DNA of 64,000 nucleotides, taken from assembly GCA_020850355.1 (NCBI GenBank), contig JADZEX010000014.1, forward strand, positions 62,001-126,000, given 5' to 3'. The stretch's first letter is position 1, and each line of letters opens with the position of its first letter. The position numbers were made by a program, and so were the translations under genes. The notes under the pieces are model-generated. The model made no database searches. It was not told the origin of the DNA and was given only the letters and a program-made list of their open reading frames with translations. Positions 1 through 64,000 of the stretch are shown here, one piece after another. This DNA is from Fimbriimonadaceae bacterium. GTDB lineage: Bacteria; Armatimonadota; UBA10988.

Positions 1-2272
1 TGCGATAGAACCAGAAGGTGGACCAGTAGTCGCACGACAGCAGCAGCTCGCCGCGCGGGGCGATGGTCAGGCGGTGGTAGTAGATGCTGTACTCGCCGAA
101 CGGCGGCAGCATCACCAGTTGCGGGGCTTCCCAGGGCTGTCCCGGCCGCTTGCGCTGCCAAGTCAGCGCGGTGTGGTAGGTCAACGGGTACGGTTCAACC
201 TGGCGCCGATTCAGGCGGTAGACCAGGTGCAGCGTATCGTCGGCGCCGCAGACCAGGCCAATGTAGGTCTGCGGCAGGTTGTGACCGGTAGGCTCCGGTG
301 CCGTGAAGCCGCCGGCCGCGGAGTTCGGCTGCGACGAGCGGCAGTACAGGAACGGGGCGCCGTGGGTGCCGGTCAAGGTGTGCAGGTAGCCCTGGCTGTC
401 CATCGTCAGGCTGGGGGTGTTGTGGACATCGTTGGCCGGCGCGCCGTGGCCGACGAAGGCCGGCGGGCTGAGCTGCCGGGTCTGCCGGTCGTAGGTCGCG
501 ACGTAGGTCGGCACGCCAGGCACCTTGACCGCCGGATCGGTCGCTTCGCCCCAGATGATGTGCACCTGGTCCCCGCGGCTGACCAGACTGCTGGGCATCC
601 CCGAGTGGCCCGATAGCCCAAGACTCTGGCCCGAGACGCGGACCGGTTGCCCCATCTCGATCCCGCCCGCGGCCACGGTCGGGACCACCAGCGTAAGCTC
701 GTTGACCCGCCGCCAGAACAGCTTCGGGTCGGCTGCGCCGGGGACCGCGGTGTTGACCGCGAGCGGTGGCGGCCCGGCCAGCAGGTTGTGACCCGAGAAC
801 TGCTCGAAGTCGATGCCGCGGCTGCGGGACTCGTCCGAGGGCACGACGTAGGCCCGGAAGCTGCGGCCGCGGTCGGAGGAGTGGCAGAGCAGCAGCTTGC
901 GGCCGGACGACGCCAGCAGGTAGATCCCGCCGGTGCGGTCGAAGGCCACCTTCGGTGACGGCGCGCCGCTGATCGGGCCGTCGAAGGCCGGGACCCGGGC
1001 GACCACTGCCGCATTCAGGTCGAGCTCCTGCCAGACCCCGTCGACCGGCCGGCTGAGGCCGCGCGCGGTGCGCACGTAGGGCGTGCCGTCTGGCGCGACG
1101 TAGGGTTGCGGGTCGGTCGGGAAGGTCGGGGCGTCGCCAAACTGGGTGTCGACCTGGTCGTAGGGTCGGAGCTGAAGCGGCAGTTTCACGGCCGGTGGCT
1201 GGCCAGCGGTGACGGTCAGGCTCGACCAGGTGCTGAACTCGCCGCCGACCGGCGTGGCGCGCAGCCGCAGGCTGGCGCTGCCGGTGGCGGGGGCGGTGTA
1301 GCGTAGCGTGACCGGCAGCACCGTGCGGGGTGGCACGGTCAGCTCGGCCGGCGGCGCCGCGACGGACAGCGCCGGGTCACCGGGCTCCACCGCCAGCGCC
1401 ACCCGCCGCGGCGCGGCGCCCAGGTTGCGGAGGTTGAAGGTCACCTCGCCGGTCGTCGGCCGCGGCGCGAAGCGCTGTTGGCGGTAGGGCGTCAGCAGCC
1501 AGCGGTGCTCGGGCCAGTCGAACCAGCTCGCCCGGCTGGGGCTCCAGAGGCAGTGGTCGGGCAGGGCGTCGTCGCTGGCCCAACGGGTCAGGCCATCGCA
1601 CTGCACCACGCCGTAGGCCTGCGGCAGGTGCAGCCGCCAGAGCTGGCCAGCCCGCTGCGGATCAGCCGGCAGCTCGCCCGCCGCGCGGTGGTCGGCGACC
1701 GGCAGCGTCAGCACCGTGCGGCCCGCGGCGTCGCTGAGGGTCACCTCGCGCACCTCGGCGGGCAGCTCGGCCAGCTCGATCTTGAGGGCGCCCGGGGGCG
1801 GTCGGAACCAGACGTCGGCGGGTACCTCGGGCGAGCGAAAGACGAGTGGCTCCTCGTGTCGCGCGTCGCGGTGGCCGCGGGAGGTCTCGATCACAAAGCG
1901 CGGGCAGTTGGTGGTCAGCCCCCAGGCAAGGTCGTCGCCGTAGCGGTCGTTGCTGACCGTCACGTTGACGCCATAGACGCCCGGCGCACTGACGGTGGTG
2001 CGGAGCAGCAGGCTCTGCGGCTCGCCGAGCGGGGCGCCGCGCGGGCCGCCGTCGAAGGGAATGGTCTGGTCGGCCAGCACCTGGCGGTCCGGCCCAAAGA
2101 GCACCGCCCGCAGTGCCGTTGGGGCGCCGGAGCGGTGACGGTCGCGCTTGGTGAGGCAGACCTCGAGCTCCCCGACCGGCGCCAGGAAGTAGGCGCCGCC
2201 GCAGCCGCCGTGCAGCAACGTGGCCGGCGGTGGGGCGAGGAGACAGGCCAGGAGGAGACCGCTAGCTGGCAT
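1..2272 (-). CDS. BNR-4 repeat secreted protein (partial, C-terminus beyond window)
   Basis: The frame is open from an ATG at 2272 to the left edge, about 757 residues, so the C-terminus is missing. It begins with a short signal-like stretch (PASGLLLACLLAPPP), continues with beta-rich modules, and the last ~350 residues carry BNR/sialidase-like propeller elements such as SSDRGRSF and a closing YWSTFWFYR typical of the BNR-4 family. Role is inferred as binding or hydrolysis of a glycan outside the cell; no catalytic residues can be assigned. The ATG overlaps the stop of the upstream HEPN-like gene by 11 nt, so the two are probably co-translated. It could be a carbohydrate-binding protein without enzyme activity. 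Confidence 0.75.
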   Translation of the reverse strand, partial: MPASGLLLACLLAPPPATLLHGGCGGAYFLAPVGELEVCLTKRDRHRSGAPTALRAVLFGPDRQVLADQTIPFDGGPRGAPLGEPQSLLLRTTVSAPGVYGVNVTVSNDRYGDDLAWGLTTNCPRFVIETSRGHRDARHEEPLVFRSPEVPADVWFRPPPGALKIELAELPAEVREVTLSDAAGRTVLTLPVADHRAAGELPADPQRAGQLWRLHLPQAYGVVQCDGLTRWASDDALPDHCLWSPSRASWFDWPEHRWLLTPYRQQRFAPRPTTGEVTFNLRNLGAAPRRVALAVEPGDPALSVAAPPAELTVPPRTVLPVTLRYTAPATGSASLRLRATPVGGEFSTWSSLTVTAGQPPAVKLPLQLRPYDQVDTQFGDAPTFPTDPQPYVAPDGTPYVRTARGLSRPVDGVWQELDLNAAVVARVPAFDGPISGAPSPKVAFDRTGGIYLLASSGRKLLLCHSSDRGRSFRAYVVPSDESRSRGIDFEQFSGHNLLAGPPPLAVNTAVPGAADPKLFWRRVNELTLVVPTVAAGGIEMGQPVRVSGQSLGLSGHSGMPSSLVSRGDQVHIIWGEATDPAVKVPGVPTYVATYDRQTRQLSPPAFVGHGAPANDVHNTPSLTMDSQGYLHTLTGTHGAPFLYCRSSQPNSAAGGFTAPEPTGHNLPQTYIGLVCGADDTLHLVYRLNRRQVEPYPLTYHTALTWQRKRPGQPWEAPQLVMLPPFGEYSIYYHRLTIAPRGELLLSCDYWSTFWFYR

Positions 2273-2714
2273 CAGGAGCTCCGGCGGGCGGGGGCGGGAG
2301 CAGCACGGCGGCGACCCGCGAGAGGAACTGCAACAGGTACTCCGCCAGCACCAGGGCCTGCTTCGCGGTCTGCTCGGAAAACGGCGCTGCGTCGTAATCG
2401 CCGAGGTTGCGGTAACGGCGGAGTTGTCGCAGGGCCAGCGCGGCACGATCGAACTCGCGGTAGGTGAGTCCGGCCTGCCGCGAGGCAGGCTCACTGGACA
2501 GGTCGCGCAGGCGCAGCGGCAGCTCCCCATGCACCTCGGCCGGTCGCAAGACGTTCCCGTCGACGGTCTCGACCAGCGCCCGCGCCGTACCAAACACGGC
2601 GTAGTAGGCCCGGCCGGCCGCACAGCGGTACCGTGCTTCGCCAACGGCGACCACGGCAGCGCCATCGCCAGCGCAGAGAGCCTCGGCCAGGGCGAACGAG
2701 GTCGACCAGTCCAC
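2262..2714 (-). CDS. HEPN-domain-like protein
   Basis: About 150 residues if the GTG at 2714 is used; that start has GAGG 6 nt upstream, whereas an in-frame GTG at 2753 has no ribosome site. The sequence contains RAYYAVFGTARAL followed later by RRYRNLGDYD, the helix pair seen in HEPN/UPF0332 proteins. The RxxxxH ribonuclease motif of toxic HEPN proteins is not visible, so an RNase role is not supported. It lies directly after an unrecognised small gene and overlaps the BNR-4 gene by 11 nt. HEPN proteins often pair with a small partner encoded next door, which would fit gene 2729-3166, but that partner is not a recognisable nucleotidyltransferase. Confidence 0.55.
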   Translation of the reverse strand: MDWSTSFALAEALCAGDGAAVVAVGEARYRCAAGRAYYAVFGTARALVETVDGNVLRPAEVHGELPLRLRDLSSEPASRQAGLTYREFDRAALALRQLRRYRNLGDYDAAPFSEQTAKQALVLAEYLLQFLSRVAAVLLPPPPAGAPDAS

Positions 2715-2728
2715 ACGGCACCTCGCGG

Positions 2729-3166
2729 TCAAATCACCAGGGAGTCGCGGCACTCATCGGGCAGGTGGTCGAACCAGACAGCCAGCAGGCGCTCCCTCGC
2801 GGCGAACCAATCGGCCGCGGTCTCGTCGCCCAGCAGGTCGAGTGCGAGGCCGTCACCGAGATCGGCCGGCGAGACTCGGATGCGGTAGTGCGCACCCGCG
2901 GCCTGGCCGAAGAGGGCCGCGCGGCAGGCCAGCGAGGCGTGCAGGGCCGGCTGCCGCAGCAGGATGGCGACCACCTCGGCCGGCTGCTGGATCTCCCAGC
3001 CCGGGCCGAGCACCTTCGGCAGAATGGCGGTGGTCAGGTCGGCCGCCGCCTTGGCCCGCTTGCGTCGCCGCGGCCGGCGAGCCGCCGCCGGCTCCGTCAA
3101 CGGCTCCACCACCGGCTCCGGCGCCGGGTGCTCCAGAACTGCCTCCACCGTTTCGGAAGCTGCCAT
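2729..3166 (-). CDS. hypothetical protein, possible HEPN partner
   Basis: About 145 residues, not recognised. The ATG at 3166 has GGAG 9 nt upstream and lies just outside a strong hairpin; an earlier in-frame start at 3193 would fall inside that hairpin and is less likely. The N-terminus is Pro/Glu rich with a basic run (RRPRRRKRAK), followed by a compact region with LLRQPALHASLACRAALFG and an acidic, aromatic end (DWFAARERLLAVWFDHLP). No membrane segment or signal peptide is visible. It immediately precedes the HEPN-like gene and is probably translated with it. Confidence 0.5.
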   Translation of the reverse strand: MAASETVEAVLEHPAPEPVVEPLTEPAAARRPRRRKRAKAAADLTTAILPKVLGPGWEIQQPAEVVAILLRQPALHASLACRAALFGQAAGAHYRIRVSPADLGDGLALDLLGDETAADWFAARERLLAVWFDHLPDECRDSLVI

Positions 3167-3186
3167 GCTGCTCGCTCCCACCACGC

Positions 3187-3226
3187 CCGGCACGATCCCG
3201 GGGCGGTGCTCCCAGGATCGTGCCGG
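3187..3226 (-). terminator. strong hairpin downstream of sugar isomerase gene
   Basis: A perfect 12-bp inverted repeat (3187-3198 and 3215-3226) encloses 16 nt that can form a further GC stem. It begins 13 nt after the stop of the minus-strand isomerase gene and ends before the start of the next minus gene. There is no clear T-tract, so a terminator role is inferred from position and stem strength. Confidence 0.55.
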
Positions 3227-3238
3227 ACCGCGGCGCTG

Positions 3239-4036
3239 TCAGGCGTAAAGCGCCTTGGTGAAGGCGGCGTTGGCGGTGTGGTCCTCCGCCGTGCCCGACA
3301 TCTCACTGGTCAGCGGGCCGTCGTAGCCGATCTCGCGCAGGGCCGCCATGATGGCTGGCCAGTCGGCGTCGCCCTCGCTCAGCAAGGACGGCCACGACCA
3401 GTGCGGCCGGCGCCGGAAGTTCTTGGTGTGGACCTTCTTGATGTGCGGCCCGAGAATCCGGATCCAGTGCTCGGCGTACCCGAAGGCCATCATGTTGCCG
3501 GTGTCCATGTAGAACCCGATCTGCGGGTGGTTCACGGCGTCCAGCGCTGCGCGCATCTCCAGCGGGCTCAGGAAGGCGTTGTTCCAGACGTACTCGACGG
3601 CCAGATTGACACCGTACTCGTCGCAGATCGGCCGCAGCGACTTGAGCCCTTCGACGGAGCGCTGGTAGCAGACATCGTAAGGCACGTCCGCGGTGACGCC
3701 GCCGGGGATGATCAGGATGGTGTCGATCCCGAGGTGCCGGCAGGCCGCCGAGGCGGTGCGGCAGCAGCGGTGGAAGACCTCGCGGTCGGCCTCGGAGCCG
3801 CTCACCAGACTGCCACGCTGCGAGGTCGACGGGCACATCCCGTACATCTTCAGGCCGTGCTGGTCGAACAACGCGCGCACGCCGTCCAGGTCGGCCGCGG
3901 TGGACTCGAAAGTGATGTCGCCATCGTCCTCCAGCAAGACCTCCATCCCGTCGTAGCCCCATGCCTTCACCTTTGGCAGCATCGCGGCGAGCTGTCCCTC
4001 TCGCCGCAGCACCAGATGGGTGATTCCCGTCTCCAT
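3239..4036 (-). CDS. sugar phosphate isomerase/epimerase (xylose isomerase-like TIM barrel)
   Basis: About 265 residues, cytoplasmic, AP-endonuclease-2/xylose isomerase-like TIM barrel. The family binds a divalent metal and interconverts ketoses or inositol-type sugars. Ordered metal-site segments are visible: VEYVWNN (Glu), FYMDTGNM (Asp), KVHTKNF (His) and LTSEMSG (Glu). The ATG at 4036 has GGAGG 5-6 nt upstream; in-frame upstream codons to 4081 lack this site. It stands alone, followed by a strong hairpin and then the HEPN-like pair. The substrate cannot be read from sequence; hydroxypyruvate isomerase or inosose-type activities are alternatives. Confidence 0.85.
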   Translation of the reverse strand: METGITHLVLRREGQLAAMLPKVKAWGYDGMEVLLEDDGDITFESTAADLDGVRALFDQHGLKMYGMCPSTSQRGSLVSGSEADREVFHRCCRTASAACRHLGIDTILIIPGGVTADVPYDVCYQRSVEGLKSLRPICDEYGVNLAVEYVWNNAFLSPLEMRAALDAVNHPQIGFYMDTGNMMAFGYAEHWIRILGPHIKKVHTKNFRRRPHWSWPSLLSEGDADWPAIMAALREIGYDGPLTSEMSGTAEDHTANAAFTKALYA

Positions 4037-4186
4037 ACTCACCTCCGAGCCCATCAACCAGGCCCGCGGCGGGTGTAGCACAGCCCCCCACCGCCGTCAA
4101 CCCCGGCGGCCCTGGTCGCCGCCTGCATGGCCCGCCCCGGCGGCCCCCGCCAGCGACCGCGGCCGACCCGACTCGCGCGGCGGCCC

Positions 4187-4216
4187 TTGACAGACTGCGA
4201 ACAAATGTTTGATACT
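4187..4216 (+). promoter_or_regulatory. sigma70-type promoter with embedded LexA-box-like palindrome
   Basis: TTGACA at 4187-4192 and GATACT at 4211-4216 are separated by 18 nt. The spacer holds CGAACAAATGTTTG (4198-4211), which matches 12 of 14 positions of the Gram-positive-type LexA site CGAACATATGTTCG. A bound repressor there would block RNA polymerase. The first start codon downstream is the sigma-like gene at 4256. Confidence 0.6.
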
Positions 4217-4255
4217 GACTCGGGCGACCGGGCTGGTCGCGGTGGGAGAGGGACC

Positions 4256-4864
4256 ATGGCGCAGCGGCTGGTGGCGGGGCTCTGGGAGCAGCGGGAGGAG
4301 TACCTGGAGTACTTGGGGCGGCAGACCGGGGTGGCGGCCGAGGCCGAGGATCTGTTTGGCGAGCTGTTGCTGGAGGCGCAGGAGTTGGCGGCGGATCCGC
4401 CGGCGGTCGAGCGTTGGGTGCGGGTGCGGCTGGCGACGCGGCTGCGGCTGTGGCGGCGGCAGCGCAGCGGGCGCGACGCGGTGCGTTCGCTCGACGAGCC
4501 GGTGGCGGCGGCCAGCTCGGAGGAGCTGACCTTGCTGGACACGATCGCCGCCCCGGGGCCGTCGGTCGCCAACCAGGTGGGCGGGCAGGTCTTGCTGGCG
4601 GTGGTGCGGCGGGTCCTGCGGCGGCTGCCGCGCGGGTCGCGGCAACTGCTCCGGCGGGTGGCCAACGGACGGGCGCTGCGGACGGCGGGCCCGGCGCAGA
4701 CCCGGCAGCGGTTGCGGCGGGCCCGGCAGCGGCTGGCGTTGGCGCTGCCGCCGGAGGTGCAGCGGGAGTTGCTGGACTTACTCCCCGAGGCCCGCGAGCG
4801 GCTCACCCGCGGCGCGGCGCAGCGCCGCCAGGAGATCCACGAACGCGCCCGGCGGGGGCACTGA
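4256..4864 (+). CDS. small sigma-70/ECF-like protein
   Basis: About 202 residues. The N-terminal half resembles sigma region 2 (AEDLFGELLLEA, then WVRVRLATRLRLWRRQR), followed by SLDEPV and a linker; the C-terminal half has a region-4-like helix pair (LRRLPRGSRQLLRRVANG) ending in an Arg-rich helix. Region 4 is short and Arg-rich, so DNA recognition may differ from classic ECF factors. The ATG at 4256 has GGGAGAGG upstream; starts farther 5' would place the promoter inside the gene. The last 87 nt overlap, tail to tail, the end of rluD. The promoter suggests induction by DNA damage. It could instead be an unrelated helical Arg-rich regulator. Confidence 0.55.
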   Translation: MAQRLVAGLWEQREEYLEYLGRQTGVAAEAEDLFGELLLEAQELAADPPAVERWVRVRLATRLRLWRRQRSGRDAVRSLDEPVAAASSEELTLLDTIAAPGPSVANQVGGQVLLAVVRRVLRRLPRGSRQLLRRVANGRALRTAGPAQTRQRLRRARQRLALALPPEVQRELLDLLPEARERLTRGAAQRRQEIHERARRGH

Positions 4865-5764
4865 AAAGACCAGCGGGGCGCCGCTGGTGGGGTGGGTGAA
4901 GCGGAGGGTGGCGGCGTGCAGGGCCTGTCCCGGCAGCGCCGCCACCACCGCCGCCAGGCCCTCCGGCAGGGGACCGAGCGCCTCGCGGCGGCGCACGCCG
5001 TAGAGCGGATCGCCGAACAGCGGGTGGCCGATCCAGGTGCAGTGGACTCGCACCTGGTGGGTGCGGCCGGTCTCCAGCCGCGCCTGCAACAGCACGCCGT
5101 GGGCGAACCGTTCAAGGACCGTGAGGTGCGTCCGCGCCTCGCGGCCGGCGGGCACCACCGCCATCCGGTCGCGCCGCTGCGCCGGCCGCCCCAGCGGCGC
5201 CTCGACGGTCTGCTGGTCCCAGGCCGGCTGGCCGACCGCCAGGGCGAGGTACTCGCGCTGCGCGCTGTGGTCTTTGAACTGCGCACTCAGCCGGCTGTGC
5301 GCCAGGTCGTGTTTGGCTACCACCAGCAGCCCGCTGGTGTCTTTGTCGATCCGGTGGACGATCCCGGGGCGCAGCTCGCCGCCAATCCCCGAAAGGTCGT
5401 CGCAGTGCGCCAGCAGGGCGTTGACCAGCGTGCCGGTCCAGTGCCCGCGGGCCGGGTGGACCACCAGACCGGCCGGCTTGTTGAGCACCAGCAGGTCAGC
5501 GTCCTCGTGGATCACATCCAGGGCCAACGGCTCGGGCGTCAAGGGCGACGGCAGGGGCGGTGGCCAGACCACCTGCAGGCGCTGCCCGGCGCGGACGGCC
5601 TGACCGCTCTTGCCCGGCAGCCCGTCGAGGGTCACCGCGCCGCTGTCAATCAGTCGTTGGGCCTGCGACCGCGTGAGGCCGGGCACCTGCCGCGCGAGGT
5701 AGAGGTCGAGCCGCGAACCGGAGGCCTCGCAGAGCTGGTCGAGGGGTTCAGGCAGGTCCGGCAT
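4778..5764 (-). CDS. rluD: RluA/RluD-family pseudouridine synthase
   Basis: 328 residues. It has an N-terminal S4 RNA-binding domain (about 15-70, LTRSQAQRLIDSGAVTLDG) and a catalytic RluA domain with HRIDKDTSGLL, whose Asp is the family's catalytic residue, plus GRTHQVRVH and HPLFGDPLYG. It converts uridines in rRNA (23S for RluD) to pseudouridine. The ATG at 5764 overlaps the lspA end by 17 nt, a common lspA-rluD arrangement; longer in-frame starts to 6109 are lspA shadow. The exact rRNA target is assumed from family and gene order. Confidence 0.92.
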   Translation of the reverse strand: MPDLPEPLDQLCEASGSRLDLYLARQVPGLTRSQAQRLIDSGAVTLDGLPGKSGQAVRAGQRLQVVWPPPLPSPLTPEPLALDVIHEDADLLVLNKPAGLVVHPARGHWTGTLVNALLAHCDDLSGIGGELRPGIVHRIDKDTSGLLVVAKHDLAHSRLSAQFKDHSAQREYLALAVGQPAWDQQTVEAPLGRPAQRRDRMAVVPAGREARTHLTVLERFAHGVLLQARLETGRTHQVRVHCTWIGHPLFGDPLYGVRRREALGPLPEGLAAVVAALPGQALHAATLRFTHPTSGAPLVFSVPPPGAFVDLLAALRRAAGEPLAGLGE

Positions 5765-6275
5765 CCGCCGCCACTCCGGCGCCCCGCGTGACGCGCCAGT
5801 CGGACCATACGCTGTGCAGCACGAAGGCGGCCATGCCGCAGGTGACGCCGATGTCGGCGACGTTGAAGTCGGGCCACACGAAGTTGTAGCGGGGCAGGTA
5901 GAAGTGGATGAAGTCCACCACCGCGCCGTCGCGGAACAGGCGGTCCAGCAGGTTGCCGGCGGCGCCGGCGGTGACCAGCGCCAACCCGTGCCGTTGGACC
6001 GCAGGCAAGACCAAGATGGCGCGCTGCCAGCAGACCACGGCCACCAGCGCGGCGCCGGCCACGGCGACGAACAGTAGCCGGGCGCCGGCGACATTGTGCA
6101 GCATCCCAAAGGCGGCGCCGCGGTTGTAGGTCAAGGTCAGGTCAAGGCAGCCCGGGACCACCGTGGCGTGGCGCCCGGGAGTCTGGACGGCGGTCAGCAC
6201 CGCCAGCTTGGTGAGCTGGTCCAGGACCAGCCAACCCACGGCCAGCGCGATGAACCAGCCCCGGCGGCTGGCCAA
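5748..6275 (-). CDS. lspA: lipoprotein signal peptidase (signal peptidase II)
   Basis: About 175 residues from a TTG at 6275 right after the upstream stop; a GTG at 6305 is the alternative. Four membrane segments are visible. Family motifs are present in order: WLVLDQLTK, YNRGAAFGML, GNLLDRLFR and VVDFIHFYL followed by FNVADIGV; the Asp of GNLLDR and the Asp of NVADI are the aspartyl catalytic pair. It cleaves the signal peptide of diacylglyceryl-modified prolipoproteins at the inner membrane. It sits between the DksA-type gene and rluD in a tight minus-strand run. The start codon is the uncertain part. Confidence 0.92.
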   Translation of the reverse strand: MASRRGWFIALAVGWLVLDQLTKLAVLTAVQTPGRHATVVPGCLDLTLTYNRGAAFGMLHNVAGARLLFVAVAGAALVAVVCWQRAILVLPAVQRHGLALVTAGAAGNLLDRLFRDGAVVDFIHFYLPRYNFVWPDFNVADIGVTCGMAAFVLHSVWSDWRVTRGAGVAADAGPA

Positions 6276-6277
6276 GG

Positions 6278-6664
6278 CTAACCCGTTTCCAGCATCCGCT
6301 GGCACTCCACGCAGGTCGCCACCCATGGCATCCGCTCCAGGCGCGCTTCGGGCACCTCGCAGCCGCACATTTCGCAGATCCCGAAGGTGCCGTCGTCGAG
6401 ACGGTCCAGGGCGAGCTGGATCTGGGCCAGCGTCTGTTGCACGTTCTGGCCGTAGAGCTGGTCCTTCTCGCGCTCCGAGGCTTGCGCCGCGATGTCGGCG
6501 GGGACGTCGTCGGCGTCGGAGAAGCTCTCCAGCGAGTCCTTCGCCTGCCGCGACGACTCCGCCAGTTCGCGCTCGACGTTCAGCAGGCGCTCGCGCTCGG
6601 CTTCCAGCTCCTCCTGAAACCGCCGCAGCTCCAGGTCAGGCCGCATCACCGTTGGCTTACGCAT
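6278..6664 (-). CDS. TraR/DksA-type C4 zinc-finger protein
   Basis: 128 residues. An N-terminal coiled-coil (about 10-75, rich in Glu/Arg, LRRFQEELEAERERLL) precedes GTFGICEMCGCEVPEARLE and CVECQ, the four-cysteine zinc finger of the DksA/TraR family. In the family this binds the RNA polymerase secondary channel; the short type next to lspA is common in non-proteobacteria. The ATG at 6664 has GGAGG 8 nt upstream; more upstream in-frame codons belong to the rmlD shadow. It overlaps the rmlD end by 8 nt and precedes lspA by 2 nt, so the genes are likely co-transcribed. Confidence 0.88.
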   Translation of the reverse strand: MRKPTVMRPDLELRRFQEELEAERERLLNVERELAESSRQAKDSLESFSDADDVPADIAAQASEREKDQLYGQNVQQTLAQIQLALDRLDDGTFGICEMCGCEVPEARLERMPWVATCVECQRMLETG

Positions 6665-7559
6665 CGTCACCCTCCTCACCCTCAACCCAGCGGCCCGCGG
6701 TGCGAGCGAGATGCTCGGCGAGGGCCGCCGCGACGGGCCGCAGCGGCCGCTGGCCGGTTGCCGCCCACTTGGATCCGTCCAACACACTCCACTCCGGCCG
6801 CCACGCCGCAGCACCCCACGCCGCGCTGCTGACCGCGGTCAGAGGCACCGTCAGGCCGGCGGCCTGCAGCACCTCCTGGGCGAAGCTATACCATGTCGCA
6901 GCGCCCTGATTTGTCACGTGATAGGTGCCAAACGCCGCGTCGCCGGTCGCGAGTTCCAAACACGCCGCGGCGAGGTCGCGGGCGTAGGTGCGCTGGCAGC
7001 ACTGGTCGGCCACCACCCGCAGCGGCTGCCCCGCCCGCGCCCGCGCCAGGATGGCCGTCACGAAGCTCCGGCCGCCCTCGCCGAACAGTCCGGCCGTCCG
7101 CACGACGTAATGCGCCGGACAGAGCCGCTGGACCCACTGCTCGCCGCACTCCTTGCTGGCCCCATAGACGCTCCGCGGCGCCGTTGGGTCGGTCTCGCGA
7201 CACGGCTGGCCCGGGCGACCATCGAACACATGGTCGGTGCTGACGTGCAGCAACCGCAACCCGTGGGCCGCGCAGGCTGCCGCCAGGACCGCCGGGCCGA
7301 GGCCATTGGCGCGCACGGCAGCCGGTGCGGCGCGTTCCGCGCCGTCGACATCCGTGTAGGCGGCGGCGTTCAGCACCACCGTCGGTTGTGCCTGCTCCAA
7401 ACAGGCCGCCACCGCCGCCGCATCGCTGATGTCCAGCGCGGCGCGCGGCCGCGCACAGAGCGCCAGACCGTGCTGTGCCGCCACCGCCTGCACCGCCTGG
7501 CCCAGCAGGCCCGCCGCGCCAGTCAGGAGGATCCGCGCGCCGGCCGCCGATTGGCCCAT
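6657..7559 (-). CDS. rfbD: dTDP-4-dehydrorhamnose reductase
   Basis: 300 residues, extended short-chain dehydrogenase fold. Motifs: GAAGLLG at the N-terminus for NAD(P) binding, NAAAYTDVDGAE, STDHVFDG and YGASKECGE with the catalytic Tyr and Lys. The family reduces dTDP-4-dehydrorhamnose to dTDP-L-rhamnose, for cell-surface polysaccharide. The ATG at 7559 has GGAGG 7 nt upstream. It is the first gene of the minus run rmlD, DksA-like, lspA, rluD. RmlA, B and C are not in this window. Confidence 0.9.
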   Translation of the reverse strand: MGQSAAGARILLTGAAGLLGQAVQAVAAQHGLALCARPRAALDISDAAAVAACLEQAQPTVVLNAAAYTDVDGAERAAPAAVRANGLGPAVLAAACAAHGLRLLHVSTDHVFDGRPGQPCRETDPTAPRSVYGASKECGEQWVQRLCPAHYVVRTAGLFGEGGRSFVTAILARARAGQPLRVVADQCCQRTYARDLAAACLELATGDAAFGTYHVTNQGAATWYSFAQEVLQAAGLTVPLTAVSSAAWGAAAWRPEWSVLDGSKWAATGQRPLRPVAAALAEHLARTAGRWVEGEEGDDA

Positions 7560-7661
7560 GCTGCCCTCCGAGATCGCCAGACTGCGGCCCTCGACAATCA
7601 ACGACGGCGCGCCGGGCGTGGTTCCCTGGTTCCGCCAGGCGGTCGTGGCATTACCGTTGCC

Positions 7662-7691
7662 TTGACGCGCCCCGGCGCCGAATGCTACGAT
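7662..7691 (+). promoter_or_regulatory. promoter for the lpxD/murB run
   Basis: TTGACG (7662-7667) and TACGAT (7686-7691) with an 18-nt spacer, 9 nt before the ATG of the first gene of a four-gene overlapping run. This would give a very short leader. Confidence 0.6.
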
Positions 7692-7700
7692 TCCTGCCCG

Positions 7701-8780
7701 ATGAGCCACCTCTTGCTCGGGGCGCTGCTGCTGGCGGCCTCGCCGGCCGCACCCAGCGCCACGGTCGGCTACCTGGACCTGGCCGCCGCGCTGACCCGCC
7801 TGGCTGGCCCGGGCGCGCAGCAGCTCGACGACCGCGCCGCCGCGCTGCGCCGGCTGGCCGCGTCGTTGGCGGCGCCCGACGTCCCGCCGCCGCCGAACGC
7901 CGAGGCCTGGCGCCAGGATCTGACGCCCTTGGCGAGCAGCGCGGAGCCGGGCGACGCCGGCCTGGAGCTGCAGCTCCTGCGGCAGGGGCTCGACGCCCAG
8001 ATTCGGCGGGCTCGCGAACGCGAGCGCGCCTTCCAGGCCGCGGCGCTGAGCGGCGAGCTGGAGGCGGCCCGCCTCGCAGCCCGCGAGACGCGGCTGCTGT
8101 GGCAGCAACTGCTGGCGCTCCAGCAGCGCTACGAGCGGTTGCGGCTGGAACTCGCCGAACGCGCTGGCGCGCCCGGCTCGCGGGAGGTCGACGGCGCGCT
8201 GTTCCGGCGACGGTTGCTCGACAGCGCCACTGACGCGCTGACCGCCTGGCGCGCCGAACAGGACGGCGCGCAGCTCAGCCGGGCGCGGCGCGCGCGCGCG
8301 GTCGCCCTGGAGTCCACCCTGGAGTCGGCCGCCGCCGAGCTGGAACGCCTCGGCGAGCGGCTGCTGGCGCGCCGGGAGGCCGCGCTGGCGACCGCGGCGG
8401 CGGACCGCCAGGAGACCCTCGCCACGGCCCAGGCAGCGCTCCACGGCGCCATCGACCTGCGGCTGGCGGGCTGGCAGAGCCGCCTGCCGCAACGCGTCGA
8501 GGAGGTCGCCGCGCGGCTGGAGCAGCAACGGCAGGCCTGGCTCGAGGGCGCCGCGGCGCTGAGTGCAGCCGCCACCCGACTGCGGGTCGGCGACCCGCTG
8601 GCCCGCCGCGACGAGGCCTTGGCCTGGTTGCGCGTCGCCAGCCGGCGGTTGCGGCTCGACCTGCGACTGGAGCCGCAGGCCGGCCTGCCCGACCTCACCG
8701 CGCCCGTGCTGGAGCTGGTCTTGGAGTTGATGGCCGACCCGGCCCTGTTGGCGCCATTTCAGGAAGTGGAACTGCCATGA
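7701..8780 (+). CDS. exported coiled-coil protein, possibly OmpH/Skp-like
   Basis: 359 residues. A signal peptide is visible (SHLLLGALLLAASPAAP), then VGYLDLAAALTRLAG, which recalls the mature start of OmpH/Skp chaperones, followed by almost continuous Arg/Glu/Ala-rich heptad helix to the C-terminus. The ATG at 7701 is preceded by a promoter; no Shine-Dalgarno site is obvious. The stop overlaps lpxD by 4 nt. In many diderms an ompH/skp gene precedes lpxD, which supports an outer-membrane chaperone role. It is about twice the length of Skp, so homology is only suggested. Confidence 0.6.
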   Translation: MSHLLLGALLLAASPAAPSATVGYLDLAAALTRLAGPGAQQLDDRAAALRRLAASLAAPDVPPPPNAEAWRQDLTPLASSAEPGDAGLELQLLRQGLDAQIRRARERERAFQAAALSGELEAARLAARETRLLWQQLLALQQRYERLRLELAERAGAPGSREVDGALFRRRLLDSATDALTAWRAEQDGAQLSRARRARAVALESTLESAAAELERLGERLLARREAALATAAADRQETLATAQAALHGAIDLRLAGWQSRLPQRVEEVAARLEQQRQAWLEGAAALSAAATRLRVGDPLARRDEALAWLRVASRRLRLDLRLEPQAGLPDLTAPVLELVLELMADPALLAPFQEVELP

Positions 8781-9820
8781 AGTTGTCCGCCGTTGCGGTG
8801 CTCCTGGAGGGCACCGCCAGCGCCGCACCCGAGCTCGAGGTGCGGGGCCTCAACACTCCCGCGACCGCCGCCGCGGGCGAGCTGGTGGTTGCCTTCGACG
8901 ACGCCGCCGTGGCGCTGGCCGAGGCGGGCCCCTGCGCCGCGGTGGTCGTGCCGCGGGGCGCCGCGTGCGGCAAGCCGCACATCGCCGTGGCCGATCCGCG
9001 CCGGGCGCTGGCCCGGCTCTTGGTGGCCTTCGCCCCGCCGCCGCCGGCGCCGCGCGGGGTGCACCCGCGGGCCCTGGTGGATCCCAGCGCGACGCTCGGC
9101 GAGGGCCTTAGCATCGGGCCAGGCGCCGTGATCGGGGCCGGCACCGCCGTCGCCGACGGCTGTCGGATCGGCGCCAACACGGTGGTTGGTGAGCACTGCT
9201 CGCTGGGGCCCGACTGCGTGCTGCACCCGAACGTGACGCTCTACGATCACTCCCACCTGGGCAGCCGGGTGGTGGTCCACGCCGGCACCGTGATCGGGGC
9301 CGATGGCTTCGGCTACCAGCATGACGGGCAGGCTCACCAGAAGGTGCCGCAGTTGGGTGGGGTGCAGATCGACGACGACGTCGAGATCGGTGCCAACAGC
9401 ACCATCGACCGCGCCACCCTCGGCTTCACGCGGATCGGTGCGGGCAGCAAGATCGACAACCTGGTGATGGTCGGCCACAACGTCCAGCTTGGCCGGCAGG
9501 TGCTGCTGGTGGCGCAGTGCGGCATCGCCGGCAGCAGCGTGCTGGAGGATGGGGTGGTCCTGGCGGGCCAGGCCGGGGTGGCCGACCACCTGCGGATTGG
9601 TGCCGGGACGGTCTTGCTGGCGCAGTGCGGGGTGATGCGGGACGTGCCGGCCGGATCGCGGCTGGGCGGCTCGCCGGGCTTGCCGCAACATGAGTGGTTC
9701 CGGCAACTGGCGGCGATCCGCCGCCTCGAACAGACCGGGCGTCGCGTCAGTCGGCTCGAGGCCGCCGTCGACGAGTTGCGCGCGGGCGGGCAAGGAGCTG
9801 GGTGCGGTGAGTCGTCTTAG
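8777..9820 (+). CDS. lpxD: UDP-3-O-acylglucosamine N-acyltransferase
   Basis: 347 residues. An N-terminal uridine-binding-like domain (about 1-95) is followed by left-handed beta-helix hexapeptide repeats (about 100-310: PSATLGEGLSIGPGAVIG and similar) and a C-terminal helix. MVGHNVQ carries the catalytic His of the family; GADGFGYQ is also family-specific. It transfers the second acyl chain in lipid A synthesis, which implies an outer membrane. It overlaps the upstream coiled-coil gene (ATGA) and the downstream secreted-protein gene by 14 nt. Confidence 0.93.
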   Translation: MKLSAVAVLLEGTASAAPELEVRGLNTPATAAAGELVVAFDDAAVALAEAGPCAAVVVPRGAACGKPHIAVADPRRALARLLVAFAPPPPAPRGVHPRALVDPSATLGEGLSIGPGAVIGAGTAVADGCRIGANTVVGEHCSLGPDCVLHPNVTLYDHSHLGSRVVVHAGTVIGADGFGYQHDGQAHQKVPQLGGVQIDDDVEIGANSTIDRATLGFTRIGAGSKIDNLVMVGHNVQLGRQVLLVAQCGIAGSSVLEDGVVLAGQAGVADHLRIGAGTVLLAQCGVMRDVPAGSRLGGSPGLPQHEWFRQLAAIRRLEQTGRRVSRLEAAVDELRAGGQGAGCGESS

Positions 9821-11636
9821 TCTGTTCGCCGTCACGGCCTGGGCGCTGCTGACGGCACCCCTGGCGGCGGTCACCACGCTGCGCTGCGAAGTCTCCACCA
9901 CCGCCGGCCCGCCGGCCGCGGCGTTGGTCAGCCTCAACGGGGTCCCGACCATTCGGCTCCGCCACGAGCAGTCGGCGGTGGCGCGGCAACTCGCCGCCGA
10001 GGTGGTGGCACGGGTCCAAGAGGCGGCCGAGGCCGGCCCGACGCCGGCCCAGATCCGGACCGCCGCGGCGCCCGGCGGCGAGGTGGCGGTGCTGGCCGGC
10101 GCGGTGCGGCTGGTGACGGCCAGCGTCGCCCAGGGCAAACTGGCGCGGCAGACGCCGGACTCGCTGGCCCAGACCTGGGTCGCAGCGCTGCGCCGGGCGT
10201 TCGCCACGACCTACCTCAGCGTGCCGGGCAGCGGGCTGCTGATCGCGCTGGGCGAGACGGCCACCGTCGCGGTGCGCGGCTACCCGGCGGGCGGGCCGTT
10301 CAAGTGCAGCGGGCTGGCCAGCAGCCTGGCCCGGGTTCAGCCGGCAGACGACTGGAGCCGCCTGAGGGTCAGCGGCCGGGCGGTCGGCCGGGGTGAGCTG
10401 ACGCTGCAACGTGGCCACGCCCGGTTGACGTTGCCGGTCGCGGTGAAGAAGCGGGCGGGCAGCCTGCCGGGCCAGATCAGCGTTGAGGTGACCGGGCGCG
10501 AGGTTCCCGGCACGATGCTGCGCGAGGCCGTCTGGGCGCAGTTGATGGCCGTCGCGAAGCTCGAACCCGGGGCCCGGATGCGGTTCGATGTGCCCGACGA
10601 TCCGTCCCTGCCCCCACCGGGCGGGCGCGGGCAAGTGGCCTTGGCGGTGGCCATCGAGGGGCCGGACTACCTGCCGTTCCAGAGCCGCGTGCTCGCCAAT
10701 GTGCAGGTCTCCGACTGGCCGGACGCACCGGCCGAGTGGCTGCTGGTGAGCAACGATCCCGAGAGCGTGCGGGGTACCCGGCTGCTGCTGCGCGGACGGC
10801 TGCGCAAGGAGCAGCGCACGCGGCTGCTCTACCATCACCTCAACGCCACCGGGCAGCCGCTGGTGCTGGAGGTGCGGCTGCTCAACCACCACGACCGGCC
10901 GGCCCGAATCCATGTCCGCGACGCCTTTGCCGGACCGTCGCCGAATCCCGAAGTCGCTGGCCATGTCTGTGCGCGGCGCTACTGGCAGCAGCGCCTGGCC
11001 GGGCAGGGCTACTGGCTGCGCCTGCCGCCGCACACCGCCTGGACCATCACCGGCGTGACCTGCGGGCTGAACGAGACGCTCAGCGGGCTCAGCGAGTTTT
11101 GGCCGGCCGAACTGGATGACCTGGAGGTGCAGGTCGTCGCTACCAGCGGCGCCCCAGTGCGTGGGCCGCGCGGCATCGCGGCCGCCGCCACCGCGCCCTT
11201 CTCGGACATGTTCCTGTTTGCCAAGCCCGACTTCAGCGCCACCTACGCCTACCGCCCGGGCGGCATGTACGCCTTCATGAACGTCGGCCGTGACCCGCTG
11301 AAGAGCGTTCTCGGCCCGCCGCTGATGGGCAACTACGGGGCAGTCTACGATCTCAACCTGACCTTCGAGAACAGCGCCGAGCGCGAGCAGCGCTTCGAGC
11401 TCGTCTTCAGCGCCGACGGCGGCGCAGCCATCGGCACCGTGGTGGTCAACGGGCGGATCTACGAAACCAAGCTGGTCCGGGGCGGCGAGCAGGAGCGGTT
11501 GCTGGATCTGTTACTGCCGCCCGGTGGGCAGCAGGTCTACCGCATTCGGACGCTGCCGGAGTCGGGCAGCAACTACCCACTGCGGATTGTCGGCCGGCCC
11601 TACACGGTGGGCTGGGCCGGGCGCGGCAAGCCGTGA
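9807..11636 (+). CDS. secreted protein of unknown function
   Basis: 609 residues from a GTG at 9807 with AAGGAG 9 nt upstream. A signal peptide is evident (SRLSLFAVTAWALLTAPLAA). The rest is beta-rich with no recognised family; notable segments are PGEEL-type strand patterns and a conserved-looking SATYAYRPGGMYAFMNVGRDP in the C-terminal third. It is sandwiched between lpxD and murB with overlaps at both ends (14 nt and a GTGA overlap), so it is likely an envelope or periplasmic protein made with them. An earlier ATG at 9690 would be lpxD shadow. Confidence 0.7.
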   Translation: MSRLSLFAVTAWALLTAPLAAVTTLRCEVSTTAGPPAAALVSLNGVPTIRLRHEQSAVARQLAAEVVARVQEAAEAGPTPAQIRTAAAPGGEVAVLAGAVRLVTASVAQGKLARQTPDSLAQTWVAALRRAFATTYLSVPGSGLLIALGETATVAVRGYPAGGPFKCSGLASSLARVQPADDWSRLRVSGRAVGRGELTLQRGHARLTLPVAVKKRAGSLPGQISVEVTGREVPGTMLREAVWAQLMAVAKLEPGARMRFDVPDDPSLPPPGGRGQVALAVAIEGPDYLPFQSRVLANVQVSDWPDAPAEWLLVSNDPESVRGTRLLLRGRLRKEQRTRLLYHHLNATGQPLVLEVRLLNHHDRPARIHVRDAFAGPSPNPEVAGHVCARRYWQQRLAGQGYWLRLPPHTAWTITGVTCGLNETLSGLSEFWPAELDDLEVQVVATSGAPVRGPRGIAAAATAPFSDMFLFAKPDFSATYAYRPGGMYAFMNVGRDPLKSVLGPPLMGNYGAVYDLNLTFENSAEREQRFELVFSADGGAAIGTVVVNGRIYETKLVRGGEQERLLDLLLPPGGQQVYRIRTLPESGSNYPLRIVGRPYTVGWAGRGKP

Positions 11637-12541
11637 GTCTCGCGGCTCGGCTGGCCGACCTGGCGGCCCGCGACGGGTCCAGCCTGAGCGCCGAGCAGCC
11701 GCTCGCCGAGCTGACCACCTGGCGGATCGGCGGCCCGGCCCAGTGGGTGCTGCGCCCCCGCAGCCGCGCTACGCTGGTCGCCGCGGTGGCCCTCGCCCGT
11801 GCCGCGGGACAGCGGGTCTGGGTGATGGGCAACGGCTCCAACCTGCTCTGCCCCGACGCCGGTGTGCGGGGGCTGGTCCTCAACCTGACCGGCGCCCTGG
11901 CCGGGGTGCAGATCAGCGGCGACCAGGTAATCGCCGAGGCGGGCGCCTTCCTGCCGAAGCTGGCCCGCGACACGCTGGCCGTCGGGCTGCGCGGTCTGGA
12001 GTGCGTCGGCGGGGTGCCCGGCACCATCGGCGGTGGCGTGGTGCTGAACGCCGGGATCCCCGAGGCGACCCTGGGCCAGGTCGTCGAAAGGGTCGACCTG
12101 CTCGACGAGCAGGGCGAGACCTTCACGTTGCCCGCCGCGGAGCTGCACTTCGCGCATCGCAGCAGTCTGCTGCAACAGCGGCCCTGGCTGGTGCTGGCGG
12201 CCACCCTGCGCCTGCAACCGGGCGACCGCGCCGCCGGCGAGGCCAAGCTGGCGGAGCACCTCGCCTACCGCCGGCGGACGCAGCCGCTCAAAGAGGCAAC
12301 CTGCGGCAGCGTCTTTCGGCGCCCGCCAGGCGACTTCCCCGGCCGCGTGATCGAAATCTGCGGCGGCAAAGGCCTGCGGGTCGGCGGGGCCGAGGTGTCG
12401 AGCCTGCACGCCAACTGGATTGTCAACCGCGGCGGCGCCACGGCGGCCGATGTGCAGGCGCTGATCGCCGAACTGCAGCGGCGGGCCCGCGCGCAGTGCG
12501 GGATTGAGCTGGTGCCGGAGGTGATCGTCTGGGAGCCCTGA
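11633..12541 (+). CDS. murB: UDP-N-acetylenolpyruvoylglucosamine reductase
   Basis: 302 residues from a GTG at 11633 that overlaps the preceding stop (GTGA). FAD-binding motifs TTWRIGGPA, GNGSNLLCPDAG and GGVPGTIGGGVVLNAG are present, then YRRRTQPL and GSVFRRPPG, which carries the Ser of the active-site loop, and a C-terminal GGAEVSSLHANWIVN. It makes UDP-N-acetylmuramate for peptidoglycan. The usual NP after GSVFR is replaced by RPPG. It ends the envelope run and converges with the BNR gene, 4 nt apart. Confidence 0.93.
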   Translation: MSLAARLADLAARDGSSLSAEQPLAELTTWRIGGPAQWVLRPRSRATLVAAVALARAAGQRVWVMGNGSNLLCPDAGVRGLVLNLTGALAGVQISGDQVIAEAGAFLPKLARDTLAVGLRGLECVGGVPGTIGGGVVLNAGIPEATLGQVVERVDLLDEQGETFTLPAAELHFAHRSSLLQQRPWLVLAATLRLQPGDRAAGEAKLAEHLAYRRRTQPLKEATCGSVFRRPPGDFPGRVIEICGGKGLRVGGAEVSSLHANWIVNRGGATAADVQALIAELQRRARAQCGIELVPEVIVWEP

Positions 12542-12545
12542 CCTT

Positions 12546-13631
12546 TCAGCCGACCAGCCGCACGGCGTAGACCGGTGGCAGGTGGCCGTTCAGTAGGTGC
12601 CAGGTGTCGCCAGCGTCGGCGGTGGTCCAGACATTGCCGGTGGTCGAGCCGAAGGCCAGCGTGCAGCCGTCGGCGGCGACGTCCAGGGCATGGCGGTAGA
12701 CCAGGTCGTAGGCCTCCTGCTGCGGCAATCCCTGGCGCAAGACCTCGAACCACCGCCCGCCATCGCGTGAGCGGGCGACCACCAACTGCGCCTCGACCGG
12801 CACCCGGAACTGGTCCTTGATGGCCGGGATGTACCACCCCACCGCGGCATCGCGCGGGCTCACCGCGACCGCGAAGCCGAACCGCGAAGGGGGCACCTCC
12901 AAGGCGGTCCAGGTGGCCCCGCCATCGGTGCTGCGGTAGCTGTCGCAGTGGTGGGTCGCCCAGAGCACGGCGGGCTGGTCGAGACAGCGCACGATCCGGT
13001 GGGGGTCCTGCAGGTTGAGGTAGGTCGCCTGCTCCGGCGGCAGGAAGTCGGCGCTCATGCCTTCGCCGCGCAGCGTCCAACTGGCGCCATCGTCGGCAGT
13101 CAGCCAGACCCCGCCGCAGGAGATGCCGATCACGACGTCGGCCGGGTTGGCCGGGTTGGGGCAGATCGAGTGGATGCCCGGCTCGTCGAGCCCGCCGCCG
13201 AACCACTCGCGCCGCTCGGGGCGGTCCCAGAGCGCGCGGTTGAGCTGCCAGCTCTCGCCGCCGTCGGTGCTGCGGAACAGCCCGCCCGGCGCCGTGCCAG
13301 CCCACAAATCGCCGGCCGCGGTGCCCGCCGGTTCGAGCGCCCAGAGGTAGCTCAGCGTCCACGGGTTGCGGTCGTCGGGGTCGTCCGGCTTCACCGGATA
13401 GGCCGGCGCGGCGACCTCCTCCCAGGTGGCGCCCTGGTTGGCGCTGCGGTGCAGCTTGACTCCAAAGTGGCCCAACGCCGAGGCGGCGTACCAGCGGCCG
13501 TCGCGCGGATCGACCAGCAGTTGCGACACCGGGTCGCCGAGGAACGAGACGCGTTCCAGCTTCCAGCCGGCGGCCGTCGGCCGGTAGTCGAACAGCCCCT
13601 TGCGGGTTCCCAGCAGCAAGTGCTGCGCCAT
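12546..13631 (-). CDS. BNR/sialidase-like beta-propeller protein
   Basis: 361 residues, no signal peptide. It begins with LLLGTRKGLFDY, characteristic of a family annotated exo-alpha-sialidase, and contains several BNR boxes of the S-x-D-x-G-x-T-W type (RSANQGATWEE, RSTDGGESW, RSTDGGATW, TTADAGDTW). A hydrolase function is not shown; the catalytic Arg triad and Tyr of true sialidases cannot be assigned. It follows the MoaD/ThiS-like gene by 9 nt and is the last gene of the operon starting at 18491. The lack of a secretion signal suggests a cytoplasmic role. Confidence 0.8.
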   Translation of the reverse strand: MAQHLLLGTRKGLFDYRPTAAGWKLERVSFLGDPVSQLLVDPRDGRWYAASALGHFGVKLHRSANQGATWEEVAAPAYPVKPDDPDDRNPWTLSYLWALEPAGTAAGDLWAGTAPGGLFRSTDGGESWQLNRALWDRPERREWFGGGLDEPGIHSICPNPANPADVVIGISCGGVWLTADDGASWTLRGEGMSADFLPPEQATYLNLQDPHRIVRCLDQPAVLWATHHCDSYRSTDGGATWTALEVPPSRFGFAVAVSPRDAAVGWYIPAIKDQFRVPVEAQLVVARSRDGGRWFEVLRQGLPQQEAYDLVYRHALDVAADGCTLAFGSTTGNVWTTADAGDTWHLLNGHLPPVYAVRLVG

Positions 13632-13640
13632 CAGCGTTCC

Positions 13641-13910
13641 CTATCCGCCCGAGAGGGCCTGAAAGATGTGGATCTGGTCGGTCGGGCCGACCGGGTCGGT
13701 CAGTCGCCCGCGGTCGCGCACGCGGCGACCGTTGACGAACAGCTCGACGTGCTGCCGGAGCTGGCCCTGGTCGTCGAGCAGATAACCCCGCAACCGCGGC
13801 TCGCGGTCACACAGCGCTTGCACCGCCGCGGCGACGGTCTCGCCTGGCACCGTCTGCGGCGGACACGCCACGTGGCGCTGCACCGCCTTCGCAAGATGAC
13901 ACACCGGCAT
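13641..13910 (-). CDS. MoaD/ThiS-family ubiquitin-like sulfur carrier
   Basis: 89 residues ending in IFQALSGG, the C-terminal Gly-Gly that is adenylated and thiocarboxylated in MoaD/ThiS proteins. The middle has the beta-grasp pattern VELFVNGRRV with DQIHIFQAL. The ATG at 13910 has AGGGA upstream. No E1-like enzyme (MoeB/ThiF) lies in this window, so the pathway served is unknown. It lies between a radical SAM gene and a BNR-propeller gene in a tight operon. Confidence 0.8.
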   Translation of the reverse strand: MPVCHLAKAVQRHVACPPQTVPGETVAAAVQALCDREPRLRGYLLDDQGQLRQHVELFVNGRRVRDRGRLTDPVGPTDQIHIFQALSGG

Positions 13911-13918
13911 CAGCGTCC

Positions 13919-14932
13919 CTACTCGCCGAAGCGACCCGGCAGCCGCTCGCCACAACGCGGACAGCCGCCGTCTTGGACAATAGACTGACGCATCCGATAT
14001 TGCGCTCGTGTGATCAGCGGCTCGCCGCACCGCGCGCAGGACGTGTCCCAGCCCTCGCCGGTGGCCGTGGCGTCGCTGTAGACGTAGCGCAGACCGGCCT
14101 CGCGCGCCGCCTGGCGAGCGGCCAGCAGTGCTTCCCGCGGGGTCGGCGGCAGGTGGCGCAGCGCGTGGTCGGGGTGGAAGCGGTTGAGGTGCCAGGGCAC
14201 GTCCGGCCCGAGGTGGCGTAACAGCCAGTCGGCGGTCCGGCGCAGATGGTCCGCGGAGTCGGTCAGAGTTGGGATCACCAGCGTCGTCACCTCCACCCAC
14301 ACGCCAGCCTCGTGGTACCGTCGCAGCGCCGCCAGGACCGGCTCCAGGGGCGCGCCGGTGAGCTGTTGGTGAACCGCCGGGTCGAACGCCTTGAGGTCGA
14401 CATTCACCGCCAGCAGGCAGGGCAGAATGGCCGCCTGGGGCTCCGGCTGCAGGCAGCCGTTGGTCTTCCAGACCACCGCCAGCCCGGCCTGGCGGGCGGC
14501 GACAGCGACGTCGAGGGCGTACTCCAACCAGACCCCCGGTTCGCTGTAGGTCGCGGCGATGGTGCCACAGCCGGCAGCCGCCGCGCGCTGCACCAGCTCG
14601 TCCGGCGCCACGAACTCGGCCGCCGGGCCGCGGCCAGCTTTCGGGGCCTGCGAGACCAGCCAGTTTTGGCAGTAGCGGCAGCTCAGGTTGCAGCCGCCGG
14701 CCGCGAAGCTGAAGGTCGCTGCGCCGGGGCGCACATGGTACAGGAACTTGCGCTCGATCGGCGCTGGCGCGGCGACCGCGAGCTGCCCGTAGGCAGTGCT
14801 ATACAGCGCGCCGCCATGGGCCACCCGGACCCCGCAAGTGCCCTGCTGGCCATCGCCCAGGAGACATTCCAGCGGGCACAGCCGACAGACCAGGTGGTCG
14901 CCCTGCGGCTCCCACCAGCGGGCGGGCGTCAT
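13919..14932 (-). CDS. AmmeMemoRadiSam-type radical SAM protein
   Basis: 337 residues. N-terminal cysteines CRLCPLECLLGDGQQGTCG match the start of the AmmeMemoRadiSam radical SAM family; GGCNLSCRYCQNW gives the CxxxCxxC [4Fe-4S]/SAM motif. A C-terminal zinc-ribbon-like part has CARCGEP and CPRCGERL. The PflA-like fold suggests an activating or protein-modifying enzyme; the substrate is unknown. The AMMECR1 and Memo partners that name the system are absent here. The ATG at 14932 lies 5 nt after the ispH stop. Confidence 0.87.
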   Translation of the reverse strand: MTPARWWEPQGDHLVCRLCPLECLLGDGQQGTCGVRVAHGGALYSTAYGQLAVAAPAPIERKFLYHVRPGAATFSFAAGGCNLSCRYCQNWLVSQAPKAGRGPAAEFVAPDELVQRAAAAGCGTIAATYSEPGVWLEYALDVAVAARQAGLAVVWKTNGCLQPEPQAAILPCLLAVNVDLKAFDPAVHQQLTGAPLEPVLAALRRYHEAGVWVEVTTLVIPTLTDSADHLRRTADWLLRHLGPDVPWHLNRFHPDHALRHLPPTPREALLAARQAAREAGLRYVYSDATATGEGWDTSCARCGEPLITRAQYRMRQSIVQDGGCPRCGERLPGRFGE

Positions 14933-14937
14933 CGCCG

Positions 14938-15879
14938 TCAGCCGCCCTGCGCCGCTGCCACCAGCTCCCGCGGCGCCCGGAAGTGAATCCGCTCCTCGGC
15001 TGTCTTGAGCGTGTCGACCGGCACCGCCCGCAGGTCCATCAGGCGGGACATCACCTGGTCGACCACCAACTCCGGCGTCGACGCGCCGGAGGTCACGCCG
15101 ATCACCTGGAACTGCTCGACCCACTCCGGGCGCAGCTCCTCGGCCGTGCCGATCAGGTAGCTGACGCAGCCATTGCTCTCCGCCACTTCGCGCAGGCGGT
15201 TGGTGTTGCTGCTGGTGGTCGAGCCAACCACCAGGATCATGTCGCACTGCTCGGCCAGTGCCTTGACCGCTTCCTGGCGAGTGGTGGTGGCGTAGCAGAT
15301 GTCTTCCTTGCGCGGCGTCCGCAGCCGTGGGAAGCGCGCCGCGAGGACCTCGACGATGCTGGTGACCTCGTCCACACTGAGGGTGGTCTGCGTCAGCACC
15401 ACCAGCCGCTCGGCCTGCGCCAGCTCCAGCGTCCGCGCCTGGTCGACGTTGTCGACCAGCACCATCTGCGCCGGTGCCTCGCCCATCGTGCCCTCGGCTT
15501 CGACATGCCCTTCGTGGCCGATGTAGAGAATGGTGTAGCCCCGCTGCGCCCACTCGCGGGCTTCGCGGTGGACCTTGTCGACCAGCGGGCAGGTCGCGTC
15601 GATGATCTTCAGGCCCCGCTGGCGCGACTGCTCGCGGACCTCGGGGCTGACCCCGTGGGCGCTGAAGACGACCGGCATCCCGGCCGGCACTTCGGCGATC
15701 TCCTCGACGAAGACCACCCCGCGGTCCTCGAAACTGCGCACCACCCACTCGTTATGGACGATCGCGTGGCGCACGTAGAGCGGCGTCCCGAAGGCGTCCA
15801 GCGCGCGGTTGACAATGTCGATGGCGTAGGCCACCCCGGCACAGAAGCCGCGCGGGGCGGCCAGCACAACTCGTTCCAT
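14938..15879 (-). CDS. ispH: 4-hydroxy-3-methylbut-2-enyl diphosphate reductase
   Basis: 313 residues from the ATG at 15879, which shares a base with the upstream stop (TGATG). Three conserved cysteines that hold the Fe-S cluster are seen in GFCAGV, DATCPLVDKVH and DICYATT; VGSTTSSNTNRLREV is also diagnostic. It performs the last step of the MEP isoprenoid pathway, yielding IPP and DMAPP. It is translationally coupled to the TIGR03960-type gene. A TTG one codon upstream is possible. Confidence 0.95.
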   Translation of the reverse strand: MERVVLAAPRGFCAGVAYAIDIVNRALDAFGTPLYVRHAIVHNEWVVRSFEDRGVVFVEEIAEVPAGMPVVFSAHGVSPEVREQSRQRGLKIIDATCPLVDKVHREAREWAQRGYTILYIGHEGHVEAEGTMGEAPAQMVLVDNVDQARTLELAQAERLVVLTQTTLSVDEVTSIVEVLAARFPRLRTPRKEDICYATTTRQEAVKALAEQCDMILVVGSTTSSNTNRLREVAESNGCVSYLIGTAEELRPEWVEQFQVIGVTSGASTPELVVDQVMSRLMDLRAVPVDTLKTAEERIHFRAPRELVAAAQGG

Positions 15880-18491
15880 CAAACGGTCTCCAGCACCGGC
15901 GGCGCCGGTGGCAGCAGGGCGTCACCCACCTGGCGCAGGCTGGCCAGCTTCAGCACACGCACGCCCAACAGGGCGTCGGACGAGCAGTTCAGCAGCGTGG
16001 TCAGCACGTCGTCCACCTTCGGCGGCCGGCCGTCGTGGCTGACCATCTGCAGCTCCAGCACCCCCTCGGCGGCAACCTGCAGCGAGCGGATCATCGGCTT
16101 GATATCGACCGGCCGATGAACCACTTGCCCCTGCTGCTTGCCCCGCCGCTGGGCGATGATCTGCGGCTGCGCCAGGTACTGCGCGACCCGCTCGGCGAGG
16201 TCGTCGCCGGCCAGTTCGGGTGGCAGCTCGGCCCGCCAGGCGGCGCAGTCTAAGGTGGCCATCAGCGATGGCTCGCTGACCGCCACGAGCCAGCCTTCGT
16301 GCACCGCGAACCCCGGCGGCAGCGCGGCGTTGAGGGCGCTCAGGAACTGCTCCGGCTCGACCGCCGCGGTGATCTGCACGTCACACCAGTCGCCGACGGT
16401 CTCCAGACCGACCGGCAGCGCCGTGCTGAAGCTGAGGCTGGCATGGGGATGAAAGCCCTCGCTGTATTTCAGCGGCAGTCGGGCGCGGCGCAGGGCGCGG
16501 ATGAAGACGTTCATCAGCTCTTTGTGCGACAGCAGCCGGGCCAGGCCGCGGCGCTCCCACCGGAAGCGCAAGCTGCCAATCGCCGGCAGGTCCGGCGGCG
16601 TTTGCGGCCCGGCCAGGCTCAGGTCGGCGTCGGCCCGGGCCCCTTCGCGCGAGCGCCGCAGCATCGCGGTGCAGGCCGCGCGCTCCTGGTCGATCACCCC
16701 ACAGCGGTTGCACTTGCCATCGTCGCGGCGGCAGTCGCGCTGCCAGTCGAGGTGGCGGGCGCGCTCCCAGTCGGCGGCCAGCCAGCCCTTCGGGATCAGC
16801 ACGTCGATGTGGTCCCACGGCAGCGGCGCCGGCACTTCGCGCTCCTCCAGCTCGGTCGCCGGGTCGCGCCCGAACTCCGCCTGCCAGCGCTCGCAAGCCG
16901 TCTGCCAGGCCTCCTGGGTGCGGTACTCGTACCAGCCGTCGAAGCGCGCACCGGCCTGCCAGGCCCAGTAGATCAGCCAGCCGAGGCGGCGGTCGCCGCG
17001 GGTGATCAGACCCTCCAGGTAGGTCTCGAAGGCGTCGTGACGGCCGAACTTGATGGCCTTGATGTTGTGCAGTTGTCCGCGCAACAGGCCCTGCCGGCGG
17101 CGGGTCTCTGCCATCGGGATTTGCGCGGCCCACTGGAACGGCGTCTGCGGCTTCGGGACGAAGGTGCTGATGCCGAGGTTGACCTTCGCCCGCCCGCCGC
17201 GGAGCGGTCGACCGACGAACCAGACTTCGCGCGCCAGCTCGCCGATCGCCTTGACATCGTCGTCGGTCTCGGTCGGCAGGCCGATCATGAAGTAGAGCTT
17301 GATCTGATCCCAGCCCTGCTGAAAGCACTGCCGCGACATATCGAGCAGGTCCTCGCGGCTGATGAACTTGTTGATCACCGCCCGCATCCGGTCGGTGGCC
17401 GCTTCGGGGGCGAAGGTGATGCCGCTCTTGCGGACGTTGCCGAGTTGGTTGGCGAGGTCGACGCTGAAGCTGTCGAGTCGCAACGACGGCAGGCTGACGC
17501 CGATGTGTTCGGGCGTCGCCAGCTCGACCGCCTGGCGCACCAGCGACTTGACCTGGCTGTAGTCGCAGGTGCTCAAGGAGACCAGGCTGATCTCCTCGTA
17601 GCCGGTCCGCTGCATCGTCTCGACCTGCAACCGCGCGAGGTTGTCCAGCGACCGCTCGCGCACCGGACGGGTGACCATCCCGGCCTGACAGAAGCGGCAG
17701 CTCTGGGTGCAGCCGCGCAGCACTTCCAGCGCCACGCGATCATGCACCTGGGCGGCGTAGGGCACCAGGTAGTCGGTCGGGAAGGGCGTCGCATCGAGGT
17801 CGCGCACCAGCCGTTTGCGGATCCGCGGCGCGTCGGGCGGTGGGACCAGCCGGCCGCCGACCTCGATCATGGGGTACCGCGCCGGGACGTAGACCCCGTC
17901 CAGGCTGGCCAGGCGATCGAGCACGGTCTCCCGGTCGCCGCCAGCGGCGACCGCGTCGGCGAGTTCCAGGACCACCTCCTCGCCGTCCCCGATCACAAAG
18001 GCGTCGATGAACAGCGCCAGCGGCTCGGGGTTGAAGACGCACGGCCCACCGGCGATCACGAGCGGGTGCTGCGCGCTGCGCTCGGCCGCCAGCGGCGGCA
18101 CCCCGCCGAGGTCGAGCATGTTCAGAATGTTGGTGTAGTTGAGCTCCCACTGCAGCGTGAAACCGAGCAGGTCGAAGGCGTGCAGCGGGGTCTTGCTCTC
18201 GAGGGCAAACAGCGGCAGGCCGCGCTCGCGGAGCAGCGCCTCGAGGTCGGGATGCGGCGCGCAGACGCGCTCGGCCCAGAACTCGGGCCGTTGGTTCAAG
18301 ATGTGGTAGAGAATCTGCAGGCCGAGGTTGCCCAGCCCCAGGTCGTAACTGTCGGGGAACGCCAGACAGGCCCGCAGGCGCACCCGCGCCGGGTCTTTGT
18401 GGACCGCGTTGAGCTCGGTCCCGAGATACCGCGAGGGCTTCTCGACCCGCGGCAGGATCTCCCGGTCGAGCCACTCCGACAACTGCCTCAC
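15879..18491 (-). CDS. TIGR03960-type radical SAM protein fused to DUF2344 domain
   Basis: 870 residues. The N-terminal ~220 residues resemble a B12-binding-like domain; RGCTQSCRFCQAG (about 260) is the CxxxCxxC radical SAM motif; DGKCNRCGVID (about 615) is another Cys pair; the last ~230 residues (SLRFRWERRGLARLLSHKEL, GFHPHASLSFSTALPVGLE) match the TIGR03936/DUF2344 domain. In other genomes it neighbours rne/rng, suggesting tRNA or rRNA modification, but the reaction is not established. It starts the operon with ispH. The start at 18491 is supported by good N-terminal family fit. Confidence 0.9.
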   Translation of the reverse strand: MRQLSEWLDREILPRVEKPSRYLGTELNAVHKDPARVRLRACLAFPDSYDLGLGNLGLQILYHILNQRPEFWAERVCAPHPDLEALLRERGLPLFALESKTPLHAFDLLGFTLQWELNYTNILNMLDLGGVPPLAAERSAQHPLVIAGGPCVFNPEPLALFIDAFVIGDGEEVVLELADAVAAGGDRETVLDRLASLDGVYVPARYPMIEVGGRLVPPPDAPRIRKRLVRDLDATPFPTDYLVPYAAQVHDRVALEVLRGCTQSCRFCQAGMVTRPVRERSLDNLARLQVETMQRTGYEEISLVSLSTCDYSQVKSLVRQAVELATPEHIGVSLPSLRLDSFSVDLANQLGNVRKSGITFAPEAATDRMRAVINKFISREDLLDMSRQCFQQGWDQIKLYFMIGLPTETDDDVKAIGELAREVWFVGRPLRGGRAKVNLGISTFVPKPQTPFQWAAQIPMAETRRRQGLLRGQLHNIKAIKFGRHDAFETYLEGLITRGDRRLGWLIYWAWQAGARFDGWYEYRTQEAWQTACERWQAEFGRDPATELEEREVPAPLPWDHIDVLIPKGWLAADWERARHLDWQRDCRRDDGKCNRCGVIDQERAACTAMLRRSREGARADADLSLAGPQTPPDLPAIGSLRFRWERRGLARLLSHKELMNVFIRALRRARLPLKYSEGFHPHASLSFSTALPVGLETVGDWCDVQITAAVEPEQFLSALNAALPPGFAVHEGWLVAVSEPSLMATLDCAAWRAELPPELAGDDLAERVAQYLAQPQIIAQRRGKQQGQVVHRPVDIKPMIRSLQVAAEGVLELQMVSHDGRPPKVDDVLTTLLNCSSDALLGVRVLKLASLRQVGDALLPPAPPVLETV

Positions 18492-18534
18492 AAGCGCCTC
18501 CGCCCCTCAACTCACCGCCGTCGGTGGCCCTTTC

Positions 18535-18543
18535 AGTATAGCA
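18535..18543 (-). promoter_or_regulatory. extended -10 element for the 18491-12546 operon
   Basis: On the minus strand the sequence reads TGCTATACT, a TGnTATAnT extended -10 box, 44 nt before the start of the TIGR03960-type gene. No convincing -35 box is found 16-18 nt upstream. It is divergent from the tRNA promoter. Confidence 0.5.
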
Positions 18544-18572
18544 CGGTGCCCCCTGGCAGGCCGGAGCGGCGC

Positions 18573-18601
18573 TTGACAAGCCGCGCGCCGCCGCCTATGA
18601 T
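18573..18601 (+). promoter_or_regulatory. promoter of tRNA-Leu
   Basis: TTGACA (18573-18578) and TATGAT (18596-18601) with a 17-nt spacer, ending 9 nt before the tRNA. It is the closest match to a consensus sigma70 promoter in the window. Confidence 0.8.
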
Positions 18602-18610
18602 CAGCCCCAC

Positions 18611-18693
18611 GCCGGAGTGGCGGAATGGTAGACGCACCTGACTCAAAATCAGGCGGGCGCAAGCCTGTGTCGGTTCGAGTCCGACCTCCGGTA
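18611..18693 (+). tRNA. tRNA-Leu (anticodon CAA)
   Basis: The acceptor stem GCCGGAG pairs with CTCCGGT (18686-18692) with a G-U at the first pair, and A18693 is the discriminator. The anticodon arm is CCTGA-CTCAAAA-TCAGG, giving anticodon CAA for codon TTG. The T arm is GTCGG-TTCGAGT-CCGAC, and a long variable arm (CGGGCGCAAGCCTGT region) marks a class II tRNA. CCA is not encoded. Confidence 0.95.
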
Positions 18694-18708
18694 TCCACCC
18701 ACTAATCC

Positions 18709-19161
18709 ATGATCATCATCCGACCCGCCGAGCCCCGTGACCTCGACGCGCTGGTGCTGGGCAACGCCGAGCTGGCCCGCGAGACCGAGGACACCCTGCT
18801 GGACCAGGCCGTGCTGCGCGCCGGCATCGCGGCATTGCTGGCCGATCCGGCCAAGGGCTGGTACCTCGTCGCCGAAGTCGATGGCCAGGTGGTCGGGCAG
18901 ATCATGCTGACCTTCGAGTGGAGCGACTGGCGCAACGGCTGCCTCGGCTGGCTGCAGAGCGTCTGGGTCGCCCCCGACCACCGCCGGCAGGGTGTCTTCA
19001 GCGCGCTCCTGGCGGGGTTGATCGAGCGGGCCAGGGCGGCCGACATCGTCGGGCTGCGGCTGTACGTCGAAGAGCACAACACCCGGGCGCAGGAAGTCTA
19101 CCGGCGCCACGGGTTCGCCGCCGCGGGCTATCTGGTCTACCACCGCGACGGGCCGCTGTAA
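18709..19161 (+). CDS. GNAT family N-acetyltransferase
   Basis: 150 residues, a single GNAT domain. IIIRPAEPRDLDALV is a typical GNAT start, VWVAPDHRRQGVFSAL holds the acetyl-CoA-binding RRxGxxxxL-like loop, and LYVEEHNTRAQEVYRRHGF is the usual C-terminal motif. It acetylates an unknown amine. The ATG lies 15 nt after the tRNA end with no Shine-Dalgarno site, so it is probably read from the tRNA promoter and weakly or unusually translated. Confidence 0.88.
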   Translation: MIIIRPAEPRDLDALVLGNAELARETEDTLLDQAVLRAGIAALLADPAKGWYLVAEVDGQVVGQIMLTFEWSDWRNGCLGWLQSVWVAPDHRRQGVFSALLAGLIERARAADIVGLRLYVEEHNTRAQEVYRRHGFAAAGYLVYHRDGPL

Positions 19162-19167
19162 GCCGGA

Positions 19168-19194
19168 AGGACGCCCGACCGCGCTGGCGAAGCC
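19168..19194 (+). promoter_or_regulatory. two-block leader element, exact N14 copy
   Basis: AGGAC (19168-19172), 14 nt, GCGAA (19187-19191) followed by GCC. The second block ends 25 nt before the URO-D gene ATG. One of nine such elements in the window. Confidence 0.6.
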
Positions 19195-19216
19195 GCCCGC
19201 CGGTTGGAGTCGGCAG

Positions 19217-20317
19217 ATGACCTCCCGTGAGCGGCTGCTCTGCGCCCTGCACAACGAACGCCCCGACCGGCTGCCCTGCCAGGTCCACGGCTGGATGGCC
19301 TACTACCTGAAGTACTACCTCGGCGGCTGCGACTGGTACCAGGCCTACGAACGCTTCGGGATGGACTACGCGATCTACGTCTCGCCCGACTACCAGTACG
19401 CCCCGGCCGATCTCGCCAACTGGGTGGTTGACCAGCGCGACCTGGGGCCGCAGCCCGACGGCAACCGCCGTTGGGAGGCCACCATCCGCACCCCGACCGG
19501 CGAGCTGCATTACGCCGGGGCGAGCAACGAGATCACTGGCTGGCAGACCGAGCACCTGCTCAAGACGAGCGACGACTTCGCCATCTGGGAGCGTTGGCAC
19601 CCGGTGCCGACCGGCGCCGACTTCCGCCAGATCCGCGAGGCGCGCGACCGCCTCGGCGACCGCGGCATCGTGCGCAGCCACCCCTTCTCGCCGGGCCAGG
19701 GCAGCCCCTGGCAGAGCTTCTGCATCCTCTACGGGACGCAGGAGGCGATCCTGCTGGCGATCGATCAGCCGGACTTCGTACACCATGCGCTCAACGCCAT
19801 CGTCGAGCGGACGATTCGCGTCAGCGAGCTGTGGGTCGGCACACCCGCCGACATGGTCGAGACCGGGGGCGGCGCGGGGTCGAACACGGTGATCAGCCCG
19901 GCGATGTTCGCGGAGTTCTGCGTGCCCTACGACCAGCGCCAGCACGAGGTGCTGCGGGCGGCCGGGGTGAAGATTGTCTACCACCTCTGCGGTGGGCTGA
20001 TGAAGCAGTTGCCGCTGGTGCTGCAGAACGGCGCCGACGGCCTGGAGACGATGACCCCGCCGAGCATGGGTGGTGATGTCGACCTGGCGGCCTGTTCGCG
20101 GTTGGCCGGCGACCGGCTGTTCTTCATCGGCGGCTTTGACCAACTGCGGGGCTTCGAGCGCGGCACGCCGGAGGCCGCCCGCCAGCTCGTCTTCGAGTGC
20201 TTCGAAGCGACGCGCGACCAGGCCGGCTACATCATCGCGCCGTCCGACCACTTCTTCCACGGCGACCCGGCCAACCTGCAGGCCTTCGCCGACGCCGTCA
20301 AGGAGTGCGTCTACTGA
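19217..20317 (+). CDS. uroporphyrinogen decarboxylase-family (MtaA/URO-D-like) protein
   Basis: 366 residues, URO-D/MtaA fold. VYHLCGGLMKQ (about 255) carries the HxCG zinc motif of the methylcobamide:CoM methyltransferase-like members rather than the heme-pathway enzyme; ETGGGAGSNTVISP is the matching family segment. These proteins often act as corrinoid-dependent demethylases on methoxylated or other C1 substrates; no corrinoid protein is encoded next to it, so function remains inferred. It is preceded by the leader element and followed at 17 nt by an M28 peptidase gene. Confidence 0.85.
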   Translation: MTSRERLLCALHNERPDRLPCQVHGWMAYYLKYYLGGCDWYQAYERFGMDYAIYVSPDYQYAPADLANWVVDQRDLGPQPDGNRRWEATIRTPTGELHYAGASNEITGWQTEHLLKTSDDFAIWERWHPVPTGADFRQIREARDRLGDRGIVRSHPFSPGQGSPWQSFCILYGTQEAILLAIDQPDFVHHALNAIVERTIRVSELWVGTPADMVETGGGAGSNTVISPAMFAEFCVPYDQRQHEVLRAAGVKIVYHLCGGLMKQLPLVLQNGADGLETMTPPSMGGDVDLAACSRLAGDRLFFIGGFDQLRGFERGTPEAARQLVFECFEATRDQAGYIIAPSDHFFHGDPANLQAFADAVKECVY

Positions 20318-20334
20318 CCGCTGGGGAGGACCCG

Positions 20335-21279
20335 ATGGCAACCACGCAGATTCGTGATCGCCTGGCCCAGGTTAGCCTGGCCCGCCTGCGGGCGGACCTG
20401 TACCACCTCTGCGCCGACCCGCTGCCCTGCCGCCGCGCCAACGTCACGCTGCCGGGCCACCAGCAGTCGACGTTGGCCGAGGCCGACGCCTACCTCGCGG
20501 CGCAGTTGGCGGCGGTCGGGCTGACCGTCGAGCGCGAGAGCGTGCCGGTGCAGGCCTACCGCTGCGACATGAGCAAGCCGCCGACGCAATGGTACTCGGC
20601 GCCGCAGGCCGGGGATCCGTGGTATCTGGCGGACAACCTGACCGTCACCCTGCCCGGCGGGGCGCGGCCCGCGGAGATCATCCTGGCCTGTGCCCACAAA
20701 GACTCGCAGAGCTGGATCGCCTCGCCCGGGGCCTACGACACCGCCGTTGGGACCATCGCACTGCTGGAGCTGGCCCGCCTGCTGGCCGACGCGCCGCTCG
20801 ACCGCACGGTGCGGCTGCTGTGGTGCAACGAAGAGCACAGTCCGTGGACCAGCATCCACGCCGCCCAGCAGGCCCGCGCGCGGGGCGACCACCTGCTGGC
20901 GGTGCTGAACACCGACGGCCTGGGCGGGCGGCCGAGCGCCTGGCAGGCCGCGGGGCGGCGCACCAACGTGACTCGCTACACGACCCCCGAAGGCCGTCCG
21001 CTGGCCGAACTGTGTGCGGAGGTCAACGCGGCCTACGGGATCGGGCTGGAACAGAGCCTGTTCGCCGCGGAGCATCCCAACGACGACGACGGCAGCTTCA
21101 TCAAGGCCGGCTACCGCGTGGCCGTCGCCAACATCGGTAGCTTGCCCTACCGTCACGACTGGTACCACCAGCCGCAGGACACCGCCGACCAGGTGGATCT
21201 CGAGAACGTGGCGCAGGGCTGTCAGTTGGTGCTCGGCACGATCCTGCGGCTGGACCGCGACGGTCTGCCGCCGGGCTGA
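20335..21279 (+). CDS. M28-family zinc peptidase
   Basis: 314 residues from an ATG with GGGGAGGA upstream. Zinc-site residues in M28 order are visible: ACAHKDSQ (His, Asp), GAYDTAVG (Asp), LLWCNEEHS (catalytic Glu-Glu), NTDGLGG (Asp) and YHQPQDT (His). No signal peptide is seen, so it is likely cytoplasmic; it may release amino acids from peptides or act on an amide. The classic HYDS and GANDNASG motifs are altered, so substrate prediction is unsafe. It follows the URO-D gene by 17 nt. Confidence 0.85.
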   Translation: MATTQIRDRLAQVSLARLRADLYHLCADPLPCRRANVTLPGHQQSTLAEADAYLAAQLAAVGLTVERESVPVQAYRCDMSKPPTQWYSAPQAGDPWYLADNLTVTLPGGARPAEIILACAHKDSQSWIASPGAYDTAVGTIALLELARLLADAPLDRTVRLLWCNEEHSPWTSIHAAQQARARGDHLLAVLNTDGLGGRPSAWQAAGRRTNVTRYTTPEGRPLAELCAEVNAAYGIGLEQSLFAAEHPNDDDGSFIKAGYRVAVANIGSLPYRHDWYHQPQDTADQVDLENVAQGCQLVLGTILRLDRDGLPPG

Positions 21280-21299
21280 GCGGCGCCGGCGGCGCAGCG

Positions 21300-21329
21300 T
21301 AGACGGTCGGCGCGGGGAAGTGCTACAAT
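21300..21329 (+). promoter_or_regulatory. promoter with extended -10 for DUF6785 gene
   Basis: TGCTACAAT (21321-21329) is an extended -10; TAGACG (21300-21305) lies 18 nt upstream of TACAAT as a weak -35. The start codon at 21372 has CCGGAGGA before it. Confidence 0.55.
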
Positions 21330-21371
21330 CGCGCCGCGCTGCTGACCACTCGCTCCGGAGGACTCTGCCGC

Positions 21372-23342
21372 ATGGCTCAGGCACCCGTCTCGGCGGCTGA
21401 CCCGCCCGTCCGCCAATCGGCGGTGACCCTTCGCGCGATTCTGCTGGGCCTGTTGTTGATGCCGCCGAACGTCTACTGGTGCCTGCAGGTTGAGGGCATC
21501 TGGCACAGTGGGCACCCCTCGGCGCTGAGCCTGTTCTGGAATGTCTGCTTCACGATTCTGGTGCTGGTCGCCATCAACCTCGGCCTCAAGCGCATCGCGC
21601 CGCGCTGGGCGTTGACGCAGGGCGAGTTCATCACGATCTACGTGCTGCTCTACATGGCCACCGCCCTGGCCGGTCACGACTCGTTGCAGCTCCAGATTCC
21701 CGTCCTGTCGATGCCCTGGTATTTCGCCGACGACTCCAACAAGTACGCCACGCTCTTGCAGCCTTTCCTGCCCGAGTGGCTGACGGTCAGCAACCCCGAC
21801 GTGGTCAAAGCGTTCATCGAGGGGCACAACTCGCTGTTCGATCAGGGCCACTGGCGCTTCTGGGTGATCCCGATCTTCTGGTGGACGGCCTTCATCGCGG
21901 CGCTGGGCCTGGTGCTGATCTGCCTCAACGTCTTTGTCCGACGGCAATGGACCGAGCACGAGAAGTTGAGCTACCCGATCATCCAGTTGCCGCTGGCGCT
22001 GACCGAGGGCGGGGGGCAGGCCAGCTTCTTCACCAACAAGTGGTTCCTCGCCGGCTTTGTGGCAGTCGCCGCGCTGGACATCCTGAACGGCCTCAGCCGC
22101 GGCTTCATTCCGGCGCTGCCCTACATCAAGATCCGGCACAACGAGCATGTCTGGTCGGACGCCTTCACGACCTTCCCATGGAACCGCATGGGCCGGCTCG
22201 AGACGCCGTTCTATCCGTTCCTGGTGGCGCTGGGCTTCTTCTTGCCGCTCGATCTGTCGTTCTCGATCTGGTTCTTCTTCCTGTTCCAGAAGGCCCAGAA
22301 CGTCCTCGCCGCGGTGGTCAAGCTGCCCGACATGCCGGAGCTGCCGTACAGCTACGAGCAGACCGCCGGGGCGTTGCTGGTGCTGTTCATCTACACGGTC
22401 TGGCTGGCCCGCGGGCACCTCTCGGCGGTGGCCCGGACCATCTTCACGCGGCACGACCGGCTCGACGACCGCAACGAGCCGGTCAGCTACCGGACGGCCT
22501 TCGCCGGCCTGTTGGTGGGCAGCGCGTTCCTCTACTGGTTCAGCCTCCGGGCCGGGATGTCGCCGGGGGTGATCGTCGCCTTCTTCATCATCTACGGGAT
22601 CATCGCCTTCACGATCACGCGGATCCGCGCCGAGCTCGGGCCGCCGGCGCATGAGATGGTCGGCGTCAACGCCTATCGGCTGCTGATCACCTTCCAGGGC
22701 ACCGCCGCGTTGGGGCCCAAGAACCTGATCATGTACCCGCTCTACTACTGGTTCACCGGCCGCGGGTACCGCACGCAGATCATGCCGCCGATGATGGAGG
22801 GCTTCAAGATGGCCGAGCGCGCGGGCGTCAGCTCGCGGGGCCTCGGCTGGGTGATGCTGCTGGGGCTGTACGTCGGCGGGATTGCGGTCTACCTGATCGG
22901 CGCGCAGCTCAGTTTCACCAACAACTCGTCGTTCAACGGCATGGTGATGCACAGCCACGGGCACGTCAAACAGACCGCCACCTGGATCGAAGGGCTGGCG
23001 AAGTACGACGTGCTGCCGAACGTCCCGCGGATGATCGCCCTGGCCGCGGCGATGGTCTTCACCGCGTTCCTGATGTTCATGCGGCTGAACAGCCTGCGCT
23101 GGCCGTTCCACCCGGCCGGCTACGCGCTCTCGATGACCTTCGGGGTCGACTACTTCTGGATGTGTATGCTGCTCGCCTGGGCGCTGAAGTCGTTGGTGTT
23201 GAAGTACGGCGGGTACGGGCTCTACCGCAAGGTGCTGCCGTTGTGCTACGGCGTGCTGCTCGGCGAGTATGTCGTCGGCGCCTTCTGGAGCGTGCTGAGT
23301 CTCTTCCTGCACCGCCCGATCTACGACTTCAGTCCGGGCTAG
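21372..23342 (+). CDS. DUF6785/DUF6784-type integral membrane protein
   Basis: 656 residues with about a dozen hydrophobic segments. Segments such as WTEHEKLSYPIIQLPLALTE, ITRIRAELGPPAHEM and the C-terminal GYALSMTFGVDYFWMCMLLAWALK match the large uncharacterised DUF6785/DUF6784 family common in Planctomycetes and Armatimonadota. The fold looks like an oligopeptide-transporter-type permease, but transport has not been shown. A paralogue lies at 43181-45166. It has its own promoter and sits in a catabolic gene run, suggesting uptake of a compound handled by neighbours. Confidence 0.85.
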   Translation: MAQAPVSAADPPVRQSAVTLRAILLGLLLMPPNVYWCLQVEGIWHSGHPSALSLFWNVCFTILVLVAINLGLKRIAPRWALTQGEFITIYVLLYMATALAGHDSLQLQIPVLSMPWYFADDSNKYATLLQPFLPEWLTVSNPDVVKAFIEGHNSLFDQGHWRFWVIPIFWWTAFIAALGLVLICLNVFVRRQWTEHEKLSYPIIQLPLALTEGGGQASFFTNKWFLAGFVAVAALDILNGLSRGFIPALPYIKIRHNEHVWSDAFTTFPWNRMGRLETPFYPFLVALGFFLPLDLSFSIWFFFLFQKAQNVLAAVVKLPDMPELPYSYEQTAGALLVLFIYTVWLARGHLSAVARTIFTRHDRLDDRNEPVSYRTAFAGLLVGSAFLYWFSLRAGMSPGVIVAFFIIYGIIAFTITRIRAELGPPAHEMVGVNAYRLLITFQGTAALGPKNLIMYPLYYWFTGRGYRTQIMPPMMEGFKMAERAGVSSRGLGWVMLLGLYVGGIAVYLIGAQLSFTNNSSFNGMVMHSHGHVKQTATWIEGLAKYDVLPNVPRMIALAAAMVFTAFLMFMRLNSLRWPFHPAGYALSMTFGVDYFWMCMLLAWALKSLVLKYGGYGLYRKVLPLCYGVLLGEYVVGAFWSVLSLFLHRPIYDFSPG

Positions 23343-23356
23343 GCCGCCCCCGACGA

Positions 23357-23382
23357 AGGAAGCGCCGCCGCGGTGCCGTACC
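23357..23382 (+). promoter_or_regulatory. two-block leader element, degenerate N14 copy
   Basis: AGGAA (23357-23361), 14 nt, CCGTA (23376-23380). Block 2 has one central change from CCGAA. It ends 26 nt before the SDR ATG. Confidence 0.35.
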
Positions 23383-23406
23383 CTCGGCGACAGTGAGGGC
23401 GGCGCG

Positions 23407-24180
23407 ATGCAGATCGATCTGAGCGGCAAGGTGGCGGTGGTCAGCGGTTCCTCGCGCGGCATCGGCCGCGCCTGCGCGGTCGAGCTGGCGCGGGCCGGGG
23501 CGGATGTGGTGGTCAACTACCGCACCCATCCCGCCGACGCCGCGCAGGCCGCCGAGCGGATCCGCGACCTCGGCCGGCGGGCCGTCGTGGTGCAGGCCGA
23601 TGTCGCCACCCGCGAGGGCTGCGAGGCCCTGATCAGCGCGGCCACCGAGCAACTCGGCCGGCTGGACATCGTCGTCGTGAACGCCGTGCAGAGCGTCCGC
23701 AAGCCGGTTGTCGAGCTCAGCGTCGACGATGTGGCGGTGGCCTGGAACAGCATCCTGTGGCACGCCTTTCACCTCAGCCAGCTCGGCGCGCGGGTGCTGC
23801 AGGCGCAGGGGCAGGGCGGGCGGATCATCTACATCAGCTCGGTCCACGCCAGCTTCGGCTACCCCACGGCGATGGCCTACAACGCGGGCAAGGCGGGCAT
23901 GAACCACATGGCCCGCACGCTCGCCAGCGAGCTGGCGCGGGACCGCATCCTGGTCAACACCATCGAGCCCGGCTGGATCAACACCGAGGGCGAGCGGCAG
24001 TTCTTCAGTGACGAGGAGATCGCCGCGAAGGGCCGCACGTTGCCGCTCGGACGGCTCGGCTGGCCCGAGGAGATCGCCTACATGACGGTCTTCCTGGCGA
24101 GCGAGCAAGCCGCCTACATCACCGGCTCGATGCTCCGCGTCGACGGCGGCTATGTGCTGCCACGAACCGTGGAGGAGTAG
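23407..24180 (+). CDS. short-chain dehydrogenase/reductase
   Basis: 257 residues, classical SDR. GSSRGIGRACAV is the TGxxxGxG-type NAD(P)-binding motif, NYRTH after strand 2 suggests NADP(H) preference, ISSVHASFGYPTAMAYNAGKAG contains the catalytic Ser and YxxxK, and VDGGYVLPR closes the C-terminus. It oxidises or reduces a sugar, acyl or alcohol substrate; 3-oxoacyl-ACP reductase and glucose dehydrogenase annotations are equally plausible. It has GAGGG upstream and is followed after 3 nt by the DUF3604 gene. Confidence 0.88.
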   Translation: MQIDLSGKVAVVSGSSRGIGRACAVELARAGADVVVNYRTHPADAAQAAERIRDLGRRAVVVQADVATREGCEALISAATEQLGRLDIVVVNAVQSVRKPVVELSVDDVAVAWNSILWHAFHLSQLGARVLQAQGQGGRIIYISSVHASFGYPTAMAYNAGKAGMNHMARTLASELARDRILVNTIEPGWINTEGERQFFSDEEIAAKGRTLPLGRLGWPEEIAYMTVFLASEQAAYITGSMLRVDGGYVLPRTVEE

Positions 24181-24183
24181 GCG

Positions 24184-26466
24184 ATGACCGCCTGGCTGGT
24201 GTTGCTGCCGTGGCTGCTGACCCCGCTGCCGGTGCCGAACGCCGGGTTGGAGGAGGCCGCCGCCAACGGCGCGGCGCCGGCCGGCTGGCAGATCACCTTC
24301 CCTGATGGGGCGCAGCACGTCTGGGACAGCACGGTCGCCCACGGCGGGCAGCGCAGTCTGCGGGTCAGCGCGGCCGACGCCGCGAAGCTGGCGCCGAACG
24401 TGGCCGCCTGGCGCTGCAGCCTGCCCGCGCCGGGCGTGGGCGAGTGGGTCCTGTCGCTGTGGGTCCGGGGCCAGGACCTGCCGGCCGGCGGCATGGTGCG
24501 GGTGCGGCCCCTCAACGCTGCCAACGAACCGCTTGGAAACTTCGGATTCCCGACCGCTCGCGGCACCTTCGAGTGGCGCCGGCAGCACTGCCGCTTCACG
24601 CTGAGCGCCGAGACGCAGACCATCGAGCTGGTGCTGGGCCTGCAAAAGGCGACCGGCACGGTCTGGTTCGACGACCTGGCGCTGCACAGCGCGGCCAGCG
24701 CGGCGGAGGTCGTCGGCCGCGCCGAGTTCAGCCCGGCCGAGGCCTTGCCGGTCAAGAGCGAACAGCGCCTCAGCGTCACCTGGACCGCCGGCAGCGATGG
24801 CCTGCAGCCGGGCGGCAGCCTGCTGATCGAGGCGCCGTCCTGGCGGGAGCAGCGCAACTGGTACCAGGTGCGGGAGCTGCAGGCGACCTGCAGCCGCGCC
24901 GGCGCGCGGCTGACGCTGCAACGCGGCCGACTGCAGAACCAGACCTGGCCGCCCGCCTGGGTCGGCGGGCTGGCCAGCCTCACCCTGGCGGCCGATAGCG
25001 TGGCCTTGAGGCATGGCGACCGGGTGACCGTGGCCTGGACCATCACCACCGCCACGGTGCTGACCGAAGGGGCCAGCTTTGAGGTCAGTGTCGCCGCCAG
25101 CGCCGACGCGCCTGCCAATCTGGTCGGCCGGCACCGCTGGGAGCTGGCCGGCGGCCCAGCGGTGCGGCTCAACGTCACGGCCACCCCAACGCCGTTGCCC
25201 GGCGCCCCGGCGCGAGTCAGCATCGCCGCCTTCGACGCCCTCGACAACCCCGCGGCGGCCTTCAGCGGCAAGGTCACGCTGAGTCTCGAGGGCGGCCCCA
25301 GCCCGCGGCCGACCGCGGTCGGCATCAGCCCGGCCGACCAGGGCCGGGTCCGGCTGATCACCCAGTTTGCGCAGCCTGGCATCTACCGCGTCACGGCGCG
25401 CTGCGGCGAGGTGGCCGGTCGGTCGCACCCGATCTGGGTCAGCGCTGCCAACCAGCAGGGCATCTGGTTCGGCGATCTGCATGTCCACGGCGAGGCCTCG
25501 GCCGACGCCGTCGGGCCGCAACGCTACACCCACGTCTACGCGCGCGACTGCCTCGGGTTGGACTTCGCCGCGATCAGCGACCACGCCGCCCTGGGCCCGC
25601 CGTGGGAGCCCTGGCAGCGCACCAAGCAGGCCAACAACGCCGCCCGTGACGTGCCCTTCTACGACACCATCAACGGCTACGAGTTGAGCTTCCGCAACGG
25701 CCACAAGAACGTCTACTTCCCCGACGACGACCCGCCGTTCTTGAGCGGCACCAACACCAAGCTGTTGTGGCAGCAACTCGGAGGGCGCGAGGCGCTGACC
25801 ATTCCGCACACCCCCAACACCGACAGCGGCACGGCGCTCAACGCGCAGGGCGAGAAGGTCTGGACGACGATGGACTGGGCGCCGCGCAACGAGCAGTACC
25901 AGCGCGTGGTGGAGCTGGTGCAGGTCCGCAGCTCCTACGAACAGGACGCCCGGGATCCCAGCCTGCGGGTGACTCAAGGCGGCTTCAAGGCCTCGGTCCA
26001 AGACGCTCTGGCGCAGGGCCATACCCTCGGATTCATCGGCAGCACCGACACCCACGACGGGTTGCCCGGCAGCAAGCAGGGCTGGGCCGCGGTGGTGGCC
26101 CCGCGGCTGGAGCGCCGGGCGCTCTGGGAAGCGCTGCGCGACCGCCACTGCTACGCCACCAGCGGCGCGCGGATCTTGTTGCGGATGACGCTGAACGAGG
26201 CCGTGATGGGCCGTGAGCTGACCCTCCCCCGGACCACCCCACGCGAGGTGCGCTGCGAGGTGGTGGGCACCGCACCATTGCAGCGAATCGACCTGATTCG
26301 TGACGGTCAAGTGCTTACCAGCGCGTCGCCCGAGGGCGAGGCAGCGACGTTCCGGGCCTTCGATGACACGCCGCTCACGGCGCGGCGCTACTACTATCTG
26401 CGGGTGCTGCAACGCGACAGCCAGATGGCCTGGTCGTCGCCGGTCTGGGTGACCCCCCGGGGCTGA
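24184..26466 (+). CDS. DUF3604-type (PHP-like) secreted protein
   Basis: 760 residues with a short hydrophobic N-terminus (TAWLVLLPWLLTPLPV). Residues ~20-170 are a beta-sandwich resembling carbohydrate-binding modules; GIWFGDLHVHGEAS (about 428) and FAAISDHAALG (about 463) are the metal-site motifs of the DUF3604/PHP-type domain, with SYELSFRNGHKN, IPHTPNTDSG and GSTDTHDG further on. It is probably a metal-dependent hydrolase of an exported substrate; the substrate is unknown. It is 3 nt from the SDR gene and 10 nt from the GH5-like gene. Confidence 0.85.
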   Translation: MTAWLVLLPWLLTPLPVPNAGLEEAAANGAAPAGWQITFPDGAQHVWDSTVAHGGQRSLRVSAADAAKLAPNVAAWRCSLPAPGVGEWVLSLWVRGQDLPAGGMVRVRPLNAANEPLGNFGFPTARGTFEWRRQHCRFTLSAETQTIELVLGLQKATGTVWFDDLALHSAASAAEVVGRAEFSPAEALPVKSEQRLSVTWTAGSDGLQPGGSLLIEAPSWREQRNWYQVRELQATCSRAGARLTLQRGRLQNQTWPPAWVGGLASLTLAADSVALRHGDRVTVAWTITTATVLTEGASFEVSVAASADAPANLVGRHRWELAGGPAVRLNVTATPTPLPGAPARVSIAAFDALDNPAAAFSGKVTLSLEGGPSPRPTAVGISPADQGRVRLITQFAQPGIYRVTARCGEVAGRSHPIWVSAANQQGIWFGDLHVHGEASADAVGPQRYTHVYARDCLGLDFAAISDHAALGPPWEPWQRTKQANNAARDVPFYDTINGYELSFRNGHKNVYFPDDDPPFLSGTNTKLLWQQLGGREALTIPHTPNTDSGTALNAQGEKVWTTMDWAPRNEQYQRVVELVQVRSSYEQDARDPSLRVTQGGFKASVQDALAQGHTLGFIGSTDTHDGLPGSKQGWAAVVAPRLERRALWEALRDRHCYATSGARILLRMTLNEAVMGRELTLPRTTPREVRCEVVGTAPLQRIDLIRDGQVLTSASPEGEAATFRAFDDTPLTARRYYYLRVLQRDSQMAWSSPVWVTPRG

Positions 26467-26476
26467 GGAGTCGAGC

Positions 26477-29400
26477 ATGTGGCGCTGGCTGGCTGTCGTG
26501 TTGGTCCTACCGCTGGCGCTGCGCGCCGCCCCGGCGGAGCCGCTGCTGGTCGAGGACTTCGAGGGCGGGGTCGGTGCCTGGCAGCGGGTCGAGGGCACGC
26601 CGGGCACGCTGGTCGCCCGGGCCACCGCCGAGACCACCGCTGGGGCGGGCGCCCTGCAGGTGCAGTGGCCAGCGCTGCCGCAGTCGTGGGCGCATGTCCA
26701 GCGCGCCGTGCGGCCGGGTGAGTGGTCCGGGCAGGGCGGCGTGGCGTTGCGCTTCCGCCTGCGCGGCGACGGGTCGGGCGAGCGGCTGAACGTGATGTTC
26801 GGCAACTACGAGGCCAGGCCGGCCTTGATGTTCCGGGCCAGCGTGCTGCTCGACTTCACCGACGAGCGCGAGATCACCCTGCCGTTCGACTCCTTCGAGC
26901 CGGCCGGCCTGACCGCCGCGCTGAGCAACCTGGTGCTGCTGCAGTTCAACGTCAGCCAGAGCGCCAGGCCGGTCAGCCTGGTGATCGACGAGATTGCCAT
27001 CGTGCCTGGCCCGCAGGCCCCGGCCGTGGGCGACTACCACGACTACGATCTGGTCCCCACCGGCGGCTGGGAGTGCCCGGCGCCGGCCGGACTGCGGCTC
27101 GACCCGCTGGGTGGGCTGCTGGAGCCGGTGACCCTCCCGGCCACCATCCACGGGATCGCCAACCACCGCGACTTGCACAACCCGCTGCGCTTCGAAGCCA
27201 CCTGGCCCGCCGCGGGCAGCTTCGGGGTGTTGGTCGGCAAGACCTCGGGCTACGGCGGCTCGCGGCTGATCCTGAAGATCGACGGGCGCGAGGCCCGGCG
27301 GTGGGACTTCCCGGGGACCACCGAGACCGCCCTGACGCAGTACCAGGGCTGGTACCAGGTGCCGGTGCCCGCTGGGTCGAGCTCCGTGCAGATCGACAAC
27401 GACGGGCAGGACTGGCTGGCCATCGAGCGGATCCGCTTTGGCAACCTGCTCGGGGTGGGCGCGCGCATCGTGCGGCAGGGGCCGGCCCTGGAAGTTCGTT
27501 TCAGCCAGCCGGAGGCCGCCGTCGGGCTGCAGCTCAACGCCGCACTGGCTGGCCGTGAGCTGCCCCTGACGGCCGTTGCGCCGGGCCTGCTGCGGGCCGC
27601 GTTCCCGACCGACGTCGCCGGCAGCGGCACCTGGCCGGTCAGCGTGACCGCCCAGCGCGACGGCCGCACCGTGCTCAACCAGCAGTTGACGGTCGACCTG
27701 AGCGGGCCGCGGCTGCGGTTGCAGCGGATTGCCTGGCCGACCGCCGAGCCGGTCGAGGCGGTCGTGCGGTACGCCAACCGCGCCGACGTGCCGCTGGCCG
27801 GGGCCACGCTGACCGGCACCTGGCAGGGCCAGCCATTGACCCTGACCGACCGCGGCGAGGGCCTCTACGGCGCCAAACTGGGGACCTTGGCAGCGGGAGT
27901 CTACGACCTGCCGGTGCAGGTCGCCGGCGGCCCGGCGCGGGCGCTGCGGCTGGTGGTCTACGACCCCACGGCGACGCGGCCCGGGAGCCTGGTGCGCCTG
28001 ACCCCCGGCGGCGGCTTCGAAGACTCCGCTGGCCGGCCGGCCTGGCCCTGGGGCTACGCCACCATCGGCATCTTCGCCCCCGACGCGGAGTTCGTCGAGC
28101 GGCCGGCGGGGCCGTCGAACTGGACTCAGGCCGACCCGGCGGCGCTGCGTGACTGGCTGGCCCTGCTGCGCGCCTACGGCGTCAACGTCGTGCGGTTCGG
28201 CGTCAACGTCGACAGCCGCGGCGTCGGCGGCGACCAGGGCGGTCGCGCCAACCCGGCGGTGCTCGACCGGCTGGCCGAGCTGCTCGACATCCTGGGTACC
28301 CTCAACATGCGGGCGATCCCAGTGCTGTGGTGGGGGCACTACCGCAACTTCAGCTTCCAGGGCATCCCGGCCTACGACAAGCTGATCGGCAAGCAGGCCG
28401 ACTGGTTCACCAACGCGGCGGCGCTGGCGCTGCAGCAGCAGTACGTGCGGGAGGTCGTCAGCCGCTTCACCGGCGACCCGCGGGTGTTTGCCTGGGAGGT
28501 GATGAACGAGACCTATCGCGCTGGCGATGACCTGCCGGCGGCCGTGCGCTGGACCAACGCCATCGTCGAGACCATTCGGGCCGCCTCGCCGGAGCATCTG
28601 ATCACCACCAGTGCGGCCGAGGCGACGCCGGGGCCGGAGGTCGCCTGGATGCGCGGCGGGACCTTCGACTTCTTCAACTGGCACGCCTACCCGACCTACC
28701 CCGACTACGGCGCCTGGCGCCGGCTGGTGCGGCCCGAGCAGTCGCGCGAGATGGGCCTCTACGCGGCGGTGATGGCCCGCCTGCAACGCTTCGGCGGGCG
28801 GCCCAGCGTGCTGGGCGAAGTCGGCAACGACCGGCTGCGTGAGCTGAGCTACCCCGAGATGCGGACTCTGTTGACCCGCGACGGGCTCTGGCTGGCCTGC
28901 TGCGCCGGGTCGCCCGGGGGGATCACCTGGGACGCCATCGCCGACCTGCGGGAGGTCGACGTGATCAGCCGCCTGGCCGCCGCGGTGCGGTGGGACCAGT
29001 TGCCACCCGACCCGGCCCCGCTGGCGGTCCGGCTGAGCGACCTCGAGGCCGATCTGCACGACGCCGTCGAGTACACCGCCTGGTCGCTGCGCAGCGGCGT
29101 GCCGGTCGACTTCCTGAGTTCCGACGAGCCGAAGGCCGCCGACCAGAGCGTGCTGCCGACCGGCTTTGTGACACCCAATCCGGCGCCCAAACCGCTGGTC
29201 GCCGCCGCGCCCGGCTATGAGGTGGCGGTGCGCAGTGCCGCCGGCGGGCGCTACGTGCTGGCGTACCTGCGCAACGTCGCCGGGGCGCTGCCGCAGAACG
29301 TCCGGCTGCGCACCGCCCGCGCCGCCTGGCTGCGCTTTGCTCCGCCCGAACGCGGCAGCCTGCAGGTCTGGGACCTGGACACCCGGCAGCCGGTGCAGCA

Positions 29401-29482
29401 GGCCACGGTCGACACGCCGCAGAACCTGAGCCTCGGCACCACCGACCACGACTTCGCATTGCTCTTCCAGCCAGCCCGGTAG
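26477..29482 (+). CDS. secreted GH5-like glycoside hydrolase with N-terminal modules
   Basis: 1001 residues. Signal peptide MWRWLAVVLVLPLALRAAPA; ~20-170 and ~180-330 are beta-sandwich modules likely to bind carbohydrate; ~500-840 is a TIM-barrel domain. VFAWEVMNET (about 670) holds the acid/base Glu and PSVLGEVGND (about 776) the nucleophile Glu expected in clan GH-A. The C-terminal ~150 residues look like a further beta domain. Substrate is probably a beta-glycan such as mannan or cellulose, not decidable here. GGAG precedes the ATG at 26477, and the gene follows the DUF3604 gene closely. Confidence 0.82.
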   Translation: MWRWLAVVLVLPLALRAAPAEPLLVEDFEGGVGAWQRVEGTPGTLVARATAETTAGAGALQVQWPALPQSWAHVQRAVRPGEWSGQGGVALRFRLRGDGSGERLNVMFGNYEARPALMFRASVLLDFTDEREITLPFDSFEPAGLTAALSNLVLLQFNVSQSARPVSLVIDEIAIVPGPQAPAVGDYHDYDLVPTGGWECPAPAGLRLDPLGGLLEPVTLPATIHGIANHRDLHNPLRFEATWPAAGSFGVLVGKTSGYGGSRLILKIDGREARRWDFPGTTETALTQYQGWYQVPVPAGSSSVQIDNDGQDWLAIERIRFGNLLGVGARIVRQGPALEVRFSQPEAAVGLQLNAALAGRELPLTAVAPGLLRAAFPTDVAGSGTWPVSVTAQRDGRTVLNQQLTVDLSGPRLRLQRIAWPTAEPVEAVVRYANRADVPLAGATLTGTWQGQPLTLTDRGEGLYGAKLGTLAAGVYDLPVQVAGGPARALRLVVYDPTATRPGSLVRLTPGGGFEDSAGRPAWPWGYATIGIFAPDAEFVERPAGPSNWTQADPAALRDWLALLRAYGVNVVRFGVNVDSRGVGGDQGGRANPAVLDRLAELLDILGTLNMRAIPVLWWGHYRNFSFQGIPAYDKLIGKQADWFTNAAALALQQQYVREVVSRFTGDPRVFAWEVMNETYRAGDDLPAAVRWTNAIVETIRAASPEHLITTSAAEATPGPEVAWMRGGTFDFFNWHAYPTYPDYGAWRRLVRPEQSREMGLYAAVMARLQRFGGRPSVLGEVGNDRLRELSYPEMRTLLTRDGLWLACCAGSPGGITWDAIADLREVDVISRLAAAVRWDQLPPDPAPLAVRLSDLEADLHDAVEYTAWSLRSGVPVDFLSSDEPKAADQSVLPTGFVTPNPAPKPLVAAAPGYEVAVRSAAGGRYVLAYLRNVAGALPQNVRLRTARAAWLRFAPPERGSLQVWDLDTRQPVQQATVDTPQNLSLGTTDHDFALLFQPAR

Positions 29483-29503
29483 CGGCCGGCCAGCGCTGGC
29501 GGC

Positions 29504-29533
29504 AGGAGGTTCCGCGCGGCGCGTGGCGAAGCG
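29504..29533 (+). promoter_or_regulatory. two-block leader element, N17 variant
   Basis: AGGAG (29504-29508), 17 nt, GCGAA (29526-29530). Spacing and block 1 differ from the exact copies. It ends 21 nt before the HD-protein ATG. Confidence 0.4.
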
Positions 29534-29551
29534 GTACCGCACGAGGTGAGC

Positions 29552-30106
29552 ATGAGCCCTGTCGAGGCGTTGGCGTTGCAGCACGCCTGGGTGACCGGCG
29601 ATTCGCTGCGCAAACACATGCTGGCGGTGGCGACCTGTCTGCGGGCCTACGCGCCGCACTACGGCGGCGACCCCGACCTGTGGGAGACCGTCGGCCTGCT
29701 GCACGACTTCGACTACGAGCGGCATCCCAGCCTCGCCGAGCACCCCCTGGTGGGCGTCGCCGAGTTGCGCCGGCGGGGCGTCGACGAGGTAATCTGCCGG
29801 GCGGTGCTGAGCCACGCCGACCACGCCGACTGCCCGCGGGTCAGCGATCTGGAGAAGTGCCTCTACGCCTGCGACGAGCTGGCCGGTTTCCTGGTGGCGG
29901 TCGCCCTGCTGCGGCCCGAGCAGCTTGCCGGGATGGGCGTTAGCAGCGTCAAGAAGAAGCTCAAGACGAAGGCCTTCGCGGCCAATGTCAGCCGCGACGA
30001 CATCGCTCGTGGCGCCGCGGAGCTGGGCGTCGACCTGGACAGTCACATCGCCTGCTGCATCGCGGCGCTGCAAACGCGGGCGGCTGAGCTGGGGTTGGCC
30101 GGATGA
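29552..30106 (+). CDS. HD-domain phosphohydrolase-like protein
   Basis: 184 residues from the ATG at 29552, which has GAGG 5 nt upstream; a GTG two codons earlier is possible. HD metal ligands appear as RKHMLAVA (His), LLHDFDYE (His-Asp) and VLSHADH (His), ending with CLYACDELAG (Asp). Such single-domain HD proteins hydrolyse phosphate esters of nucleotides or small metabolites; the substrate is unknown. Its stop overlaps the acyl-kinase-like gene (ATGA), suggesting the two act on the same phosphorylated compound. Confidence 0.8.
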   Translation: MSPVEALALQHAWVTGDSLRKHMLAVATCLRAYAPHYGGDPDLWETVGLLHDFDYERHPSLAEHPLVGVAELRRRGVDEVICRAVLSHADHADCPRVSDLEKCLYACDELAGFLVAVALLRPEQLAGMGVSSVKKKLKTKAFAANVSRDDIARGAAELGVDLDSHIACCIAALQTRAAELGLAG

Positions 30107-31317
30107 AAATCCTGGTGGTCAACAGCGGCGGCTCGTCGCTGAAGTACAAGCTCTACGAGATGCCTGCCGAGAGCGTCATCGCGCAGGGGCATCTCGACCG
30201 GCTGGGCACCGACCGGGCGGTGCTGACGCACAAAGTGAGTATCGCCGGGCGGGTGGTGACGCGCGAACTGCGCGAGCCGGCGCCGGACCATCTGGCGGGC
30301 ATCAAGCTGATGCTCCGCGAGCTGTCCCGCGCGGGCGATGCGCCATTGGCGAGCCTCGCCGAGCTGGACGCCGTGGCGCACAAGCTGCCGCACGGCGGTG
30401 AGGTCAGCGGCGCGCAGGTGATTGGCCCGGCGGTTGAGGCGGCGCTGCAACGCTTCGCGGCGGTGGTGCCGGTCCACAACCCGCCGGTGCTGCGGGCGAT
30501 AGCGGCGTTCCGCGAGACGCTGCCGACCACACCGCAGTGCGGTACCTTCGAGACGCATTTCCACGCCACCCTGGAGCCGGCGGCCTACCGCTACGCGCTG
30601 CCGGAGAGCTGGTACACCGCCCACGGCATCCGGCGCTACGGGTTCCATAGCTGCTCGCACCGCTACACCGCCGGCCGGGTGGCGCAAATCCTGCGGCGGC
30701 CGCTCGATGAGCTGCGGCTGGTCGCCTGTCACCTCGGGTCGGGCACCAGTGTCTGCGGCATCCGGCACGGGCGGTCGGTCGAGATCTCGTCGGCCTTCAC
30801 CCCGCAGGCCGGCACGCCGATGTCGACCCGCCCCGGCGACTTCGACCCCTTCGTGCTGACCTACCTGTTGGAAAACACTGCCCTGACCGTGGCCGAGCTG
30901 AACCGCGAGCTGACCACGGCGGCGGGGCTGGCCGGCCTCAGCGGCGTCGGCGGCGACCTTCGCGACATCGAGCAGGCGGCGGCCCAGGGCGAGAGCGGGG
31001 CGAAGCTGGCGCTGGATGTCTTCGTCTGGAACATCCGCCGCTGGATCGGCGCCTGCCTGCTGGCCTGCGGCGGGGTCGACGTGATTTCGTTCACCGGCGG
31101 GATTGGCGAGAACGACCCGCTGCTGCGGCGACGGGTCTGCGCCGAGCTCGCCTGGCTGGGAGTCGAGCTGGACGAGCTGGCCAATCAGCGGGGTGGGGAG
31201 GGCATCATCTCGACCCCCCAGGCGGCGGTGCAGGTGGTCTGTGTGGCGGTCGACGAAGAGATTGTAGTGGCCCGCGACGCCTACGAGTTGCTGGCCGTAG
31301 GAGCAGCGAACGGATGA
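30103..31317 (+). CDS. acetate/butyrate kinase-fold protein, divergent
   Basis: 404 residues, ASKHA acetokinase fold. NSGGSSLK (7-14), VHNPPVL, YGFHSCSH (179-186) and SFTGGIGEND are retained. Compared with acetate kinase, HRVVHGG is AHKLPHGG (Lys94 for Arg), the catalytic FDTAFH is FETHFH (Glu150 for Asp), HLGNGAS is HLGSGTS (Ser213 for Asn) and the DTSMG segment is EISSA; Arg of STRPGD is kept. These changes suggest a different acyl or carboxylate substrate or lost activity. It is coupled to HD and FAH genes by 4-nt overlaps. No phosphotransacetylase is in the window. Confidence 0.75.
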   Translation: MKILVVNSGGSSLKYKLYEMPAESVIAQGHLDRLGTDRAVLTHKVSIAGRVVTRELREPAPDHLAGIKLMLRELSRAGDAPLASLAELDAVAHKLPHGGEVSGAQVIGPAVEAALQRFAAVVPVHNPPVLRAIAAFRETLPTTPQCGTFETHFHATLEPAAYRYALPESWYTAHGIRRYGFHSCSHRYTAGRVAQILRRPLDELRLVACHLGSGTSVCGIRHGRSVEISSAFTPQAGTPMSTRPGDFDPFVLTYLLENTALTVAELNRELTTAAGLAGLSGVGGDLRDIEQAAAQGESGAKLALDVFVWNIRRWIGACLLACGGVDVISFTGGIGENDPLLRRRVCAELAWLGVELDELANQRGGEGIISTPQAAVQVVCVAVDEEIVVARDAYELLAVGAANG

Positions 31318-32234
31318 AACTGGCGACCTTCAGCGCGGCCGGGCGGACCCGGCTGGGTGCTCTGCGGGGCGACCGCTGGATCGACCTCAACGCCGCGGCG
31401 CAGTTGGCGGCCGACGCGCCGCAGACCGTGGCGGACAGCCTGCGCGAGTTGCTGGCCGGCGGTGAACCCGCGCTGGCCCGGGCCGCGGCCGCGCTGGCGG
31501 CGGTGGACGCCGCGGATCCGCCGGCGTTGGCCGGAGTGGCCTTCCGCCGCGACGAGATCACGCTGCTGCCGCCGATTCCCGACCCCAGCAAGATCCTGGC
31601 GATCGGCCAGAACTACCGCGACCCCTGCGCCGAGCAGAACGTCCCGGTGCCCGAGGCGCTGGCCCTGTTCGCGAAGTACCCGTCGGCACTGGTCGGCGAC
31701 GGGCAGCCGATTCGGCTGCCGCCGGTGGCGCTGACGCAGCAGGTCGACTACGAGGCCGAGCTGGCCTTCGTGATTGGCCGCGGCGGCTGCAACATCCCGC
31801 TCGACGAGGCCTACGAGCACGTCGCCGGCTACACCATTTGCCACGACGTCTCGGCGCGCGATGTGCAGTTTGGCGACGGTGGCAAGCAGTGGGTCCACGG
31901 CAAGTCGTTCGACACCTTCTGCCCCCTCGGGCCGGTGCTGGTGACCCGCGACGAGCTGCCCGATCCCCACACGTTGGACATCTCGTTGGAGATCAACGGC
32001 GAGTGCCTGCAGCGCAGCAACACCCACAATCTGGTCTTCACGGTGCCCTTCCTGGTCAGCGAGCTGTCGCGCTCGCTGACGCTCTGCCCCGGCGACATCG
32101 TCACCACCGGCACGCCCGGCGGGGTCGGCTTCTTCCGCCAGCCGCAGCGCTTCCTGCGGCCGGGTGACGAGGTGATCGTGCGGATCGCCGGAATCGGCGA
32201 GCTGCGCAACCCGGTGATCGCCGGCTGCGGCTGA
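31314..32234 (+). CDS. fumarylacetoacetate hydrolase-family protein
   Basis: 306 residues, FAH fold. ILAIGQNYRD, VDYEAELAFVIG (two metal-ligand Glu), YTICHDVSARDVQ (Asp) and GDIVTTGTPGGVGFF are diagnostic. The family hydrolyses or decarboxylates beta-keto acids or related catabolic intermediates using Mg or Mn. The ATG overlaps the kinase stop. Coupling to the HD and kinase genes suggests an undescribed short catabolic module; the substrate is not identifiable. Confidence 0.88.
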   Translation: MKLATFSAAGRTRLGALRGDRWIDLNAAAQLAADAPQTVADSLRELLAGGEPALARAAAALAAVDAADPPALAGVAFRRDEITLLPPIPDPSKILAIGQNYRDPCAEQNVPVPEALALFAKYPSALVGDGQPIRLPPVALTQQVDYEAELAFVIGRGGCNIPLDEAYEHVAGYTICHDVSARDVQFGDGGKQWVHGKSFDTFCPLGPVLVTRDELPDPHTLDISLEINGECLQRSNTHNLVFTVPFLVSELSRSLTLCPGDIVTTGTPGGVGFFRQPQRFLRPGDEVIVRIAGIGELRNPVIAGCG

Positions 32235-32244
32235 GGGAGCCAAC

Positions 32245-32976
32245 ATGGACCTCGAGGTGTGGCGCTGCCAGGTGCTTGACCAGGCGGTGACCGACTTCTG
32301 TACCTGGCAGGGCTGGCCGCGCGACCGCTTCTTCGAGGCCGCGGCCCGTTGGGGCGAGGTCGGGCCGGCGCTCTGGGCCCAGAGCACGCCGACCACTTTC
32401 TACACCGGCTGGACCGCCGAGGCCGGACAGGTCGCCGTGGCGCGCAACCTGATCGATCAGGCCAGCCGCCTGTACCTGTTCGATCTGCTGCAGCGGATCA
32501 TCACGCAGGCAGGCCGGCCGGAGGCCTACCTCGACTACGGTTGCGGCTCGGGGCTGTTGAGCTACAGCTTCCTCGACCAGCTCGGCGATGCCGTGTTGTG
32601 CGATGTGCCGAACAGCAACCAGGAGTTCCTGCGCTGGCGGTTGGCCCACCACCAGCAGCGCAACGCCGCCGCCGTCACGCCCGAGGAGGCCGCCGCACTG
32701 CCGGAGCAGACCTTCACGCTGGTCGTCTGCATCGATGTGCTGGAGCACCTCGCCGAGCCGACTGCGGTGTTGCAGCAACTGCACCGCCTGCTGCGGGTCG
32801 GCGGCCTGCTGCTGCACCGCTCGCCCTGGGCGCGCGACGACGAAGACCTCGACGAACACCTGCCCGAGGCGACGGCCGACTGGCACCGGCCCGGCGGCGG
32901 GCGCGACTTCCTGGCGCAGCATTTCCGGTGCGTGGTAGAGATTGAGAGCGGCGGGCTGTATCAGCGGATCAGTTGA
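32245..32976 (+). CDS. class I SAM-dependent methyltransferase
   Basis: 243 residues. YLDYGCGSGLLSYSFLD (about 93) is SAM motif I; FTLVVCIDVLEHLAEP is motif II/post-I and LLRVGGLLLHR resembles motif III. The N-terminus (about 1-80) is rich in Trp and Asp and may cap the active site. The acceptor is unknown. GGGAG precedes the ATG; it follows the FAH gene by 10 nt. Confidence 0.8.
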   Translation: MDLEVWRCQVLDQAVTDFCTWQGWPRDRFFEAAARWGEVGPALWAQSTPTTFYTGWTAEAGQVAVARNLIDQASRLYLFDLLQRIITQAGRPEAYLDYGCGSGLLSYSFLDQLGDAVLCDVPNSNQEFLRWRLAHHQQRNAAAVTPEEAAALPEQTFTLVVCIDVLEHLAEPTAVLQQLHRLLRVGGLLLHRSPWARDDEDLDEHLPEATADWHRPGGGRDFLAQHFRCVVEIESGGLYQRIS

Positions 32977-32980
32977 CGGC

Positions 32981-33007
32981 AGGCCCCGCGCCGCCGGCGC
33001 CGAAGCT
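32981..33007 (+). promoter_or_regulatory. two-block leader element, N14 copy
   Basis: AGGCC (32981-32985), 14 nt, CCGAA (33000-33004), ending 21 nt before the GH32-like ATG. Both blocks have one change from the exact consensus. Confidence 0.45.
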
Positions 33008-33025
33008 CGCCGCCGGAGTTGCACG

Positions 33026-34471
33026 ATGACTGCTGCGGAGCTGATTCAGGCCCAGCGCGAGTTGCGTGCCCGGCTGCTGGCCGACCCGCACCGCCCGCTG
33101 TGGCACTTCGTGGCGCCCGAAGGGTGGTGCATGCCGTTCGACCCGAACGGCGCGCTCTACTGGGAAGGCCGCTACCACCTTTGCACCATCTTCCAGGACG
33201 AGCGCGGTCACTGCTGGGGACACGCCTCCAGCGCCGACCTGTTGCACTGGCGGTGGCACCCGCCGGCGCTGGCGCCGGAGCCGGGCGACGTCGACCGCGG
33301 CATCTTCAGCGGCAATGCCTTCGTCAACCTGGCGGGCCAGCCGACGCTGCTCTACCACGGCGTCGGGGCCGGCAACTGCCTGGCCCACAGCAGCGACCAC
33401 TGGTTGGAGACCTGGACCAAGGCGCCGCACAACCCGATTGTGCCGATCCCCGCACCGGACAGCCCAGCGGCGGCGCTCTACCGCTCCTGGGACCCGCACG
33501 GCTGGACTCAAGACGGCCGGTACCGGGCCATCTTCGGTGGGCAGCCGGCGACGGTCTTCGCAGCCCGCGAGCTGGATCAGTGGCAGTACGTCGGCCCGCT
33601 GCTGACGACCGAGGCTGCCGAGGTCGACGACTTCGAGGATCTCTCCTGTCCGGACCTTTTCCAGCTCGGCGACCGCCACGTGCTGCTGGCGATCAGCCAC
33701 GCCCGCGGCTGCCGGGCCTACGTCGGGGACTGGATCGACGACGCCTTCGTCCCGCGGGCGCACCATCGGATGAACTGGCCGGGCGGCGTCTGCTTCGCGC
33801 CGGAATCGCTGCAGGACCCCACCGGCCGGCGGATCTTCTGGGCCTGGGTGCTGGAGCAGCGGCCACCCGACGAGGCTCTCTGGGGCGGCACCCTGAGCCT
33901 GCCGCGGGTCCTCGAGCTGGGCCCCGGCGACACGCTGCGCATCTCGCCAGCGGTTGAGCTGCAGCAGCTCCGCCGGTGGATCGACGCCCAGGGCGACCGC
34001 GTCGCGGTCGGCGCCACGCCGCTGCCGCGGGTGCGGGGCGACAGCCTGGAGCTGTCCCTGCGTTACAGGCCCCACGGCGCCGGGCGCTACGGTCTCCGCC
34101 TCCGCGCCACGCCCGACGGCGCCGAGCAGACCGACCTCTGGTACGACCACGCTGCCGGCACGCTGACCTGCGACGTCGCGCGGGCCAGCCTGGCCGCCTC
34201 GCCCTACCGCACCTTCGTGATGCGCGAGCAGGACAACCACCCTGTGACGGCCCAGGTCGCTCCGTTCAAGCTGGCACCGGGCGAGGAGCTGACCCTGCGG
34301 GTGTTCCTCGACCGCTCCCTGCTGGAGGTCTTCGCCAACCACCGCCAGTGCCTCACGCAGCGCCTCTACCCAACCCGCCCCGACGCGCTGGAAGTGGCTC
34401 TCCTGGCCGAACAGAGCGAGGTGTCGGTGGACTGGACGGCCTGGGAGATGGCGCCGACGAACGCGTGGTGA
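33026..34471 (+). CDS. GH32-like glycoside hydrolase
   Basis: 481 residues, no signal peptide. An N-terminal five-blade propeller has WCMPFDPNG (nucleophile Asp39), RSWDPHGW (Asp156, transition-state site) and EDLSCPDLF (204-212) where GH32 enzymes normally have E-C-P; here Ser207 occupies the acid/base position and Glu204 lies three residues earlier. The C-terminal beta-sandwich (about 340-481) includes LRVFLDRSLLEVFANH, the GH32 C-terminal signature. It likely cleaves a fructoside or related glycoside inside the cell. The ATG at 33026 lies after the leader element. Confidence 0.82.
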   Translation: MTAAELIQAQRELRARLLADPHRPLWHFVAPEGWCMPFDPNGALYWEGRYHLCTIFQDERGHCWGHASSADLLHWRWHPPALAPEPGDVDRGIFSGNAFVNLAGQPTLLYHGVGAGNCLAHSSDHWLETWTKAPHNPIVPIPAPDSPAAALYRSWDPHGWTQDGRYRAIFGGQPATVFAARELDQWQYVGPLLTTEAAEVDDFEDLSCPDLFQLGDRHVLLAISHARGCRAYVGDWIDDAFVPRAHHRMNWPGGVCFAPESLQDPTGRRIFWAWVLEQRPPDEALWGGTLSLPRVLELGPGDTLRISPAVELQQLRRWIDAQGDRVAVGATPLPRVRGDSLELSLRYRPHGAGRYGLRLRATPDGAEQTDLWYDHAAGTLTCDVARASLAASPYRTFVMREQDNHPVTAQVAPFKLAPGEELTLRVFLDRSLLEVFANHRQCLTQRLYPTRPDALEVALLAEQSEVSVDWTAWEMAPTNAW

Positions 34472-34489
34472 GAGATCCCTGAGGACGAG

Positions 34490-34918
34490 TCAGTCCAGCG
34501 GGTTGACCCACTCCAGGCCAGCGAAACGGCTGAAGTCGGAGTCGCTGGAGGCGAGCGTAGCGCCATGCTCGATGGCGAGAGCTGCCAGGTGGGCATCGGA
34601 GACCAGGTTGCCTCCCGCGCCGGTCTGCAGCAACAGATCGGCAAGTACCTGCCAATGCCGCGAAGTCGGGACCAGCACGGGGGTAACGGGCTGGGTCAGC
34701 CAGCCACGCACAATCGCGACGGCAGACAGGATCGACAAGGGTCGTTCATAGACTCGGGGATTGGTCCCAATCCGAACGGAAGCTGTCAGCACCGGCCATG
34801 AGAGACCGACGCGCTCACCGCCCGCCAACAAGGACTCCCACCAGTCCGAGGCTGTGCGGTGCCACGGACCCGTCGAGTCCACCGCGTAAAGCAGCAGGTT
34901 GGCATCCACCAGGATCAC
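34490..34918 (-). CDS. VapC-type PIN-domain toxin
   Basis: 142 residues. MILVDANLLLYAVD (Asp5), the acidic residue in the middle region, and DAHLAALAIEHGATLASSDSDF supply the acidic PIN-domain metal site. PIN toxins cleave tRNA or mRNA. The ATG overlaps the antitoxin stop by 4 nt. Converges with the GH32-like gene. Confidence 0.88.
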   Translation of the reverse strand: MILVDANLLLYAVDSTGPWHRTASDWWESLLAGGERVGLSWPVLTASVRIGTNPRVYERPLSILSAVAIVRGWLTQPVTPVLVPTSRHWQVLADLLLQTGAGGNLVSDAHLAALAIEHGATLASSDSDFSRFAGLEWVNPLD

Positions 34919-35160
34919 GTTGTCGGCTCGCCATCGAGGTAAGCGAGCACTTCGTGGATGTTGTCGAGGTTGATCCCTGGACGAAGCCCGAGACTCTGCA
35001 CGGGGCTGCGACCGGCGGTTGGTTCGGTGCAGGTCAAGGCGACGACCAGCCCTTCGCGCAAGGCGTCGCCCAGCACGACCCTGAGCGGCAAGCGGCGTTG
35101 CGCCGCGAGCTCGCGGGCTTGCCGCAGCAGCTCATCATCGACCTCGATCGTGGTGCGCAT
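34915..35160 (-). CDS. VapB-type ribbon-helix-helix antitoxin
   Basis: 81 residues. RTTIEVDDELLRQARELAAQ is the start of a ribbon-helix-helix fold; the C-terminal half (about 45-81) should wrap the toxin, ending GLRPGINLDNIHEVLAYLD. It represses its own promoter in most such pairs. The toxin gene overlaps its stop. Confidence 0.85.
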   Translation of the reverse strand: MRTTIEVDDELLRQARELAAQRRLPLRVVLGDALREGLVVALTCTEPTAGRSPVQSLGLRPGINLDNIHEVLAYLDGEPTT

Positions 35161-35166
35161 GGCAGC

Positions 35167-35194
35167 ATCGTAGCTCCGCGAACGGATCTGTCAA
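35167..35194 (-). promoter_or_regulatory. promoter of vapBC
   Basis: On the minus strand TTGACA (35194-35189) and TACGAT (35172-35167) have a 16-nt spacer; the -10 lies 6 nt before the antitoxin ATG, so the mRNA would be nearly leaderless. Confidence 0.65.
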
Positions 35195-35244
35195 GGCCGC
35201 CTCTCGGCGAATCCGTCGTCGCGCGGATCCAAGGGTGAGCGGCC

Positions 35245-36273
35245 TCATTCAGCCGGCCACCGCCCTGCTGCCAGCTCGCGGTAGACCGCGGTGAGTTCGT
35301 CGAACGGCTGGCGGTAGTAGCCCTCGTACGGCCGGCCGTCGCGGAGCGTCTGGTAGAACGCGCCAGCCCGACCGTCGTGGGCGGCCGCGCGGGAGTTTTC
35401 GTTCACTATGTACAGATCGGAGCTGAAGCCGCCGAGCTGCTCCGGACGGGCGGCGTCGCGGATCAGCCGCACGCCGAGCCGGGTCCGACCGGCCGGCAGC
35501 GGCATGTTGCGCTCGGCGTCGTCGTAGCCAGGGAAGCCGCCGCGCTCGGTCGGGCGGTAGTCCCAGGCGACCACGATCAGGTCCCACACTACCGCGCGCG
35601 GCGCACCGTTGCGGGCGGTCACCCAGTCCCGCAGCAGGGCTGCGCCGAACCCCGGTTGCAGCCAATCCTCGACGTTGCGCGTGCCGTGACAGAAGCCGCT
35701 CCACGTGTCTTGCACCGCGCCGACGAAGGGCGGTCCGAGCGGTTCCGACGGCTGCAGGCCGACCCGCAGCAGCCCCTCCGGGTAGCGTGCGGCCAGCGTC
35801 GCCACGGCCGGGCCCTGCTCGCGGTCGGCGTAGATATCGAAGACCGCCAGCCGGTGCGGGTTGATCTCCTGCGCGCAGAAGGCCACCCACTCCGCCAGCT
35901 CCGCCGGGCTGAAGACCGGCGTGCCGGCCGGGTCGTACATCCGCAGCAGCACGGTCGGGACCAGTTCCAGGCCCGCTGGCGCCGCGGCACGCCACCAGCG
36001 GAAGACCTCCCGCGCGGTCGCCAGTGGGAGCTCCTGGTGGTAGATCAGATACAGGCGATTGGCGGCGTACGGGCCCGCCAGCAGGCGGACCGCCCGGGTC
36101 ACCTCGGCCTCCGTCGGCGGGCTGCTGGCGGGGTAGTCGGGACCGAAGTAGCCGCGCTGGGTGAACAGACCCAGCGAGGCGTGGACCCAATAACTGCGCT
36201 CCAGCGCGGCGGGGTCGGGAGCGGCGAGAGCGGTGACCGGCAGGCAGAGTAGTAGTCGGAATGCCCAACCCAT
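35245..36273 (-). CDS. secreted protein of unknown function (TIM-barrel-like)
   Basis: 342 residues, not recognised. Signal peptide MGWAFRLLLCLPVTALA; then an alternating pattern of strands and helices with LYLIYHQELP, LELVPTVLLRMYD, RLAVFDIYADREQG and AVVWDLIVVAWDYRPTERGG, suggesting a glycosidase-like barrel. GGAG precedes the ATG at 36273. It lies between vapBC and the AAA/TOPRIM pair and is overlapped for its full length by the extended TOPRIM reading frame. Confidence 0.65.
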   Translation of the reverse strand: MGWAFRLLLCLPVTALAAPDPAALERSYWVHASLGLFTQRGYFGPDYPASSPPTEAEVTRAVRLLAGPYAANRLYLIYHQELPLATAREVFRWWRAAAPAGLELVPTVLLRMYDPAGTPVFSPAELAEWVAFCAQEINPHRLAVFDIYADREQGPAVATLAARYPEGLLRVGLQPSEPLGPPFVGAVQDTWSGFCHGTRNVEDWLQPGFGAALLRDWVTARNGAPRAVVWDLIVVAWDYRPTERGGFPGYDDAERNMPLPAGRTRLGVRLIRDAARPEQLGGFSSDLYIVNENSRAAAHDGRAGAFYQTLRDGRPYEGYYRQPFDELTAVYRELAAGRWPAE

Positions 36274-37102
36274 GCGCGTTCTCCAGTGCTGGCGCCCGCC
36301 GGCTTAACGGGGCCACGGTCCCCAGCAGATCCGCCAGGAACGCCCGCAGCGCCGCGACCGCCGGCAGACCGCCGCCGTGCTGCACCCAGCCGCAATCGTC
36401 CAGGGCCGCGACGATGGGCTGCAGTGGCTTCAGGATGCTGCCCATCACCGCGACCTGCGCCTTGCGGCGCCCCGCAGGTGTGGCCCGCAGTTCGGCATAG
36501 CAGCCAGCGGCGGCCTCGTCCCGCTGTAGCCACTGCCCGATGGACTCGTCCGCCCACTCTCGCAGTCCCGGAAAGGCCAGTTGGCCCAGCGGCAGGAGCA
36601 GTTCCTCCAGAGCTCCGGGCTGGCCGAGACCTGGCAGCGCGAAGGTCCCGACCCGTGGTGAGCTGTCCCGGTTCACCACGTCGGGCGTTGCCGGCCGAGC
36701 GCCGAAGACCTTTGCCAGGAGATCCGCATAGCCGGCAAACCGCTGCACAGGATCGGCCTCGTCAGCATCGTAGACCAGGCCGACCGCCGTGGGGTTGGCG
36801 TCGACGTTCTGCAACGCGTCGAAGTCGGTGCGGAGAAGCCGGCCGAAGCCGTCCAGGCCATTCGCGTTGCGGACCACCACCACATGGTCCGCTCGCAGCC
36901 AGAAGACCGGTGCCGGCACCGCGAAGCGGTCGATCCTCTCGGAGACTGGCCACTTGAAGCTGCTCCTCAGCCAGTCCGCGGCCCAACCCGGGCGCTGAGC
37001 TACGGACGTCGCCCTGGCGAACCCAAACTGGTCCCGTAGTAGGGCGCCGATGAAGGTCGCATCCAGGACGCCTTCGGTGGCCAGGTAGACGAACTCGCTC
37101 AT
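35249..37102 (-). CDS. TOPRIM/DUF3226-like partner of AAA ATPase; frame runs through next gene
   Basis: The frame is 617 codons, but only the first ~266 (to about 36304) look like a protein of this family; the rest is an off-frame reading of the secreted-protein gene. ATEGVLDATFI (TOPRIM Glu), VGLVYDADEADP (DxD), and GQPGALEELLLPLG resemble DUF3226/OLD-type TOPRIM proteins. Its ATG overlaps the ATPase stop (ATGA), so they form a unit. A TAA lies at 36306-36304 in another frame, just where the domain should end; a single-base indel (or assembly error) would remove the run-on. Function inferred: nuclease-like partner of the ATPase in phage defence. Confidence 0.6.
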   Translation of the reverse strand: MSEFVYLATEGVLDATFIGALLRDQFGFARATSVAQRPGWAADWLRSSFKWPVSERIDRFAVPAPVFWLRADHVVVVRNANGLDGFGRLLRTDFDALQNVDANPTAVGLVYDADEADPVQRFAGYADLLAKVFGARPATPDVVNRDSSPRVGTFALPGLGQPGALEELLLPLGQLAFPGLREWADESIGQWLQRDEAAAGCYAELRATPAGRRKAQVAVMGSILKPLQPIVAALDDCGWVQHGGGLPAVAALRAFLADLLGTVAPLSRRAPALENAHGLGIPTTTLPAGHRSRRSRPRRAGAQLLGPRLAGSVHPARLLRSRLPRQQPADGGRGDPGGPPAGGPVRRQSPVSDLPPGAPTGDRAGGLPLVACRGASGPGTGPDRAAADVRPGRHAGLQPGGAGGVGGLLRAGDQPAPAGGLRYLRRPRAGPGRGDAGRTLPGGAAAGRPAAVGTARTALRRRGARHVERLLSRHAQRRGLAATGVRRSPAAGLGDRPQRCAARGSVGPDRGRLGLPPDRARRLPWLRRRRAQHAAAGRSDPARRAADPRRRPSGAARRLQLRSVHSERKLPRGRPRRSGWRVLPDAPRRPAVRGLLPPAVRRTHRGLPRAGSRAVAG

Positions 37103-38133
37103 CGCGGGTCGACCCCCATCTCACGCAGTTCGGCGAGCTGGTCTGGTCCGTAGCGCTTGACCTCCATCCGGTCCGCCCGGCGCCGCAAGCGGTAGCTGGC
37201 GACATCAAGCGACCCCGCGGCGGCCGCGGCGATGAACGCATCGATGGCTTCCAGGCTGTGGGTGGTGGCACAGATCTGCACATCGACGTCGCGCGCCGCA
37301 ATCACCAGACGCTCAAACAGGTTGCCCAACGCCCCGGTGTGGATGGTGGCCACCAGTTCGTCGATCAGCAGCAGGCCGCCGCTGGCCCGAGCCAGAGCGA
37401 GAGACAAAGCAACCGCCCGGCGCATGCCATCCCCGAAGGTGGTCAAGTCGGCGACACCGCGAGTGCGGTGGTTGACCCGGACGCTCGATCCGCCGCCGGC
37501 AGTGCTGACATCGAGGCTCAGCGCCTCGGGGTCAAACAGCGTTAGCATCTCCTCCGCCAAGCTCTTGTTGCCATAGTCGACAGCGTGACTAAGGTGCAGG
37601 GCCATCGCTCTCGACGAGCGATGTGTGCTGGGCGTCACAGTGAAACAACGGTAGGCCGGGACGGCTTGGTTGAAGCTGGCGGGCGCGTCTCGCCGGAATA
37701 CCAGATCATGTTTGGTGTTCCCGCGACCGTCGTCTACCACTGCCTCCACTCGCAGTGTCATATCGTCGCTGCGGTCTGACTCCCAACTCAGGCTCGCCAG
37801 TGCGCTAGCTTGCATGGTTCGCTCAGTGGCGTCTAGAGTGCCGCTTACCTTGAGTGGCGGCGTCTGCTTCGGGCCGTCCTCCACTGCTAGCATCCCCGCA
37901 GCTGGAAACAACGACCAGAGCCCTTCGACCATCGGCAGATCGGCATCGCGCTGCCTGGCCACTTGGATCCACTGCGTGGGGTCAAACGGACGCAGCAGCA
38001 GGCTGATCGCCTCCAGAATCGTAGTCTTGCCAGTGTTGTTGCTGCCAACGATCAGGTTGACCGGCGCCAGATCGGGGAGATCAATGTCAAGCAGGCCCCG
38101 GAACTTGACCAGACTGAGGTTGGACAGGATCAT
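37099..38133 (-). CDS. AAA/SMC-like ATPase of OLD/PARIS-like type
   Basis: 344 residues. GSNNTGKTT (about 30) is the Walker A, TTFGDGMRRAVAL resembles an ABC-type signature, LLLIDELVATIH is the Walker B with Glu, and CATTHSLEAID the H-loop. This arrangement is that of AAA_15/AAA_21 ATPases that pair with TOPRIM proteins in OLD-type defence systems. It is cytoplasmic. Local base composition is lower in GC (36/60 and 37/60 in two sampled lines versus about 75% nearby), consistent with recent transfer. Coupled to the TOPRIM gene. Confidence 0.8.
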   Translation of the reverse strand: MILSNLSLVKFRGLLDIDLPDLAPVNLIVGSNNTGKTTILEAISLLLRPFDPTQWIQVARQRDADLPMVEGLWSLFPAAGMLAVEDGPKQTPPLKVSGTLDATERTMQASALASLSWESDRSDDMTLRVEAVVDDGRGNTKHDLVFRRDAPASFNQAVPAYRCFTVTPSTHRSSRAMALHLSHAVDYGNKSLAEEMLTLFDPEALSLDVSTAGGGSSVRVNHRTRGVADLTTFGDGMRRAVALSLALARASGGLLLIDELVATIHTGALGNLFERLVIAARDVDVQICATTHSLEAIDAFIAAAAAGSLDVASYRLRRRADRMEVKRYGPDQLAELREMGVDPR

Positions 38134-38170
38134 CCCATGCTCCGGTGTCGGCGCGGCGGCTAGTGGATCG

Positions 38171-38200
38171 ATCTTGCACCGGGGGGCCGGACGCTGTCAA
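38171..38200 (-). promoter_or_regulatory. candidate promoter of ATPase/TOPRIM pair
   Basis: TTGACA (38200-38195) on the minus strand with CAAGAT (38176-38171) 18 nt downstream; the -10 is weak. It lies 37 nt before the ATPase ATG. Confidence 0.4.
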
Positions 38201-38264
38201 GGCGTCGCCAGTGGCCCGGAGGTCGCCTCCGGTGCCAGGCGGCCAGCCGCGGCAGGCCCTGCGA

Positions 38265-38291
38265 AGGACGTGGCGTGGGCGCGGCGAAGCC
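38265..38291 (+). promoter_or_regulatory. two-block leader element, exact N14 copy
   Basis: AGGAC (38265-38269), 14 nt, GCGAA (38284-38288), followed by GCC. Ends 22 nt before the GTG of the beta-helix gene. Confidence 0.6.
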
Positions 38292-38310
38292 CCCCGCCCG
38301 GAGCCCTGTC

Positions 38311-41031
38311 GTGACAGCACTCGCCCTGACCATCTTGCTCAGCACCAGCCTCGCCGCGCCGGAGTTCTATGTCGCGCCGACCGGTGCCGACACCAACGCC
38401 GGCACGCTCGCGGCGCCTTTCGCCACGCTTGAGAGAGCGCGTGACGCGGTGCGGGGCACCGGCGGGACCGTGGTGCTGCGGGGTGGGGTCTATCGCCGCA
38501 GTGCGACGCTGGCGCTGACCGCGGCCGACTCCGGGGTCACCTGGGCGGCCTATCCCGGCGAGCAGCCGCGGCTGCTGGGCGGTCTGCCGCTGCCGGCGGC
38601 GGCGTTTCAGCCCGTGCGCGACGCGGCCGTCCTGGCCCGGTTGCCACAGGAGTCGCGCGGCCAGGTGCTGGTCGCCGACCTGGCGGCACTGGGGGTCACC
38701 GACTACGGCAAGCTGGAGAGCTACGGCCACGGCCGGCCCGCGCCGACGCCGATTCCGGAGCTGTTTGTGAACGGCCGCGCGCAGACCTTGGCGCGCTATC
38801 CGAAAGATGGCTGGCTGGAGCTGCGGAAGGTCCTCGACCGGGGCTCGGTCTGGGGCAGCAACGTGCCGGGCGAGCCGGAGCTGCGCGAGAAGCCCGACCG
38901 CGGGGCCATCTTTGAGGTCGACGACCCGCACCTGGCTCGCTGGGCCACCGCGCCCGACCTGTGGCTGTTCGGCTACTGGTGGTGGGACTGGGCCGACCAG
39001 GCGGTGCAGGTAGCCGCCATCGACCTCGCCAAGAAGACCATCCAGACCGTCCAGCCGCACGCCTACGGCTACCGCGCCGGCGGGCGCTACTACGCCTACA
39101 ACCTGCTTGAAGAGCTGTCCGCGCCGGGCGAGTACTTCCTCGACCGCGCCACGGGGCGGCTCTACCTGCTGCCCGCGGTGCCGCTGGCGGGGGCCGACAT
39201 CACCTTCTCACAGCTCACCACCCCGCTCCTGACCATCGACGGCGCCAGCAACCTGACGGTCCGCGGGCTGACCTTCGAGTGCAGCCGGGTCGGGGCGCTG
39301 CGGCTGACCAACTGCCGCGCCAGCGTCGTCCGCGGCTGCACCTTCCGGCAACTCGCCTCGACCGCCGTCAATGTCAACGGCGGCGAGCGCTGTACGGTCC
39401 GCGGCTGCGACATCTACGACGCCAACGGGGGGATCACCCTGACCGGTGGCGACCGCGCCAAGTTGCAGCCGGCGGGGCATGTCGCCGAGAACAACCACTT
39501 CTGGAACTATGCGCGCATCAACCGGACCTACATCTCGGCCCTGGCGTTGCACGGCGTGGGGCTGCGGGCCAGCCACAACCTGATTCACGGCGCGCCGCAC
39601 ATGGCCATCGGATTCGGCGGCAACGACCTGGTGATGGAGTACAACGAGATCTACGACGTCTGCCGCGAGAGCAACGATGCCGGGGCCATCTACACGGGCC
39701 GCAACTGGTCGATGCGCGGCAACGTCATCCGGTACAACTACCTGCATGACATCCACGGCCTGGACCGCAAGGGTGCCGCGGGCATCTACCTCGACGACTG
39801 CTTCTCCAGCGCCGACGTGATCGGCAATGTGCTGGTCGACATGAAGGGCCTGCCCTTCCTGATCGGCGGCGGCCGCGACAACGTGATCGAGGACAACGTG
39901 ACGCTGCGCACTGGCGCCTTCCACCTCGACGACCGTGGCCTCGGCTGGGGCAAGCGCGGCGCCGCGCCGGATGGGGAGCTGACCGTCAGCCTCAAGCAGA
40001 TGCCCTACCAGAGCGAGCTCTGGCGGCAGCGTTACCCGCAGTTGGCGGGCATCCTAGACGACAACCCTGGCGCCCCGAAGGGCAACGTGGTGCGGCGCAA
40101 TCTGTTCGTGCAGTCGCCCACGCCGCAGATCGCTGGCCCGGCGCGGCAGTACGGCAACATCGCCGACAACTGGGTCGCGGCCGAGGATCCAGGGTTCGTC
40201 AACCTGGCCCTGGGCGATCTGAGGCTGCGGCCGGACGCGGTGGCGTTGCAGCGCATCCCGGGCTTCCGGCCTCCGCCGTTCGAGCAGATGGGGCTGCGCG
40301 TCGACGAGGATCGACCGACCCTGCCGCCGGCGTTGCCCGCGGCGTACCCGGCGGGTGGGGCGTTCTGCCAGGAGCTGGCGGTCCAGGTCGGCTGCCGCAC
40401 GCCGGGCGCCGTGCTGCGTTACACGCTCGACGGCAGCCCGCCGACCAGCGCCTCGCCGGTCTGCCCGCAGCCGTTGACGCTGACTCGCAGCGGCACGTTG
40501 ACGGTGATCGCGCAGGTCGGGACGCAGCTCAGCGAAGCGGCACGCTACGAGTTCCGGGCCTACGCCCTGGGTGCTGCCGACCCGCTGCCGGTGAGCCTGC
40601 TGCCGACCCTGGCGGCCGATGGCTACAGCGAGCCAAAGGTCAACACCAACATGGCCGGCCGACCGATCAGCCTGCGCGGTGGGGCGTACCCGACGGGCTT
40701 GACGTTGCACCCGAAGGAGCAGCCCGGCGGTGGCCGCGCGACGGCCGTCTACGCCCTCGACGGCACGCTGCGGCGGGCCACGCGGCTGCGGGGCACGGTC
40801 GGCGTGGAGGACACCAGCGGCGCCAATGGGTCGGTGGTCTGCCGCGTCGAGCTGCTGCGCGACGGCCAGTGGGCGCCCGCCTTCGACAGCGGAGTGCTGT
40901 GCGGCGGGCAGGCCACCAAGGAGCTGGACGTGTCGTTGACCGGCGCGACGCAGATCCGGCTGGTGGTGACCGACGCTGGCGACAACATCCACAGCGACCA
41001 CGCCGCCTGGGGCGGGCTGCGGCTGGAGTGA
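38311..41031 (+). CDS. secreted right-handed parallel beta-helix protein with NPCBM
   Basis: 906 residues from a GTG at 38311 with GGAG upstream. Signal peptide TALALTILLSTSLAAP; then EFYVAPTGADTNAGTLAAPF, a start common to bacterial pectate-lyase-like helix proteins; a right-handed parallel beta-helix through ~620; a CHB_HEX_C_1-like module with YTLDGSPPTS (~710); and a C-terminal NPCBM-like carbohydrate-binding module (~770-906, LTLHPKEQPGG, SDHAAWGGLRLE). Polysaccharide lyase or hydrolase role is inferred. It is divergent from the ATPase gene and convergent with the phosphoesterase gene. Confidence 0.85.
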   Translation: MTALALTILLSTSLAAPEFYVAPTGADTNAGTLAAPFATLERARDAVRGTGGTVVLRGGVYRRSATLALTAADSGVTWAAYPGEQPRLLGGLPLPAAAFQPVRDAAVLARLPQESRGQVLVADLAALGVTDYGKLESYGHGRPAPTPIPELFVNGRAQTLARYPKDGWLELRKVLDRGSVWGSNVPGEPELREKPDRGAIFEVDDPHLARWATAPDLWLFGYWWWDWADQAVQVAAIDLAKKTIQTVQPHAYGYRAGGRYYAYNLLEELSAPGEYFLDRATGRLYLLPAVPLAGADITFSQLTTPLLTIDGASNLTVRGLTFECSRVGALRLTNCRASVVRGCTFRQLASTAVNVNGGERCTVRGCDIYDANGGITLTGGDRAKLQPAGHVAENNHFWNYARINRTYISALALHGVGLRASHNLIHGAPHMAIGFGGNDLVMEYNEIYDVCRESNDAGAIYTGRNWSMRGNVIRYNYLHDIHGLDRKGAAGIYLDDCFSSADVIGNVLVDMKGLPFLIGGGRDNVIEDNVTLRTGAFHLDDRGLGWGKRGAAPDGELTVSLKQMPYQSELWRQRYPQLAGILDDNPGAPKGNVVRRNLFVQSPTPQIAGPARQYGNIADNWVAAEDPGFVNLALGDLRLRPDAVALQRIPGFRPPPFEQMGLRVDEDRPTLPPALPAAYPAGGAFCQELAVQVGCRTPGAVLRYTLDGSPPTSASPVCPQPLTLTRSGTLTVIAQVGTQLSEAARYEFRAYALGAADPLPVSLLPTLAADGYSEPKVNTNMAGRPISLRGGAYPTGLTLHPKEQPGGGRATAVYALDGTLRRATRLRGTVGVEDTSGANGSVVCRVELLRDGQWAPAFDSGVLCGGQATKELDVSLTGATQIRLVVTDAGDNIHSDHAAWGGLRLE

Positions 41032-41034
41032 GGC

Positions 41035-43167
41035 TCAGCCGGCCGGCCCGTTGCCCTGGCCGGGGCCGGTCACGGCGGTGACGCTGCCGTCGTGGGCGCC
41101 TACGTACAACGTGCCGCCGGCCGGCTGAGCGCCGCCCATCAGCCACGAGCCGGGCGCCGCGCGGTACTGCCAGCGCAGCTTGCCGCTGGCCGGGTCGACC
41201 GCCGAGACCAGGCCGCTGTCGCTGCTGAAGGCGACCAGCCCGTCGCGCTCGACCGGCGGGACCGGCAGGAACCCGCCGGGCAGCGGTGTCGACCAGAGTG
41301 GCTCACCGCGGGCGTCGAGCTTGGTCAGCCGGCTGCCGCCCTGGCCTGCCTGGCGCAGGTAGATGGCCCGGCCGTCGGCGCTCAGGGCGGCCGCGCCGAC
41401 CTGGGCGCGCTTGCCAAGCACCTGCCCGTCGGTGGCATCCCAGAGGCCCATCTGGTAGGCCCGGTCGGGCCCGTAGACCCGCCCCGCGAGCACCACTGGG
41501 GCGCAGTCGGCCGGCGCGTAGTAGGGCGCCACACCCGGCGCGCTGCCGCTGCTGCCGGCGCCGGGCACGCGCCAGAGCAGCTTGCCATCGGTGCGATTGA
41601 ACGCCTGCACGTAGGTGTCCCAACTGCCCAGGTAGAGCCGCGCACCGCTCGCCACGACGGCCGTCTCGATGGTATAGCTGGCCAACGGCTGCTGCCAGCG
41701 CCGGCGGCCGCTGACCAGGTCGACCGCGGTGACCGCGCCATCGATCCCGCCAACCACCACCAGGTCACCACTGACGGTTGCCGGTGCCACCAGCGGGCGA
41801 CCGCAGTCGTGCTGCCAACGGACCTGGCCGTTGCGGCCCAAGGCGCTCAGTCGGCCGTCAGTGGCGGCCAGCAGCAGCGTGTTGCCGTGCTGGCGGACGC
41901 CGCCGATCACCTCGCCGCCGGCTCGCCAGGTCCATTGCGTGCCGCCGTCGCGGCGCCGCAGGGCCTGCAGCAGACCGTCCTGGGTGCAGGCGTAGACCTG
42001 CTCCGCGTCGACCGCCAGCGCACCGCGCAGGCTGCCCGGAAGGACCCGCCGCCAGACCGCCTCGGCGCCGCCGGGCAACCGCCGGGTGAACTCCCGCGTC
42101 GCCACCCGCCGCCGCTCGCCCTGGCTCAGGAGGAGCCGCACCACGTACCGCCCCGGTGGCGCGTCGCGCAGCGGCAGGTCCGCGCTCCAGGTGTCGCCCG
42201 CCCGGCGCAGCGATTGCGGCTCGCCGCTCAGACCGACCGCGGTACCGCTGGCGCCGGCCGCGGCGGGCCAGTGGATGCGGACGGTGACCTGCTCGCCCTG
42301 CTGCGCCCGCTGACTCGACGGCTCGATCCAGCGCACCGCGGGCAGCGGCGTGGGGGCGGCCAGCGACTTGTCGAGCAGCTCCACGGACGCGGTCGGCTCG
42401 GCGTGCTTCTTGTAGGCGACCCGCAGGCGGCCGTCCCGCAGGTCGATCACCGCATAGCCCGCATTCCCGCCGACGCCCCCGGGGGCCTTGCCATCGAAGG
42501 TGCTGCCGCCCATCGTGGCGTCGTGGTCGCCGAACCGCAGCCGCCGCGCACTGTGGCCGTGACCGACCAGCCAGACCACCACGTTGTGCTCGGCGAGCGC
42601 TTCCAGCAGCCGGTCGGTGTCGTAGCCGCTGGCCCACTCGCTGCCCTGCAACGGGTGATGACAGACCAGCACCAGCGGCGTGCGGCGGTCGACCTGGGCC
42701 AGCAGCCGCCGCAGCCAGACCAACTCCTCGGCGGCGATGCTCGGCCGCGGGTCCTGCCGCGAGGCGGAGTCGAGCACGATCAGCCGCAGGCCGCCGTAGC
42801 TGAAGGTGTACGGTGGCGCCTGCCGCAGCCTGGCCAGCTCTGGCCGCAGCAGCCACCAGGTGTTGTCGTGGTTGCCGGGGGTGTGGTAGAGCGGGCGGTC
42901 GAAGCGCTCGAAGTAGCCGCGGAGCTTGGCCCAGGCGCCGCGCCCGGGGCCAAACTCGGTGAGGTCACCGGTCAACAGCGCGAAGGCCGGCCGCGGCGCG
43001 GTGAGGCCGTAGGGCTGCAGCGTGACGGCTGCTGCCGGCGACGCCGCGGCGACCACCGGCCCCGATCCCGGCACCGGACTGTGCAGGTCGCTGAGCTGCC
43101 AGAAGCTGAAGTCGGCGCCGCGGGCCAGGGGGGCACCCAGCAGCAGCAGCCAGAGCAGGCGACGCAT
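41035..43167 (-). CDS. secreted metallophosphoesterase with PQQ-like propeller
   Basis: 710 residues. Signal peptide MRRLLWLLLLGAPLARG; calcineurin-like metallophosphoesterase domain with WQLSDLHS, TGDLTEFG, PGNHDNTW, LVCHHPLQG and VGHGHSARR; a beta-sandwich (~265-370); and a C-terminal PQQ-like propeller with repeats such as GVYACTQDG-type blades (YACTQDGLLQALRRRDGG, TAVDLVSGRRRWQQPL, SAVDPASGKLRWQYR). The substrate is probably a phosphate ester outside the cell. The gene is 13 nt downstream of the second DUF6785 gene. Confidence 0.86.
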   Translation of the reverse strand: MRRLLWLLLLGAPLARGADFSFWQLSDLHSPVPGSGPVVAAASPAAAVTLQPYGLTAPRPAFALLTGDLTEFGPGRGAWAKLRGYFERFDRPLYHTPGNHDNTWWLLRPELARLRQAPPYTFSYGGLRLIVLDSASRQDPRPSIAAEELVWLRRLLAQVDRRTPLVLVCHHPLQGSEWASGYDTDRLLEALAEHNVVVWLVGHGHSARRLRFGDHDATMGGSTFDGKAPGGVGGNAGYAVIDLRDGRLRVAYKKHAEPTASVELLDKSLAAPTPLPAVRWIEPSSQRAQQGEQVTVRIHWPAAAGASGTAVGLSGEPQSLRRAGDTWSADLPLRDAPPGRYVVRLLLSQGERRRVATREFTRRLPGGAEAVWRRVLPGSLRGALAVDAEQVYACTQDGLLQALRRRDGGTQWTWRAGGEVIGGVRQHGNTLLLAATDGRLSALGRNGQVRWQHDCGRPLVAPATVSGDLVVVGGIDGAVTAVDLVSGRRRWQQPLASYTIETAVVASGARLYLGSWDTYVQAFNRTDGKLLWRVPGAGSSGSAPGVAPYYAPADCAPVVLAGRVYGPDRAYQMGLWDATDGQVLGKRAQVGAAALSADGRAIYLRQAGQGGSRLTKLDARGEPLWSTPLPGGFLPVPPVERDGLVAFSSDSGLVSAVDPASGKLRWQYRAAPGSWLMGGAQPAGGTLYVGAHDGSVTAVTGPGQGNGPAG

Positions 43168-43180
43168 CGCGGCCTCGCTT

Positions 43181-45166
43181 TCAGCCGAAGTAGACGATGT
43201 AGTTCTGGGTGACCTTCGGGAAGAAGATCGCCAGCGTGCCCCAGACCACTCCCGCGGCGAAGAAGTGGCCCAGCACGAGGCCCATGAAGGCCGGGATCAG
43301 CCGCCGGTAGAGACGGATCCCACCGGCTCGCAGGATCAGCTTCTTGAGCGCCCAGACGATCAGCGCTGAGCCCCAGATCGGCGCGCCGTAGGCGCTGGCC
43401 ATGGCGTAGCCCAGCGGATGCAACGGAAAGCCGACCAGCCGTACGCGGGCCGCCACCAGGCCGAGGGTGAACAACAGGCCGAACAGCCCGGCGCCGGTCT
43501 CGCCGAGGTGTGGTCGGCGGGCCTGCCCGCTGAGGATCTGCGCCACCGCCAGGTAGCCCTGATTCATCAACTTGGCGCGCCCGCCGCCGTTCTCGGCGTA
43601 GTCGGCACCCAACGCGTAGTAAGTGCTGAGGTGCACCCAGGCCGCCACGGCAAAGCCGAGGACACCGGCGTAGAGCAACGCCCAGGTCATCTGCCGCCGC
43701 GGCGTGCCACTGGTCTCGGCGAGGCGGAAGCTCTCGAGTTGCGAGGCCATGATCGAGTTCGGATAGTAACCCCGCGAGATCCAGGTGAAGCTGGCCAGCA
43801 CCACCAGCGGCTGGGCGTTGCCGCCGACCAGGAACGGCGACGACCCGAACAGCGAGTAGATCATCTTCTCCTGCTGCCAGAACGGGAACAGCCAGATCAT
43901 CGGCGCCCCGGTCTCGGCGCGGATCCGGCTGTAGACCAGCGCCACGGCGAAGACGAAGAAGAAGTACAGCACCGCCAGCGTGAGGCCCATGCCGGCCTGC
44001 AGGCAGACGAACAGTATGAACACCCCGCTGCCGCCCAGCAGCAGCAGGGCCTGCCGGTAGGGCAGCGGCTCGGCCTGGTCGTCGAACCGCTCACCGCGGC
44101 CCAGGAAGTTGGCCCAGACCTCGCGCAGCGCCGCCCGGCCGAGGTACAGCGAGACCAGCGTCAGCGCCACGAAGGCGCCCATCGACTGGCTCTGATCATA
44201 GGGGAAGGGCGCGGTCACGTCGACCAGGCCGGCGGCCGCTGCCACCACGCGGCTGCAGCGCAGGGCGAGGTAGCTGACCCAGATCGAGAAGGTCACCTCG
44301 GTGCTCATCAGATAGCCCAGCCCGACCAACTCGGGCCGCCAGGCGATCGACAGCGGGCGCAGCGCCGACCAGGGCCGCGCCTCCAGGCCGGCGCCGATGT
44401 TCAGCTCGCGGCCAAGCTGCGGGAAGGTCGGCATCCAGGCGTGGGTCATCTGCACCAGGTTGTAAAGCAGCGGCAGCGCGGCGCCCATCCAGAAGAACTG
44501 GTTCCGCAACAGCGGCGCCACCCCGCTGCCTTCGGGCGGGGCCAGCTCCTCAACCACCTGCATCAGCGGGAAGGTCAGCCGCTCGCGCTCGGTCCACTGC
44601 TTGCGGAAGATGGCGCTGAGCGCCAGCAGCGCCAGGTACAGCGCGCCCGCGAAGCAACCCCAGACCAGCAGGCCGGGCAGCCAGGCCTCCCACGGCACGC
44701 GCTGCGCATGACCCGCGAAGGCGGCGTCGATGACGCTCTCGGAGCGCGGCCCGAACCAGCGCGGCAGCCGCTCCCAGACCAGCGCCAACTGGTTCTCGGG
44801 CGTCTGGTAGTGCTGGGCGGCGACCATCATCGGCAGCAGCATGCGCATCATGCCGATGCTGCTGAAGAGCGGCGTCACGCTGACGATGGCGAAGATAACG
44901 AGAATCTCGCTACGATGGAGGCTTAACCGGGGACTGATTCGGGTCAGAATCGGATTCAGGACGGTCGCCAGAACGAGCACCGCCACCGCCGGGATCACGG
45001 GCACGCTCTCGCTGAGCTGCACGGCGTAGCCAATCAGCTCGGCCTCGCGGATCCAGGCGCCCGCCAGGACCGACAGAACGGTTGCCACGACCAGCGCCCG
45101 GAGCGTCACTCCGGACTCGGGAGGCGGAACGGCGACGGTGACGGCCGGTTGACCTGCGGAGACCAT
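43181..45166 (-). CDS. DUF6785/DUF6784-type membrane protein, second copy
   Basis: 661 residues, about 12 hydrophobic segments. WTERERLTFPLMQVVEELA, YSRIRAETGAPMIWLFPFWQ and the C-terminal PLHPLGYAMASAYGAPIWGS align in order with the paralogue at 21372-23342. Transport of an unknown compound is the usual guess. The ATG at 45166 follows a two-block leader element. It reads into the phosphoesterase/PQQ gene, whose product may process the transported compound. Confidence 0.85.
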   Translation of the reverse strand: MVSAGQPAVTVAVPPPESGVTLRALVVATVLSVLAGAWIREAELIGYAVQLSESVPVIPAVAVLVLATVLNPILTRISPRLSLHRSEILVIFAIVSVTPLFSSIGMMRMLLPMMVAAQHYQTPENQLALVWERLPRWFGPRSESVIDAAFAGHAQRVPWEAWLPGLLVWGCFAGALYLALLALSAIFRKQWTERERLTFPLMQVVEELAPPEGSGVAPLLRNQFFWMGAALPLLYNLVQMTHAWMPTFPQLGRELNIGAGLEARPWSALRPLSIAWRPELVGLGYLMSTEVTFSIWVSYLALRCSRVVAAAAGLVDVTAPFPYDQSQSMGAFVALTLVSLYLGRAALREVWANFLGRGERFDDQAEPLPYRQALLLLGGSGVFILFVCLQAGMGLTLAVLYFFFVFAVALVYSRIRAETGAPMIWLFPFWQQEKMIYSLFGSSPFLVGGNAQPLVVLASFTWISRGYYPNSIMASQLESFRLAETSGTPRRQMTWALLYAGVLGFAVAAWVHLSTYYALGADYAENGGGRAKLMNQGYLAVAQILSGQARRPHLGETGAGLFGLLFTLGLVAARVRLVGFPLHPLGYAMASAYGAPIWGSALIVWALKKLILRAGGIRLYRRLIPAFMGLVLGHFFAAGVVWGTLAIFFPKVTQNYIVYFG

Positions 45167-45173
45167 GGTAGGG

Positions 45174-45199
45174 AGTTCGGGCGACCGGCCCGGATCCCT
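45174..45199 (-). promoter_or_regulatory. two-block leader element, minus-strand N14 copy
   Basis: Minus strand: AGGGA (45199-45195), 14 nt, CCGAA (45180-45176). Ends 9-10 nt before the ATG of the DUF6785 gene. It is the only copy found on the minus strand. Confidence 0.5.
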
Positions 45200-45387
45200 G
45201 CCAGCGGGCCGAACGGGGCCCGGGCGCGGCTTGAGCGATTGGGATGGTGTCGCATTAACAGGTTCGTTACAGGGAGTCCGAGGATCTTCACAATGCTAGC
45301 CATCTGGCATGGCATTTGCACCTTGGCGATGGTACTCGTCGCACCGGGCCGAGCCGGGACGGCATCACAGAGAGAGACCGCGTGACC

Positions 45388-46041
45388 ATGCCGAGCTTGC
45401 AGATTCTAGCCTGGGGGCTGCTCCCCACGGTGGCGGTGGCGCTCTGGGAAGCGTCGCGGCGTCGCGCCGAGCGGCGTCGCGGCTTCTTGGCGCCGGTCTC
45501 GCCCGAGGGCATCCGGTGGACCCAGTACGCCGGCTGGGCCTACGTGCTCGGCTACGCCGCGCTGGCGATGGCCTCGTTCGACTCCCGCCATCGCGCGGTC
45601 GTGGCGACCATCAGCCTGGTCGTGGTGGTCGTCTGTACCGCCCTCACCTCGGGTCTCTTGCTGTGGTACCTCGGCTACCGTTACGGCAGCGAGACCCCGC
45701 GGCTGGCCGACCAGCGCGCCCACTGCTACCGCGCCCGCACCGCGCTGGTCCGGCGTAGTCGGCTGCTCGCGCGGGCCGCCTGGCACGGGCAGGGCGCCTG
45801 TGATCCCGCCTATCAGGCCGCCTGCCAGGAGCTGGTGGCGGCCTGCGATCAGCAGTTGCGCCGGCTGCAGGCCGCCCTGCGCACCGAAGCCTTCCTCCGC
45901 CGCGTGGCCCACCCGGCGGCTGCGCGGGTCGAGCTGGGTGCCTTGGACCGCGAGCAGCGCCGCCTGTTGGAGGGCGCCGCCGAACTGCTCGGCCTGACCG
46001 TCGCGGTCGCCCACGGCGATCCGGTGCCGGTCTGGTCCTGA
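45388..46041 (+). CDS. small membrane protein of unknown function
   Basis: 217 residues from ATG 45388 (GTG 45382 is an alternative). Two hydrophobic helices (about 1-20 and 60-110, VVATISLVVVVVCTALTSGLLL) are followed by a helical, Ala/Arg/Gln-rich cytoplasmic or periplasmic C-terminus with CQELVAACDQQLRRLQ. Not recognised. It begins after a 221-nt intergenic region and precedes the 5-formyltetrahydrofolate cyclo-ligase gene. No clear Shine-Dalgarno site. Confidence 0.6.
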   Translation: MPSLQILAWGLLPTVAVALWEASRRRAERRRGFLAPVSPEGIRWTQYAGWAYVLGYAALAMASFDSRHRAVVATISLVVVVVCTALTSGLLLWYLGYRYGSETPRLADQRAHCYRARTALVRRSRLLARAAWHGQGACDPAYQAACQELVAACDQQLRRLQAALRTEAFLRRVAHPAAARVELGALDREQRRLLEGAAELLGLTVAVAHGDPVPVWS

Positions 46042-46049
46042 CCGCGGCA

Positions 46050-46076
46050 AGGACCGCCGCGCCGGCTGGCGAAACC
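46050..46076 (+). promoter_or_regulatory. two-block leader element, exact N14 copy
   Basis: AGGAC (46050-46054), 14 nt, GCGAA (46069-46073), followed by ACC. Ends 10 nt before the cyclo-ligase ATG, leaving no room for a Shine-Dalgarno site between them. Confidence 0.6.
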
Positions 46077-46083
46077 CGCCGGC

Positions 46084-46671
46084 ATGACGTCCACCAAGCC
46101 GGAGCTGCGCCAGCACCTGCAAGCCCGTCGTGACGCCCTGGGCAGCGCCGAGCGCTCGGACGCCTCGCAGCGCATCGCTCAGCAGGTGATCACGCATCCG
46201 GTCTTCCTCCGTGCCGAAACTGTCTTCACCTACGCTTCGATGCGCCGAGAAGTTGACACGGCGCTGATTCTGGGCGCGGCGCTGGCCGCGGGCAAGACCG
46301 TCGCGGTGCCGGTGACGCACTGGGGTCAGCGCCGCCTGGCGGCGGTCTGGCTGCGCAGCCCGAGCGAGCTGCAGCCAGCGCGCTTCGGAGTCCCCGAACC
46401 GCCGCCCGACCGACAGGTCGAGCTGCCGCCGGAGTCGCTCGAGCTGGTGCTGGTCCCCGGCCTGGCCTTCGACCGGTGCGGCGTCCGGCTGGGCTATGGC
46501 GCTGGCCTGTTCGACCGTTTCCTGGCGACGCTCGAGCCAAGCTGCGCGCGCTGGGGGCTGGCCTACGAGCTGCAGTTGGTCGACGCGTTGCCGTGCGAGC
46601 CGCACGACCAGCGGCTCGACGCGGTGGTCACCGAGCAACGCTGGCTGGCGGTGGAGAATGCCCGTGAGTGA
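46084..46671 (+). CDS. 5-formyltetrahydrofolate cyclo-ligase family protein
   Basis: 195 residues. KPELRQHLQARRDAL and TVFTYASMRREVDT are at the N-terminal substrate side; LVPGLAFDRCGVRLGYGAGLFDRFL contains the family P-loop-like motif (GxRxGxGxGxYDR). It turns 5-formyl-THF into 5,10-methenyl-THF using ATP. The stop overlaps folB. Start chosen as ATG 46084, the first in frame. Confidence 0.88.
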   Translation: MTSTKPELRQHLQARRDALGSAERSDASQRIAQQVITHPVFLRAETVFTYASMRREVDTALILGAALAAGKTVAVPVTHWGQRRLAAVWLRSPSELQPARFGVPEPPPDRQVELPPESLELVLVPGLAFDRCGVRLGYGAGLFDRFLATLEPSCARWGLAYELQLVDALPCEPHDQRLDAVVTEQRWLAVENARE

Positions 46672-47020
46672 TCACATTCGGCTGCTGGGAATGCAGTTCT
46701 ACGCCCACCATGGGGTGGCCCCCGAGGAGCGTGAGCTGGGGCAGCGCTTCGAGATCGATGTCGACCTGGAACGCGACCTGCGCGCGGCCGGCGAGTCCGA
46801 TTACCTCCACGCCACCGTCAACTACGCCACGGTCTACGAGCAGGTCGCCGCGGCGATGACGCCGCCCTGTCTGCTGCTGGAGGCCTTGGCCGAACGGATC
46901 GCCGGGGCGCTGCTGGCGACGTCTGAACTGCGCGCCGTGACGGTCCGAGTCCGCAAGCCGGGCGTGCCGATCGGCGGGCTGCTGGCCTGTGCCGAGGTCG
47001 AGATTCGGCGCGAGGCCTGA
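46664..47020 (+). CDS. folB: dihydroneopterin aldolase
   Basis: 118 residues from the GTG at 46664, chosen because GGAG lies 7 nt before it; an ATG at 46658 would leave no spacing. FYAHHGVAPEERELGQRFEIDVDL and VNYATVYEQV are the family's substrate and catalytic regions; VRVRKPGVPIGG includes the catalytic Lys. It acts in tetrahydrofolate synthesis and overlaps the cyclo-ligase gene by 8 nt, consistent with a folate pair. Confidence 0.9.
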   Translation: MSDHIRLLGMQFYAHHGVAPEERELGQRFEIDVDLERDLRAAGESDYLHATVNYATVYEQVAAAMTPPCLLLEALAERIAGALLATSELRAVTVRVRKPGVPIGGLLACAEVEIRREA

Positions 47021-47030
47021 GGCGCCGCGG

Positions 47031-48374
47031 CTAGAGGATCACCTGGCCCTGGTCGGCCAGCGCCCGCCGTAGGGCGGCCGGGTCGACCTCCCCCACTTCG
47101 CCGTCGCACCGGGCGGCCAGCGCGCAGGCGGTGCCCGCGGCCTGGCCCATCTGGTTGGTGTTGACCATCACCCGCGCCGCGCCGAAGGCGCCCTGGTCGG
47201 CGTCGAGGCAGCGCCCGGCGACCAGCACGTTGCGCGCGTTGAGCGGCACCAGGCTGCGGTAGGGCACCTGGTAGAAGGTGGCGCAGTCCGACCCCGCTGC
47301 GCGCCAGCGGCCCTCCCGCGCCGTGCCGGTGGCGCTGACCTCGCGCTCGCGGCCGTCGAGGTAGCGGAAGGTGATCCCATCGCCGTCGGCGTGGTGGATG
47401 TCGACCGGGTAACAGCCGTTGGCGATGGCGTCGTCGAAGCGCGTTCCGGCCAACAGCTCGGACGCCTGCAGGCGATGTCGGCAGACCACCTGCCGGGTCT
47501 GCCGGATGCCGATCTGCGCCGGAATCCCCAGCAGGGCGACCTTGCTCGGATCGCCGACCTCGCGGCGGACCATTGTCAGCAGGTCCCGAATCTGGCGGCG
47601 GCCTTCGATCTCGGCGGCGGTCAACTGCTCGGCATCCGCGCAGTCGGCGCCGTGGACGCGCGTCCCGGCGACCATCGTGACGTCCTCACCGGGCACTTGC
47701 GCCGACCACAGGAAGCCCCGCCGGAGCGCCTCGGGGTGCCGCTCGTCGAAGACGATCGAGGCCAGGCCGCGACCGGCCAGGTGACGCAGGCCTTGGATCA
47801 GCGCACAGGCCGTGGGCGGTTGCACCTGCGGTGCGCGCCAGGTGGCGAAGCCGGCGCGATGCACCAGATCGGCGTCGCCCGAGGCATCCACGAAGTAGCG
47901 GCCGCGGATGGCGCGGCGGCCGGTCTTGTCCTCGATCACCACGGCGCTAACCCGCCCGTCGGCCACCACGGGGCTCACGAACCGGGTGTGCAGGAAGGGT
48001 CGCACCCCGGCCTCGACCACCAGGCGGTCCAACTCGACGGCCAGCTCGGCGGCCTGCAGCACGTAGTGGCGGTGGTCGTTGGGCTCGTGTACCAGCACCC
48101 CGTGGCGCGGTCGCAGCCGGTCGATCACCTCGGCCGAGAGCCCCGCCCAGATCGGTAGTCGGCCGGCGGTGTCGCTGTCGCGGTGCCAGATGCAGACCAG
48201 CCCGGCCGTGGCGACGCCCCCGAAGTAGGCGAGGCTCTCGACGAGCGCCACCGAGAGCCCCAGACGGGCCGCGGCCACCGCCGCGAAGACCCCGGTGCAA
48301 CTGCCACCGACGACCACCAGGTCGGCGTCGTGCACGACCGGCACCTCGCGCGCTGGTTCATGGATCGTGTCCAT
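47031..48374 (-). CDS. FAD-dependent oxidoreductase
   Basis: 447 residues from the ATG at 48374 with GGAG upstream. LVVVGGSCTGVFAAVAAARLG is the FAD-binding Rossmann motif; RYFVDASGDADLVHRAG and the C-terminal NVLVAGRCLDADQGAFGAARVMVN match the FAD_oxidored (PF12831) family of Planctomycetes/Armatimonadota. No signal peptide. The substrate is unknown. It follows a small zinc-ribbon gene on the same strand, with a hairpin between them. Confidence 0.87.
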   Translation of the reverse strand: MDTIHEPAREVPVVHDADLVVVGGSCTGVFAAVAAARLGLSVALVESLAYFGGVATAGLVCIWHRDSDTAGRLPIWAGLSAEVIDRLRPRHGVLVHEPNDHRHYVLQAAELAVELDRLVVEAGVRPFLHTRFVSPVVADGRVSAVVIEDKTGRRAIRGRYFVDASGDADLVHRAGFATWRAPQVQPPTACALIQGLRHLAGRGLASIVFDERHPEALRRGFLWSAQVPGEDVTMVAGTRVHGADCADAEQLTAAEIEGRRQIRDLLTMVRREVGDPSKVALLGIPAQIGIRQTRQVVCRHRLQASELLAGTRFDDAIANGCYPVDIHHADGDGITFRYLDGREREVSATGTAREGRWRAAGSDCATFYQVPYRSLVPLNARNVLVAGRCLDADQGAFGAARVMVNTNQMGQAAGTACALAARCDGEVGEVDPAALRRALADQGQVIL

Positions 48375-48407
48375 CGACGGCTCCGGAGGGGGCAGCCCAA
48401 ACCACGA

Positions 48408-48430
48408 CAGCCCGGCGCGGCGCCGGGCTG
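48408..48430 (-). terminator. 10-bp inverted-repeat hairpin between two minus genes
   Basis: A perfect 10-bp stem (48408-48417 with 48421-48430) with a 3-nt loop, 27 nt after the small zinc-ribbon gene and 34 nt before the oxidoreductase ATG. The minus strand has only a short T run after it, so it may be a terminator or attenuator. Confidence 0.55.
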
Positions 48431-48456
48431 TGCCAAAGGGAACGGTCGGCTGGCGG

Positions 48457-48651
48457 CTAGCCGGCGGCCTGGCCCTGGTCCTGGGCGACGCCTGCGCGCT
48501 CGCAGCAGAGGCGCACCATGCGGGTCTTGCCACGACCGACGACCACCAGTGCGACTTCGATCTCCTGACCGCAGAAGCGGCAGGTCTTGTTGACGTTGGC
48601 GCGCTGCTCGGCGCGGGCGGCCACGTTCGTCTTGGACATCTTGCCGGCCAT
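48457..48651 (-). CDS. small Cys-rich zinc-ribbon-like protein
   Basis: 64 residues. The N-terminus is basic (AGKMSKTNVAARAEQRANVN), then TCRFCGQEIEVALVVV and MVRLCCERAG, a CxxC...CC pattern likely to bind zinc. GGAG precedes the ATG. It resembles short zinc-ribbon proteins with RNA or ribosome contacts, but no family is assigned. It is followed by a strong hairpin, so it may be independently expressed. Confidence 0.6.
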   Translation of the reverse strand: MAGKMSKTNVAARAEQRANVNKTCRFCGQEIEVALVVVGRGKTRMVRLCCERAGVAQDQGQAAG

Positions 48652-48748
48652 GGAAACTCCTCAGGTGGATAGCCGTAGGGTACCACCGCCGCCGGCAGTC
48701 GTCAACGGGTTCGCCTCGCCCGCGGTTGCCGGCGGGCACCGCGGCCGC

Positions 48749-48776
48749 AGGACTTGCTGGTCGCCGCGGCGAACCT
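48749..48776 (+). promoter_or_regulatory. two-block leader element, N15 copy
   Basis: AGGAC (48749-48753), 15 nt, GCGAA (48769-48773). Ends 28 nt before the sulfatase ATG, which has GGAG upstream. Confidence 0.5.
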
Positions 48777-48801
48777 GGCAGCACTGTCCTGGAGCAGCGC
48801 C

Positions 48802-50976
48802 ATGCCCGCCGTCGAGCTCTCCCGTCGCCATTTCCTGCAGACCGCCGCGCTGGCCGCTGGAGCAGCGGCTGCGCCGAGCTGCGGGGCCGCGCGACGGCCG
48901 AATGTGGTGGTGATTCTGACCGACGACATGGGCTTCAGCGACCTCGGCTGCTACGGCGGCGAGATCGACACGCCACACCTGGACCGGCTGGCGGCCGGCG
49001 GGGTGCGGCTGACCCAGTTCTACAACACCGCCCGCTGCTGCCCGACCCGTGCCTGTCTGCTGACGGGCCTCTACCCCCACCAGGCCGGGATGGGGCACAT
49101 GACCGGCCCGCGCCGCCTGGACGGCTACGAGGGCGACCTCAGCCCGCGCACCGCGACCCTCGCCGAGGTGGTGCGGCCGGCCGGGTACGGCGCCTACGCT
49201 GTCGGCAAGTGGCACGTCGCCCGCAACCAGAGCCCCGGCGGCGACCAGTCGGCCTGGCCGTTGCAGCGCGGCTTCCAACGCTACTACGGCACCATCAACG
49301 GCGCCGGCAGCTACTGGGACCCCGGCACCCTGACGCGCGACAACACGATGATCTCGCCGTTCGCCGATCCCGAGTACCGCCCCGCGACCTTCTACTACAC
49401 CGACGCCCTGGCCGCCGCCAGTTGCCGCTTCATTTCCGACCACGTCGCGCAGCAGCCGGCCCAGCCGTTCCTGCTCTACACCGCCTTCACCGCGGCCCAC
49501 TGGCCAATGCACGCGCCCGAGGAGCTGATCGCGAAGTACCAGCGACGCTACGAGGCGGGTTACGACACGATCCGCCAGGCCCGCTTCGAGCGCGCCCGCG
49601 AGCTCGGCCTGCTGCCCCGCGAGTGGCAGTTGTCGCCGCAGTTCGGCGACTGGAGCAAAGTCGCCGACCGGCGCTGGGAAGCGCGTTGCATGGCGACCTA
49701 TGCGGCGATGGTCGAACGGATGGACGCCGGGGTGGGGCAGATCGTGGCGACCTTGCGACAGCACGGGCAGCTCGACAACACGCTGCTGCTGTACCTGCAA
49801 GACAACGGGGGCTGCCAGGAAAACATCGGCCGCAGCGGCGCGGCGACCGACCCGAACTTGCGGTTCGAGCCGCTTGGCCCGGAGGTGGTCCGGACCGAGG
49901 GCCGACCGCAGCAGACCCGCGCCGGGCGGCCGGTGCGGCAGGGCCAGGGCGTCGATCCCGGGCCGGACGAGAGCTACCTCTCCTACGGCGAGGCCTGGGC
50001 GAATGTCAGCAACACGCCGTTCCGGGAGTACAAGCATTACGTCCACGAAGGTGGCATCAGCACCCCGCTGATCGCGCACTGGCCGGCCGGCATCACGCAG
50101 CGCGGGGCCCTGGTGACGACTCCGGGGCACCTGGTCGACGTGATGGCCACGGTGCTCGAGGTGACCGGCGCCAGCTACCCGACGAGCCGTGCCGGGCTGC
50201 CCCTGCCACCGCCCGAGGGACGCAGCCTGCGGCCGGCTTTCGACGGCGGGCGGGTGTGGCGCGAGGGGTTGTTCTGGGAGCACGAGGGCAACCGGGCGGT
50301 GCGCCTGGGCGACTGGAAGCTGGTGGCGAAGGGTGCGACCGGCGCCTGGGAGCTGTACGACCTGGCCGCCGACCGCACCGAACTGCACAACCTGGCGGCA
50401 GTCGAGCCCGCGCGGGTGGCCCAGATGGCGGCCATCGGGGAGGCCTGGGCGGCCCGGACGCACGCCCGACCCTGGCCGTGGGACAAGCCCGCGGCGGCCG
50501 CTGCCGCCGCGGCCGTCACCTTGACCTTGCCGCCCGGCGCCACGCTGGAGGACGAGCGGGCGCCGGATGTGGCCCGGCGGGCACTGCGGATCGAGGCGAC
50601 CGTGAGCCGGGCCGGCGACGGCGTGATTCTGGCGCAGGGCGGCACGCGGCTGGGGTACAGCCTGTACGTCAAGTCCGGCGTGCTGCAGTTCGCCTGGCGC
50701 CACGACGGACAGCGCACGCTGGTCGCGGCGGCCGGTCTGCTGCCGGCGGCGCCGTGGCAGATCGTGGCCGAGGTGACGGCGGCGAAGCGGGTGACCCTCA
50801 GCGTCAACGGCAGCCCGCTGGCCAGCGGCGCGGTCCCGGGCCTGCTGCCGGAGACGCCGACCGAGGGCCTGGTGGTGGGGCAGGACCCCGGCGCGGCGGT
50901 TGGCGACTACCAGAGCCCGGCGACCTTCGGCGGGGCGCTGGAGCAGGTCACTCTACAGCTTGCGGCCCGCCGCTGA
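48802..50976 (+). CDS. Tat-exported sulfatase with C-terminal LamG-like domain
   Basis: 724 residues. Tat-type signal LSRRHFLQTAALAAG; type I sulfatase core (~32-560) with ILTDDMGFSDLG (metal Asp41-42) and C79-C80-P-T-R, the CxP(S/T)R-type site whose first Cys becomes formylglycine; C-terminal ~180 residues form a concanavalin/LamG-like sandwich. It removes sulfate esters from glycans outside the cytoplasm. The ATG at 48802 has GGAG upstream; longer in-frame starts lie across the leader element. The gene ends 29 nt inside apbE (convergent). Confidence 0.9.
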   Translation: MPAVELSRRHFLQTAALAAGAAAAPSCGAARRPNVVVILTDDMGFSDLGCYGGEIDTPHLDRLAAGGVRLTQFYNTARCCPTRACLLTGLYPHQAGMGHMTGPRRLDGYEGDLSPRTATLAEVVRPAGYGAYAVGKWHVARNQSPGGDQSAWPLQRGFQRYYGTINGAGSYWDPGTLTRDNTMISPFADPEYRPATFYYTDALAAASCRFISDHVAQQPAQPFLLYTAFTAAHWPMHAPEELIAKYQRRYEAGYDTIRQARFERARELGLLPREWQLSPQFGDWSKVADRRWEARCMATYAAMVERMDAGVGQIVATLRQHGQLDNTLLLYLQDNGGCQENIGRSGAATDPNLRFEPLGPEVVRTEGRPQQTRAGRPVRQGQGVDPGPDESYLSYGEAWANVSNTPFREYKHYVHEGGISTPLIAHWPAGITQRGALVTTPGHLVDVMATVLEVTGASYPTSRAGLPLPPPEGRSLRPAFDGGRVWREGLFWEHEGNRAVRLGDWKLVAKGATGAWELYDLAADRTELHNLAAVEPARVAQMAAIGEAWAARTHARPWPWDKPAAAAAAAAVTLTLPPGATLEDERAPDVARRALRIEATVSRAGDGVILAQGGTRLGYSLYVKSGVLQFAWRHDGQRTLVAAAGLLPAAPWQIVAEVTAAKRVTLSVNGSPLASGAVPGLLPETPTEGLVVGQDPGAAVGDYQSPATFGGALEQVTLQLAARR

Positions 50977-51940
50977 GCGGCTCGTCCGGTGCCGGGTAGA
51001 CGAACCCGCGGACGCCGGGCGTGGCGGCCAGCAGGGCCTGGCCAGCGGTCTGGCCGAGCACACAGCAGGCGGTGGCCAGCGAGTCGCTGTCAATCCCACG
51101 CGGGGCGATCACGGTCGCCATCGTGCGGTCGGTGCAGCCGAGGCCGGTGCGCGGGTCGACGATGTGGCTATAGCGCCGGCCGTCGAGTTCCAGGAACTGG
51201 TTGGTGTCGCCCGACGTCGAAATCGCGGCGTTGGCCAGGACGACGCGGCGTTCGGCGGGCGGCAGGCTGGGCACCTCGATCTGCCAGCCCGCGCTCCCCG
51301 GTGGTGGATCGCCCGCGACGATGTCGCCGCCGGCTTCGATCAGGGCCGCCCCAACGCCGTGGCGGCGCAGCTCGAGCAACGCCTGGTCGGCCGCGTCGCC
51401 CTTGGCGATGCCGCCGAGGTCGAGCAACATGCCCGGCCGCAGCAGCCGGGCGGTGGCTGCCGCCGGATCGAGTTGGAGCAGGTGCCAGTCGATCCGACCG
51501 CGAGCCGCGGCCAACGCGGCCGGGTCGGGCAGCCGCCGGTCGCGACGAGCCTGCCGCCAGAGCGCCACCGCCGGGCCGACGGTGATGTCGAAGGCCCCGC
51601 CGCTGCGGGCGGCCAAAGCGTTGGACGCCGTCAACAAGCGCAGCAGGTCGGCCGAGACGGCGACCGGCTGATCCGGGGTCTGCGCGCAGAGCTGGCGCAC
51701 CTCGCTGCTGGGGCGGTAGTCGCTGGCGACCTGCTCCAGGGCGGCGAACCGCGCAAAGGCGGCCCGCACCGCGGGCACCGCCTGCTCGTCGGTCGCCCAG
51801 ACGGTGATCCGGACCTGGCCGCCCATGTGGAGCTGGGTGTAGGTGTGGCGCAGCGAATCCGGCGCGGCGGCAGGAAGTGGTGGGGCCACAAGGAACGAGA
51901 CGGTGACCATGATGACGATCACATACTGCGCACGGCGCAT
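50948..51940 (-). CDS. apbE: ApbE-family FAD:protein FMN transferase
   Basis: 330 residues from ATG 51940 with GGGAGG upstream. A signal peptide or anchor is visible (YVIVIMVTVSFLVAPPL). GGAFDITVGPAVALWR, LDLGGIAKGDAADQAL, LIEAGGDIVAGDP and ISTSGDTNQFLELDGRRYSHIVDP are ApbE motifs; the last supplies the Mg/FAD-contact segment. It attaches FMN to a Thr of NqrC- or RnfG-type proteins. Its 5' end overlaps that of the divergent SUMF1-like gene by up to 31 nt. ATG 51910 is a shorter option. Confidence 0.87.
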   Translation of the reverse strand: MRRAQYVIVIMVTVSFLVAPPLPAAAPDSLRHTYTQLHMGGQVRITVWATDEQAVPAVRAAFARFAALEQVASDYRPSSEVRQLCAQTPDQPVAVSADLLRLLTASNALAARSGGAFDITVGPAVALWRQARRDRRLPDPAALAAARGRIDWHLLQLDPAAATARLLRPGMLLDLGGIAKGDAADQALLELRRHGVGAALIEAGGDIVAGDPPPGSAGWQIEVPSLPPAERRVVLANAAISTSGDTNQFLELDGRRYSHIVDPRTGLGCTDRTMATVIAPRGIDSDSLATACCVLGQTAGQALLAATPGVRGFVYPAPDEPLSGGPQAVE

Positions 51941-52769
51941 CGCGCCCTCCCTGGCCCGGCTCGGCCTGTTCGGCAGCACGCTCCTGCTGCTGCTGACATC
52001 GCCTGGGACGACCGCCGAGGCGGCGAAGTTCGAGGCCTACAAGGTGGAGTTGCCGGCCAACCTGGTGTCCTTCGAGATGCTGCCGGTGCCCGGCGGCAGC
52101 TTCGAGTTCGCCGACCCGGCGAAGGGCGGCACAGCCGGCCAGGTGGCCGTTAAGCCGTTCTGGATGGGCAAGGTTGAGGTGACCTGGGACGAGTTCGACG
52201 TGTTCTGCTTCCGCATGGACCAGACCGACGCCGAAGTGGCCGCCAACGCCGACGCCGCCAACCGGCCGTCGATGCCCTACGGGGCGCCCGACCGCGGCTA
52301 CGGCCATCAGGGTTACCCCGCCATCAGCATCGCCGCCCAGGCCGCCCAGAAGTACTGCGAGTGGCTCTCCAAGAAGACCGGCGTGAGCTACCGCCTGGCG
52401 ACCGAAGCAGAGTGGGAGTGGGCCGCGCGCGGTGGGGCCGCCGAGGCCAAGGCCAACGCCGACAACGCCTGGACCGCGGCCAACTCGCCGGGGACGACGC
52501 AGCCAGTGGCGCAGAAGCAGGCCAACGGCTACGGGCTGCACGATTTGCTGGGCAACGTGGTGGAGTGGGTGGTCGCCAGCGATGGCGAGTTGGTGACGCG
52601 TGGGGGGTCTTTCAAGGATGCCGCGGAGTTCGTGACGCACCGCAAACGGGCGGTCAAGACCGACGACTGGCAGGCCCAGGACCCGCAGCAGCCGAAGAGC
52701 AAGTGGTGGCTCTCGGACGGTGACTTCGTCGGCTTCCGCATCGTGCGGGCCTACGAGCCCGGTCAGTGA
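51909..52769 (+). CDS. secreted SUMF1/FGE-sulfatase-domain protein without catalytic Cys
   Basis: 286 residues. ATG 51909 or 51912; a hydrophobic segment (LARLGLFGSTLLLLLTSPG) acts as signal. PVPGGSFEFAD, KPFWMGKVEVTWDEF, YRLATEAEWEWAARGG and LHDLLGNVVEW mark the SUMF1 fold. The C-terminal region ending FVGFRIV has no cysteines where FGE has its two copper-binding/catalytic Cys, so it is unlikely to make formylglycine. It is followed by a Gfo/Idh/MocA gene and lies near the sulfatase. A structural or lectin-like role is more likely. Confidence 0.8.
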   Translation: MMTITYCARRIAPSLARLGLFGSTLLLLLTSPGTTAEAAKFEAYKVELPANLVSFEMLPVPGGSFEFADPAKGGTAGQVAVKPFWMGKVEVTWDEFDVFCFRMDQTDAEVAANADAANRPSMPYGAPDRGYGHQGYPAISIAAQAAQKYCEWLSKKTGVSYRLATEAEWEWAARGGAAEAKANADNAWTAANSPGTTQPVAQKQANGYGLHDLLGNVVEWVVASDGELVTRGGSFKDAAEFVTHRKRAVKTDDWQAQDPQQPKSKWWLSDGDFVGFRIVRAYEPGQ

Positions 52770-52791
52770 TTGGCAGAATCGGAGGAGCAGC

Positions 52792-54051
52792 ATGAGTCAG
52801 CATGAGGTGTCCCGGCGCGATTTCGTGAAGGTTGCCGGCGCGACCGCCGCGAGCCTCGCCGCGGTCCAGTCGCGGGCCTGGGCGCAGGGCAGCGACGTCA
52901 TTCGGATCGGCCTGATCGGCTGCGGCGGCCGCGGCACCGGCGCCGCCGAGGACTGCCTGGGGTCGGCCGAGAATCTCAAGATCGTCGCCATCGGCGACCT
53001 CTTCGCCGATCGCATGAACGGCGCCAAGGACCGCCTGCGCAAGAAGGGCGACCAGGCCGACCTGCCCGACGAGCGCTGCTTCAGTGGCTTCGACGCCTAC
53101 CAGAAGGTGATCGACAGCGATGTCCACCTGATCGTCACGGCCACCCCGCCCGGTTTTCGACCGCTGCACTTCGAGGCCGCGGTGCAGGCCGGCAAGCACG
53201 TCTTCATGGAGAAGCCCGTGGCGGTCGACCCGGTCGGCTGCCGCCGGGTGATGGCCGCGGCCGATCTGGCGACCGAGAAGAAGCTCTCGGTCGTCGCCGG
53301 CACGCAGCGGCGGCATGACGCCGGGTACCAGGAAACGGTCAAGCGGATCCGCGACGGTCAGATCGGTGACATTGTCGCGGCGCAGGCTTACTGGAACCAG
53401 GGCGGGCTCTGGAAGTACGACCGCCGCGACGGTATGTCCGATGTCGAATGGCAGATCCGCAACTGGCTCTACTTCGCCTGGACCAGCGGCGACCACATCG
53501 TCGAGCAGCATGTTCACAACCTCGACGTGATCAACTGGTGCATGGGTACCCATCCGGTCAAGTGCCTCGGCATGGGCGGCCGCCAGGTGCGCACCGACCC
53601 GGCCTACGGCCACATCTACGACCACTTCACGATCGAGTACGAGTACCCCGGTGGGGCGCGAATGATGAGCATGTGCCGCCAGCAGGCCGGCACCGCCAGC
53701 CGCGTCAGTGAAAACGTGATCGGCACCAAGGGCGTCGGCAACCCGGGCGGCTGGCTAAAGGTCACCGGTGGCGAAGAGTGGCGGTTCAACGGCCAGCGGC
53801 CGGGGGCCTACCAGCAGGAGCACCGCGACCTGATCGCCTCGATCCGCGGCGGCGCCTACCTCAACGAGGGCCGGCAGGTGGCCGAGAGCACGCTGACTGC
53901 CGTGATGGGCCGCCTGTCGGCTTACTCTGGCCAGGAAGTCACCTGGGACCAGATGATGAAGTCGACCCTCGACCTGACCCCGCCGAAGTACGAGTTCGGC
54001 GAGCTGGCCATGCCCGAGGTGGCGCAGCCCGGACGGTACCGGCTGACCTAG
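52792..54051 (+). CDS. Tat-exported Gfo/Idh/MocA-family oxidoreductase
   Basis: 419 residues. VSRRDFVKVAGATAASL is a Tat signal. IRIGLIGCGGRGTG is the NAD(P)-binding Rossmann motif; HVFMEKPVAVDPVG contains the EKP motif with the catalytic Lys; QHVHNLDVINWCMG and the C-terminal region fit the GFO_IDH_MocA C domain. The substrate is probably a sugar or inositol. GGAGGAG precedes the ATG. Followed by a strong hairpin at 54071-54105. Confidence 0.88.
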   Translation: MSQHEVSRRDFVKVAGATAASLAAVQSRAWAQGSDVIRIGLIGCGGRGTGAAEDCLGSAENLKIVAIGDLFADRMNGAKDRLRKKGDQADLPDERCFSGFDAYQKVIDSDVHLIVTATPPGFRPLHFEAAVQAGKHVFMEKPVAVDPVGCRRVMAAADLATEKKLSVVAGTQRRHDAGYQETVKRIRDGQIGDIVAAQAYWNQGGLWKYDRRDGMSDVEWQIRNWLYFAWTSGDHIVEQHVHNLDVINWCMGTHPVKCLGMGGRQVRTDPAYGHIYDHFTIEYEYPGGARMMSMCRQQAGTASRVSENVIGTKGVGNPGGWLKVTGGEEWRFNGQRPGAYQQEHRDLIASIRGGAYLNEGRQVAESTLTAVMGRLSAYSGQEVTWDQMMKSTLDLTPPKYEFGELAMPEVAQPGRYRLT

Positions 54052-54070
54052 ATCATCCCCGGAGTCGGCT

Positions 54071-54105
54071 GACAGCCGGAACCCGCTGGTCGGGCTCCGG
54101 CTGTC
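54071..54105 (+). terminator. terminator hairpin after Gfo/Idh/MocA gene
   Basis: A perfect 10-bp outer stem (54071-54080 with 54096-54105) and a 4-bp inner stem (CCCG/CGGG) 20 nt after the stop. No T-tract is present. Confidence 0.6.
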
Positions 54106-54117
54106 GCCGTTGGGGGC

Positions 54118-54144
54118 AGGACTCCGGCCAGCTCCTGCGAAGCC
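54118..54144 (+). promoter_or_regulatory. two-block leader element, exact N14 copy
   Basis: AGGAC (54118-54122), 14 nt, GCGAA (54137-54141), followed by GCC. Here GCAGGA can also pair with TCCTGC at the end of the spacer. Ends 20 nt before the ATG at 54162. Confidence 0.6.
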
Positions 54145-54161
54145 GCGGGCGGGAGCTTGCG

Positions 54162-55523
54162 ATGCGCTACGCTCTATGGGCGCTGCTGGCCGCACCGCCG
54201 TTGCTGGCCGGGTCGGCCGACCGCCTGCACGCTTACTGCTGGAGTGCCCCGCCCGCCGACTGTACCAACTTGACGCACCTGGTCTGGTTCAACGCCAAGA
54301 GCGACCCGGCCGCGGTGGCTGCCGACAGCCTGACCCGGCCAAACGGTCGGCGGGCGGTCTTCTCGTGGGACCTGCACCGCGAGCTGTTTCACCACCCGGC
54401 CGACCTCTGTCGCACGCCGGACGGCCAGCCAACCACGCAGCGCGGCGTCTGGCCCGAACAGGGCACCGCCACCGTACGGGCCAAGTTCACGGCCTTCTTT
54501 GGCGCCTTCCGGGCCGCTGGCGGGCAGGCCGACTACTTCATCTTGGACAGCGAGGACGGTTACAGCAACTGGAGCATCGGCGGCGAGACCGCGGCGGCGC
54601 GCTGGCAGGCGATCCAAGCCGATCCCCGCTTCGCGGCGCTGGCCGTCAAACTCGGCTTCAGTGACCTCAGCACCGTGGCGCGCTGGAGCGGGCGGCGCGA
54701 CTACCTGAAGTGGAACGCCGTGCTGGCCGGCGAATGCGACGCTGCCTTGCAGGCCGCTGTCTTCGAGCCGGCGCGGGCCTGCTTCCCGAACCTGCAGAGC
54801 AGCAACTACGGATCGCTGACGCTCACCGAGGCGAACGCCGTGCCGGATCTGAACGGTCATTGGCAATGGTCGGAGTCGCCGGGCTGCGGGACCCACGCCT
54901 CGCATTCGTTCTACGGCACGATCGGGCAGCTCGCCGGACGCACGCTGAGTGGCGGGCAACCCTACGGCCGCACCGCCTTCGGGGCCTTCCGCCTGGCGGT
55001 CAACTGGCTGCGGGCGATGCGACGCTCGTCGGACCGGCCGGTGATGCCCTGGCTGGCCTGGCAGCGCTACGCTGGCGACGATCCCAACAACCCGCAGGTG
55101 GCCTTCGCCAACACCAGTTACTGGGACGAGCTGGTCTACCACCTGGTGCTCGGCGATTGCGACACCCTGCTGTTCTGGAACCCGCACCCCTGGCGAGCCG
55201 ACCAGCCGGCCGACAGCCTCTCCACCGCGCGCGACGAGCAGCGGCTCGACAAGCTGCTCGCCGGGATGCGCACGACGCTGGCCGGCGGCCCCTGGGTGGC
55301 GCCGACGCTGCAGCCGGTGCCGTGGGACAGCCCCCTGGTAGCCAGCGCCCTGCGCGTCGGCCCGCGGGTGGTGTGGCGGATCACCGTGCCGACGGCGCCG
55401 GCCGTGCTGACCGCCCGGCTGGACGGGCATCCGGTCCGCCTGACCGTGCCGGCCGGGGCCTGCGGCGTCTGGTACGAGCATCCGGCCGGCGGGAAGCTGA
55501 CCGATCTGGCCGTCGGTGAGTGA
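54162..55523 (+). CDS. secreted protein of unknown function, TIM-barrel-like
   Basis: 453 residues, not recognised. Signal peptide RYALWALLAAPPLLAG, then an alpha/beta pattern with LTHLVWFNAKSD, ADYFILDSEDGYSNW, RPVMPWLAWQRYAG and DTLLFWNPHP, reminiscent of glycosidase barrels, and a beta tail from ~400. The acidic DSEDG and WDEL stretches are possible active-site positions, but this is a guess. It begins its own unit after a terminator and precedes the deacetylase gene by 13 nt. Confidence 0.65.
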   Translation: MRYALWALLAAPPLLAGSADRLHAYCWSAPPADCTNLTHLVWFNAKSDPAAVAADSLTRPNGRRAVFSWDLHRELFHHPADLCRTPDGQPTTQRGVWPEQGTATVRAKFTAFFGAFRAAGGQADYFILDSEDGYSNWSIGGETAAARWQAIQADPRFAALAVKLGFSDLSTVARWSGRRDYLKWNAVLAGECDAALQAAVFEPARACFPNLQSSNYGSLTLTEANAVPDLNGHWQWSESPGCGTHASHSFYGTIGQLAGRTLSGGQPYGRTAFGAFRLAVNWLRAMRRSSDRPVMPWLAWQRYAGDDPNNPQVAFANTSYWDELVYHLVLGDCDTLLFWNPHPWRADQPADSLSTARDEQRLDKLLAGMRTTLAGGPWVAPTLQPVPWDSPLVASALRVGPRVVWRITVPTAPAVLTARLDGHPVRLTVPAGACGVWYEHPAGGKLTDLAVGE

Positions 55524-55536
55524 ATGGAGAGCGTCG

Positions 55537-56850
55537 ATGCGCTGGACTGCCGCGCTGAGCGTCTTGCTGCTGTCCGCCGGGCGGGCGGCGGAGCTGCCGA
55601 ACGGCGGATTCGAAGACGGCCCGCTGCGCTGGGCGTTCAATGACCACACCTCGCAGGTGCTGCCAGCGGCCGCTCGCGGCGGGCGGCTGGGGCTGCGGGT
55701 GGGCAGCCTCGAGTACAACCCCGACGGCGCCAGCGTGGCAAGCTGCAAGCTGCCGGTGACACCGGGCGAGACCACCACGGTGACCTTTGCGGCACGGGCG
55801 ACGGCCGCCTGCAGCGGGGTCTACCTGCAGTTCACCAGCGCGGCGGGCAAGGAGGCGCCACCGGCCGAGCCGAAGGCCCAACTGGTCTGGCTGCCCCGCG
55901 AGTTGGACGGCCAGTGGCACGACGGGCGGCTGAGTGTGGCGGTGCCGCCGACGGCGGCCTGGCTGAACCTCTGGGTACACTCCTTCGCCGGTAGCGCCGG
56001 GCTCAACGACTACGACGACTTCCAGGTCAGCGGTGGCCTGGCCGCCGGCGAGCCGGTGCCGCCGGTCGAGCGCAAGCCGCGGCTGGCGCCCGAGGTCGAC
56101 CTCAGCAAGCTGCCACCGCGGGCCCAGCCGGCGGCGGTGATCCTGAAGCTCGACGACTTTCGACTGGTGCGCGGCGAGGTGCCCGAGGTCTGGCAGCGGC
56201 TGGCCACGCTCTTCGCCCAGCGCGGCGTGCAGGCGGGCTACGGCGTGCTGGCGGAATCGCTGGCCAGCGCGACGCCCGCGGCCCGCGAGTGGATGCGGCA
56301 GCAGCAAGCTGCGGGGACCATCGAGTTCTGGTTCCACGGCTGGACGCACCAGTCCCACACGGTCGCTGGCCAGGCCTGCAGTGAGCTGTTCAAGCTGCGG
56401 CCCGAGGAAGCGACCGACCTCTTCGCCCGCTCGCAGGCCGCCGCGCGGCTGGTGCTCGGGCAGCCGTTCCGAACCTTCGGCCCACCCGGCGGACCGTCGC
56501 CCAGCTTCGACGCCACGATCGGCGCGACGCTCGCCGCCGACCCCGACCTGCGCGTGTTCCTATACCCCCAGCCGCTGGACGACGCCGGCCGCGCGCTGGT
56601 CGCCGCGAGCCACGTGAAGATCCTCGACCGCGCCTGGCAGGCCAACCTCGAAAGCGCTGTGGGGGTGCCGCACTACCGCGCCCTGGTGGCCGGCTACGCG
56701 GCGTTGCCGGAGCGGCCCTACTTCGTTCTGCAGGGTCACCCACCGATGTGGTCGGGCGGGCGGTACGACGAGTTCCTGCGGATCCTGGACTTCCTGGTCG
56801 CCCAGCGGGTCGAGTTCGTGACGCCCGCGGCCTACGCGCTGGGACCCTAA
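55537..56850 (+). CDS. secreted polysaccharide deacetylase-like protein with N-terminal CBM
   Basis: 437 residues from ATG 55537 with GGAG upstream. Signal peptide MRWTAALSVLLLSAGRA; ~18-170 is a beta-sandwich starting ELPNGGFEDG as in many carbohydrate-binding modules; ~200-435 is NodB/DUF2334-like with VILKLDDFR (metal Asp) and FWFHGWTHQ (two His). It would deacetylate a glycan. It overlaps the flhB end by 4 nt tail to tail. Confidence 0.8.
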   Translation: MRWTAALSVLLLSAGRAAELPNGGFEDGPLRWAFNDHTSQVLPAAARGGRLGLRVGSLEYNPDGASVASCKLPVTPGETTTVTFAARATAACSGVYLQFTSAAGKEAPPAEPKAQLVWLPRELDGQWHDGRLSVAVPPTAAWLNLWVHSFAGSAGLNDYDDFQVSGGLAAGEPVPPVERKPRLAPEVDLSKLPPRAQPAAVILKLDDFRLVRGEVPEVWQRLATLFAQRGVQAGYGVLAESLASATPAAREWMRQQQAAGTIEFWFHGWTHQSHTVAGQACSELFKLRPEEATDLFARSQAAARLVLGQPFRTFGPPGGPSPSFDATIGATLAADPDLRVFLYPQPLDDAGRALVAASHVKILDRAWQANLESAVGVPHYRALVAGYAALPERPYFVLQGHPPMWSGGRYDEFLRILDFLVAQRVEFVTPAAYALGP

Positions 56851-57914
56851 CCCGCTCCGCGGCCGCGGCCGGAGAGGCGATAGACGTAAGCCAGGACCTC
56901 GGCCACCGCGGCGTACAGTTCCGGGGGCACCTCGCTGTTGACATCGCAGGCGGCGAACAGCGCGCGCGCCAGCGGCGGGTTCTCGACCAGCGGCACGCCG
57001 TGCTGCTGCGCCAGCTCGCGGATCCGCAGCGCCACCAGGCGTTGCCCCAGGGCGACCACCCGCGGCGCGTCCATCGACTCGGGGTCGTAGCGCAGGGCCA
57101 CCGCGTAGTGCGTGGGGTTGGTGATCACCACGTCGGCCTGCGGCACGTTGCTCATCATCCGGCGCCGCGACATCTCCATCTGCCGCCGCCGGATCGCGCC
57201 GCGGATCTCGGGCGAGCCCTCCATCGACCGCATCTCGTCGCGGATCTCCTGCTTCGTCATCATCAGCGACTTCTCGTGCTGGTACTTCTGCCAGGCGTAG
57301 TCGATGGCCGCCACGACCGCCAGCACCTCGATCGCCTTCCAGGCCATCTCGGCGATCTTCACGCCCGCGAAGGTCGAGGCGCTGAGGAGGTCCATCTCGA
57401 CCATCGCCAGGATCCCGCCGTAGTTGCGGTGCAGCCAGCCGTAGACGACCCAGCCGACCAGTAGCAGCTTCAGCGTGGACTTCACCAGCTCCGCCAGCGA
57501 CTGCGGCGAGATCAGCCGCTGCAGGCCCTTCAGGGGATTCAGCTTGGTGAAGTCGAACTTCAACGACTCGCCGACCAGGACCGGGCCGGTCTGCCCAACA
57601 TTGGCGACCAGCGCCGCGGTGGTGACCGCCGCCAGGATCGGCATCAGAACCATCAGGCTGCCGCGCGCCAACAGCGCCGGCGCCTCCAGCATCGCCCGCT
57701 CGCGGTCGCCGGCGGGGGCGATCTGCAGGTAGAAGACCATCTGCTCGCGCAGGAACTGATACAACTGCGGCGCGGCGGCCGAGATGGCGCTGAAGCCGGC
57801 CACCAGCACCGCCACCGAGGTCAGCTCGCGCGACTTGGCGAACTGCCCCTTCTTCCGCGACTCGTCCCGGCGTTTCGGGGTTGGGGCCTCGGTCTTGCCG
57901 TCGAACAGGCTCAT
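56847..57914 (-). CDS. flhB: flagellar export protein FlhB
   Basis: 355 residues. MSLFDGKTEAPTPKRRDESRKKG is the classic FlhB start; four membrane helices follow; the C-terminal cytoplasmic domain has DVVITNPTHYAVAL with the NPTH self-cleavage site. It switches export specificity from rod/hook to filament. The ATG at 57914 overlaps the fliR stop. Last gene of the flagellar operon in this window. Confidence 0.95.
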   Translation of the reverse strand: MSLFDGKTEAPTPKRRDESRKKGQFAKSRELTSVAVLVAGFSAISAAAPQLYQFLREQMVFYLQIAPAGDRERAMLEAPALLARGSLMVLMPILAAVTTAALVANVGQTGPVLVGESLKFDFTKLNPLKGLQRLISPQSLAELVKSTLKLLLVGWVVYGWLHRNYGGILAMVEMDLLSASTFAGVKIAEMAWKAIEVLAVVAAIDYAWQKYQHEKSLMMTKQEIRDEMRSMEGSPEIRGAIRRRQMEMSRRRMMSNVPQADVVITNPTHYAVALRYDPESMDAPRVVALGQRLVALRIRELAQQHGVPLVENPPLARALFAACDVNSEVPPELYAAVAEVLAYVYRLSGRGRGAG

Positions 57915-58699
57915 GGCGCCAACATCCGGACCAGCCGCGTGCCGTCGGCCGCCAGCGCCTGCAACAGGCTGCCCAGCATCGCCGAGAGGTGCGGCAGCGT
58001 CGCCAGCAGGGTGGACAGGCCGATCAGCACCTTCACCGGCAGCGCCACCATGAAGACGTTGAGCTGCGGCAGGACGCGCCCGACGACACCCATCGCGACG
58101 TCGATCAGCAGCAGCACCAGCACGATCGGCAGGGCGATCTGGAACGACACCGCGACGAACACGCCGAACAGCCGCAGCAGGCCCTCGGTCAACCCGGCGT
58201 CCGGCGTGGCCTGGCCCAGGGGCACTGCGCCGACGGTCTGCGCCAGGACCCGCAGCAGGACGTGGTGGCCGTCCAGCTCCAGGAACAGCAGCAGCATCAG
58301 CGAGTTGAGGAACTGCGCCGTGACCGAGAGGTTCGTATTGAGCCCCGGGGCCACCGCCTGCATGAAGCTGAGACCGGTCTGGAAGTCGATGGAGTTGACG
58401 GCGAACTGGAAGGCCGCGAACAGCAGGCGGGCCAGGTAGCCGACCAGAATGCCGACCCCGACCTCGCGCAGCAGGTAGACCCCCAGCACCAGCAGGTCGC
58501 GGTCCGGCAGCGTGGCCGGCGCCTGGGCGGCCGGCAGCAGCAGCACGCCGATCACCAGCGACATGCCGGCCTTGACCTGCCACGGCACGCCGCGCTCGCC
58601 GATCAGCGGCATCGTCGCCAACAGACCAATCACTCGGGCGGTCAGCAGCAGCCAGGTGGTGAAGAGCCGGGCGTCGAGCTGGTACGGGTCAAACGGCAT
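57911..58699 (-). CDS. fliR: flagellar export protein FliR
   Basis: 262 residues, six hydrophobic segments. LLTARVIGLLATMPLIGERGVPWQVKAG and AFQFAVNSIDFQTGLSFMQAVAPG match FliR. It is an export-gate component with FliP and FliQ. The ATG at 58699 lies 4 nt from the fliQ stop and is preferred to 58732, which is in fliQ sequence. Confidence 0.93.
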   Translation of the reverse strand: MPFDPYQLDARLFTTWLLLTARVIGLLATMPLIGERGVPWQVKAGMSLVIGVLLLPAAQAPATLPDRDLLVLGVYLLREVGVGILVGYLARLLFAAFQFAVNSIDFQTGLSFMQAVAPGLNTNLSVTAQFLNSLMLLLFLELDGHHVLLRVLAQTVGAVPLGQATPDAGLTEGLLRLFGVFVAVSFQIALPIVLVLLLIDVAMGVVGRVLPQLNVFMVALPVKVLIGLSTLLATLPHLSAMLGSLLQALAADGTRLVRMLAP

Positions 58700-58703
58700 G
58701 GCG

Positions 58704-58973
58704 CTACCGCACCAGCGCCGGGAAGCCGGCAAAGAGGCGCTGCGTGAAGCTAATCATCTGACTGGCGATCCACGGCCCCAGCACCGCCAGGGCCAGCACC
58801 ACCGCCAGGATCTTCGGGACGAAGGTCAGGGTCATCTCCTGAATCTGCGTGGCGGCCTGGATCACCGAGATCGCCAGCCCGACGGCCAGCGCGATGAACA
58901 TCGCCGGGGCCATCAGCAGGATCATCATCGACAGCGTGTCGCGGCCAATCTCGATTACGGTGGCGTCAGTCAT
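58704..58973 (-). CDS. fliQ: flagellar export protein FliQ
   Basis: 89 residues with two membrane helices. LSMMILLMAPAMFIALAVGLAISVIQAATQIQE and TFVPKILAV match FliQ. Part of the export gate. 4 nt after fliP. Confidence 0.94.
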   Translation of the reverse strand: MTDATVIEIGRDTLSMMILLMAPAMFIALAVGLAISVIQAATQIQEMTLTFVPKILAVVLALAVLGPWIASQMISFTQRLFAGFPALVR

Positions 58974-58977
58974 CGGA

Positions 58978-59817
58978 TCACCCGAAGCTCTGGGCGAGGC
59001 CCCGCAGGATGAGGTGCCAGCCGTCGACCAGCACGAACAGCAGCAGCTTGAACGGCAGGCTGATGATCACCGGCGGCAGCATCATCATGCCCATCGACAT
59101 CACCGTGCTGGCGACGACCACGTCGATCACCAGGAACGGCAGGTAGATCAGGAAGCCGATCTCGAAGGCGGTCTTCAGCTCGCTGAGGCAGAAGGCCGGG
59201 ATCAGCACGTACGTCGGGCAGTCCTCGGCGGTCCGCGGCCGCGCTTCGCGGGCCATCTCGATGAACAGCAGCAGGTCGTTCGGCCGGGTGTTGCGCAACA
59301 TGAAGGCCCGGATCGGCCGCAGCCCGACCTCCAGCGCCTGCGGCGTGGTCAGCTTGTTGGCGACGTAGGGCTCGATGGCGGTGGTCTGCACCTGCCGCCA
59401 GGTCGGCGCCATGATGAACAAGGTCATGAACAGCGCCAGACCGATCAGCACCTGGTTCGGCGGTACCTGTTGCGTGCCGAGGGCCTGCCGCAGGAAGCCC
59501 AGCACGACGATGATGCGGGTGAAGCAGGTCAGCATCAGCAGCATCGTCGGCGCCAACACGATGGCGGTCAGCAGGAACATTACCTGCAGGGCTGAGTAGT
59601 TCTCGACGTTGCTGCGCGGCTGGGTCAACTGCAGGTTCACCCCCGGCAGCGGCAGACTGCCGCTCGCGGCGCGCCCGCTGGCGGCGGCCGGGGCGGCCGG
59701 GCGGGCGGGGGCGGCGGCCGCCGCAGTTGGTGCCGCGGCCGCCGCCGCAGGCGGCGTCTGTTGGGCCCGCAACGGCGCCAGCGCCAGCAGCGCGGCCAGC
59801 AGCGCGAGGTGACGCAT
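58978..59817 (-). CDS. fliP: flagellar export protein FliP
   Basis: 279 residues from ATG 59817, which overlaps the fliO stop region (GGAGACTGAC before it). Signal peptide RHLALLAALLALAPLRAQ, then an unusually long Ala/Pro-rich linker (~20-60), then FliP with TCFTRIIVVLGFLRQALGTQQ, PPNQVLIGLALFMTLFIM, YVLIPAFCLSELKTAFEIGF and MMMLPPVIISLPFKLLLF. Core of the export gate. Confidence 0.94.
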   Translation of the reverse strand: MRHLALLAALLALAPLRAQQTPPAAAAAAPTAAAAAPARPAAPAAASGRAASGSLPLPGVNLQLTQPRSNVENYSALQVMFLLTAIVLAPTMLLMLTCFTRIIVVLGFLRQALGTQQVPPNQVLIGLALFMTLFIMAPTWRQVQTTAIEPYVANKLTTPQALEVGLRPIRAFMLRNTRPNDLLLFIEMAREARPRTAEDCPTYVLIPAFCLSELKTAFEIGFLIYLPFLVIDVVVASTVMSMGMMMLPPVIISLPFKLLLFVLVDGWHLILRGLAQSFG

Positions 59818-59818
59818 G

Positions 59819-60298
59819 TCAGTCTCCCGTCGCGGCGGCACCCGGTCGTTCACGGCCAGACTGGGTGATCCGGCCGAGCAGACTCTCGAAGCTGGGCGGC
59901 GCGGCGTCCTGCGGGTCGTAGCCCACCTCCGTCGCGCCGAAGGTGGCCAGATGAGTGACCTGCTGCCCGCCCCCGAGCAGCAGCACCTGCTGCCCGACAG
60001 CCACCAGGTGGAGGCTGCGCCCGGTGCCCAGGGCGACCGATTCGAGCACTCGCAGGCGGCTCAGGCTGGGGCTCAACGTGGCGCCCGAACGCAGGCGGTA
60101 GAGCCAGGCGGTGATCAGCACCAGCCCCACGACCAGCGCCAGGCTGGCCAGGCTGCGCAGCAGCAGGAGGGTCGGCGACGGACTGATCGGTGCTGCCTCG
60201 GGCGCGACATACTTGCCGAGCGGCTCAGCGGCCCGCGCGGCCAGCGGGAGCAGGGCGCCCAGCAGCAAGGCGGTCGGCGGTGCGGCGATTCGTCTCAT
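59819..60298 (-). CDS. fliO: flagellar protein FliO
   Basis: 159 residues. A cleavable-looking N-terminus, a membrane helix (about 42-65, LLLLRSLASLALVVGLVLI) and the FliO-type LRVLESVALGTGRSLHLVAVGQQVLLLG. It helps FliP assembly. It is followed by fliP with overlap. Confidence 0.88.
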   Translation of the reverse strand: MRRIAAPPTALLLGALLPLAARAAEPLGKYVAPEAAPISPSPTLLLLRSLASLALVVGLVLITAWLYRLRSGATLSPSLSRLRVLESVALGTGRSLHLVAVGQQVLLLGGGQQVTHLATFGATEVGYDPQDAAPPSFESLLGRITQSGRERPGAAATGD

Positions 60299-60318
60299 GG
60301 CATCCTGGCGGTCCGGGC

Positions 60319-60336
60319 GCTTAAGCAGACTTAAGC
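60319..60336. repeat. GCTTAAG inverted repeat between fliN-like and fliO
   Basis: GCTTAAG and CTTAAGC with a 4-nt loop, in the 91-nt gap between the fliN-like stop and the fliO start. The palindrome CTTAAG occurs twice. It may be an operator or attenuator within the operon. Confidence 0.4.
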
Positions 60337-60394
60337 CCTGGGCGCCAGGGGGATCATGCCAAAGGGTTCGCCGGGGATAAATGGCCCGGACTGG

Positions 60395-60703
60395 TCATTT
60401 TCGGCGGGTCGCCCGAAGTTTGCCCGGGCGGTCGCGTTGGGCGTTGAGCCGGCGGTCGACGATCTCGGTGACCCGAATCGCGAAGCGTTCGTCTTGGATC
60501 ACGACCTCGCCGCGGGCCAGGACCTGGCCGTGACAGAGCAACTCGACCGGCTCCCCCGCCAGGCGGTCGATGGTCACGACGCTGCCCGGGCCGAGGCGCT
60601 GGGCGTCGCGGAAACGCATCGTGCAGCGGCCGAGTTCGGCGCGCAGCGTGACGGTGACCAGCGAGAGATGCTCGTACGCGGCGCCCAGCGAGTCACCCGC
60701 CAT
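60395..60703 (-). CDS. FliN-like switch/SpoA-domain protein
   Basis: 102 residues, a single SpoA/FliMN_C domain. LVTVTLRAELGRCTMRFRDAQRLGPGSVV and RLAGEPVELLCHGQVLARGEVVIQDERFAIRVTEIV align with the C-terminal domain of the adjacent FliN/FliY-like protein. It likely forms the C-ring lower tier. The stop-to-start gap from fliN is 1 nt. Confidence 0.85.
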   Translation of the reverse strand: MAGDSLGAAYEHLSLVTVTLRAELGRCTMRFRDAQRLGPGSVVTIDRLAGEPVELLCHGQVLARGEVVIQDERFAIRVTEIVDRRLNAQRDRPGKLRATRRK

Positions 60704-60704
60704 G

Positions 60705-61628
60705 CTACTGCCCCAGTTCGGTGATCCGCACGCCGAAGCTGTCGTCCACCACGACCACCTCGCCCCGTGCGATGCAGCGGTCGTTGACGAACAGCTCGAC
60801 CGGTTCCCCGGCCAGCTTGTCGAGTTCGATCAGGGACCCCGGGCCCAGCTTCAAGACTTCCTCAATGGTCATCTCGGTGCGGCCCAGTTCAGCCGACAGG
60901 ATCAGCACTACCTCAGCCAGCAGATCGAGCTCGCCGACGCTGTTGGCCGAGGGCTTACGCTGCGAGTCGGTGGCCGAGCTGGGCAGCCCGCCGCCGAGGT
61001 CGGGTGGGGACCACTTCGGCGCGGCGGCCGGCTTGGCGGCCGGCTTGGCGGCCGGCTCGGGCGGGCCCATGTTGGCGTCGCCCTCGGCCATCGCCTCGGC
61101 CCACAACGAATCGAGCGCCGACTGGTCCAGCATGTTCGGTTCGGCGGCCGGGGCCGCGGCGGCACCGACCACACTGTCGTCGAGTTCCGGCTCACGCCGG
61201 CTGGGCGTCGGTGCGTTGCTCTTCGGGCCGGCCGCCATCAGGGCGTCCAGGGTCGCCTGATCCAGCAGGTCCGGGCCCCGGGAGGGGCTGGGAGCTGCTG
61301 CGTCGGCCGTCGCGTCGCCGGTCAGGAGCGCGTCGATGGCGGCCTGGTCGAGCTCACCGGCCGGCTCTCCGCCGCCGCCGGCCAGGAGCGCATCGATGGC
61401 GGCCTGGTCGAGGTCGGCCGCGGGCTCCGCCGCAGGGGGCGCACCGCCGCCGGCCAGCAGCGCATCGATGGCGGCCTGGTCAAGGTCGGCCGCGGGCTCC
61501 GCCGCAGGGGGCGCGCCACCGCCGGCCAGCAGCGCGTCGATGGCGGCCTGATCGAGTTCCCCGGCGTCGCCGCCAGCTTCGTCCGGCTCCGGCGCGGTCT
61601 CCTCGGGGGGCGTCGGCTCGTCGGGCAT
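60705..61628 (-). CDS. FliN/FliY-like switch protein with six CheY-binding-motif copies
   Basis: 307 residues from ATG 61628 (GAGG 5 nt before; GTG 61634 also possible). Residues 25-176 carry six copies of an LDQxxIDALL-like motif at 25-34, 49-58, 73-82, 93-102, 122-131 and 167-176; the single FliM/FliY version, LSQxEIDALL, binds CheY-P. After an Ala/Pro linker, the FliMN_C/SpoA domain (about 235-307, LILSAELGRTEMTIEEVLKLGPGS) binds the switch. It is expected at the C-ring. FliM is not in the window. Confidence 0.85.
   Translation of the reverse strand: MPDEPTPPEETAPEPDEAGGDAGELDQAAIDALLAGGGAPPAAEPAADLDQAAIDALLAGGGAPPAAEPAADLDQAAIDALLAGGGGEPAGELDQAAIDALLTGDATADAAAPSPSRGPDLLDQATLDALMAAGPKSNAPTPSRREPELDDSVVGAAAAPAAEPNMLDQSALDSLWAEAMAEGDANMGPPEPAAKPAAKPAAAPKWSPPDLGGGLPSSATDSQRKPSANSVGELDLLAEVVLILSAELGRTEMTIEEVLKLGPGSLIELDKLAGEPVELFVNDRCIARGEVVVVDDSFGVRITELGQ
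61323..61556. repeat. tandem repeat encoding FliN/FliY motif array
   Basis: GCGATGGCGGCCTGGTC-type units recur at 61331, 61391, 61463 and 61535 on the plus strand, 60, 72 and 72 nt apart. Two 72-nt units encode identical 24-residue repeats with near-identical DNA, pointing to recent duplication. Confidence 0.85.
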
Positions 61629-61650
61629 GATCACCTCGCCAGCCGTGAGT

Positions 61651-62292
61651 CTACTGCATCACGAACTCGCTGAAGTAGATATCATGCACTTCCATCTTGA
61701 CCTCCGTCAAGAGGTGCCCGAAGCGCTTGACCAGCGCATCCTTGAAGGCTCGCTTGTCGTTCGGTCGCAACATTGTCTCGAAGGTCCGCCCCGAGAGCTC
61801 GTCGATCAGCAGGTCGTTGAGCTCGGACTGGTGGTGGTGCAGCAGCTCCAGCAGGTTCTTGACGCGCTGGCCCGGCTCCTTCTTGATCGCCTTCTTGTCG
61901 CCCTCGGCGGCCGGCTCGGCCTCGCCGCCGCCGTGGCCGCCGCCGCCGCCCTCCTTGGCCCCTTCGGGGTTGCTGAGCGCGCTCACTTCGGTGCGGAAGT
62001 ACTTGGCGTCGACCGGGTCGAGCTCGAAGGCCAGCTCCAGCTTGATCCGCGCGTAGCGGTTGCCGTCGGCCAGGTTGACGGTCTGCACCGGCATCGGCCA
62101 GGTGCAGACCTCGACCTCCGGCGGGTCGTCCTCGTACTGCTTCTCGAGCTGCGCCTGCATCGCCTTCTGCTTTTTCGACATCATCATCCCGCCGACCGCC
62201 AGCGGACCGACCACCACGGCCAGCAGCAGCACCGCCATCAGCGGGTTCTTCTTCTTCGGCGCCGCGACATCGGCGCTGGGGTTCTCAGCCAT
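61651..62292 (-). CDS. fliL: flagellar basal-body protein FliL
   Basis: 213 residues. A single N-terminal membrane helix (LMAVLLLAVVVGPLAVGG), a linker containing a Gly/His-rich patch (KEGGGGGHGGGEAEP), and the FliL ending EVKMEVHDIYFSEFVMQ. FliL surrounds the stator. ATG 62292; it is 16 nt downstream of the motA-like gene. Confidence 0.88.
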   Translation of the reverse strand: MAENPSADVAAPKKKNPLMAVLLLAVVVGPLAVGGMMMSKKQKAMQAQLEKQYEDDPPEVEVCTWPMPVQTVNLADGNRYARIKLELAFELDPVDAKYFRTEVSALSNPEGAKEGGGGGHGGGEAEPAAEGDKKAIKKEPGQRVKNLLELLHHHQSELNDLLIDELSGRTFETMLRPNDKRAFKDALVKRFGHLLTEVKMEVHDIYFSEFVMQ

Positions 62293-62308
62293 GGTCTCGC
62301 TCCCGTTC

Positions 62309-63019
62309 TCAGGCCGCGCGCGGCCGCGGCGACGCCAGACGGTCGGCCAGCCGCAGCGGACTCTCGCCGGCGGCCACCGCCACCAGCCCTTCAATCCATA
62401 GTTCGTCCAGATCGGCTGCTTCTTGAGCCGCCCGGAGGGCATCTTGTTGACGTGGCACCGCGACCAGCCAGCCAACCGCCAGACCGTACAGCGAAGCACT
62501 GAAGGCGCCGCCGATCGCCTTGACCGCCGTCGCGCCGTCGGCGATCTGGACCGCCGCGGCGACCTGCAGGAGGCTCAGCAGCACGCCGACCTGCACCGCC
62601 GCGCGGGCCAGCCGGTTCCAAAACCGGGCCGGTGCCGCGGCGGCCAGTTGGCGGGCCAACGCCAGGCGGCGCAAGGCCGGCTCGACCTCCAGCGGGCCGC
62701 AGCCGGCGGCGATCAGCTCCAGGCCGCTGCGCTCCAACCCCGTGGCGGCGCGCGCGGCGGCCTCGAGCGCCTTGGTGCCGCCCAGCCGGTGCAGCCGCGC
62801 CAGGTCGCACAGCCGCTGCCGCACCGCGGCGTCGCTCGCCGGCTCGTCCGGCACCGCCGTCGGGCGGTCGGGTGACCCGAGCAGCGCGCCGCCGATCCCG
62901 TTCCCCAGCAGCAGCAGAGCCACCGGGTCGCCGACCGGGCGCGGCTGCTGGCCCCACCAGGCCGCCAGCAGCAGATCGCCCAACACCACCGCCAGTCCCA
63001 GCCAGGTCAGTCGCGACAT
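62309..63019 (-). CDS. motA: MotA/TolQ/ExbB-like stator protein
   Basis: 236 residues. Four hydrophobic stretches: ~2-20, 33-47, ~140-160 and ~170-190. KAIGGAFSASLYGLAVGWLVAVPRQ matches the MotA third/fourth helix region. It is probably the motor stator, although no MotB is in the window and MotA is not strongly conserved here; a TolQ/ExbB relative is possible. Overlaps the M14 peptidase gene by 13 nt and precedes fliL. Confidence 0.6.
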   Translation of the reverse strand: MSRLTWLGLAVVLGDLLLAAWWGQQPRPVGDPVALLLLGNGIGGALLGSPDRPTAVPDEPASDAAVRQRLCDLARLHRLGGTKALEAAARAATGLERSGLELIAAGCGPLEVEPALRRLALARQLAAAAPARFWNRLARAAVQVGVLLSLLQVAAAVQIADGATAVKAIGGAFSASLYGLAVGWLVAVPRQQDALRAAQEAADLDELWIEGLVAVAAGESPLRLADRLASPRPRAA

Positions 63020-64000
63020 CGACGGCTCCGGGGCTCGGCGAGCGGCGCCGGACAGAGCCCGGCACCGGTCACCAGCAAACCGGTCCAGGCGGCCAGGGCC
63101 AGCGGCCAGGGCAGCGGTAGCGGCGGCCGGACCGGGCGGGGCGGGGCGGCCGCGGCCGCTGGTGCCGCCGGCGGCGGTGCGAAGTCCCGCGGTGCGCGCC
63201 AGCCGGCCGCGCCGCGCAACGGGTCCCAGCGCGCTCGCAGCGCGGCGTGGCGGGTCTGCAGCTCGTCCAGCAGCGCGACCAGCAGACGTGCGCCGGGGTC
63301 GCTGCGGCCGTCGCCCACTTCCACCAGCAGGGCGGGCACCCCGCGGGCGGCGAAAGCCCGGTGGCAGAGCGTCTGGGCGCTGCCGGGGCCGGTTGTGAGC
63401 GGGATCACCGGCTCGCCCAGGGCGCGGTGGCGGGCCACCAGGACCGCCTGCAGTTGGCGCAACGGCTCGTCGATGGCCGGGCGCCCGGTGGCATACCGCT
63501 CGACCCAGTCGGGGTGCCGTCGCCGTCCGCCAACCACGCCGTCGAAGGCGTGCAGGTCGAACACCAGGTGGATCCGCCAGCGGCGCACCAGGTCGGCCAC
63601 CAGCCGGGTCTCGGGTTGGCTGAGGGCGGCCCAGTCGCGGTTCAGGTCGACCCCGGCCGCGTTCGCCCGCCGGCCGCGGGCCGCGCCATCGGGGTTCAGG
63701 CTGGGAATCACGAAGACCGCCACGGCGGGCCAGGCGCCCGAGCCCGCCAGGCTGCGCAGCCAGAGCAGCACGCTGTTGCCGGGAGACGCCTCGTCACCGT
63801 GCTGCCCGGCGATCACCAGCACGCGGATCTGCGACTCCAGGCGCTCCGGCCGGCTGGAGGCGAGCAAGAGCTGGATCGGCCGGCCCTCCGGGGAGTGGCT
63901 GACCGTGCGCAGCGCCAGGCCGGGCACGCCCGCCGCGGCGGCCGTCATCGCGGTGGCATACTCGCCGGGCGGTGGCGGCGCGGCGGTCGCCAGGCTGGCG
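63007..64000 (-). CDS. M14-family zinc carboxypeptidase with C-terminal anchor (partial, start beyond window)
   Basis: At least 331 codons; the frame is open to the right edge and the family's N-terminus is incomplete, so the start lies outside. AGQHGDEASPGN (HxxE zinc ligands), SLNPDGAARG, GVDLNRDW, FDLHAFDG (third His) and LLVEVGDG (catalytic Glu) are M14 motifs. A C-terminal helix (LPWPLALAAWTGLLVTG) anchors it. M14 peptidases include peptidoglycan-trimming enzymes. It overlaps motA by 13 nt, an unusual place for a peptidase. Confidence 0.82.
   Translation of the reverse strand, partial: ASLATAAPPPPGEYATAMTAAAAGVPGLALRTVSHSPEGRPIQLLLASSRPERLESQIRVLVIAGQHGDEASPGNSVLLWLRSLAGSGAWPAVAVFVIPSLNPDGAARGRRANAAGVDLNRDWAALSQPETRLVADLVRRWRIHLVFDLHAFDGVVGGRRRHPDWVERYATGRPAIDEPLRQLQAVLVARHRALGEPVIPLTTGPGSAQTLCHRAFAARGVPALLVEVGDGRSDPGARLLVALLDELQTRHAALRARWDPLRGAAGWRAPRDFAPPPAAPAAAAAPPRPVRPPLPLPWPLALAAWTGLLVTGAGLCPAPLAEPRSRRCRD

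Follow-up and report, generated by a model that had tools for sequence, protein, structure and literature searches.

A divergent PDC-M38 pair of an OLD-family ATPase and a DUF3226 TOPRIM protein as a candidate defence system of a Fimbriimonadaceae bacterium

The window, a stretch of 64,000 nucleotides from the genome of a Fimbriimonadaceae bacterium, contains a pair of genes that encode an OLD-family ABC ATPase and a DUF3226 TOPRIM protein. The pair is a divergent member of PDC-M38, a candidate anti-phage family already catalogued by PADLOC. It is likely that the two proteins constitute a sensor/effector system, in which the ATPase (M38A) is combined with a TOPRIM nuclease (M38B), and, as judged from the sequences, a function in defence is probable. 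The pair is probably an ordinary accessory defence candidate of this genome that was acquired by transfer. The original prediction suggested that the genes might represent another two-gene OLD lineage; the lineage is separate and distinct from PARIS, but it had been listed by PADLOC before, as PDC-M38, and is thus not a new one.

Gene arrangement and extent of the partner gene

The window comes from a 6.67 Mb assembly in 117 contigs. The positions of the two genes and of their motifs are listed in Table 1. The end of the ATPase gene (37099) is joined to the ATG of the partner gene at 37102 by a 4-nt ATGA overlap, and the genes are read in two different frames. The GC content is 63.6% in the ATPase gene and 69.4% in the partner gene, compared to 71.3% in the whole window; a lower GC content had been noted before, but the value of about 60% given for it was too low. 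Similarly, the GC3 of the ATPase (0.76) and partner (0.83) genes is below the 0.88-0.94 of the neighbouring genes other than VapBC.

Table 1. Features of the ATPase-TOPRIM pair in the window, and the BREX operon of a verrucomicrobial relative (L059, positions in that locus)
Feature	Position	Strand	Evidence
PDC-M38A-like OLD/ABC ATPase, 344 aa, ATG start	37099..38133	-	ORF; AAA_21 6e-21; PDC-M38A 2e-47
Walker A GSNNTGKT, residues 30-37	38023..38046	-	G30, G35, K36, T37 invariant in 35 relatives
OLD/ABC signature segment FGDGMRRA, residues 233-240	37414..37437	-	G234, G236 invariant in 35 relatives
Walker B LLLIDE, residues 254-259	37357..37374	-	D258, E259 invariant in 35 relatives
H-loop TTH, residues 290-292	37258..37266	-	H292 invariant in 35 relatives
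DUF3226 / PDC-M38B-like TOPRIM partner, conserved part ~residues 1-265	36304..37102	-	DUF3226 6.9e-8; conserved motifs; AF2; GC3 shift; homologue ends
TOPRIM motif 1, E10-G11-x-x-D14	37061..37075	-	E10 78/79, G11 78/79, D14 65/79 + 10 E
TOPRIM DxD motif D112-A113-D114	36761..36769	-	D112 79/79, D114 68/79 + 7 E
G163-A-L-E166, putative metal-B glutamate (BpOLD E508 equivalent)	36605..36616	-	G163 78/79, E166 79/79; PMC6755086
K214, putative catalytic lysine (BpOLD K562 equivalent)	36461..36463	-	K214 78/79; PMC6755086
Open continuation of partner frame, judged non-coding for the pair	35249..36303	-	GC3 ~0.54 in partner frame; overlaps conserved gene in another frame
L059 operon: brxC; pglX; M38A; M38B; pglZ; brxL	45-3005; 5367-7979; 7989-9110; 9116-9937; 9939-12500; 12519-14567	one strand

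A transfer into the genome would fit the reduced GC content and GC3 values of both the pair and VapBC, together with the lack of close partner relatives in the searched genomes of the same family. A tblastn search with the partner against plasmid and phage collections gave no match, and no relative was found in viral contigs searched with a two-member alignment or in genome contigs searched with the partner alone. The genes flanking the pair are located on separate contigs in the family relatives, and no empty site could be defined from this comparison.

The partner gene was originally predicted to end at 36304. The TAA at this position is out of the partner frame, which continues without a stop codon until 35249 (617 aa). 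The GC3 of the partner frame is ~0.76-0.89 as far as ~36230 and ~0.53-0.6 beyond, where that of another frame climbs to ~0.9; past ~36250, the value for the partner frame has dropped from ~0.82 to ~0.54. Furthermore, partner homologues terminate at the equivalent of residue ~258-265. The overlapping open reading frame 35245-36273, which is on the same strand and encodes 342 aa, is itself a gene, because two relatives from the same family have homologues that are 58% and 52% identical to it. The drop in GC3, the lengths of the homologues, and the overlap with a conserved gene indicate that the partner ceases to be coding near 36300; on the same grounds, the 617-aa frame was rejected as a genuine fusion protein. 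A small sequence difference or an assembly error would give the same picture of an absent stop codon near 36300 as its true loss. The product of the 35245-36273 gene has a signal-peptide-like start, is without a Pfam match, and sits between the M38 pair and VapBC. VapBC, which had been described as lying beside the pair, is nearby (34490-35160) but parted from it by this gene. One of the VapBC products matches PIN (5.9e-14), and the other matches VapB_antitoxin with an E-value of 8.9e-5, slightly below the cut-off; the GC3 of VapBC is under that of the neighbours, as is that of the M38 pair.

Motifs and predicted structures of the two proteins

The ATPase matches Pfam family AAA_21 and contains the Walker A, signature, Walker B and H-loop motifs named in the original prediction, with key residues that are invariant or almost invariant in 35 relatives. 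The AF2 model of the ATPase has a pLDDT of 88 and a pTM of 0.89, and resembles the heads of Rad50/SMC proteins and PtuA of Septu and retrons, according to Foldseek. Residues 3-48 at the N-terminus match the RecF model (4.6e-9). The comparison with PADLOC families, including AriA as originally recommended, identified PDC-M38A as the best match (2e-47), followed by AbiLi (2.2e-27) and AriA (2.7e-20).

DUF3226, whose score exceeds the curated cut-off, is the sole Pfam family found on the partner, in agreement with its initial description as DUF3226-like and different from the DUF4435 partner of PARIS. The TOPRIM-like glutamate (E10) and DxD (D112/D114) recognized earlier are present and largely conserved in 79 relatives. 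They belong to a full OLD-like catalytic set of E10, D14, D112/D114, E166, and K214, which is largely invariant among these relatives. Conservation of the putative catalytic EG..D, DAD, G..E, and K motifs exceeds chance by far. In BpOLD, an OLD protein of class 2, the set is formed by E400, E404, D455, D457, E508, and K562, and two-metal catalysis is backed by structure and mutants (PMC6755086). The partner residues were matched to those of BpOLD from their order and spacing rather than from a structural superposition (PMC6755086). Additionally, G82, which is placed after the second core strand, is kept in 78 of the 79 sequences. The glycine at position 158, in place of an aspartate, was considered as a possible active-site defect and dismissed, with aspartate, glycine, and asparagine occupying this column in 48, 10, and 9 of the 79 sequences, respectively.

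The AF2 model of the partner, calculated from a 50-sequence alignment, has a mean pLDDT of 91 and a pTM of 0.89. It starts with a strand (residues 3-9) and a helix (12-26), which are followed by an inserted segment, a second strand (73-79) and helix (85-99), a third strand (106-113) and helix (118-133), a strand formed by residues 150-156, and further helices. E10 follows the first strand and D112/D114 are positioned at the third core strand, which corresponds to the TOPRIM layout (PMC6755086). Thus, the strand-helix order and the positions of the motifs in the model bear out the TOPRIM fold that structure prediction was meant to check. The single significant PDB match in a Foldseek search with the model was 2p62 (7.4e-7), and no OLD or AriB chain was among the 50 matches listed; a search against viral models gave nothing significant. 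The entry 2p62, the uncharacterised protein PH0156 of Pyrococcus horikoshii, is also the only significant PDB profile match of the partner (4.9e-7), but is only 16% identical to it. Two DUF3226 proteins from the same phylum (G045:C1 and G211:C251) exceed the cut-off of Pfam OLD-like_TOPRIM, and the hhalign alignment of the DUF3226 profile with DUF4435 proteins has an E-value of 2.3e-6 over the E...DxD core. According to the motifs and the model, the DUF3226 partner can be classed as an OLD-like TOPRIM protein whose catalytic residues are conserved, and it is predicted to be a nuclease.

Family membership, distribution, and neighbourhoods

The pair shares with PDC-M38 the order of the genes, in which the ATPase is followed by a DUF3226 TOPRIM gene with an overlapping start. 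In contrast to the short M38B proteins, however, the window partner and those of its subclade contain additional residues inserted after the first helix and before the second core strand. The window partner falls below detection, with an E-value of only 0.014 for one PDC-M38B model over residues 139-226, the partners of its closest relatives in the subclade reach 3e-7 to 2.5e-14, and canonical DUF3226 proteins up to 2.8e-58. Divergent partners such as the M38B of the window thus escape the current PADLOC models. A literature search retrieved no report of anti-phage activity for PDC-M38 or DUF3226; most PDCs still await validation (PMC12988326).

The occurrence of DUF3226 in the phylum of the window is patchy (32 of 291 genomes). 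The ATPase gene is located directly upstream in 27 of the 30 DUF3226 loci of the phylum, and the remaining three are interrupted by a contig end. A scan of GTDB with the ATPase provided 80 loci. In 54 of these, including every member of the subclade in the set, M38B lies directly downstream, and a gap of -4 nt is the most frequent spacing; the loci that lack M38B are largely those with the poorest matches to the ATPase. A tree of 84 ATPases places the window protein in a clade of ten with a support of 96/92, in which some end branches are long (1.57 for the window) and the finer order is not firm. Complete partners in this clade have 253-282 aa. The clade includes members from Chloroflexota, Cyanobacteriota, Verrucomicrobiota, Bacillota, Pseudomonadota, Planctomycetota, and Electryoneota; the subclade of the window is sparse and scattered widely over phyla.

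The genome of the window contains a second, canonical PDC-M38 pair (L037 9028-11208; G000:C76), with a DUF3226 protein of 224 aa and its own ATPase upstream. Two M38 pairs, at 1200-3526 and 7974-9781, are located ~4.4 kb apart in Quadrisphaera granulorum (L062). At another locus (L098 1282-7867), a ~1981-aa open reading frame that includes an M38-like ATPase precedes a TOPRIM gene, and may represent a fusion with a large extra part. A candidate relative at L034 (G246, E=2e-4) was rejected as spurious, being without a TOPRIM by profile and without an ATPase alongside.

In a verrucomicrobial member of the window's own clade (L059), the M38 pair forms part of a BREX operon that spans positions 45-14567, and gaps of only 1-9 nt separate pglX, the M38 pair, and pglZ. 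This embedding supports a defence role. It agrees with published work, because OLD-ABC dyads linked to TOPRIM were reported as recurrent BREX companions in a 2026 survey (PMC12839542). The remaining clade members sampled have ordinary neighbours. Among 107 genes neighbouring M38 pairs, defence families are only scattered, and most of the sampled surroundings of M38 pairs do not qualify as defence islands. Thus, the context of homologues, which the original prediction proposed as a check on the defence reading, includes a BREX operon, but in most neighbourhoods sampled holds few defence genes. The neighbours of the pair in the window encode FAH, methyltransferase, GH32, beta-helix/NPCBM, and metallophosphatase proteins, in addition to VapBC, beyond which the window contains no defence island. 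The beta-helix/NPCBM protein encoded at 38275-41031 belongs to a strongly expanded family, with 29 matches in the genome and more than 40 in two family relatives.

Proposed function and alternative explanations

The ATPase fold and the TOPRIM set of E, E/D, DxD, E, and K residues are shared with OLD proteins of classes 1-3 (P2 Old, GajA, and retron-associated). There, however, they are part of one polypeptide, whereas the window has separate genes, without a GajB-type helicase or a reverse transcriptase alongside. The resemblance to AbiL (AbiLi/AbiLii) consists of AbiLi being the second-best PADLOC family of the ATPase, but the score of PDC-M38A is 66 bits above that of AbiLi, and the partner has no AbiLii match. 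In PARIS, a class 4 OLD system, AriB is held by a hexamer of AriA, and the recognition of Ocr frees AriB, which forms a dimer and cleaves tRNA-Lys (PMC11455837; PMC12409363). In Gabija, the nucleotide state of GajA gates its DNA-cutting TOPRIM (PMC12796447). By analogy, the M38 pair carries the parts for a PARIS-like or Gabija-like mechanism.

We propose that an oligomer of the ATPase would bind and restrain the TOPRIM nuclease until a phage cue shifts the state of the ATPase. Because of the BREX embedding, the cue may be an anti-restriction protein. The freed two-metal nuclease could cut host RNA (tRNA, as AriB does) or DNA (as other OLD proteins do), and the cleavage would result in abortive infection. 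Because the TOPRIM catalytic residues are conserved, point mutants would provide a direct test of the mechanism of the PDC-M38 candidate family. A bolder and doubtful extension is that the long-partner subclade constitutes a functionally distinct split OLD class, which would back up BREX in the way that PARIS backs up restriction. Its ATPase might sense anti-BREX proteins and unleash the TOPRIM nuclease, whose inserted segment would give it a substrate of its own.

A module for DNA repair or the cell cycle, similar to RecF-RecR or the archaeal OLD protein Cran1, is an unlikely alternative to a defence system. The N-terminus of the ATPase matches RecF, its fold resembles Rad50/SMC heads, few defence genes surround most M38 pairs, and Cran1, which belongs to class 5 of OLD proteins, has a non-defence role in cell-cycle progression (PMC12796447). 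However, the patchy presence in the phylum and the scatter over phyla in the ATPase tree argue against such a module, as do the two different copies within one genome, the nuclease active site, which appears complete by sequence, and the member embedded in BREX. It is quite improbable that the pair is instead a decaying remnant, in which the loss of a stop codon has left the partner with a non-functional 617-residue product. Although the open partner frame could mean a damaged gene, and the end branch of the ATPase is long, every catalytic residue is retained in both proteins, and the codon-position composition is coding-like across both genes and ceases to be so where the homologues end. Moreover, an assembly error near the gene end would look alike in a 117-contig assembly.

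The pair in the window shares with PARIS the two-gene plan, in which an OLD-type ABC ATPase is combined with a separate TOPRIM protein; among the named families matched by the ATPase, AriA ranks third, and the TOPRIM cores can be aligned by hhalign. Nevertheless, it is extremely improbable that the pair is a genuine PARIS system with a diverged partner: both PDC-M38A and AbiLi match the ATPase far better than AriA, and the partner belongs to DUF3226 rather than DUF4435 and matches no AriB model even at E=10. Furthermore, DUF4435 dyads with ATPases of their own and a PARIS-like layout exist apart from the M38 pairs in the same phylum (L135-L139), where DUF4435 was detected in 8 of the 201 genomes sampled (E<=0.001).
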